A model generated the notes under the pieces. That model was not told the DNA's origin, ran no database searches, and saw nothing but the letters and a program-made list of their open reading frames with translations. DNA of 35,660 nucleotides, taken from the NCBI GenBank assembly GCA_029240655.1, contig JARDZW010000008.1, forward strand, positions 1 through 35,660. Reading direction: 5' to 3'. Origin of the DNA: Chloroflexota bacterium (GTDB lineage: Bacteria; Chloroflexota; Limnocylindria; Limnocylindrales; CSP1-4). Below are positions 1 to 35,660 of the stretch, in pieces; the first letter of the stretch is position 1; the number at the start of each line of letters is the position of its first letter. Both the position numbers and the translations under genes were made by a program.

Positions 1-858
1 CACGGCCGGGACGCCGGCCGAATCGAGCTTGGGCGCGTAGTCCGCGCCCTGACCGGCGAACGACATCCACATGCGGATGCGCGCCGCCCGGATCTCCCAT
101 TTCTGCTTGCCGTGGGTGAGGACAAGCTTCGTGGCGATCCGCTCGGCGACCTCGTAGGCGCGACGGGCATCTGCGTCGCTGATGGCCGGGGCCACCGGGA
201 CGCTGTCGGCCGTGAAGTCGAGCGCGGCTGGCGATGCCGGATCGAGGAGGGCTGCGGTGATGGCTGGAGCGATGCTGCTCGTGTCGACCTCTACGCCGTC
301 CACGGCCGTCGACATGGTCAGGGCCTCCCTGGTCGAGCTGACGCCGGCGTCGCGGGGCTGGCGGTATCCGCGCTCGGCGAACGCCGCGAGCTCGGCCGCG
401 AGGCGATCCGGTTCGAAGCTCAGGAGCGTCGGCATCACGACGGGTCGAGTCAGCTGGCGAACCCCTTCGAGCGCCTCATCCAAGCGCGTGCCATCGCGAC
501 CCACCGCGGCAGCCCGATCGAGCATGCCGTCGAAGTCGACCTCGCGGCCGACGACGGAGTACGGGATGACGGCATAGCCGGTTCCCGAACGCACGGTCAC
601 GGCCCCGTCCTCGAGCCGGCCCAGCGCCGAGCCGAGTGCGAGGCGCGCCTCCGCGCGGGTCATGCCACCGATGTCGACGCCGCCCACCTGGACGCCCGGC
701 AGGATGCGATCCACGTAGGCCTGCCGGAACGCGATCACACCCAGCGTGACCAGCAGGGCACCCAGCAACGCGCCGAACACGAATCCGCGGGCTGCACGTC
801 CCGGTCGCGGGATGCGCATTGCTCGGACCGCCGGCGCCAACGAACGGGTTACGGCCAT
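1..858 (-). CDS. VanW/YoaR-like membrane protein with PG_binding_4-type repeat, partial (C-terminus off the left edge)
   Basis: Minus-strand frame open from ATG at 858 to the edge; reads MAVTRSLAPAVRAMRIPRPGRAARGFVFGALLGALLVTLGVIAFRQAYVDRILPGVQVGGVDIGGMTRAEARLALGS...; N-terminal TM segment and 'GVxVGGVDIGGMTRAEA' motif typical of VanW/PG_binding_4 proteins. Not in the ORF track because it lacks a stop inside the window. Confidence 0.75.
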   Translation of the reverse strand, partial: MAVTRSLAPAVRAMRIPRPGRAARGFVFGALLGALLVTLGVIAFRQAYVDRILPGVQVGGVDIGGMTRAEARLALGSALGRLEDGAVTVRSGTGYAVIPYSVVGREVDFDGMLDRAAAVGRDGTRLDEALEGVRQLTRPVVMPTLLSFEPDRLAAELAAFAERGYRQPRDAGVSSTREALTMSTAVDGVEVDTSSIAPAITAALLDPASPAALDFTADSVPVAPAISDADARRAYEVAERIATKLVLTHGKQKWEIRAARIRMWMSFAGQGADYAPKLDSAGVPAV

Positions 859-955
859 CGAGTGATCACCTGCCTGCGACGCGGGCCATACCTGCGTCAG
901 GTGTGGGAGCCTACGACACCCGCGTCACGGCGAGAAGGGGGTATATCGGCGCGCG

Positions 956-1861
956 TCACGCCCCGAACGTGTCGCAATCGTCCGAGTTGCCGCTGCGATA
1001 GCCGGCCGTGAACCACTGGACGCGCTGCGCGGCGGAACCATGGGTCCACGCTTCCGGGTTGATCCGGCCGGTCGTCTTCTCCTGGATCCGGTCGTCGCCG
1101 ACCGCCTGCGCCGCGCTCACGGCCTCCTCGATATCGCCGGGCTCGAGGTCTGACGCGGCCGAGTGTGCCCAGACGCCCGCCAGGCAGTCCGCCTGCAATT
1201 CCTGGCGCACGGAGAGGTCGTTGGCCTGGTTCGGGTCCTGCTGAGCGAGCTCCTGCACGCGCTGCGAGATCCCGAGGACGGTCTGGATGTGGTGACCGTA
1301 TTCGTGGGAGATGACGTAGGCCATCGCGAAGTCGCCGCCGGAGGCACCGAACCTCGACTCGAGCTCATCGAAGAAGCCGATGTCCAGGTAGACCTTCTGG
1401 TCCGATGGACAGTAGAAGGGCCCCGTGGCCGACGAGGCTGGGCCGCAGGCCGACTGGGTCGAGCGTTCGAACAGGACCAGCTTCGTCTCCGGGTAGTCCT
1501 TGCCGGATGCCCGGAACTGGTCCTCCCAGAAGAGCTCGATCGATTCGACGATGTAGGCGATCTGCTGATCGGTGTCGCTCTGAGGGTTCAGCGTTCCGCC
1601 GGGCTCGGCAGCGCCGCCGCCCAGCCCACCCAGACCAGGGATCCCGCCACCCCCGCCGCCGAGGATCCCGCTGAACAGCAGGAACAGGACGACCACCGCG
1701 ATGATGGTCCCGATCCCCCCTCCGGCCTTGCCACCCGGGATCGGGATGGGGATCCCACCGCCGCCGCCTCCGCCGCCGAGCACGTCGCCGAGGCCCCCGC
1801 CGGCACTCTGGCCACGCCGATCCTCGATCCGGCCGAAGCCGGTGTTCCGCTTCCATTTCAT
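956..1861 (-). CDS. Neutral zinc metallopeptidase (YpfJ-like, zinc_peptidase family)
   Basis: HEYGHHIQ zinc motif, 'RNTGFGRIEDRRG' N-terminus, Gly-rich segment plus TM, 'LQADCLAGVWAH'; internal ATG at 1861 fits the family better than the longest ORF start at 1939. Confidence 0.88.
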   Translation of the reverse strand: MKWKRNTGFGRIEDRRGQSAGGGLGDVLGGGGGGGGIPIPIPGGKAGGGIGTIIAVVVLFLLFSGILGGGGGGIPGLGGLGGGAAEPGGTLNPQSDTDQQIAYIVESIELFWEDQFRASGKDYPETKLVLFERSTQSACGPASSATGPFYCPSDQKVYLDIGFFDELESRFGASGGDFAMAYVISHEYGHHIQTVLGISQRVQELAQQDPNQANDLSVRQELQADCLAGVWAHSAASDLEPGDIEEAVSAAQAVGDDRIQEKTTGRINPEAWTHGSAAQRVQWFTAGYRSGNSDDCDTFGA

Positions 1862-1987
1862 GACGTGCTGGGCTCTCCTCGACGCAAGTGCCGATAGCCT
1901 ACTCGCGCGGGCGGCGGGTTCCGCGTCGCAGCGCGGCAAAGGGGCCTTGCAGCGGCATCGCGCGCCCGACCTTCGCGCGCACCCGTG

Positions 1988-2497
1988 TCAGGCCACTTCG
2001 TGCAGGCGACCGGTCCTGACGTCGAAGACGAGCCCGTGGACCGGGACCCGCCGCAGGAGCTGGTGCTCGCGCAGGATCGCGACCTGGGTTCGCACGCTCT
2101 CGGCGAGGTCGGAGAAACCACCGAACTCGAGCGCGACGTCCTCGGCCGTCACTCCCGCCGACGCCGCGACCTGCTCGCGAAGGGCCGCCTCGTCGATGTC
2201 GTGCAGCCCGCAGCCCGTGTGCTGGATCACGATGATCTCGCTCGTGCCGAGCAGCTGTTGGCTCACGATCAACGACCGGATCACGTCATCGGTCACGAGC
2301 CCACCGGCGTTGCGGATGACGTGGGCGTCCCCCGTCCGTAGCCCCAGGGTCTCCCCCACATCGAGGCGCGCGTCCATGCACGCCACGATCGCGAGACCGC
2401 TGAGTGGTGCGGCGGTCAGCGCCGAGCGGTCGAATGTCTCCGTGTAGCGCTCGTTCTCCGCCAGCAGCCGCGCGTATTCGCCATTGCTATCGGTCAT
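1988..2497 (-). CDS. Beta-carbonic anhydrase
   Basis: CMDARLD...RNAGG...HTGCG zinc-binding motifs of beta-class carbonic anhydrase; 169 aa. Confidence 0.88.
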   Translation of the reverse strand: MTDSNGEYARLLAENERYTETFDRSALTAAPLSGLAIVACMDARLDVGETLGLRTGDAHVIRNAGGLVTDDVIRSLIVSQQLLGTSEIIVIQHTGCGLHDIDEAALREQVAASAGVTAEDVALEFGGFSDLAESVRTQVAILREHQLLRRVPVHGLVFDVRTGRLHEVA

Positions 2498-2520
2498 CGT
2501 CGGTTCGCTGCGCGGACGCG

Positions 2521-4497
2521 TCAGGCCGACGGGCCGGGGCCGCTGCCGTAGCGTTCGATCAGCTCGCCGATCGTCAGCTGTCCGAAGCGCTCATCGAGTT
2601 GCTCCCGGGCGATCCGCCACATCGTGCGCAGCGGCCGCGGACCGGATCGCTGGAGTTCATCGAGGCGGACCGCGGCGAACCGCTCGATGCCGGGCACGGC
2701 GCGAAGGTCGGCGGCCAGCCGGGTCGCTGCGTCGTCGAGCGTCGTTTCGCGGGTGATCCCGGCCGAGGCCGGCCGAGCGGGCCCGGCTGCCGTGTCGGTG
2801 CGCGGCGTGGGCGGCGCGGAGGCCGCACGGACGGCCCGCTCGGCGTCGGCGATCGCCGCGTCCACCGATTCGGGCGTGGTGAAGCGTGGCGGGGTCCCGG
2901 TCGAGGTCGACAGCGTGGCCGGCGCTCCGGTGCTCGGTGCTGCCGTCGTCGTCGAGGAGCTTGCGCCGCTCGCCGTCGCGCCCGCGGCGGTCGGTCCGCC
3001 GCTCGCGGAGGCCGCCCCGCCCGTGGTCGTCGAGGACGTGCTGCCGGATCCGCCGCTCTTCGGGCCGCTCGGTGGGCGCGTCTTCGTGCCACCGGATCCC
3101 GACTCCGAGCCACTGCCCGCGCCACCCATCGCCTGGCTGAGCATCTCCGGGATATCGATGCCGGTGAGGCCCTTGACGGTCGCGCCCGCCTCCGTGACCG
3201 TGCGCGTCACGTTCCTGACCATGTCGGACGCCCCGTCATTGGACAACACCGTCAGGTGGTCGATGTTGCCCATCGGCTCCGCGGCCGCGCGGACGATGTC
3301 CGGCAACTGGGAGAGGACGGTCTGGATGATGGCCGCCTCGTTGAACTGGCGGTAGGCATCGGCGCGCAACGCGAGGGCCTTCGCCTCCGCCTCGCCCTTG
3401 GACAGCACGATCCCGGCCTCGGCGTTGCCTTCGAGGGTCGTCTGCTTGGCGACGGCCTCGGCGGTCACCTCGACGACGCGCGCCTGCGCCTCGCCGGCGA
3501 GCTTGACTCGTTCCGCATCGCCCTGGGCCTGTGCGATCGCAGCTCCTTTCGCGCCCTCGGCGCGACGGACCTGCGCCGCAGCGTCGGCCTCGGCGGGTCG
3601 GACGGTCGTCGCGACCAGTTCCTGTTCCTTGCGCGCAGCCTCCAGCTCTGCCAGCTCGGTCTGCTTCCGGGTGACTTCCTGGGTCGCCTCGGCCTCGGCC
3701 AGTGGACCCGCCTGGGCGGCGCGGGCCTCGGCCGCCGCGGTCTGGGTCTCGGTCTCGGCGCGGCGCAACGCGACGTCGCGGGCGGCGTTGATCTTGACCT
3801 GCTCGGCCTCGGCCTCGCGGACGGCCGCCTCCTGGTCGGCGGACGCCTTGGCCATGCGGGCATCGCGTTCCCGGCGAGCGGTCTCCTGCTGGCCGATGAG
3901 CTCCATGTACCCGGACTCATCGCGGATCGCCTGGATCGTGAACGAGTCGATCTGGAGGCCGGACGTCGCCAGGTCACCCTTTGCGGCGTCCTGGACGGCC
4001 TGCTGGAACTTCATGCGATCGAGGTTGAGCTCCTCGACGGTCAGCGTCCCGACGATGGAGCGAAGCGAGCCTTCGAGGACGTTCTTGACGATCGAATCGA
4101 CCGCTTCCTCCTGGGATTCGAGGAAGCGCTCGGCGGCGTTCCGGATGGACTCGTCATCGGCACCGATCTTGAACGTGGCCACGCCCTGGACCGCGACCTT
4201 GATGCCCTGCCGTGTGACCGCGTCGGCAAGATTGACGTTGATCTGGCGCGCGGTCAGCTTGAGCTTGCCGACCTTGTGGACCAGCGGCAGCACGATGACG
4301 CCGCCGCCACGCACGACCTTGAGGTTCCGGCGCCCGTCCGGCGACCTGTCGCGCTGCCCGCTGACGACGAGGGCCTCATTCGCAGCGGCGACCTTGTAGC
4401 GGCTCCCGATGTAGCTGACGATCAGAACGACGACGATGATGATCGCGAAGATCGCGAACACGCCTCCGCCGATGAAATCGAACAGGCCCTCAAACAT
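2521..4497 (-). CDS. Flotillin-family (SPFH) protein with long low-complexity linker and extra C-terminal region
   Basis: From MFEGLFDFIGG: N-terminal TM, SPFH region (VVSGQRDRSPDGRRNLKVVRGGGVIVLPLVHKVGKLKLTARQINV), long EA-rich coiled coil; start trimmed from 4572 to ATG at 4497. Confidence 0.88.
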   Translation of the reverse strand: MFEGLFDFIGGGVFAIFAIIIVVVLIVSYIGSRYKVAAANEALVVSGQRDRSPDGRRNLKVVRGGGVIVLPLVHKVGKLKLTARQINVNLADAVTRQGIKVAVQGVATFKIGADDESIRNAAERFLESQEEAVDSIVKNVLEGSLRSIVGTLTVEELNLDRMKFQQAVQDAAKGDLATSGLQIDSFTIQAIRDESGYMELIGQQETARRERDARMAKASADQEAAVREAEAEQVKINAARDVALRRAETETQTAAAEARAAQAGPLAEAEATQEVTRKQTELAELEAARKEQELVATTVRPAEADAAAQVRRAEGAKGAAIAQAQGDAERVKLAGEAQARVVEVTAEAVAKQTTLEGNAEAGIVLSKGEAEAKALALRADAYRQFNEAAIIQTVLSQLPDIVRAAAEPMGNIDHLTVLSNDGASDMVRNVTRTVTEAGATVKGLTGIDIPEMLSQAMGGAGSGSESGSGGTKTRPPSGPKSGGSGSTSSTTTGGAASASGGPTAAGATASGASSSTTTAAPSTGAPATLSTSTGTPPRFTTPESVDAAIADAERAVRAASAPPTPRTDTAAGPARPASAGITRETTLDDAATRLAADLRAVPGIERFAAVRLDELQRSGPRPLRTMWRIAREQLDERFGQLTIGELIERYGSGPGPSA

Positions 4498-5044
4498 CGG
4501 TCTCTCCCTCCTGTGCCGGCGCTGGAGCGGTGGGCGTCGTCCATTCGACGATGAGACCGGTACCGCCGACACCGGTCACCCGCGCGACGGTGCCCGCTGG
4601 GATGTCGGTCGCGGCGGTGGCCGTGAACTCGTGTGTCTGGCCCTCGGCCTTGATGAGGACGCTGCCATAGCGGCCGGCAGGGATGCCGACCTGGACATAG
4701 GCATCCTGTCCCACGAGATCACGCGTCGAGAACGGCTCGGGCGCCGCTGCCCGGCCGAGGGCGCTGAAGACGACCCAGGCGATCCCCAGGCCGACGAGGC
4801 CGAATGCGCCGCCGATCGCGGCCGCCTGACCTCCGTGGACGTCAAGCACCTGCGTGGCGAACAGGCCGCCGACCCCGAACATCGAGACGAATGACAGGAG
4901 CAGCGGCATGAGGCTCACGCCGCCGATGTCGAAGTCGAAGACGGCGCCCACGATGTCGTCGACGAGGACCGTGATCAGGAGTAGCCCGCCGCCGATCAGG
5001 AGGCAGACGACGAAGATGAAGTCCTCGACCGGGATGTCGATCAT
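4490..5044 (-). CDS. NfeD-like membrane protein
   Basis: Reads MIDIPVEDFIFVVCLLIGGGLLLITVLVDDIVGAVFDF...; multi-TM plus C-terminal OB-like domain (DLVGQDAYVQVGIPAGRYGSVLI); stop overlaps the flotillin start by 8 bp, the usual NfeD-flotillin arrangement. Confidence 0.82.
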   Translation of the reverse strand: MIDIPVEDFIFVVCLLIGGGLLLITVLVDDIVGAVFDFDIGGVSLMPLLLSFVSMFGVGGLFATQVLDVHGGQAAAIGGAFGLVGLGIAWVVFSALGRAAAPEPFSTRDLVGQDAYVQVGIPAGRYGSVLIKAEGQTHEFTATAATDIPAGTVARVTGVGGTGLIVEWTTPTAPAPAQEGETDV

Positions 5045-5136
5045 CGGCGCCGCGGCCTCCCCTCGTCCGGCGCGAGCGCGTCGGGAGGACAGGATAGCGA
5101 CCCGCGAACCGGATGCGCGTCGGAACGCGCGGCTGG

Positions 5137-5628
5137 TCAGTCGGACGGGCCGAACAGCACCGTCAGCCAGCGTTCGATCGGAGCGACGTCGTCGGTCTGG
5201 GCACCGATCCGAAGGGCGGCCGAGCCCGGCGCGTCTGCAGGCAACGCCTGGGCGTCCTTCTCGAGTGTGAAGGCGATCTCCCGCGCGCCGCCCAGGCCGT
5301 AGGCTCGGCCCTGCTGCTCGACGTAGCGCTGGCGGGCGATGAGATCGAGCTCGCGCTCGAGGGCACCGACCTCGATCCGGAGCGCGGCGTTGGCCGAGGC
5401 GATGTCGTCGGCCCGGGCCGTCGCCGCCGATGCCTCGTTCACCTGGCGGGCGAACGCGATCACGATCCAGGCGGCCAGCATCGCGCAGGCCAGGATCCCG
5501 ATCCGGCGACGCGTGATGCCCGCGATCGGGAGCGCGGCCAGGTCCGGTGCGGCGGTGGTCTCGCGGTCGCGTGCGCCCGGATCCAGGTCGGGCGCGTCGT
5601 CGGGGTCGAGGCTTGAGCGGCGGGACAT
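5137..5628 (-). CDS. Septum formation initiator (DivIC/FtsB)-like protein
   Basis: Single TM followed by a short coiled coil and 'ARQRYVEQQGRAYGLGGAREIAF', a DivIC/FtsB-like architecture; start at ATG 5628. Confidence 0.65.
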   Translation of the reverse strand: MSRRSSLDPDDAPDLDPGARDRETTAAPDLAALPIAGITRRRIGILACAMLAAWIVIAFARQVNEASAATARADDIASANAALRIEVGALERELDLIARQRYVEQQGRAYGLGGAREIAFTLEKDAQALPADAPGSAALRIGAQTDDVAPIERWLTVLFGPSD

Positions 5629-5635
5629 GGCGGCG

Positions 5636-5664
5636 AGCGTAGCTACGTGCAGCTGGGGTGTCAA
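5636..5664 (-). promoter_or_regulatory. Sigma70-like promoter: -35 TTGACA (5659-5664), 17-nt spacer, -10 TACGCT (5636-5641)
   Basis: Minus-strand read TTGACA-CCCCAGCTGCACGTAGC-TACGCT-CGCCGCC-ATG; perfect -35, 17-nt spacer, TAnnnT -10. Confidence 0.6.
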
Positions 5665-5729
5665 CCAAGTTCGTGTGACAACCAAGCTGTCAAACGAGCG
5701 CGGGAGGGTGGGCGTAGACTGCCGCGATA

Positions 5730-5745
5730 CCGAACATCTGTTCGG
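5730..5745. promoter_or_regulatory. LexA/SOS-box-like operator CCGAACATCTGTTCGG
   Basis: Inverted repeat with 7-bp perfect arms around TC; contains CGAAC-N4-GTTCG, the Gram-positive type LexA box; 22 nt upstream of the MrfA-like start. Confidence 0.65.
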
Positions 5746-5767
5746 ATGCTACTCGGGGAACCCGACG

Positions 5768-8086
5768 ATGCGCCTCTACGCCCCCGCCGATCCCACGACC
5801 GTCCTGGACGGCCTCCTCGAAGAACCGTCCCTCGCTCGCGGGGTGGTCCATCACGCCGTCCTGCCGCCACGAGAGGCGGTGCACGCCCCGATGCCGTCAT
5901 GGCTGGACCCGCGGATCGTGCGGGGTCTTGCCGGCCGGGGGATCGAGCGGCTGTACTCGCACCAGGCCGAGGCGATCGATGCGGTGCATGCCGGCGAAGA
6001 CGTCGTCGTCGTCACGCCGACGGCATCGGGAAAGACCCTCTGCTATGCCCTGCCCGCTCTCCAGGCGATCGCCGAGGACCCGGCGGCCCGTGCGCTGTTC
6101 CTGTTCCCGACGAAGGCGCTCGGCCAGGATCAGGTCACTGAGTTCGGGGAGCTCTCAGCGGCGGCCGGGTTGTCGATCATCACGTCGACCTACGACGGCG
6201 ACACGCCGGCCCCGATCCGATCGGCGGTCCGGGCTGCCGGACAGGTCGTCGTGACCAATCCGGACATGCTGCATTCGGCGATCCTGCCGCACCACACCAA
6301 GTGGTTCCAGCTGTTCGAGCAGCTCCAGCTCATTGTCATCGACGAGCTGCACACGTACCGCGGCGTGTTCGGCAGCCACGTCGCGAACGTGCTGCGACGC
6401 CTGCTGCGGATCTGCGCGCACTACGGCAGCAAGCCGATCATCGTGTGCTGCTCCGCCACGATCGGGAACCCCGGCGAGCTCGCCACGATGCTGACCGGGC
6501 GATCCTCGCGGCTGGTGGACCGGAACGGTGCCCCAGCCGGCGAGCGCCACGTGCTGCTCGTCGACCCGCCGGTGCTGGAGCCCGCGAGCGGCGCTCGCGG
6601 ATCGGCCGTGACACTGGCGCAGCGTTGGGCCCTTCCCTTTCTGCGCGCCGGGCGCCAGACGATCGTGTTCGGTCGGTCGCGCGTCGCGGTCGAGCTGCTG
6701 CTCACCGGTCTGCGCGAGTCGCTGCGGGAGAGCTACGGCCCGCGCAGCCGCGTCCGGGGCTACCGCGGCGGCTACCTGCCCACGGAGCGCCGGGCCATCG
6801 AGCAGGGCCTTCGCGACGGGGAGATCCTCGGGGTCGTCTCGACCAATGCGCTCGAACTGGGCGTCGACATCGGACGGCTGGATGTCTCGATCCTGGCCGG
6901 TTATCCGGGTTCGGTGGCCGGGACGTGGCAGCAGTTCGGTCGGGCGGGCCGGCGGCAGGGAACGAGCGTCGCGATCCTCGTGGCGTCGGGCGCACCCGTC
7001 GACCAATACGTCATCCACCATCCCGAGTTCCTGCTCGAGGGGACGCCGGAGGAGGCGCGGCTCGACCCGGATAACCTGCATGTCCTGCTCGCACACCTGC
7101 GCGCGGCGACGTTCGAGCTGCCGTTCGAGCCGGGCGAGGTGTTCGGGCCCGGTCCAGCGGACGACCTGCTCGCGTTCCTCGCGGAGGAACGCCATGTTCG
7201 CCAGGCGGCCGACGGCCGCTGGTACTGGTCCAGCGAGAACTTCCCGGCATCGGAGATCTCGCTCCGGACCGCCGCACCGGAGAACGTCGTGATCATCGAC
7301 ACGACGCCGGACCGCCCGCGGGTCCTCGGTGAGGTGGACCTGTTCAGTGCCCAGGTCCTCGTCCACGAGCGCGCGATCTACATCCATGAATCGGTCCAGT
7401 ACTACGTGGACCGCCTCGAATGGCACGAACGCAAGGCGTACGTCCACAAGGTCGATGTCGACCACTACACCTATGCGAACCGGGCCGTCACCCTCAAACC
7501 GCTCGAGGTGTTCGCGGAGGCTCCCGCCACGGGCGGCCGGCGGATCCACGGCGAGGTCATGGTCGCCAGTCTCGTGACCCTGTTCAAGAAGCTCAAGTTC
7601 CTGACGGACGAAAACGTCGGCTGGGGCCCCATCGACCTGCCGGAGCTCGAGCTCCAGACGACCGCCTATTGGCTCACCGCCGAACGCTTCCGCGATCACT
7701 GGCGCCGGGACGATCTCGACGTCGCGTTGCTCGGCGCGGGGCGGGCGATCCAGACCATCGCCGCCGTCCTGTTGATGGTGGATCCGCGCGACCTCGGACT
7801 GGTCACGCAGGTCCGATCGCCGCACGCCGAGGAACCCACGATCTATCTGTACGAGGCGGTGCCCGGTGGCATCGGCCTCGCACCGCGGCTGTGGGACCGG
7901 CACGACGAGCTGCTGGCCGGGGCGGCCGCGTTGATCGCGGGCTGTCGGTGCGACGGCGGCTGTCCGGCCTGCACCGGACCGCGGCTGGAGCCGAACGTCG
8001 ACGCGCGGGCGCTCGCGTCGCGTCTGCTGCGCGAGCTGGGTGCTCCGGCGGACGCGGCCCCGTACGTCCTCGCGACCCCGGCGTGA
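5768..8086 (+). CDS. mrfA: DEAD/DEAH-box helicase, YprA/MrfA type, with C-terminal DUF1998-like Cys cluster
   Basis: TPTASGKTLCYALP (Walker A), DELHTYRG, CSATIGNPGE, GRAGRRQG, C-terminal CRCDGGCPACTGP; start MRLYAPADPTTVLDGLL at 5768 rather than the ORF start at 5339. Confidence 0.9.
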   Translation: MRLYAPADPTTVLDGLLEEPSLARGVVHHAVLPPREAVHAPMPSWLDPRIVRGLAGRGIERLYSHQAEAIDAVHAGEDVVVVTPTASGKTLCYALPALQAIAEDPAARALFLFPTKALGQDQVTEFGELSAAAGLSIITSTYDGDTPAPIRSAVRAAGQVVVTNPDMLHSAILPHHTKWFQLFEQLQLIVIDELHTYRGVFGSHVANVLRRLLRICAHYGSKPIIVCCSATIGNPGELATMLTGRSSRLVDRNGAPAGERHVLLVDPPVLEPASGARGSAVTLAQRWALPFLRAGRQTIVFGRSRVAVELLLTGLRESLRESYGPRSRVRGYRGGYLPTERRAIEQGLRDGEILGVVSTNALELGVDIGRLDVSILAGYPGSVAGTWQQFGRAGRRQGTSVAILVASGAPVDQYVIHHPEFLLEGTPEEARLDPDNLHVLLAHLRAATFELPFEPGEVFGPGPADDLLAFLAEERHVRQAADGRWYWSSENFPASEISLRTAAPENVVIIDTTPDRPRVLGEVDLFSAQVLVHERAIYIHESVQYYVDRLEWHERKAYVHKVDVDHYTYANRAVTLKPLEVFAEAPATGGRRIHGEVMVASLVTLFKKLKFLTDENVGWGPIDLPELELQTTAYWLTAERFRDHWRRDDLDVALLGAGRAIQTIAAVLLMVDPRDLGLVTQVRSPHAEEPTIYLYEAVPGGIGLAPRLWDRHDELLAGAAALIAGCRCDGGCPACTGPRLEPNVDARALASRLLRELGAPADAAPYVLATPA

Positions 8087-9501
8087 CGACACCGGTCGCG
8101 GAGGGACCCGCGTCGGACCTCGCCCGCCGCCTCGAACGGTTCCGGGCCGCGGTCCGGGCCGCGCCCGGCAACGAGACCGATCCCCTCCCCCATGCGCCGA
8201 TCCCGACCGCGGACCTGGCGGCGCGCCTCGCCTCGACGCTCGACGGCGAGGTCGTGACGGTCCGGGGCGGCCGGTTCGTCCGGGTGGAAGGTCGCTCGGT
8301 CGACATCCCGGTGGATCGGCGGCGGTTGGCGGGACTGCCCGGCCAGCCGCCCCCGGACCGCCCGCTCGTCTGCCTCGATACCGAGACGACGGGCCTGGCG
8401 ACGGCGGCGGGCACGGTGGCGTTCCTGATCGGGCTCGGCTGGTGGGAAGGGGAACGGTTCCGGCAGGTCCAGCTGCTGCTGCCCGACCACGCGGACGAGG
8501 GAGCACTGCTCGACGAGCTCGCCCGGCACGTCCCGCCCGACGCCTGGCTCGTGACCTACAACGGCCGAGGATTCGACTGGCCGTTGCTCGTGGCTCGCTA
8601 CCGGATGGCTCGGCGCGCGGCTCCCGTCCACGACGGGCACCTCGATCTGCTGCCGGTCGTCCGGCGCCTGTTCCGCCACCGGATGGACGACGCCCGGCTC
8701 CAGACGGTCGAGCGCGCATTGCTCGGCGTCGAGCGCCACGACGACGTCGACGGCTGGGAGATCCCCGGGCGGTATCTCGGATTCCTGCGGGGCGGACCGG
8801 CGGAGCCGTTGGCCGCGGTCGTGCGCCACAACGACGAAGACGTCCGATCCCTGGCCCGCCTCATCGCCTTGCTGGATGCGGGCTACACCTCGCCCGAGGC
8901 GCGCCGGGACGCCCCGATCGGCGATGTGGCGGGCCTCGCCCGGGCCTTCGTGCGGGCACGCCGACCCGAGGAGGCGCTGGCCTGTCTCGATGAGGTCCTC
9001 GAGCGGGCCGATGCACCGGTGTCGACGGTCGTCGAGGTGCCCCGACCCGTCGTCGCGATCACGCCCCCACGAACCGCGGTCCCGTGGTGGTCGCCGCAAG
9101 CGCGTGCCGACTTCGGCGGTCCGCCGCGGAACCGTGACCGCGGACCGTCGAGCTGGCACCGGACGGCGGCCTTCGCCGCGACCTGGGATGCACAACGTGT
9201 CGCCCTCGACCGCGCGCATCTCCTGCGCCGCCTTGGTCGGTATGCCGATTCAGCCGAGGCGTGGACGGGCGTCGCAGCCGGGCCGGGCCGGACCGCGATC
9301 GTCGCCTGGATCGAGATCGCGAAGCTCCGCGAGCACCGCCTGGGCGATCCCGCCGGCGCCCTCGAAGCGGCACTCCGGGGCGTCGCGGCGGCGGACCGAC
9401 GGCGTCAGCTCGCGCTGCCGGAACCCGCGCTGGAGGCGGACCTGCGTCATCGACTCGCACGGCTGCGCCGGCGGCTGGCTCAGCGTCGCACCGTCGCCTG
9501 A
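8083..9501 (+). CDS. mrfB: YprB/MrfB-like ribonuclease H-like 3'-5' exonuclease with C-terminal TPR-like region
   Basis: CLDTETTGLATAAGTVAFLIGLG...YNGRGFDWPLL...HLDLLPVVRRLFRHRMDDARLQTVERALLG...HNDEDVRSLARL; GTG start at 8083 overlaps the helicase stop (GTGA). Confidence 0.85.
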   Translation: MTTPVAEGPASDLARRLERFRAAVRAAPGNETDPLPHAPIPTADLAARLASTLDGEVVTVRGGRFVRVEGRSVDIPVDRRRLAGLPGQPPPDRPLVCLDTETTGLATAAGTVAFLIGLGWWEGERFRQVQLLLPDHADEGALLDELARHVPPDAWLVTYNGRGFDWPLLVARYRMARRAAPVHDGHLDLLPVVRRLFRHRMDDARLQTVERALLGVERHDDVDGWEIPGRYLGFLRGGPAEPLAAVVRHNDEDVRSLARLIALLDAGYTSPEARRDAPIGDVAGLARAFVRARRPEEALACLDEVLERADAPVSTVVEVPRPVVAITPPRTAVPWWSPQARADFGGPPRNRDRGPSSWHRTAAFAATWDAQRVALDRAHLLRRLGRYADSAEAWTGVAAGPGRTAIVAWIEIAKLREHRLGDPAGALEAALRGVAAADRRRQLALPEPALEADLRHRLARLRRRLAQRRTVA

Positions 9502-9519
9502 CTCCGCGCGTTCCGGCTC

Positions 9520-10506
9520 CTAGGCCTCCGCATCGAGGGCGGCTCGGACCGGGCCGGCGAGGGCTTCGAGCGTTGGACGATCGAACGGCGCCGGCCAATC
9601 GAACATCACGGCACCCAGCCCCGCATCGCGGTACCGGCGGAGCTCGGTGATCACCGAATCCACTGGCCCGGCGAACGGCGAGCCCAGCGCCATCTGCAAC
9701 GCCGCTTCGCGCGGCATCGCCTGGTGCTGGAGGATCGCGGTGAGCGCTTCGACCGCCTCCTCCCGGGTCGGGCGGATGCACGGCGCGGGCAAGCCCGCCG
9801 TCCGCTCGATCGACGTCGGGTCGCGGCCGACGACGCGGCAATGCTCGTCCAGGATCTCGCTGCGCCGGCGGAACGACTCGGGCGAATCCTGGTCCGCGTT
9901 CCAGACATCCGCGTACTGCGCCACGAACCGGAGGGTGCGCTTCTCTCCGCTCCCGCCGATGGTTAGCGGAAGCCGCTCCTGGATCGGCTGCGGATCATTG
10001 CGTGCATCGACCGCCGAAAACCACTGGCCGTCGTGGGCCACCGATCCCCCGTCCAGGAGGCCGCGACAGATCGCGGCGGCCTCGCCCATCCGGTCGAGCC
10101 GCTGGCCAAGAGACGGGAACTCGAACCCGAACGCCTGATGCTCGCGCTCGAACCATCCGGCTCCGAGACCCAGCGCCGCCCGGCCCCCCGTCGCGTGGTC
10201 CAGGGCCGTCGCCATCTTCACGAGCAGGCCCGGGTTCCGATACCCGGCGCCCGAGACGAGACAGCCCATCCGCGCCCGGCTCGTCACGCCAGCCCAACCG
10301 AACAGGATCGACCAACCCTCGAAGACCGGGCCGTCGAGGTAACCCAGGTCACCGACCCCCGCGGCGGCCTGGGGGAAGAAGTGGTCGTTGCTCCAGAGAT
10401 CGTCGAAGCCGAGCTCGTCGATGTCGTGGCCGATGGCCATCAGCGCAGGCCAGGCCACGTACTGACCCCAGACCTGGAAGCCGAGGCGGAGGCGCGTGGA
10501 AGGCAT
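9520..10506 (-). CDS. LLM-class (luciferase-like, F420-dependent type) oxidoreductase
   Basis: LRLGFQVWGQYVAWPALMAIGHDIDELGFDDLWSNDHFFP... ALGLGAGWFEREHQAFGF... LTIGGSGEKRTLRFVAQYADVWN. Confidence 0.85.
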   Translation of the reverse strand: MPSTRLRLGFQVWGQYVAWPALMAIGHDIDELGFDDLWSNDHFFPQAAAGVGDLGYLDGPVFEGWSILFGWAGVTSRARMGCLVSGAGYRNPGLLVKMATALDHATGGRAALGLGAGWFEREHQAFGFEFPSLGQRLDRMGEAAAICRGLLDGGSVAHDGQWFSAVDARNDPQPIQERLPLTIGGSGEKRTLRFVAQYADVWNADQDSPESFRRRSEILDEHCRVVGRDPTSIERTAGLPAPCIRPTREEAVEALTAILQHQAMPREAALQMALGSPFAGPVDSVITELRRYRDAGLGAVMFDWPAPFDRPTLEALAGPVRAALDAEA

Positions 10507-10508
10507 GA

Positions 10509-11567
10509 TCAAACCTCCGCCACGGTGACCACGGCGCCGGTCCGGGCGGACTCCTCGGCGGCCTCCATGATCCGCAATCCGCGCACGGAATCGAGCGGAT
10601 CGACCGGGCGCTCGCCGGTCCCCCGGACCGCATCCCGGAAGGCTTCGTAGTACCAGCGGTAGTCGCCCCTCTCGGTCGGGACCGGCGTGACCGAGCCGTC
10701 GCTCGCGTAGATGCGACCCCATCGCTCGGGCGGGTCCTCGCCGAACCCGGGATCGTCGGGGCGCAGGCCCGCCAGGAGCTGCTCCTCCTGGGGGTCGCCG
10801 TCCTCCTTCACGTACTCACCGCCGAGACCTCGGATCCGGAACCGCGGTCCGGTTCGAGCGGCGATCAACGATGTCCACAGTCGCGATCTGACGCCGCCCG
10901 CGTGGTCGATGGCGACGAACGTGGAATCCTCGACCTGACTGCCGTCCCGGCGCCGGTCCATCTGGGCAAAGACCCGGCGAGCCCCACCGAACAGGACCAG
11001 GCTGTGGTCCACGAGGTGTGCCCCCAGATCGCGATGCGGACCCCCGGCCTCCTCGGCGGTTTCGCGCCACTGGTCGCCGACGACGCCCCAGCGCTCGAAC
11101 CGCGCCTCGAAGCTGTCGATCTCCCCGAGGGTGCCTGCCGCCAGAAGGGACTTCAAGGTCAGGAAGTCTCCGTCCCCGCGTCGGTTCTGGTAGACGGACA
11201 GGATCCGCCCGGAGCGTTCGGCGGCTTCGAGCAGCGCCTCGGCTTCCGGGACATCCATCGCGATGGGCTTGTCGACGACGACGTGCCGCCCGGCCTCCAG
11301 CGCGCGGATCCCGATCGGCACATGGGACCGGTTCGGGGTCACGACGACGACCACCTCGACATCGCCGTGGTCGAGGAGCTCGTCGACGGTCGCGACGACC
11401 GTCGCTCCGGGGTGCTCGGCGGCTGCCTGCGCCCGCCGTTCCGAATTCGAGGTGGAGATGACGGCCAACCGCAGGCCGTCCACCGCATCGATGTAGGGAG
11501 CATGGAACAGGCGACCGGCCAGCCCGTAGCCGACCATGCCGACGCCGATCGAGCCGCGCGACGCCAT
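10509..11567 (-). CDS. Gfo/Idh/MocA-family oxidoreductase (paralogue 1)
   Basis: GVGMVGYGLAGRLFHAPYIDAVDGLRL Rossmann start; VVVDKPIAMDVPEAEALLEAA motif. Confidence 0.88.
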   Translation of the reverse strand: MASRGSIGVGMVGYGLAGRLFHAPYIDAVDGLRLAVISTSNSERRAQAAAEHPGATVVATVDELLDHGDVEVVVVVTPNRSHVPIGIRALEAGRHVVVDKPIAMDVPEAEALLEAAERSGRILSVYQNRRGDGDFLTLKSLLAAGTLGEIDSFEARFERWGVVGDQWRETAEEAGGPHRDLGAHLVDHSLVLFGGARRVFAQMDRRRDGSQVEDSTFVAIDHAGGVRSRLWTSLIAARTGPRFRIRGLGGEYVKEDGDPQEEQLLAGLRPDDPGFGEDPPERWGRIYASDGSVTPVPTERGDYRWYYEAFRDAVRGTGERPVDPLDSVRGLRIMEAAEESARTGAVVTVAEV

Positions 11568-11577
11568 CGTTCGCGCC

Positions 11578-12819
11578 CTAGCCGGCGAGGTAGGGCGTGG
11601 CGACCTCGCAGAACCGCTCGGCGACCCGCCGCGCCGCCGCCTCGTCGTCGCTCATGCGCAGCCCGAACGGCGCCAGGTTCGCGTCGAACACGCCGATGCC
11701 GATGCTCAGCGAGCGTGCCAGCAACGCGTCGGTCAGGGGCAGCATCCCGCGGTAGTAGTCGGCCTCGCCCGTGCCGTAGCAGGAGCAGTCGAAGGGGCAG
11801 CCCTTGCCGCTGACGGTCCGTCGCTGGAGCAGATGCTCCATGTTCGAATAGACGTGCCAGCCGGATGCGTCGAGCGTGATCGAGCCGAGCTCTGTGGCGA
11901 CGTTCCGGGCGACCTCCGCCGAGGGGAAGGTCACCACGAGGTGCGTTGCGAGATCGCCCTCGGGATCCACCACTGTCCGAAAGCCGAGCCCGGGCAGGTC
12001 CGCGATCATCGTCTTCACGATCTTCTTGTTCGCGCGGAGATGCGTCCGGATCAGGTCGAGCTTGCGGACCTGTGCCAGGAGCACCGCGCCCGACAGCTCC
12101 GTCATCCGGAAGTTCATGCCGAGGAACGGGCGCTCCGCGTACTTCGAGCCGAGCCGGTTCGGCGCGTGACCCTGGTCGTGGATCGCGAAGAGCCGGCCGT
12201 ACAGGTCCTCGTCGTCCGTCACGATCATCCCGCCGTCGCCGCAGGTGATGGTCTTGTACTCGTTGAAGCTGTAGACCCCGGTCGCGCCGATGCCGCCGAC
12301 GCCCTGGCCCTGGTACGTAGCGCCGAAGGCTTGCGCGCAGTCCTCGATGATCGGGATGCCGTGGCGGTCGGCGACGTCCTTCAGCTCGTCGAGCCGGGCC
12401 GGCGCCCCCAGCATGTGGACGACGATGATCGCCCGCGTCCGTGGCGTGATCCTCGCCTCGACGTCGGCCGGATCGAGGTTGAATGAGTCATCGACCTCCG
12501 CGAGGACCGGCGTCGCCCGGGCATAGACGATCGCGGAGATCGAGGCGACGAACGTGAAGCCGGGCACGATCACTTCGTCGCCGGGTCCGATCCCCAGTCC
12601 GAGCAGGGAGATCCACAGCCCGCCGGAACCGCCTCCGCTCAGGCCCAGGGCGTACCTGACCCCGGCCAACGAGGCGATCTCCACCTCGACGTGCCGGACC
12701 TTCGCCCCGAAGTCGGGATCGTCGGCACTGCCGTAACGGCTCAGGGAGCGGCTGGTAAGGACCTGCATGACCTCGGCGATCTCTTCCTCGCCGATCAGCT
12801 CTACGCCTGGTCCGGGCAT
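11578..12819 (-). CDS. DegT/DnrJ/EryC1/StrS-family PLP aminotransferase (paralogue 1)
   Basis: GDEVIVPGFTFVASISAIVYARATPVLAEVD...IIEDCAQAFGATYQG...YSFNEYKTITCGDGGMIVTDD (PLP lysine present). True start MPGPGVELIGEEEI at 12819; the upstream extension to 12855 is translated operator. Confidence 0.88.
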   Translation of the reverse strand: MPGPGVELIGEEEIAEVMQVLTSRSLSRYGSADDPDFGAKVRHVEVEIASLAGVRYALGLSGGGSGGLWISLLGLGIGPGDEVIVPGFTFVASISAIVYARATPVLAEVDDSFNLDPADVEARITPRTRAIIVVHMLGAPARLDELKDVADRHGIPIIEDCAQAFGATYQGQGVGGIGATGVYSFNEYKTITCGDGGMIVTDDEDLYGRLFAIHDQGHAPNRLGSKYAERPFLGMNFRMTELSGAVLLAQVRKLDLIRTHLRANKKIVKTMIADLPGLGFRTVVDPEGDLATHLVVTFPSAEVARNVATELGSITLDASGWHVYSNMEHLLQRRTVSGKGCPFDCSCYGTGEADYYRGMLPLTDALLARSLSIGIGVFDANLAPFGLRMSDDEAAARRVAERFCEVATPYLAG

Positions 12820-12838
12820 GCCGGCTCTCCCCTCTATC

Positions 12839-12856
12839 CGTGCAACCGATTGCACG
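12839..12856. promoter_or_regulatory. LacI-family type operator CGTGCAACCGATTGCACG (site 1)
   Basis: 7-bp perfect inverted arms CGTGCAA / TTGCACG with central CG; between divergent genes 11578-12819(-) and 12930(+); near-identical copy at 23041-23056. Confidence 0.75.
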
Positions 12857-12877
12857 GCACCCTACCAGCGCGATAAT
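12850..12877 (+). promoter_or_regulatory. Putative plus-strand promoter: -35 TTGCAC (12850-12855, inside operator 1), 16-nt spacer, -10 GATAAT (12872-12877)
   Basis: GATAAT is 5/6 of TATAAT; -35 is weak and coincides with the operator half-site. Confidence 0.4.
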
Positions 12878-12888
12878 CTGACCGTCAA
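12859..12888 (-). promoter_or_regulatory. Putative minus-strand promoter: -35 TTGACG (12883-12888), 18-nt spacer, -10 TAGGGT (12859-12864)
   Basis: Hexamers read directly; operator 1 covers the expected start site. Confidence 0.4.
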
Positions 12889-12929
12889 CATCGGAGGCTG
12901 GCGGGACGAGCGGAGGGTCGGGAAACGAC

Positions 12930-13823
12930 GTGAGCGATCTCCTCGAACGAGTGGCGGGCGCGCCGATCACGTGGGGCGTGGACGGTTCACCGGGCTGGGG
13001 TTACCTGATGGACCGGGACCGGGTCCTGCGCGAGATGGTCGAAAGCGGCCTCTCGGCAACGGAGCTCGGCCCCGATGGCTACCTGCCGACTGATCCATCA
13101 GAGCTCAGGGACTACCTCGCTCAGTTCGACCTGAGCATCGTCGGCGGCTTCGTGCCGGCCCTGCTGTATCGGCCCGACCAGATCGCGGCCCAGCTCGAGT
13201 ACGTGACGCGGGCGGCACGACAGCTGGCGAGTACGGGCTCCAAGGTATTGGTGCTGGGGCCGTCGTCGCATCATCCCGGGTATGACACGTCGGTCGACAT
13301 GAACGCCGACGAATGGACGGCGTTCCTCACCAACCTGCGGCGCCTCGAGGGTGTCGTCAACGACGCTGGTCTCGAGACCGCCCTGCACCCGCATTGGGGC
13401 ATGGCGATCGAGACCGGCAAGCACATCGACCGATTGCTCGAATCGTCCTCCGTGGGCCTGTGTCTCGACACCGGCCACGTCTACCTGGCCGGCACGGATC
13501 CCGTCGATGTCGCGCGCGCGGCGCGCGGTCGGGTCCTCCACGTCCACCTCAAGGACGTCGACCCGGCCAAGGCCGCGCAGGTTCGGAGCGGCGAGGTCCC
13601 CTTCCGCGAGTCCGTCATCGACGGCCTGTTCGTGCCCCTCGGGCAGGGTGGCGTCGACATCGCCGGGGTGATCGCCGCGCTCGAAGCCGACGGGTACCGC
13701 GGCTGGTACGTCATCGAGCAGGACGTGTCGCTCAAGGGCGAGCCCCCGGCCGGCGAGGGCCCGAAGACGGACGCCGTCGCCAGCGTCGCGTACCTGGGCA
13801 GCCTGGCCGGAGCGCCTGCGTGA
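12930..13823 (+). CDS. IolE-like sugar phosphate isomerase/epimerase (TIM barrel; inosose dehydratase family)
   Basis: APITWGVDGSPGWGYLMDRDRVLREMVESGLSATELGPDGYLP...LHPHWGMAIETGKHIDRLLESSSVGLCLDTGHVYLAGTDPV...HVHLKDVDPAKA; strong IolE/MocC-type signature. Confidence 0.85.
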   Translation: MSDLLERVAGAPITWGVDGSPGWGYLMDRDRVLREMVESGLSATELGPDGYLPTDPSELRDYLAQFDLSIVGGFVPALLYRPDQIAAQLEYVTRAARQLASTGSKVLVLGPSSHHPGYDTSVDMNADEWTAFLTNLRRLEGVVNDAGLETALHPHWGMAIETGKHIDRLLESSSVGLCLDTGHVYLAGTDPVDVARAARGRVLHVHLKDVDPAKAAQVRSGEVPFRESVIDGLFVPLGQGGVDIAGVIAALEADGYRGWYVIEQDVSLKGEPPAGEGPKTDAVASVAYLGSLAGAPA

Positions 13824-14743
13824 GCCAGCGGGCAGTGAGCGGCCTCGAGTCGACGTGCGTCCTCCCGGTGGGGGCCATGCTGGGTGAGTGCCCGACCTGG
13901 AACCCCGCCGACGCCCGGCTCTACTGGATCGACATCGACGGCCGGGCGATCCACCGGTACGACCCGGCGTCCGGTCTCGACGAGCAGCGTCCGACCCCGG
14001 GGCGTCCTGGCTCGCTGGCCCTCACCGCCACCCCGGGACGACTCCTCGTCGCGCTGGAGGGCCGGCTCGGCTTCTTCGAGTGGCCCTCGGGAGCTTGGAG
14101 TGACTGGATCGCGCTCGAGCCGGAGGGGCTCGGCAATCGCCTCAACGACGGGCGATGCGACCCGGCCGGCCGTTTCTGGGTCGGGTCGATGTTCGATCCC
14201 GCCGCGGCCGGCAAGACCACGGGGCTGCTCCATCGGATCGAACCGGACGGATCGGCGGTCACGGTGCGGTCGCGGATCGGCGTGGCGAACGGGCTCGCGT
14301 TCTCGCCGGACGGGCGAACGATGTACTTCGCCGACACCCACCGCGAGACCGTCTGGGCCTACGACTACGACGTCGATACCGGCGCGGCGACCAACGAGCG
14401 AGTCTTCCTGGACTTCGGGCCGTTGCCGGGCCGGCCGGACGGGGCGGCCGTCGACGAAGCCGGCTGCTACTGGATCGCCTGCGTCACGGGCGGGACGGTC
14501 CTGCGGATCACGCCGACGGGGACCATCGATCGGCGGATCCGCGTGCCGGTCTCGAAACCGACGATGCCGGCGTTCGGCGGCCCGGGTCTCGGGACGCTGT
14601 TCATCACCACGATCGGTGGCGGTGGATCCCACGGGGTCGACCCGAGCGAGCCCGACGCCGGCGGCCTCTTCGCGCTCGAGCCCGGTGTGAGCGGGTTGCC
14701 CGAGCCGCAGTTCGCCGGCGGTCCAAGCGCGGGGGTGATGTGA
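13820..14743 (+). CDS. SMP-30/gluconolactonase/LRE-family protein
   Basis: MLGECPTWNPADARLYWIDIDGRAIHRYDP...NRLNDGRCDPAGRFWVGSM...NGLAFSPDGRTMYFADTHRETVWAYDYD; GTG start at 13820 overlaps upstream stop. Confidence 0.9.
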   Translation: MSQRAVSGLESTCVLPVGAMLGECPTWNPADARLYWIDIDGRAIHRYDPASGLDEQRPTPGRPGSLALTATPGRLLVALEGRLGFFEWPSGAWSDWIALEPEGLGNRLNDGRCDPAGRFWVGSMFDPAAAGKTTGLLHRIEPDGSAVTVRSRIGVANGLAFSPDGRTMYFADTHRETVWAYDYDVDTGAATNERVFLDFGPLPGRPDGAAVDEAGCYWIACVTGGTVLRITPTGTIDRRIRVPVSKPTMPAFGGPGLGTLFITTIGGGGSHGVDPSEPDAGGLFALEPGVSGLPEPQFAGGPSAGVM

Positions 14744-15741
14744 GCGCGGCGACGCTTCCGCCGGTCTGGTTCGAGCGACCGGTGCTCGCCGAGCTCGCGG
14801 CGAGCGTGGCGGCCCGATGCACGATCCTGGGACCGGCCACGGGCGACGACCCGTTCGCCGGCCTCGGCACGGCCATCGCCGCGGTCGTGGGGGCCGCGCC
14901 GTACGGCGACACGGCGATGGAGCGCGCCCCGGGACTGGTAGTCATCGCCCGGACCGGCATCGGCTACGACGCGATCGACGTCGCGGCCGCGACCCGACGC
15001 GGGATCCTGGTCTGCAACACGCCCGACGGCCCGACGATCTCGACGGCCGAACATGCGGTCACGCTGATGTTGCTCGTCGCCAAGAACGTGAAGGCCGCCG
15101 AGGGCGCGCTCCGGGCCGGCAGCGCGGCGGGCTACTACAGCCGCCACGACGGCATCGAGCTCGATGGGAAGGTCCTTGGCCTGGTCGGCTTCGGTCGGAT
15201 CGCGCGGCATGTCGCCCGGATCGCCGCTGGCCTCGGGATGCGCGTCGCGACCTTCGACCCGTACCTCCCCGCCTCCGCCGTGCCCGCCGGGATCGACCGG
15301 GCGGACAGCCTCGACGCACTCCTGGCGGGCGCCGACGTCGTGTCCGTGCACGTCCCCCTGACCGACGAGTCGCGCGGCCTCTTCGGTGCCGCCCAGTTCG
15401 CGGCGATGAAACCGGGCGCCGTATTCATCAACACGGCCCGCGGCGGTCTGGTGGACCAGGGCGCCCTCCTCGGCGCGCTCGATGCTGGGCACCTGTTCGG
15501 CGCGGGCCTCGACGTCACGTCGCCGGAGCCGCTCCCCCCGGGCCATCCGTTGCTGGGTCGCGACGACGTCGTCGTCACCCCGCACGTCGCCTCCGCGACC
15601 GCGGACGGCAAGGCGCGCGTCTTCCGGGTTGCCTTCGAGGCGGCCATGGCCGCTGTCGAGGGGCGCCGGCCGGAACATCTGGTCAATCCCGAGGTCTGGG
15701 AGCGCAACGCATCGGCGCCGTACGCAGGAGTGGGCAAGTGA
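14740..15741 (+). CDS. D-isomer specific 2-hydroxyacid dehydrogenase (NAD-binding)
   Basis: ARTGIGYDAIDVAAATRRGILVCNTP...GKVLGLVGFGRIARHVA...VHVPLTDESRGLFG...FINTARGGLVDQGAL...VVTPHVAS; GTG start at 14740 overlaps upstream stop. Confidence 0.9.
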   Translation: MSAATLPPVWFERPVLAELAASVAARCTILGPATGDDPFAGLGTAIAAVVGAAPYGDTAMERAPGLVVIARTGIGYDAIDVAAATRRGILVCNTPDGPTISTAEHAVTLMLLVAKNVKAAEGALRAGSAAGYYSRHDGIELDGKVLGLVGFGRIARHVARIAAGLGMRVATFDPYLPASAVPAGIDRADSLDALLAGADVVSVHVPLTDESRGLFGAAQFAAMKPGAVFINTARGGLVDQGALLGALDAGHLFGAGLDVTSPEPLPPGHPLLGRDDVVVTPHVASATADGKARVFRVAFEAAMAAVEGRRPEHLVNPEVWERNASAPYAGVGK

Positions 15742-16913
15742 CGAAGACGATCGGGATCGGCGTGGTCGGATTCGGGTGGATGGGGCAGGCGCACAGCCGC
15801 GCCTACCGCGACATCCCGGTGTACTTCGCGGAGACCGCGATCCGGCCCCGACTCGTGGCGGTCGCGGACAACGTCCCAGACCGGCTCGACCTCGCCCGCG
15901 ACAATTTCGGGTTCGAAGCGGGGCACCTCGACTGGCGCGAGCTCATCGCCCGTGACGACGTCGACGTCGTCGACGTCACGGCGCCCAACGCCCTTCACCG
16001 CGAGATCGTCGAAGCCGCGGCGGCCGCGGGCAAGCACATCGCGTGCGAGAAGCCCGTGGGCATCGATCCCGAAGCGACGGCCGCGATCGAGCTCGCAGGC
16101 CGGCGGGCGGGCGTCGTCACCGGCTGCGGCTACAACTACCGCTGGGCGCCGCTCGTGCAGCACACCCGCCAGCTCATCGCGGACGGCCGCCTGGGCGACC
16201 TGACCCATTACCGCGGGCGGTTCTTCTCGATGTACGGCCGCGACCGGTTTGGCCTGCTGTCGTGGCGCTTCCTCCAGGAAGAAGCCGGCTACGGGGTCCT
16301 GAGCGACCTCATGTCCCACGCGATCGACATGGCCCAGTTCCTGTGCGGACCGATCAGCCGGGTCGTCGCGGTCAAGGAGACCTTCATCAAGCAACGACCC
16401 CTGCCGACGCCCGGCTCAGGCACGCACTACGAGCGTGGCAAGCCCGACGACCCGACCGGCGCGGTGACCAACGAGGACTATGTCGGGGCACTGGTCGAGT
16501 TCGAGAGCGGGGCGCGCGGCACGCTCGAATGCGACCGATCCATCGTCGGGCCGCAGAGCTCCATGGCCTTCGAGCTCAACGGCTCCAAGGGCGCCATCGG
16601 GTGGGATCACGAGAAGCTCAACCAGCTGCGGCTGTACCTTCCCGAGGAGCAGCCCAACGACGGGTTCATCGAGGTCCTCGGCGGCGACGCCTTCCCGAAC
16701 CACGGGAACATCGTCCCGGGCGGCGGCAACTCGATCGGCTACGAGGACATGAAGCTGATCGAGGCGCTGGCGTTCCTCAAGTCCGTCGCCGCGGGGCAGC
16801 CCCACGATCCGGGCTTCACGCAGGCCCTGGCCAACGCTTCGGTCGCCGCGGCGATGGTCCGTTCGTGGTCGTCGGGGGCTTGGGAGGACGTCGTCAGTCT
16901 GCGCATCGAGTGA
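15738..16913 (+). CDS. Gfo/Idh/MocA-family oxidoreductase (paralogue 2)
   Basis: GIGVVGFGWMGQAHSRAYRDIPVYF...HIACEKPVGIDPEATAAIELA...LLSWRFLQEEAGYGVLSDLMSHAIDMAQFL; GTG start at 15738 overlaps upstream stop. Confidence 0.88.
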   Translation: MTKTIGIGVVGFGWMGQAHSRAYRDIPVYFAETAIRPRLVAVADNVPDRLDLARDNFGFEAGHLDWRELIARDDVDVVDVTAPNALHREIVEAAAAAGKHIACEKPVGIDPEATAAIELAGRRAGVVTGCGYNYRWAPLVQHTRQLIADGRLGDLTHYRGRFFSMYGRDRFGLLSWRFLQEEAGYGVLSDLMSHAIDMAQFLCGPISRVVAVKETFIKQRPLPTPGSGTHYERGKPDDPTGAVTNEDYVGALVEFESGARGTLECDRSIVGPQSSMAFELNGSKGAIGWDHEKLNQLRLYLPEEQPNDGFIEVLGGDAFPNHGNIVPGGGNSIGYEDMKLIEALAFLKSVAAGQPHDPGFTQALANASVAAAMVRSWSSGAWEDVVSLRIE

Positions 16914-16926
16914 GGTACTCGCCGGG

Positions 16927-17688
16927 ATGCTGAAGAACACGACGAAGGCGAAGCTGGCCGAGGGAAAGGCCGTCTTCGGCTGCTTCGTCCGGACCGCCGA
17001 GCCGTCGCTGATCGAATACGTCGCCCTGCTCGGCTGGGACTTCCTCGTGCTCGACGCCGAGCATGGGACGCTCCTGCCGAACCAGGTCGAGGACCTGTGC
17101 CGGGCCATCGAACCGCGCGGGGTGACGCCGATGGTGCGGGTGACCACGAACGACCCCCCGACGATCCTGCGCTACCTCGATACGGGCGCGCACGGCGCCC
17201 ACATCCCGTGGGTCAACACCGCCGCGGAGGCCGAGCGTGCCGTGCAGTCCGTGAAGTACTCGCCTCGCGGCATCCGCGGGCTGGCCGGCAGCCGGGCGTC
17301 GGAATGGGGCCTGCGCGAACCCCTGAGTGACTTCGTCGCGCGCTCCAACCGCGAAACGCTCGTCGTGGTCCAGGTCGAGACCCAGGACGCCGTCGACGCC
17401 ATCGACGACTATCTGGCGATCGATGGCGTGGACGTGCTGTTCCTCGGGCCGACCGACCTCAGCCAGTCCCTGGGTCATCCCGGGGATCTGCGCCATCCCG
17501 ACGTCCTGGCCGCCATGGACCGCGTCGCGTCGGCCGTCGTCGGATCGGACAAGGTGCTCGGGATCTACGCGGGCACTGCGGACATGACGCGCGAGTGGCT
17601 GGATCGCGGGGCACGCTACTTCACGACCTCACTGGAGCCGTTCCTCCGGGATGGCATGACCCGGCACCTGGAGCACGTTCGAGGATGA
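16927..17688 (+). CDS. HpcH/HpaI-family class II aldolase
   Basis: FGCFVRTAEPSLIEYVALLGWDFLVLDAEHGTLLPNQVEDLCRAIE...PWVNTAAEAERAVQSVKYSPRGIRGLAGSRAS...VVVQVETQDAVDAIDDYLAIDGVDVLFLGPTDLSQSLG. Confidence 0.9.
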   Translation: MLKNTTKAKLAEGKAVFGCFVRTAEPSLIEYVALLGWDFLVLDAEHGTLLPNQVEDLCRAIEPRGVTPMVRVTTNDPPTILRYLDTGAHGAHIPWVNTAAEAERAVQSVKYSPRGIRGLAGSRASEWGLREPLSDFVARSNRETLVVVQVETQDAVDAIDDYLAIDGVDVLFLGPTDLSQSLGHPGDLRHPDVLAAMDRVASAVVGSDKVLGIYAGTADMTREWLDRGARYFTTSLEPFLRDGMTRHLEHVRG

Positions 17689-17695
17689 CGAAGCC

Positions 17696-19540
17696 ATGAA
17701 GACGATCAGGCTGACCACCGCCCAGGCCATCGTGAAATGGCTGCTCGCGCAGCGGACGCGGATCGACGGCGAGGACGTGCCGATCTTCGCGGGCGTATTC
17801 GCGATCTTCGGCCACGGCAATGTGACGTCCCTGGGCGAGGCGCTCGAACCGGTCCAGGAGGAGCTGCCGACCTACCGCGGCCACAACGAGCAGTCGATGG
17901 CCCTCGCCGCGGTCGCCTACGCCAAGGCGATGCGGGGCCGGCGGATCATGATCGCGACCTCGTCGATCGGTCCCGGCTCGACGAACATGGTGACCGCCGC
18001 CGCTGTCGCCCACGCCAACCGCCTGCCGGTCCTGCTGTTCTCGGGCGACACCTTCCAGCACCGGATCGTCGACCCCGTGCTCCAGCAGGTGGAACACTTC
18101 GATGACCCGACGCTGACCGTGACCGATACGTTCAAGCCCGTGAGCCGCTACTGGGACCGGATCACGAAGCCCGCCCAGATCGTCCGGTCGCTGCCGCAGG
18201 CCCTCGCCGTGATGCTCGACCCGGCCACACGCGGCCCGGCCTTCTTCGCGCTGCCGCAGGACGTCCAGGCTGAGGCGTACGACTTCCCCGAGCGATTCTT
18301 CGAGCCGAAGGTCCACTACATCCGCCGGCCGGGCCCCGATCCGCGCGACGTCCAGGCCGCCGCGGCGCTCATCGAGCGTGCCAAGCGACCGCTCATCGTC
18401 GCCGGGGGTGGGGTCCACTACTCGGGCGCCGTCGACGTTCTGCGAATCTTCGCGGAGCGCCATGCCATCCCGGTCGTCGAGACGGTCGCGGGCAAGTCGA
18501 CGCTCACGCACGACCACCCGAACTACGCCGGCCCGATCGGGGTTACCGGATCGACCGCCGCGAATGCCGTTGCCGAGCAAGCCGACGTCGTCATCGCCGT
18601 GGGGACGCGGCTCCAGGATTTCACGACGGGCTCCTGGTCCGTGTTCAAGGATCCGGATGTCCGGTTCGTCGCGATCAATACGGCCTCGTGGGACGCGCAC
18701 AAGCAGGGGGCGCAGCCGGTCGTCGGTGACGCCAAGGTGTCGCTCGAGGCGATCGACACCGCGCTCGGCACGCACGCAGCACCGCCCGAGTGGCTGTCGA
18801 TGGCCGACGAGCGTATCGCCGAGTGGCACGCTTATCTCGACTCGTGGTCCGGGCGGAAGCATGACGGCCCGCCCGCCTACGCCGAGGTCATCCAGTCCAT
18901 CAACACGGCCGCCAGCCCCGAGGACTACATCGTTTCCGCGGCCGGTGGCCTGCCCGGCGAGCTGAGCATGGGCTGGCGCTCCAAGGGCATCGGCACGTTC
19001 GACTCGGAGTACGGCTACTCGACGATGGGCTACGAGATCGCCGGGGCGTGGGGCGCCCGGATCGCCCGGTCGACGGGTGAGGTCATCGCCTGGGTCGGCG
19101 ACGGCTCGTACCTGATGATGAACTCGGACATCTACTCGACGGTGATGACCGGCCAGAAGGTCATCTTCATGGTCTGCGATAACGGCGGCTTTGCGGTCAT
19201 CAATCGGCTCCAGGTCAACACCGGCGGGGCCGAGTTCAACAACCTGCTCCGCAACACGAACCACGAGCGCTACTTCCAGGTCGACTTCGTGAAGCACGCC
19301 GAATCGATGGGCGCGGTCGCCGAGCGGGTGGACAGCGTTGCCGATCTCCCGGCGGCGTTTGCCCGGGCCAAGGCCGCCGACCGGAGCTACGTCATCGTCG
19401 TGCCCGTCAGCGAGTACACCTGGACCGAGGGCGGCGCCTGGTGGGAGGTCGGCGTCCCTGAGGTCAGCGAGCGGGCCGGGGTACGCTCCGCCCGCGAGGA
19501 CTGGACGGCGAAGAAGCAACACCAGCGCGTGGGAGTCTGA
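17696..19540 (+). CDS. iolD: 3D-(3,5/4)-trihydroxycyclohexane-1,2-dione acylhydrolase (decyclizing)
   Basis: MKTIRLTTAQAIVKWLLAQRTRIDGEDVPIFAGVFAIFGHGNVTSLGEAL...; TPP motif GDGSYLMMNSDIYSTVMTGQKVIFMVCDNGGFAVINRLQ; full-length IolD. Confidence 0.94.
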   Translation: MKTIRLTTAQAIVKWLLAQRTRIDGEDVPIFAGVFAIFGHGNVTSLGEALEPVQEELPTYRGHNEQSMALAAVAYAKAMRGRRIMIATSSIGPGSTNMVTAAAVAHANRLPVLLFSGDTFQHRIVDPVLQQVEHFDDPTLTVTDTFKPVSRYWDRITKPAQIVRSLPQALAVMLDPATRGPAFFALPQDVQAEAYDFPERFFEPKVHYIRRPGPDPRDVQAAAALIERAKRPLIVAGGGVHYSGAVDVLRIFAERHAIPVVETVAGKSTLTHDHPNYAGPIGVTGSTAANAVAEQADVVIAVGTRLQDFTTGSWSVFKDPDVRFVAINTASWDAHKQGAQPVVGDAKVSLEAIDTALGTHAAPPEWLSMADERIAEWHAYLDSWSGRKHDGPPAYAEVIQSINTAASPEDYIVSAAGGLPGELSMGWRSKGIGTFDSEYGYSTMGYEIAGAWGARIARSTGEVIAWVGDGSYLMMNSDIYSTVMTGQKVIFMVCDNGGFAVINRLQVNTGGAEFNNLLRNTNHERYFQVDFVKHAESMGAVAERVDSVADLPAAFARAKAADRSYVIVVPVSEYTWTEGGAWWEVGVPEVSERAGVRSAREDWTAKKQHQRVGV

Positions 19541-19542
19541 GG

Positions 19543-20331
19543 GTGGTGGGGGACTTCGACGATCGGGTGGTCGTCATCACGGGCGCCGCGTCCTTCGTGG
19601 GCGAGGCGATCGGCGCCGACCTGGTGGCCGCCGGCGCCCGCGTGGTCCTGGGTGATCGCGATGCGGACCACGGCGCGTTCGCGGCGGCGCGCCTGGGCGA
19701 TTCGGCTCGCTTCGTCGAGACGGACGTGTCTCAGGATGCCGATCTCGACCGGCTCATCTCGAGCGCGCTCGACGAGCACGGTCGGCTCGATGGGGTGGTC
19801 GGCGTCGCCGCCGATTTCGACGACCAGCTACTCGCCAGCACGCGTGAGCTGTGGGACCGCGTCCTCGACGCCAACGTCGCGTCGGCCGCGATGCTCACGA
19901 CGAAGGGGGCCGCGGCGATGTCCGCGGGCGGCGCCATCGTGCACATCGCCTCGGTGAGCGGACATATCTCACAGCCGGCCCACGTCGTCTACAACGTGTC
20001 CAAGGCCGCGTTGCTCATGCTCGTGAAGAGCTCGGCGCATCACCTCGCCCCGCGCCGCATCCGCGTCAACGCGGTCTCGCCAGGCTGGATGTGGAGCCGC
20101 AACATCGAGCGGCGCTACGGCACCCGGGAACGGGCCGACGCCCTGGCCGCGGAGTTCCAACCGCTCGGTCGGATGGCGGATCCGGAGGAAGCTGCGCACG
20201 CCGTGGCGTTCCTGCTCTCGGACCGTGCGTCGTTCATCACCGGCGCCGAGCTGCTGGTCGACGGTGGCTACTCGACGATCGGTCCCGAGGCGCTCGGCCA
20301 GCCATTCGAGAAGGTCCGGACGATCGAATAG
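19543..20331 (+). CDS. SDR-family NAD(P)-dependent oxidoreductase
   Basis: RVVVITGAASFVGEAIGADLVAAGARVVLGDRD...VYNVSKAALLMLVKSSAHHLAPRRIRVNAVSPGWMWS...ASFITGAELLVDGGYS. Confidence 0.9.
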   Translation: MVGDFDDRVVVITGAASFVGEAIGADLVAAGARVVLGDRDADHGAFAAARLGDSARFVETDVSQDADLDRLISSALDEHGRLDGVVGVAADFDDQLLASTRELWDRVLDANVASAAMLTTKGAAAMSAGGAIVHIASVSGHISQPAHVVYNVSKAALLMLVKSSAHHLAPRRIRVNAVSPGWMWSRNIERRYGTRERADALAAEFQPLGRMADPEEAAHAVAFLLSDRASFITGAELLVDGGYSTIGPEALGQPFEKVRTIE

Positions 20332-20335
20332 GCCG

Positions 20336-22942
20336 TCAGTGGCGCGAGCGCTCCCGGACGAGGTCGTCGAGCCTCTGCCGACTCGCGGCCATGTACGCCG
20401 CCAGCTGCGTCCGTTCTTCGGGTGAGCGGACCGTGGCGATCTGCTCGACCCACGTCCTCGCGCCGTCGATGATCATGCCGATCGCCGCTGCGTCGTCGGG
20501 CGCGAACGCCGGTTTGCCCTGGACGTCCACATAGACCGGGGAGCTGTGGGCGCCCATGCTCGTGGCGAAGCCCGAGTGGATCTGCTCACGGCTGGTGACC
20601 CTGGCTGCGAGCCATCCGCCCTTCGAGACCGTGACGCGCTCCGAAAGGGTCGCTCGATCGGCCCCGTGGGCAGACGTTGCCGCGATCACGACGCCATCGT
20701 GGACGAGCTCGAGTCGGTCGATGACCGGTTGCGCGGCGGACGCGGTGGCCCGGACCTCGACTGATCCCCCGCCCCGCCCGAGATTGATTTCGTCCCCCGG
20801 CCCGCAGCCGTCGACTGCGAGGTCGATGAACGATCCCGACGAGACGAACGTCCGACCCGCCCGGACGGCGGCCGCCCAGGTGGCGAACGAGATCGGCGCG
20901 CCGGGGTCCAGCTGGGCATAGGTCCGGATGGCCCCGAGCGGGATCTCGGCCGACATCTTGTCCGTGCCACCGACGATGGGCAGCCGGTAGCCGCAATTGA
21001 GGAATCGGTACCACTCGCGGATCGACGGCCCGTCGACGTCCGGTGTGAGGGCCTGCATCTCGACTGCGTCGATCTTGCCCGAGACGATATCGGCGGCGAC
21101 CTCCGCATACGGCAGCGGGAAGTGGACGGCGAGGGCGAGCCCGCCCTGCTCGCGCGCGGCATCGGCCCAATCGGCGATCAGGCCGGTGAGCGGGTCGCCC
21201 AGCCGCGCTTCGGGAGCTCCGGCACTCGCCATCGGGAGGACCGCGTCCGAGGCGCCGAGCAACCCGATGTGACCGAGCATGTTCTGCCGGTTCTCGCTGC
21301 CCATGACCACCATGTGCCGGCCGGTCGGGTCGGCGACGACGGCGGCCGGGAGGTCGGCACCGCTCGTATGGTGGTCGCCCCATTGCGTCGCCAGCAGATT
21401 GACGATGGCGACGCCCTCGGCCCTAGCCTGGAGCAGCGCCGAGGTCGGCGAGATGAAGTGGACGTGGCAGTCGACGGCGATCCAGTCGAGCCCGACGGGG
21501 CCCCCGACAGGCTCCAGCGCCAGGACGAGCGGGCGGCGAGGATCGCCCTCTCCGTCGGCGCCCACCTCGATGGAGCGTGTGAGCGGGCGGTAGCCGAACC
21601 CGCGGACCACCTCGACCTGGACGGCCCCATCCGGCAGCTCGATGGGAAATCGGCCGGGGACGTAGGCGTAGGCGGCAGCCCCGAGCACGAGGTCCGCCCC
21701 GGTGTCCTCGTTGAGCCCCGGGTTGATCTCGTCGCGATGCCCCATCGGCGGGAGGTAGCGCCCGTCGGCCGCCTGGAATCGGACGCGGGCGGGCATCATC
21801 TCCCCGCTCGACGCATCGACGATCTCCACGTCCACGCGGCGGGTCGGCGTCTGCAGCGATTCGATGGTCACGGCGCCGAACCGCTTGCGCGCGCCGTGGG
21901 CCGGCAGGCCGCCCGCCGGCACCAAATCTTCGCCTACGGCGATCACGGCGTCGTCGGTCACGGCGAGATCGACGAGCGTCGCCATGTCTGGCCCGTGATC
22001 CGCGAGCGGCGTCCCCCATCCGATGACCGGACCGGCCTGCCCGCCGGTCGCCTTGGGGGGCCGCGGTGCCGGGCGCTTCCGAAACACCTGCCCGAGATCC
22101 ACCGCGACCTCCGCTGTCCCGGCCGCACCGGCGCCGTCGATCCGGAGCGTGCGCCGCGGCTCGAGGACCAATGGTGAGGCGGCTCCGCGGAACGTCGTGA
22201 CCGCCGCAACGACGACGCCACCGCCCGCGTCGAGCGGCGCGAGCGGTTGCATCCGCAATCGGACGACATCGCCGGCGCCGCCCGGTATCTCGATCGCGTG
22301 TAGCCACAGCGCGATGTCGCCGGTCGGACTGGGCACCGAATCGGCCACCCCGGTCTGTGCCGGACCCCAGGCGCCCGGCAGGATCCCGAGCAAGCCGGCG
22401 TGCCCAGGCTCGGCATAGCCACCGGCGGGCATCGCCGGATACGGCCCACGCCAGTCGAGCGGCGTGTCGATCGTGTGCGCGACGGCGGCGAAGGCGCCCT
22501 GCCCCCAGCCGATGATGCCCTCGTTGACCTCGAACCGCCGGCGCATGACCCCGGCAACGACCGGGCCGGAGGCCAGCTCCACCGTGTAGCGGGCCAGCGG
22601 CTGGCCGACCGGCGTGACCCAGCCGATCGGCAGGTCGGCCGGACGACCCGCGACCGGGTCGCGCCAGGCGTCGCAGAAATGGGCCACGACGACGTGACTG
22701 GCCGGACCCGTCGCGCGCAGGTCGACGACCACCTCGCGGTCGAGCAGGAGCCAGCGCTGCGTGGCCGTCGCGCGGGCGAATCGGAACGGCAGCCCTCGGA
22801 AGACCCGTCGGCCGGTCGGCAGCCGTGCGATCGCATCGCGATAGCCAGGGTGGAGCCACTCGCCCAGCTCGCGGTCGCTCGAGTTGCGCTGCCGCCGCAG
22901 GTCGACCGGGGTCGCGAGCGGTGTCGATCGCGGCGGCGTCAT
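20336..22942 (-). CDS. Large CehA/McbA-like metallohydrolase (PHP-like C-terminal region), 868 aa
   Basis: IAVDCHVHFISPTSALLQARAEGVAIVNLLATQWGDHHTSG...ALAVHFPLPYAEVAADIVSGKIDAVEMQ...LPIVGGTDKMSAEIPLGAIRTYAQ; start trimmed to ATG 22942 since the ORF extension to 23056 reads through operator 2. Confidence 0.7.
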   Translation of the reverse strand: MTPPRSTPLATPVDLRRQRNSSDRELGEWLHPGYRDAIARLPTGRRVFRGLPFRFARATATQRWLLLDREVVVDLRATGPASHVVVAHFCDAWRDPVAGRPADLPIGWVTPVGQPLARYTVELASGPVVAGVMRRRFEVNEGIIGWGQGAFAAVAHTIDTPLDWRGPYPAMPAGGYAEPGHAGLLGILPGAWGPAQTGVADSVPSPTGDIALWLHAIEIPGGAGDVVRLRMQPLAPLDAGGGVVVAAVTTFRGAASPLVLEPRRTLRIDGAGAAGTAEVAVDLGQVFRKRPAPRPPKATGGQAGPVIGWGTPLADHGPDMATLVDLAVTDDAVIAVGEDLVPAGGLPAHGARKRFGAVTIESLQTPTRRVDVEIVDASSGEMMPARVRFQAADGRYLPPMGHRDEINPGLNEDTGADLVLGAAAYAYVPGRFPIELPDGAVQVEVVRGFGYRPLTRSIEVGADGEGDPRRPLVLALEPVGGPVGLDWIAVDCHVHFISPTSALLQARAEGVAIVNLLATQWGDHHTSGADLPAAVVADPTGRHMVVMGSENRQNMLGHIGLLGASDAVLPMASAGAPEARLGDPLTGLIADWADAAREQGGLALAVHFPLPYAEVAADIVSGKIDAVEMQALTPDVDGPSIREWYRFLNCGYRLPIVGGTDKMSAEIPLGAIRTYAQLDPGAPISFATWAAAVRAGRTFVSSGSFIDLAVDGCGPGDEINLGRGGGSVEVRATASAAQPVIDRLELVHDGVVIAATSAHGADRATLSERVTVSKGGWLAARVTSREQIHSGFATSMGAHSSPVYVDVQGKPAFAPDDAAAIGMIIDGARTWVEQIATVRSPEERTQLAAYMAASRQRLDDLVRERSRH

Positions 22943-23040
22943 CGACGCGTGCCAGCGGTCGTCTTCGTTCGCCGTGGCACCCGCGATCACCCTCCGCGAC
23001 AAACCTGCGTTGACCCTCTCGCGTCGGTATGCTAGCGTCC

Positions 23041-23056
23041 GCGCAACCGATTGCAC
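23041..23056. promoter_or_regulatory. LacI-family type operator GCGCAACCGATTGCAC (site 2)
   Basis: 15/16 identical to operator 1 (GTGCAACCGATTGCAC, 12840-12855); between the CehA/McbA gene (-) and lacI-family gene (+). Confidence 0.7.
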
Positions 23057-23186
23057 AAGTCACCGAATGCACGCGAAAGCGGAGGGGCATCGGTCAGTGG
23101 GTGCCTGCGTTACACCGTCCGATAAGCAGCCCCGGATGGACGTGATCATCGTCGCGCCGCCCCCCTGGGCGGCTTAGCCGGGCCGG

Positions 23187-24272
23187 ATGCGCCGACCCCC
23201 TGAACGTCGGGTCGTCCTCGCGGACGTCGCCCGGCTCGCCGACACCTCGGAGGCGACGGCGTCGCGCGCCCTCAAGCACGATCCCAGGATCGGCGAGGCG
23301 ACCCGCGCGGCCGTCCATGCCGCCGCCGCCAAGCTGGGCTACGTCCCCAATGCCGCGGCCCGCAGCCTGCGGGCGCAACGAACCCACATCCTGGGGATCC
23401 TGCTCGACGACCTGGCGGACCCGGTCCACGCCAAGGTCGCGGCGGGGTTCGAGGAGGCGGCCGCCAGCCAGGGCTTCGCGGTCTTCATCATGACCGGCCT
23501 GCACGACCAGGCACGCGAACAGCGGGCCCTGACGGCGTTCGTCGAGCACCGCGCCGACGGGATCATCGTGGCGTCCTGCGTCAGCGACCCGGCCGACGTG
23601 CTGGACCGCGTCCGGGCCGATCGCGTGGTCTTCGTCCAGCCCGACTACCCGGCCCTCGCCGACGGTGCCGAACCACCCGCTCGCGGCGTCGTCCGGACCG
23701 ACGACAGCGCCGGCGTGGCCGCCACCGTGCGACACCTCGCGGAACGTGGGTACCGACGCCTCACCTACGCCGGCCCGAGTGGCTGGTCCTCCAATGCGTG
23801 GCGGCGTGCGGCCGCGACCGCCACAGTCGAAGAGCTCGGTCTCGGGCCGCTCCGCTTCGTCGACGTTCCCGTCGACGCCTGGCGGGATCCGTCGGGTCTG
23901 GCCCTGACCCTCGCCGACGACCCACCCGACGCCGTGCTCTGCTACGACGACAAGCTGGCCCTCGGACTGCTCGACGCGCTGCGTTCGACGAGCCTCGTCG
24001 TGCCCGATGACCTCGCCGTGGTCGGGTTCGACGGGATCCCGGCGGCCCGCCAGTCCTGGCCCCGGCTGACGACCGTCGAGGTCCCATCCGTGGAGGTCGG
24101 CAGACACGCGGTCGAGATGTTGATCTCGTCCGTGCGCGACGGCCGGATGCCGGCCTCGGAGGTCCTGCCGGTGAGCCTGGTGATCGGGGACAGCACGCCG
24201 CAGCGCGCCCCCCGGACCGGGGGCCCCGACGCGCGTGCGACGGTCGCCACCCTCCCCGGAGCCGGATCATGA
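23187..24272 (+). CDS. LacI-family transcriptional regulator
   Basis: VVLADVARLADTSEATASRALKHDPRIGEATRAAVHAAAAKLGYVPNAAARSLRAQRTHILGILLDDLADPVHAKVAAGFEEAAASQGF; HTH plus periplasmic-binding-like sensor domain. Confidence 0.93.
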   Translation: MRRPPERRVVLADVARLADTSEATASRALKHDPRIGEATRAAVHAAAAKLGYVPNAAARSLRAQRTHILGILLDDLADPVHAKVAAGFEEAAASQGFAVFIMTGLHDQAREQRALTAFVEHRADGIIVASCVSDPADVLDRVRADRVVFVQPDYPALADGAEPPARGVVRTDDSAGVAATVRHLAERGYRRLTYAGPSGWSSNAWRRAAATATVEELGLGPLRFVDVPVDAWRDPSGLALTLADDPPDAVLCYDDKLALGLLDALRSTSLVVPDDLAVVGFDGIPAARQSWPRLTTVEVPSVEVGRHAVEMLISSVRDGRMPASEVLPVSLVIGDSTPQRAPRTGGPDARATVATLPGAGS

Positions 24273-25423
24273 CGGGGGCCGGCACGGCGCCCGCGATCGA
24301 GCTGATCAATGTCACGAAGCGCTACGGCGAGGCCGTGGCCCTCGACCGGGTCTCACTCCAGATCGAGTCGGGCGAGTTCTTCTGCCTGTTGGGCCCGTCC
24401 GGTTGCGGCAAGACCACCACGCTCAACCTCATCGGCGGGTTCATCCCGCTCACGTCCGGGGAGCTGCGCATCGAGGGGCAACGGGTGAACGACCTGCCGC
24501 CGCACCAGCGGGACGTGAACACCGTGTTCCAGAACTACGCGCTCTTCCCGCACATGTCCGTCGCCGACAACGTCGCATTCGGGCTGCGGATGGAGAGCCT
24601 GCCCGATGACGAGATCGGCAGGCGCGTCGGCGAGTATCTCGAGCTGGTCGGCCTATCCGAATACCGCGACCGGTACCCCGGGCAGTTGTCGGGCGGACAG
24701 GCCCAGCGGGTCGCACTTGCTCGGGCCCTGGCGAAGCGACCGACCGTCCTGCTCCTCGACGAGCCGCTGGGGGCGCTCGATCTCAAGCTCCGCAAGCAGA
24801 TGCAGGTCGAGCTGGCGCGCATCCACCGCCAGGTCGGCACGACCTTCGTGTTCGTGACCCACGACCAGGAAGAAGCGCTCTCGATGGCCACGCGGATCGC
24901 GGTCATGGCCGGCGGCCACGTTCGCCAGATCGGGACACCGCGCGAGATCTACCTGGGACCGGTCGACCGGTTCGTCGCCGATTTCATCGGCGAATCGAAC
25001 TTCCTCGACGGGCGCGTCGCCTCCAACGGCCAGGGGCCCGCCTTCCAGCTGAGCAACGGCACGGTCGTCCCCATTCCGACGGAGCCCGACGGGACGCAGA
25101 ACGGTCGTGTCGCGCTGATGATCCGGCCCGAATCGGTCGGTGTCGGCCGGGGAGCGCCGGGCGGCATGACGCCGAACGTCGTGATCGACGGCCGGGCGAC
25201 GAACGTCGCATTCATGGGTAATCACACCAGGATCACGGTCCAGACCGACGCCGGGATCCTCGTCGCACTTCGGTTCCATGGCGAGTCGGACGAGCAGGCT
25301 GTCGAGGAGGAGATGTTGGATCAAGAGGTGCACGTTTGGTGGGATCCGCGCGAGTCAACGGTCGTCACAGCCGACGATCTACGGGGATCGGAAGAAGAAC
25401 TTCGAGGAGGTCCTGAGGGATGA
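24269..25423 (+). CDS. PotA-like ABC transporter ATP-binding protein
   Basis: GPSGCGKTTTLNLIGGF (Walker A), LSGGQAQRVALARAL signature, LLLDEPLGALDLKLR, TOBE-like C-terminus; ATGA overlap with the LacI stop. Confidence 0.92.
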   Translation: MTGAGTAPAIELINVTKRYGEAVALDRVSLQIESGEFFCLLGPSGCGKTTTLNLIGGFIPLTSGELRIEGQRVNDLPPHQRDVNTVFQNYALFPHMSVADNVAFGLRMESLPDDEIGRRVGEYLELVGLSEYRDRYPGQLSGGQAQRVALARALAKRPTVLLLDEPLGALDLKLRKQMQVELARIHRQVGTTFVFVTHDQEEALSMATRIAVMAGGHVRQIGTPREIYLGPVDRFVADFIGESNFLDGRVASNGQGPAFQLSNGTVVPIPTEPDGTQNGRVALMIRPESVGVGRGAPGGMTPNVVIDGRATNVAFMGNHTRITVQTDAGILVALRFHGESDEQAVEEEMLDQEVHVWWDPRESTVVTADDLRGSEEELRGGPEG

Positions 25424-26535
25424 ACGCGATCGACAATCAACTGTCACGGCGTCGCTTTCTCCAGGCGTCGGCGGCCGTCGGCGCCGCGGTCTCACTGGGA
25501 GGGATCACCGCCGCCTGCAACGCCATCGGCGGGACGGCGCAGGGCGGGACGTTCAACTGGATGACCTGGGGCGACCATTACATCGACACGCAGCTCAAGG
25601 CCATCGAAGCGTCCGACAAGATCATCGCCCAGATCAGTGAGCTCGCCGGCAACGCCGAAGGGTTCGCCAAGCTGAAGGAAGTCAAAGGCGAGCTCGACAT
25701 GATCTCGGGCGACGCCCTGTGGGTGCCCGACGCCTACTTCGCCGAGGGGCTCATCGAGCCGTTCGACATCAACTCGCTGAAGGTCTCCTCGCAGCTGTAC
25801 TCATTTGCGCGGGAGTTCGACATCTGGACGACGCCCGACGGCTATCTCGGCTACCCCTTCGGCTGGTCGCCGATCAGCATCTACTACAACGTGGCTGAGG
25901 TCAGCCCCGCACCTGACTCGTGGGGCGTGCTCCTCGATCCCAAGTACAAGGGGCGCATCGTCATCGAGAACCAGCCCGAAGAGATCGTCGCGTACATGGG
26001 CAAGGCATCCGGTGTCGACGACGTTTACAACATGACCGACGACCAGCTGGCCACGGTCAAGGGACTGCTCGAGCAACTCAAGCCCAACGTCCTCAAGTTC
26101 GCGCAGCAGGCCACCGACAGCGTCAACGCGATGACGAGCGGGGAGGCGTGGCTCATCACCGGCAATCTCGGCAACGAGGACCGGGTCAAGGACGCCGGAG
26201 GACCGGAGATCAAGGGGTTCATCCCCAAGGAAGGCACCGTCGGCTGGATGGATGCCGAGATGATCGTCAAGGACGGTGCCAACAAGGCGCTGCTCTTCCC
26301 CTATCTGGAGAAGGCCGAGGTGGCCGAGAATATCGCCGCCAACTTCATCACCCACGGCCGACCACTCTTCAACGAGGCGGCCTACCAGGTCCTTGTCAAC
26401 CAGGGGGAGCAGGACCGCGCTGACCGGTATCTCTACAACAAGGCCGAGGAGACCCTGGCCAAGACGACGTTGAAGGGACCCGGCACGTCGACCGAGAAGT
26501 CGATCCAGCTCTTCAACGAAGTCTTCGGAGCGTAG
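25420..26535 (+). CDS. PotD-like extracellular solute-binding protein with Tat-like lipoprotein signal
   Basis: SRRRFLQASAAVGAAVSLGGITAACNA (twin Arg plus lipobox-like Cys); FNWMTWGDHYID...YPFGWSPISIYYNVAEVSPAPDSWGVLLDPKYKGRIVI; ATGA overlap with upstream gene. Confidence 0.85.
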   Translation: MNAIDNQLSRRRFLQASAAVGAAVSLGGITAACNAIGGTAQGGTFNWMTWGDHYIDTQLKAIEASDKIIAQISELAGNAEGFAKLKEVKGELDMISGDALWVPDAYFAEGLIEPFDINSLKVSSQLYSFAREFDIWTTPDGYLGYPFGWSPISIYYNVAEVSPAPDSWGVLLDPKYKGRIVIENQPEEIVAYMGKASGVDDVYNMTDDQLATVKGLLEQLKPNVLKFAQQATDSVNAMTSGEAWLITGNLGNEDRVKDAGGPEIKGFIPKEGTVGWMDAEMIVKDGANKALLFPYLEKAEVAENIAANFITHGRPLFNEAAYQVLVNQGEQDRADRYLYNKAEETLAKTTLKGPGTSTEKSIQLFNEVFGA

Positions 26536-26545
26536 CTGGCCGACC

Positions 26546-27463
26546 ATGGCGTCCGAGATCGTCGGCGGGGCCGCACTGGCTCCGCCGACGGCGATCGGCG
26601 TGAGGCGGGGTGCCCGCCTGCGTCAGCTCGCGCCGTTCCTTCCGGCGGCGGTCATCATCGTCGGCCTGTTCCTGGTTCCCCTCGCTTTGATGTTCGCGTT
26701 CTCGTTCTGGTCGACGGACGAGAACCTCGATGTCATCCCCGTCTGGACGCTCGAGAACTACCAGAACTTCTTCACGAACCCGACCTACGTCCGAACGCTC
26801 TTCAAGACCATGGTGATCGGGACCGGCGTCACGATCGTGTGTCTGGCCGTCGCGTTCGCCGTCGCCTACTTCCTCGCGCGCTATGTCTCGCGGCAGTGGG
26901 CCCGGATCGCCCTCCTGGTCATCATCGTCCCGTTCTGGACGAGCTACCTGCTGCGCGTGTACTCCTGGCAGGCGATCCTGGGCGAGCGCGGCGCCCTCAA
27001 CCAGGTCCTCGTCGGGCTCGGCATCATCGATGAGCCGTCGCTGCTGTTCGTGTACAACGACTTCGGGACGTTCATCGTGCTCGTGTACCTGTACATCCCG
27101 TTCGCTGCCCTCGTCCTGTACGCGTCGCTCGAGCGATTCGACTTCACCCAGCTGACGGCGGCCCAGGACCTCGGAGCGAGCCCGATCCGTGCATTCCGAC
27201 ACGTGCTGCTGCCGCAGATCCGGCCGGGCCTGATCACCGCCTGCATCTTCGTCTTCATCCCGATCCTGGGCGAGTTCCTGACACCCTCGATGGTCGGCGG
27301 CGCACAGGGCCTGCTGATCGCGAACCTGCTGGCCAACTTCTTCAAGAACGCGCTCATCCCGGAGGGTGCGGCAGTCGGATTCCTGATCGCCGCGTTCGTC
27401 ACCGTGCTGCTGATCGTGTTCCGCCGCTACCTGCGGATCGAGGACGTGGTGGTCCGTGGCTAG
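26546..27463 (+). CDS. PotB-like ABC transporter permease
   Basis: Six-TM permease; QLTAAQDLGASPIRAFRHVLLPQIRPGLITACIFVFIPILGEF EAA-loop region. Confidence 0.9.
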   Translation: MASEIVGGAALAPPTAIGVRRGARLRQLAPFLPAAVIIVGLFLVPLALMFAFSFWSTDENLDVIPVWTLENYQNFFTNPTYVRTLFKTMVIGTGVTIVCLAVAFAVAYFLARYVSRQWARIALLVIIVPFWTSYLLRVYSWQAILGERGALNQVLVGLGIIDEPSLLFVYNDFGTFIVLVYLYIPFAALVLYASLERFDFTQLTAAQDLGASPIRAFRHVLLPQIRPGLITACIFVFIPILGEFLTPSMVGGAQGLLIANLLANFFKNALIPEGAAVGFLIAAFVTVLLIVFRRYLRIEDVVVRG

Positions 27464-28319
27464 CCGAGCTGATCCGCTCGAGACGATGCCCGTCAGCCGC
27501 CATGGGGGCACGGTGCGCTGGTCGCTGCGGCTGGTGTTCGGAGCCCTGATCGTGTTCCTGTACCTGCCGATCCTCTTCATGGTCGTGTTCTCGTTCGACG
27601 AGGGCGCCACGCCGGGCCTGCCGATCACGGGCTTCACGCTCCATTGGTACGAGGCCATGCTCAACAACCGGGTCCTGCTCCGGGCGGTGGGCAATTCGAT
27701 CATCGTGGCGGTCATCGTCTCTATCCTGGCGACGATCATCGGGACCATGGCCGCCTTCGTCCTGGTCCGCGCCCGCATCCGCTTCCCGAACGCCACGCGC
27801 ATCGCGTTCACCCTCCCGATCATGGTCCCGGGCGTGCTGATCGGCGTGTCGCTGCTGATCTACTTCGCGCGCGTGCTGGACTTCTCGCTCTCGCTGGGGA
27901 CCGTGATCGCCGGACACCTCGTGGTCACCGTGCCGTTCGTGGTCCTCATCGTGGCCAGCCGGCTACAGAGCTTCGACCGATTCCTCGAGTGGGCTGCCGC
28001 GGACCTCGGTGCGTCGCCCCGCCAGGCGATCCGCCACATCGTGCTGCCCCTCATCGCCCCGGCGATCCTGGCCGGCGCCTTGATCAGCGTGACGTTGTCG
28101 ATCGACGAGTTCGTCATCACGTGGTTCACGGTCGGCTCGCAGCCAACGCTGCCGACGTTCATCTACACGCGGGTGAAGTTCGGGGTCACCCCGGAGGTCA
28201 ATGCCGTCGCAACGGTCATGCTGGTCCTTACGCTCGGGACGCTCGGTCTGGCCGGGGTCGCCATGGGTCGCGCGCGGCGATTGACCGGCCGGATGCGACG
28301 ACGGCGGCAGGCTGGCTGA
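27456..28319 (+). CDS. PotC-like ABC transporter permease
   Basis: EWAAADLGASPRQAIRHIVLPLIAPAILAGALISVTLSIDEFVITWFTVG; overlaps upstream permease by 8 bp (start possibly further downstream). Confidence 0.88.
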   Translation: MASRADPLETMPVSRHGGTVRWSLRLVFGALIVFLYLPILFMVVFSFDEGATPGLPITGFTLHWYEAMLNNRVLLRAVGNSIIVAVIVSILATIIGTMAAFVLVRARIRFPNATRIAFTLPIMVPGVLIGVSLLIYFARVLDFSLSLGTVIAGHLVVTVPFVVLIVASRLQSFDRFLEWAAADLGASPRQAIRHIVLPLIAPAILAGALISVTLSIDEFVITWFTVGSQPTLPTFIYTRVKFGVTPEVNAVATVMLVLTLGTLGLAGVAMGRARRLTGRMRRRRQAG

Positions 28320-29347
28320 TGCGGGCCGCGGTCTTCAAGGGCGCCGGCGTCCTTGCGCTCGAGGACGTCCCGGAGCCGGCGGTCGACGCCGACGACGACG
28401 TCATCATCGAAGTCGAGGCGTGCGGCATCTGTGGCAGCGACCTCCAGATCCTCAACGTCCCGCCGGGCCACCCCGCGGACCCCGGCGTGATCCTGGGTCA
28501 TGAGTTCATCGGCCGCGTGACCGCGCTGGGGAGCAGCGCGGGCGCTGGAGCGCTCGAGGTCGGGCAGCGCGTCGTGGTCGACCCGGACCCCAAGTGCGGC
28601 ATGTGCGGTCCGTGCCGCGCGGGACGCCCGGCCAGCTGCGAGAACATCCGCGCGCTCGGTGTCTTCCAGCATGGAGCCCTGGCGCCGCTGATCAAGGCGC
28701 CGGCCGAGTTCACGTTCCCACTCTCGGAGGCGCCAGCGGCGGCGATCGCGTCGCTCATCGAGCCGCTCGCCTGCGTGGTCAACAGCGTCAACAAGGCGAA
28801 CCCGCGGCCAGGTGAGTCGGCGATCATCTTCGGGGCCGGCGCGATCGGCTGCCTCTTCCTCGCGATGTTCAAGGCGGCTGGTGCGGGCCCGGTCATCGTC
28901 GTCGAGCCGCAGGCCCCGCGCGCGGCCGTCGCCAGGTCCGTCGGGGCCGACATCGTGGTCACGCCCGACGAGCTGGACGCTGCAAGGCGTTCGCTGCTGC
29001 CGCATGGCGCGGATGTCATCGTCGATGCCGTGGGCAGCCAGCTCGGGACGGCCATCGAGCACGCGGCCCTCGGCGGCCGCATCGCCCTGTTCGGGATGAA
29101 CCAGACGGCCCGACCGGCGGTCCAGCAGTACACGATCACCGAGCGCTCACTGTCGGTCCTCGGCACCTACATCACGGCCTTCACCTTCCCGACCGCGATC
29201 CGGCTCGTCGAGGGTGGCACCCTGCCCCTCGAGCCGATCGTCACGCACGTCCTGCCCCTCGAACGGGTGGGCGAAGGTCTCGACCTGCTGCGGTCCGGCA
29301 GCGCGACGAAGGTCGTGATCACGCCCGGCGCCGCCCCAGCTTCGTGA
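28319..29347 (+). CDS. Zinc-dependent medium-chain dehydrogenase (sorbitol/threonine dehydrogenase-like)
   Basis: EACGICGSDLQILNVPPGHPADPGVILGHEFIGRV...DPKCGMCGPCRAGRPASCENI; structural Cys4 site present; ATG at 28319 overlaps the permease stop by 1 nt. Confidence 0.9.
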   Translation: MRAAVFKGAGVLALEDVPEPAVDADDDVIIEVEACGICGSDLQILNVPPGHPADPGVILGHEFIGRVTALGSSAGAGALEVGQRVVVDPDPKCGMCGPCRAGRPASCENIRALGVFQHGALAPLIKAPAEFTFPLSEAPAAAIASLIEPLACVVNSVNKANPRPGESAIIFGAGAIGCLFLAMFKAAGAGPVIVVEPQAPRAAVARSVGADIVVTPDELDAARRSLLPHGADVIVDAVGSQLGTAIEHAALGGRIALFGMNQTARPAVQQYTITERSLSVLGTYITAFTFPTAIRLVEGGTLPLEPIVTHVLPLERVGEGLDLLRSGSATKVVITPGAAPAS

Positions 29348-29600
29348 GTGCGGGGCCCTGGAACTGGGCCTGCACACCGACTCGCGACAGCGCTCGTTCG
29401 ACGACCCGGCGCGCCGGGCGTGGGTCTTCCGGACGGCCGGGCCCGTCCACGGCCACGGATTCTGGTCCGCGTTCGTCGCCGCATGGCGCGATGTCGGCTA
29501 CGAGGACATGCTCGCGATCGAGAACGAGGGCACCCGGCTGACGCCGGTGGCGGCCGTCCGTCAGGCCGACCGGTTCATCCGCTCCGTCCTCGACGGCTGA
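29346..29600 (+). pseudogene. Truncated C-terminal remnant of an IolE-like sugar phosphate isomerase/epimerase
   Basis: In the 29346 frame: ECGALELGLHTDSRQRSFDDPARRAWVFRTAGPVHGHGFWSAFVAAWRDVGYEDMLAIENEGTRLTPVAAVRQADRFIRSVLDG*; matches the C-terminal pattern of the family (...AWxFRTxGxGH...FW..FV.AxR.VGYDxxLxIEHED...S...G...A..FL..VL) but has no plausible start and is absent from the ORF track. Confidence 0.65.
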
Positions 29601-29609
29601 GCCGCCCCG

Positions 29610-30920
29610 TCAGGCAGGGATCGGCGGAGCCCCGACCGTCTCCATGATCCGCTCGGGATCCGCCAGCACCTCGCGGATGGTCGCGGCGTAGGCCTCGATG
29701 ACCTCGACCGGCTGGACGAAGATCGGGTGCTTCATGTCGCAGATCACGAGCGACGAGTCGAGAAGTGCCGTCGCCTCCGGGAAGTCCGCGACGTCGTAGG
29801 TGATGTCGCGGCCGGCCGGCGGCTGCGTCCACGGGAACGCTCCGCCGAAGCCCTCGCGGTTCTGGAAGATCGGGAAGGCCGGTGCCGGTTCGGTGTGCCA
29901 TAGCTCACATCCGACGCCCAGGGCCTGCAGGGTTTGGCCGAGCGCATCCCGAAAGACGGTCGGTTGTACGTGACCGAGACCGATCGCGGCAGGATCCAGG
30001 CGGACCCGGTACTCGTAATAGCTCGACGTCCGATCGGGCGGGATGTACGGCGGCGTGATGCCGGGCACGTCGGCCAGCTGCTCGGTCAGGTACGCGGCAT
30101 TCCGCTGACCCGTCGCGACGTACTCGGGCAGGCGCTTGAGCTGCGAGCGTGCCAGCGCCGCGGGCATCTCCTGGTGGCGGTAGTTCCAGCCGACCGAATG
30201 CACCGTGTAGGGCCGGAAGTTCCAGCCGGTCAGCTTCCCGAGCTCCGGGATGTCCTCGCCGAACGTACGCAGACGTCGCGCCCGCCCGATGATGTCCGGG
30301 TCGTCGGCGACGAACAGGCCGCCCTCGCCACCGGTCAGGATCTTGCTCGAGTTCAAGCTGTAACAGCCGACCGTGCCCATGGACCCGACCTGTCGTCCCT
30401 TGTACGTGGCGCCATGCGCCTGGCAGGCATCCTCGATGACGTGGAGGCCGTGTCGGTCGGCGATGTCAAGGATCTCGTCCATGTCGCAGGGCAGGCCCTG
30501 GATGTGGACCGCGATGATCGCCCGCGTCCGCGGGCCGATCCTGGCCTCGATCTGACGGGCATCAAGCGTGTACGTCCGCGGATCGATGTCGACGAAGACG
30601 GGGATGCCGAGCTGCTGGAGGATCGGTTGCCAGGTTCCGGCGAAGGTGAACGACGTGGTGATGACCTCGTCGCCCGGCCGCAGGTCGATGCCGTACAGCG
30701 CGGCGTGGATGGCGGCCGTCCCGGAGTTGAAGAGCAGGCCGGTCGAGCGCCCGACGAACGCGGCCCATTCGTTCTCGAGGGCGGTCGATTCGGGGGCGCC
30801 GACGCCTCCGAGGATCTCGCGATCGAGCACGCTCATGACCGCGGCCTTGTCCTCCGGGCGGATGTCGGGCCAGCGGCGCTTCAGGCCCTCGGAAACACGG
30901 GTGCCATTGCGGGAATCCAT
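29610..30920 (-). CDS. DegT/DnrJ/EryC1/StrS-family PLP aminotransferase (paralogue 2)
   Basis: GDEVITTSFTFAGTWQPILQQLGIPVFVDIDPRTYTLD...VIEDACQAHGATYKGRQVGSMGTVGCYSLNSSKILTGGEGGLFVADD (PLP lysine present); start MDSRNGTRVSEGL at 30920. Confidence 0.88.
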   Translation of the reverse strand: MDSRNGTRVSEGLKRRWPDIRPEDKAAVMSVLDREILGGVGAPESTALENEWAAFVGRSTGLLFNSGTAAIHAALYGIDLRPGDEVITTSFTFAGTWQPILQQLGIPVFVDIDPRTYTLDARQIEARIGPRTRAIIAVHIQGLPCDMDEILDIADRHGLHVIEDACQAHGATYKGRQVGSMGTVGCYSLNSSKILTGGEGGLFVADDPDIIGRARRLRTFGEDIPELGKLTGWNFRPYTVHSVGWNYRHQEMPAALARSQLKRLPEYVATGQRNAAYLTEQLADVPGITPPYIPPDRTSSYYEYRVRLDPAAIGLGHVQPTVFRDALGQTLQALGVGCELWHTEPAPAFPIFQNREGFGGAFPWTQPPAGRDITYDVADFPEATALLDSSLVICDMKHPIFVQPVEVIEAYAATIREVLADPERIMETVGAPPIPA

Positions 30921-31003
30921 GGGTGGGGGTCCGTTCTGGTACGGCGTGACGGTGGCTCGATCGTACAGCACGGCGCCCTCGTCAAACAGGCCCGTCTCGC
31001 CCC

Positions 31004-31885
31004 TTACGCTGACCCGTTCCGCCCGAACGGCAAGCGTGGATCGACCGCCCCCTCCGCCCAGGTCGCGCGGACCCAGGCATGGGCCGGATCGTCGCAGGCG
31101 CGCCACGCGCGCTCGCCCGGTCCCGCCATCACATTGAGGTAATACAGGTCGTAGCCCGGGGCGGCCATCGCCGGCCCGTGCCAGCCGTGCGGGACCAGGA
31201 CGACGTCGCCGGTCCGGACCCTCGTGAGCAGCTCGATCGGGCGAGCGGGCGTGCCGTAGACATGCTGGTACGCGAGCCCGGGGCCCGCCGGACCATCCGC
31301 CACGACGTAGTGATAGATCTCTTCGAGCTCGGTTTCGTCCTCGCGCATCTCGTCGTGCTTGTGGGGTGGATACGACCCCCAGTTGCCGCCCGGGCTCAGC
31401 ACTTCGACCGCGATGAGCCGGTCCGCATCGAATCCGTCCGGCCTGGCGAAGTTGCGGACCTCGCGGGAGCTGACGCCCGCCCCGCGCAACTCGATGCCGA
31501 CCGCCGACGCGGCGACATGGCGCACCGGATAGCCCGGCTCCGCGCGGGCGGTCGCGACCGCGAAACGACCTCCGGCCGCGCTTTCGACCTGGATCGACGT
31601 GCTTGGGGGCGCGTAGAGGAAATCGGACGGGCCGGCCCAGACGCTCAGCCGGCCCGACAGGCGATAGCGCTCGCCGTCGGCCACGACGTCGAACCCTCCT
31701 TCCAGCGGCAGCACGGCGACCTCGTCACCGGCGGTGTCGAACGCCAGCGAACCGCCCGGTTCGAGGGCGCCGACGCGCAATCCCGAGAAGTGCCAGCCCG
31801 CCGACTCGGGTGTCAGGACGACCGACCAGCCGTCCGCCGCCAGCGATCCGGCGGGCCGGTAGAGGTTCGTCGCGACCTCGGTCAC
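31004..31885 (-). CDS. iolB: 5-deoxy-glucuronate isomerase
   Basis: GWHFSGLRVGALEPGG...NWGSYPPHKHDEMREDETELEEIYHYVV...VLVPHGWHGPAMAAPGYDLYYLNVMAGPGERAW; full-length IolB; GTG start overlaps the transaldolase stop. Confidence 0.94.
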   Translation of the reverse strand: MTEVATNLYRPAGSLAADGWSVVLTPESAGWHFSGLRVGALEPGGSLAFDTAGDEVAVLPLEGGFDVVADGERYRLSGRLSVWAGPSDFLYAPPSTSIQVESAAGGRFAVATARAEPGYPVRHVAASAVGIELRGAGVSSREVRNFARPDGFDADRLIAVEVLSPGGNWGSYPPHKHDEMREDETELEEIYHYVVADGPAGPGLAYQHVYGTPARPIELLTRVRTGDVVLVPHGWHGPAMAAPGYDLYYLNVMAGPGERAWRACDDPAHAWVRATWAEGAVDPRLPFGRNGSA

Positions 31886-33015
31886 GACGGGGTCGCGAGA
31901 TCCGGGTTCGGGACGAGCGCATCGGCGACCTGGTGGAGCAGCTCGTGATACGACCCGACGAACGCCCGGAGCGTCCGGGCGCTGGGACCGAACGCATCGA
32001 ACTCGTCGGGCGTCATCCCGTCGGGCTCGTAGGCGCGCACGAAATCCGGGAACCGGCTCTGCAGCTCATCGAGGACCGCCGGATCGATCGGATCGTCCAT
32101 CCGCGGCCGAACCTCGACCGACGACGCATTGAACCGGCGCTGCCAGGCCGACGGCATGGTCAGCACGACATCCCCGCCGATCAGCTCGGACCAGTGCAGG
32201 TGGTGCCGGATCGCCGCCCCGAGCGGCCGGGCCCGCAGGCCGCGTGCCTGGAACTCGGCCACGGTGCGCTTGAACACGGCGACTCCGGACCACGGGAGGG
32301 CCGCCGGATCCGCGACGATCCCGTCGCGCTCGGTCTGGACCTTCAGCCAGTCCTCGAGCCGGCCCATCATCACCGTGATGACCGGGCCCATGTCGTCGAC
32401 CGGAAGGCCGTCGGCCTCCCGCCGCCGCAGCCCGCGCTCGACGGCCTCGCCGGCCGCGACGGCCTGGGGCACGCTAAATGACACCGTGGCGTTGACGTTG
32501 ACGCCGCGGTAGGTCGCCTCCTCCATGACCCGGACGCCGACGTTGGTGGCCGGGAACTTGACGATGATGTTGGGTGCCAGCGAGGCGAAGTGCTCGCCCT
32601 GGGCGAGCATCCGGTCGAACGAGCGGAACAGGGTGGGATCGGTCTGCATCGAGAGCCGGCCCTGGCGCCCGCCGGACGCCTCGAAGGCCGGGAGGAGCAG
32701 TGGAGCCGCGCGGAGCGACATCGCCTCGACGATGGCCCAGGCGAGGTCGATCTCGGTGGCAGCCGGGAGGTCCTCGGCGAGCGTTCGAACGCGGCCGCGC
32801 CAGTGCTTAGGATCGGCTTTCCAGACATCCGCCACGATCGTCGGATTGGCGGTCGCGCCGACTGCCCCGAACGAGATCGCGTATTCCAGCTCATCGACCG
32901 CGCAGGAGTCGTTCCAGATGTCGGTCGCGGTCGTGGCGATCGTGCGCCCCAGCGGGCTGTCCGCGAGCGCCAGCCCGGCGCCCTTCGCCATCGTCTCCGT
33001 GGGCCCTGCCACCAT
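31882..33015 (-). CDS. Transaldolase-family protein
   Basis: VGATANPTIVADVW...GRLSMQTDPTLF...NIIVKFPATNVGVRVMEEATYRGVNVNATVSFS; Schiff-base Lys context (VKFPATNVG) present. Confidence 0.88.
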   Translation of the reverse strand: MVAGPTETMAKGAGLALADSPLGRTIATTATDIWNDSCAVDELEYAISFGAVGATANPTIVADVWKADPKHWRGRVRTLAEDLPAATEIDLAWAIVEAMSLRAAPLLLPAFEASGGRQGRLSMQTDPTLFRSFDRMLAQGEHFASLAPNIIVKFPATNVGVRVMEEATYRGVNVNATVSFSVPQAVAAGEAVERGLRRREADGLPVDDMGPVITVMMGRLEDWLKVQTERDGIVADPAALPWSGVAVFKRTVAEFQARGLRARPLGAAIRHHLHWSELIGGDVVLTMPSAWQRRFNASSVEVRPRMDDPIDPAVLDELQSRFPDFVRAYEPDGMTPDEFDAFGPSARTLRAFVGSYHELLHQVADALVPNPDLATPS

Positions 33016-33076
33016 GCATCCTCCCGCCGATCCGGCATTGACACTCGCTGGTGCCGCACGATACCGTCCGCGAACA

Positions 33077-33104
33077 AGCGTAAACGATTACGCCGCACGC
33101 GCAA
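33077..33104 (-). promoter_or_regulatory. Putative promoter for the transaldolase-iolB unit: -35 TTGCGC (33099-33104), 16-nt spacer, -10 TACGCT (33077-33082)
   Basis: Hexamers read on the minus strand; overlaps operator 33079-33092. Confidence 0.4.
33079..33092. promoter_or_regulatory. LacI-family type operator CGTAAACGATTACG (site 3, divergent in sequence from sites 1 and 2)
   Basis: Inverted repeat CGTAA-ACGA-TTACG with central CG, in the intergenic space between transaldolase (-) and the IolE-like gene (+). Confidence 0.65.
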
Positions 33105-33205
33105 GGAGGGGCGTTGACCCGGTCGTCAGCGCGTCGCGCAGGCTCCACCGTCTCGTCCGGGCCAGCGCACGGGCTGGCGTGTGACACCGCGGATGGAGCC
33201 CGCGG

Positions 33206-34186
33206 ATGAGCACCGTCACAGCGTCCCGTCTCGAGCCGCGGGCCTCGCTCCGCGGACCCGACGACGCGTTGCCACGGGCATCGATCGGGACCGCACCCAT
33301 GCTCTGGGGCAACGCCGACGGCGCCCCTCGCGAAGGCACGGACGCGATGACGATCCTCGATGAGATCGCGCGGGTCGGGTACGAGGGCACCCAGCTCGGA
33401 GACGGATTTCCTGAGGGAGCCGCGATCCGGGAAGCCCTGCGCGAGCGGGGACTGCGCCTCGCCGAGGTCTACGTCCCGATACCTGCGACCGTCGACGGTC
33501 CGGCCGCCGACGCGCTCGCCATCGCCGAGGAGCGACTGCGGCTGCTGCACGACGGCGAGGGCGAGGTCCTCTGCCTGGCGATCGACGGATCCCCCGATCG
33601 CGACGCGTCAGCGGGTCGGGCGGGCGAGCCGGGGACGCCGGCACTCACCGATGCAGGCTGGGAGTCGCTTGTCGCGCTCATCCACGCCATCGCCGACCGG
33701 GCGGCCGCACTCGGCCATCCCGTCGTCTTCCACCCGCACGGCGGGACGTTCATCGAGACACCGGCCGAGGTCGAACGGCTCGTGGCCGCGACCGACCCGA
33801 AGCGCATGAGCATCTGCCTGGACGTCGGGCACTACGTCGTGGGTGGCGGCGATCCCGTGGCGGCGATCCGCGCCCTGGGCGACCGGGTCACGCATGTGCA
33901 CCTCAAGGACGTCGATCCCGCGGTCCTCGTCCGGCTGCAGACCGGCGCGCTCGACGGGCTCGGTCACGCGATCCGCGAGCGGGTGTTCACGGAGCTCGGC
34001 GCGGGGATCCTCGACCTCGACGGCGTCATCGCCGCGCTGGCGGAGCTGGACTACGCGGGCTGGCTGATCGTCGAACAGGACACCACCTGGGCGCCACCGT
34101 CGGAGAGCGCGGCGATCGGGCGGCGCGTCCTCGCGTCGACCTTGCGCCGGCTCGGCACGGCCGGCTCGCCGGAGGCCCGGCCATGA
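33206..34186 (+). CDS. IolE/MocC-like sugar phosphate isomerase/epimerase (paralogue 2)
   Basis: APMLWGNADGAPREGTDAMTILDEIARVGYEGTQLGDGFPEG...FHPHGGTFIETPAEVERLVAATDPKRMSICLDVGHYVVGGGDPVAAIRALGDRVTHVHLKDVDPAVL. Confidence 0.87.
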   Translation: MSTVTASRLEPRASLRGPDDALPRASIGTAPMLWGNADGAPREGTDAMTILDEIARVGYEGTQLGDGFPEGAAIREALRERGLRLAEVYVPIPATVDGPAADALAIAEERLRLLHDGEGEVLCLAIDGSPDRDASAGRAGEPGTPALTDAGWESLVALIHAIADRAAALGHPVVFHPHGGTFIETPAEVERLVAATDPKRMSICLDVGHYVVGGGDPVAAIRALGDRVTHVHLKDVDPAVLVRLQTGALDGLGHAIRERVFTELGAGILDLDGVIAALAELDYAGWLIVEQDTTWAPPSESAAIGRRVLASTLRRLGTAGSPEARP

Positions 34187-35181
34187 GAGTCGCGCTGCTC
34201 GGTGCCGGGCGCATCGGCCGGCTCCACGCTCGCCTCCTCACGTCCACCCCGGGCATCGACTCGCTCCTTGTCGCCGATGTCGACGCGGCTCGTGCCGCCG
34301 AGGTCGCGAAGGAGGTCGGCGCAACGGTCGCTCCGTCGATGGACGCTGCCCTCGATGGAGCAGAAGCGGTCGTCATCGCCGCGGCCACCGGCGCCCACGC
34401 GGAACTGATCCGCGCGTCGATCGGCCGCGGGCTGCCGACGTTCTGTGAGAAGCCGCTGGCCGGCAACCTCGAGGAGACGATCGCTCTCGCCGGGGACATC
34501 GAGCGATCCGGAGCGGCGTTCCAGCTCGGGTTCCAGCGCCGGTTCGACCCGGCCTACCGCGAGGTCTACCGGCTGGTCCACAGCGGTGAGCTCGGGACGC
34601 TGTACGCGGTCCGCCTTGCGGGCCATGACCCGGAACCGGCGCACGAGGCCTACATCGCCCAGTCGGGCGGGATCTTCCGCGACTTCTCGATCCACGACTT
34701 CGACGTCCTGCGCTGGATGACCGGTTGCGAGGTCGAAGAGGTCTACGCGGACGGCGGCGTCCGGCAGTTCCCGGTCTTCGCGAAGTACCTGGACGTCGAC
34801 ACGGCCGTGGTCACCCTCCGTCTCGCCGACGGGCCGTTCACGGTGATGACCGTGACCCGCCACGATCCGCTCGGATACGACATCCGCGCCGAGATCTTCG
34901 GCTCCCGCGACAGCGTCTCCGTCGGCCTCGGGCCGCAGACGCCGTTGCGCTCCGTGGAGCCGGGTGTGCCTCCGCCTGCGGGACCCGCATGGAAGGACTT
35001 CCTCATGCGCTTCGAATCGGCCTATGCTGCCGAATTCGTGGCGTTCGTCGCGATGGCTCGCGGCGAAGCCATCAGTCCTTGCACGGCACGGGATGGCGTC
35101 GCCGCATTGCGCGTGGCGGAGGCGGCCGATCGAGCGCTCCACGAACACCGCGTCGTGCGGCTCGCGGAGATCCCCGGCTGA
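34183..35181 (+). CDS. iolG: Gfo/Idh/MocA-family oxidoreductase, likely inositol 2-dehydrogenase type
   Basis: [19 protein letters not shown]...[52 protein letters not shown]...[20 protein letters not shown], close to IolG pattern; ATGA overlap with upstream IolE-like gene. Confidence 0.75.
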
Positions 35182-35204
35182 GGGGCCGGAGGAAGGAGGT
35201 GTCC

Positions 35205-35321
35205 ATGGCGGCCCTCGGTGGCCGCGTCCAAGCAGGGTTCCTTGGGACTCGCCCGCCGGGCGGGACTCGAACTGGGTCCGTGGCACCCGTCACGGTCATT
35301 GGAGGAGAACGAACGGCATGA
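35205..35321 (+). CDS. Candidate 38-aa small ORF / leader peptide
   Basis: AAGGAGGTG Shine-Dalgarno with 5 nt between AGGAGG and ATG 35205; [38 protein letters not shown]; stop overlaps downstream ATG (ATGA, 35318-35321). Confidence 0.4.
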
Positions 35322-35660
35322 ATCTGCGAACCAGGACGCTCGCGGCGCTGGCCGTCGGGGCGATGATCGTCGGGGCCTGCCAGGCAGGTACCCCGACCGG
35401 CAGCGGCGCCGCGGCCGGTGGCCTCGACGGCGCACTCGTCAAGCGCAGCGACATCAAGATCGAGATCGTCACGCACGGCCAGGCCCAGGATGGGTTCTGG
35501 GGCGTCGTGCGCAACGGCGTCAAGGCCGGCGCCGCCGACATGGGTGTGACCGCGACCTACAGCGCCCCTGGCGCCGAGAGCGACATGCCCGGCATGTCCG
35601 CCCTGATCGATGCCGCGGTCGCCAAGAAGCCGAGCGGGCTCGTCGTGTCCATCCCGAACG
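35318..35660 (+). CDS. Sugar ABC transporter substrate-binding lipoprotein (Peripla_BP_4-like), partial (runs off right edge)
   Basis: [29 protein letters not shown]... lipobox; [74 protein letters not shown] upstream. Confidence 0.85.

Follow-up and report, generated by a model that had tools for sequence, protein, structure and literature searches.

The window, a 35,660-nucleotide stretch comprising one complete contig (C1), derives from a draft Chloroflexota metagenome-assembled genome (MAG) of 2.75 Mb that is 71.5% complete and whose relatives (65-78% identity) are MAGs named Chloroflexi; genome-wide searches and searches of the relatives took the place of flanking sequence. Toward one end of the contig, a gene for a transaldolase-like protein (TAL) and iolB diverge from an iolE-like and iolG-like pair (Table 1), with the intergenic gap (33016-33205) as shared promoter region. 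As originally predicted, TAL contains the transaldolase motif VKFPATNVG and overlaps iolB, the tetranucleotide GTGA (31882-31885) being common to the TAL stop and the iolB start. An operator in the shared promoter region had also been proposed, and we find there a LacI-type candidate, GTAAACGATTAC. It is the sole match in the window even when one mismatch is allowed (0.14 expected in shuffles), and across the window and related loci (554 kb) all seven matches fall in iol promoters, among them those of L038, L039, L047, L048 and, in two copies, L086. The substrate-binding protein (SBP) of L084 that matches the truncated last gene of the contig likewise adjoins iolG.

Table 1. Coordinates of the inositol-related features in the window
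Feature	Coordinates	Strand	Basis
TAL, transaldolase-like protein, 377 aa	31882-33015	-	PF00923, residue conservation, AlphaFold model
iolB, 5-deoxy-glucuronate isomerase, GTG start	31004-31885	-	TIGR04378, 276 bits (cut-off 205)
iolE-like inosose dehydratase	33206-34186	+	TIGR04379, 174 bits (below cut-off of 290); PF01261; same position in related loci
iolG-like inositol dehydrogenase	34183-35181	+	TIGR04380, 298 bits (below cut-off of 355)
Predicted LacI-type operator, GTAAACGATTAC	33080-33091	.	Once in the window; kept 5' of related TAL/iol genes
iolD, trihydroxycyclohexane-dione hydrolase (second gene group)	17696-19540	+	TIGR04377, 840 bits (cut-off 715)
Sugar ABC transporter substrate-binding protein, start only, cut by contig end	35303-35659	+	tblastn, 50% identity to the SBP of L084

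Downstream of iolB lie genes for a DegT-type aminotransferase (29610-31106) and an IolM-like dehydrogenase (27644-29347; scyllo-inosose 3-dehydrogenase match below cut-off), which possibly serve the use of amino- or scyllo-inositol. The 498-aa aminotransferase open reading frame (ORF) overlaps iolB as called, but its start is over-extended; the DegT match begins at residue 81. A second sugar-acid or inositol gene group (10509-20331) includes iolD along with Gfo/Idh dehydrogenases, a DegT aminotransferase, an IolE-like protein, an SMP-30 lactonase, a hydroxyacid dehydrogenase, an HpcH aldolase and an SDR. A genome survey of inositol use defines an inositol cluster as a single determinant that combines three or more of iolB, iolC, iolD and iolE inside 10 kb (PMC9430895). 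The window falls outside this definition, with iolB and iolE close together, iolD 11.5 kb from iolB and iolC absent; the related locus L038 groups iolB, iolD and iolE without iolC.

Among the window ORFs scanned with Pfam we detected no PfkB kinase, class II aldolase or aldehyde dehydrogenase, bearing out the initial observation that the window lacks an IolC-like kinase, an IolJ-like aldolase and IolA. Extending the search to the whole genome located iolA (methylmalonate-semialdehyde dehydrogenase, MMSDH) on contig C153 at 711 bits, so that the IolA, IolB, IolD, IolE and IolG steps are all represented (the iolE and iolG matches below cut-off). The best genome match to the IolC model TIGR04382 scores about 101 bits (cut-off 300), and the genome-wide search returned no class II aldolase (the class that includes IolJ), Cgl0159 protein, DUF2090 protein or LacD-like aldolase, the last being of the type that adjoins IolC in relatives. 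The predicted bypass, in which a transaldolase takes over from IolC and IolJ, is thus not refuted by the genome. One other transaldolase is encoded, of the housekeeping type with canonical residues, which suggests that the TAL copy is specialized.

Family, fold and active site of TAL

TAL is a member of the transaldolase/fructose-6-phosphate aldolase superfamily with a barrel fold. It scores 111 bits against PF00923 (cut-off 27), falls far below every curated NCBIfam transaldolase cut-off and also misses those for fructose-6-phosphate aldolases. Copies 71-75% identical to it occur in L034, L035 and L039. Its AlphaFold model is confident (pLDDT 93.7) and best matches the Corynebacterium glutamicum transaldolase 3r5e in the Protein Data Bank (TM-score 0.79, 22% identity); the 50 matches listed are transaldolase-family structures.

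The active site combines the Schiff-base Lys153 with Asp36, Asn57, Gln124, Thr177, Thr214, Met216, Arg219 and Arg270. In an alignment of 68 TAL sequences, Lys153, Asn57, Gln124, Thr177, Arg219 and Arg270 are invariant, while Asp36 is found in 66 and Met216 in 67. Relative to TalB, Gln replaces Glu96, Met replaces Phe178, Thr replaces Ser176 and Ala replaces Ser226; Arg219 and Arg270 correspond to the retained Arg181 and Arg228. In TalB, Glu96 is catalytic, and Arg181 and Arg228 hold the sugar phosphate. By the residues of a classical transaldolase (EC 2.2.1.2), then, TAL has the phosphate-site Arg pair and Gln124 in place of the catalytic Glu that both 3r5e and the genome's own housekeeping enzyme carry. 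By those of fructose-6-phosphate aldolase (FSA Q59 and Y131), it has the Gln, and Met216 at the Tyr position. TAL therefore has the acid-base residue of neither enzyme.

Similar substitutions have been described in a protein from a sulfoquinovose context. In Faecalicatena sp. DSM22707, Borusak et al. (2024) found that sulfoquinovose induces two transaldolases (PMC11659671). The second, F2 (IMG 2956859251), has D23, Q111, K140, N162 and T201 and carries W138R relative to the sulfofructose transaldolase BmSF-TAL, in which E61 is the catalytic Glu and W138 the sulfonate-orienting Trp; the authors doubted that F2 acts on sulfofructose and proposed an aldolase (PMC11659671). The listed F2 residues match D36, Q124, K153, N175 and T214 of TAL at a constant offset of 13, and the W138R position corresponds to Arg219. 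Judged from this published residue spacing, F2 very probably belongs to the same subfamily as TAL. We also considered whether TAL might itself be a sulfofructose transaldolase (SftT) and rejected this on residues, as Gln124 and Arg219 stand where BmSF-TAL has E61 and W138.

Distribution and gene neighborhoods

We searched 177 draft genomes of the class for IolB, TAL, IolC, Cgl0159, class II aldolase, DUF2090, MMSDH and LacD-like aldolase, counting IolC as present at 220 bits or above. Genes were called paired when on the same strand within 500 nt (iolB-TAL) or 300 nt (TAL-MMSDH). An IolB match was obtained for 85 genomes. TAL occurs in 54 of the 64 IolB genomes of families f1 and f4, and IolC in 4 of them; families f3 and f5 have IolC in 19 of 21 IolB genomes and TAL in none. 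Taken by itself, a sister family has IolC in 18 of 20 iolB genomes and no TAL. A Fisher test across the 85 genomes gives p of about 1e-7 for a split that tracks families and therefore reflects few independent events; the contrast between f1/f4 and f3 is close to one or two.

At the level of loci, none of 38 IolB genes paired with TAL has IolC within 10 kb, and among the 37 genomes that contain a pair of this kind only G015 encodes IolC, in a separate module. Among these 37, class II aldolase occurs in 4, Cgl0159 and DUF2090 in none, LacD-like aldolase in 7 and MMSDH in 31. Co-occurrence across genomes, proposed at the outset as a check, hence supports replacement. We rejected the explanation that IolC is missing merely through MAG incompleteness, because sister families of similar completeness do have it and because, among the 17 carriers with a completeness of 90% or more, 14 have no IolC, class II aldolase, Cgl0159 or DUF2090 (11 of the 17 additionally have no LacD-like aldolase). 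The f3 and f5 loci have IolC in the cluster, several with an adjacent Cgl0159 or LacD-like aldolase gene. Ten f1 genomes have an IolB-like match and neither TAL nor IolC. Five IolB loci that we read (L100-L104, genus g3; four from these ten genomes) carry IolB-like genes of about 212 bits covering model positions 12-247, with no other iol gene of the search panel nearby; they probably represent another isomerase family and were counted neither for nor against.

Gene neighborhoods provide a clue to the product. The class contains 97 TAL loci, with iolB directly adjacent in 38 and iolA in 15; about half have neither. Five of the 15 are iolB-TAL-iolA operons (L087 and relatives) and ten have no adjacent iolB. 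The substrate of MMSDH is malonate semialdehyde, and its linkage to TAL, including at the ten loci without iolB, makes malonate semialdehyde the likely product of TAL. Several deep-branching TAL lineages show linkage to iol genes, in the orders TAL-iolB, iolD-TAL-iolE, iolB-TAL-iolA and TAL-iolD.

These neighborhoods hold other enzymes as well. At L049, L051, L053, L088, L091 and L095, TAL without iolB is accompanied by a split transketolase, a pyruvate-dehydrogenase-like E1 or MMSDH; L088 and L091 also have GntR regulators and a molybdenum-hydroxylase-like FAD subunit. Split transketolases occur within iol clusters too (L109:5789-7587, directly between iolB and iolD; L080:15506-17397; L087:3410-5229; L113:7827-9758), where they could perhaps serve a transketolase-type route parallel to sulfo-TK. 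Most of the loci L038-L048, L084, L085, L090 and L098 (e.g., L045:956-2773) carry a divergent thiamine-diphosphate enzyme, encoded next to iolE or separating it from TAL, which resembles acetolactate synthase models more than IolD and is probably a second type of IolD; at this position L036 and L038 have true iolD.

A proposed transaldolase route and its alternatives

Comparative sequence evidence establishes the family, the fold, the Schiff-base Lys, both phosphate-site Arg residues, the operon with iolB, the linkage to iolA and the absence of IolC and of known aldolases for 5-dehydro-2-deoxy-D-gluconate (DKG) 6-phosphate (DKGP) from most carriers. The substrate, acceptor and product of TAL, and its replacement of IolC and IolJ, we infer as follows. 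IolG, IolE, IolD and IolB would convert myo-inositol to DKG. Lys153 of TAL would form a Schiff base with the keto group of DKG, and cleavage of the C3-C4 bond would free malonate semialdehyde, which IolA would convert to acetyl-CoA. The dihydroxyacetone unit would be transferred to glyceraldehyde-3-phosphate (G3P) or erythrose-4-phosphate, yielding fructose-6-phosphate (F6P) or sedoheptulose-7-phosphate, and phosphofructokinase and aldolase would regenerate the acceptor. In these Chloroflexota, the TAL step would stand in for the IolC kinase and an IolJ-type aldolase at equal ATP cost.

The known chemistry of the compounds is compatible with this scheme. Viewed from its ketone, DKG matches D-fructose in hydroxyl configuration at the carbons on either side of the bond cleaved by transaldolases, so the stereochemical argument of the original prediction is right. 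DKG also has a free CH2OH beside the ketone, its glycerone end being unphosphorylated. Conversion of DKG and G3P to malonate semialdehyde and F6P, followed by phosphofructokinase and fructose-bisphosphate aldolase, is equivalent in net balance to the IolC and IolJ steps. We speculate that the DKG carboxylate stands in as base for the missing catalytic Glu.

We hold with moderate confidence that a bypass of IolC and IolJ by TAL best explains the Chloroflexota source genome. The lack of IolC and IolJ in that genome, the co-occurrence pattern in the class and the linkage to iolA favor this part of the prediction, as do the iol linkage of deep TAL branches, the separate housekeeping transaldolase, the invariant Lys and Arg residues and the conserved operator. 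Counting against it are the Gln and Met at the acid-base positions, the occurrence of IolC and Cgl0159 beside TAL in Actinobacteria, the lack of an adjacent iolB or iolA at about half of the TAL loci in the class, and the induction of F2 by sulfoquinovose rather than inositol (PMC11659671).

The actinobacterial carriers of iol-linked TAL include Arsenicicoccus, Propionibacteriaceae, Frondihabitans, Curtobacterium and Agromyces, among others. IolC exceeds its cut-off in all 11 actinobacterial genomes, and at eight loci TAL is accompanied by IolC and by a Cgl0159 protein that occupies the aldolase position; Agromyces sp. Soil535 and Curtobacterium sp. Leaf261 are examples of strains with both TAL and IolC. 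TAL is therefore an addition there and no replacement, and may provide a parallel route or have another substrate, so that the bypass is best supported for Chloroflexota families f1 and f4 and does not hold for the subfamily as a whole. In iol clusters of Actinobacteria and some Chloroflexota, genes for Cgl0159-like proteins (PF22649) directly adjoin iolC or lie close to it (L054:19126-19929, L057:15767-16612, L061:7929-8876, L065:1529-2434, L112:6956-7813), and their products are likely the DKGP aldolases there; we found no paper linking Cgl0159 to inositol in the open literature searched. In several actinobacterial iol clusters, a TauE/SafE-family exporter gene adjoins TAL or iolD (L057:13063-13809, L061:11088-11873).

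Coexistence with complete IolC modules in Actinobacteria would also suit an auxiliary transaldolase, which rebalances sugar phosphates or acts on the ketose of another inositol isomer while inositol is degraded through other kinase and aldolase genes. Several loci associate TAL with a split transketolase, and some genomes have distant pairs of a kinase and a LacD-like aldolase (e.g., G010 and G003). More generally, the LacD-like aldolase in 7 of the 37 carriers and the presence of PfkB kinases of other families make an unrecognized kinase-aldolase pair possible. An auxiliary role nevertheless appears unlikely to us, given the canonical housekeeping transaldolase already in the genome, the tight operons of TAL with iolB and with iolA, and the 14 near-complete carriers without an IolC-grade kinase and known DKGP aldolases.

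TAL might instead resemble fructose-6-phosphate aldolase and cleave DKG to malonate semialdehyde and free dihydroxyacetone, for a dihydroxyacetone kinase to act on next, with no sugar-phosphate acceptor. Such an aldolase accounts equally well for the malonate semialdehyde product and the gene linkage, and aldolase activity has been suggested for the Faecalicatena relative from its residue substitution (PMC11659671). However, 67 of 68 sequences carry Met at the position of the Tyr that confers aldolase activity, and the two invariant phosphate-site Arg residues would be needless without phosphorylated partners, unless they bind the DKG carboxylate; we regard this reading, too, as improbable. 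We think it very doubtful that TAL acts on DKGP from an unrecognized kinase and replaces the IolJ aldolase only: the subfamily adjoins IolC in Actinobacteria and distant PfkB proteins exist in Chloroflexota, but the phosphate of DKGP sits on the glycerone end, where transaldolases by their established mechanism bind a free CH2OH, making DKGP a poor substrate, the actinobacterial loci already hold a Cgl0159 aldolase candidate, and IolC-grade kinases are missing from the 10 kb around every TAL-adjacent iolB.

The transaldolase bypass leads to a wider proposal, for and against which we see the case as evenly balanced. Chloroflexota would possess a transaldolase-type inositol pathway in which the Gln/Met subfamily moves the glycerone unit of unphosphorylated DKG to G3P without IolC and IolJ, the DKG carboxylate possibly acting as base; related donors would serve the subfamily members of Actinobacteria, Clostridia and sulfoquinovose clusters.

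Phytate makes inositol an abundant source of carbon in soil. A transaldolase shortcut in its catabolism by these soil and water bacteria appears to be undescribed so far: no paper linking a transaldolase to the iol pathway was found in the open literature searched, and a Propionibacterium freudenreichii paper that names both treats them as unrelated proteins. The survey of inositol use counts iolC among four essential core genes and ascribes a missing core gene to gaps, assembly errors or frameshifts (PMC9430895). If the bypass is real, whole Chloroflexota families use inositol by an undescribed route and are hence undercounted, and the sulfo-TAL principle, one transaldolase for a kinase and an aldolase, extends to a carboxylated sugar acid. 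An uncharacterized transaldolase subfamily, including the Faecalicatena orphan, would gain a testable substrate class.

Comparison with known systems

The canonical Bacillus subtilis pathway proceeds through IolG, IolE, IolD, IolB, IolC, IolJ and IolA. The IolG, IolE, IolD, IolB and IolA steps are also found here, whereas for IolC and IolJ we find none and instead a transaldolase gene next to iolB. With the classical transaldolases TalB and 3r5e, TAL shares the barrel fold, the Lys, Asp, Asn and Thr residues and both phosphate-site Arg residues; it differs in overall sequence (about 22% identity) and in the exchange of Glu96 for Gln and of Phe178 for Met. F2 is encoded in a sulfoquinovose cluster, is induced there and has no reported iol context, whereas TAL lies in an iol operon.

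The closest functional parallel is the sulfo-TAL pathway, in which one transaldolase (SftT, BmSF-TAL) is used instead of a kinase and an aldolase, as we propose for TAL. SftT transfers glycerone from a C6-modified ketose to G3P, with F6P and a C3 aldehyde as products, and TAL would do likewise with DKG rather than sulfofructose as donor. The two share a fold superfamily and a phmmer match over 76 residues only (E 1e-4), but SftT is about 220 aa long, has a Glu and carries Trp where the phosphate-binding Arg would be, whereas TAL is 377 aa long, has Gln and keeps the Arg. The proposed route is a variant of a known pathway type and involves no new kind of chemistry.
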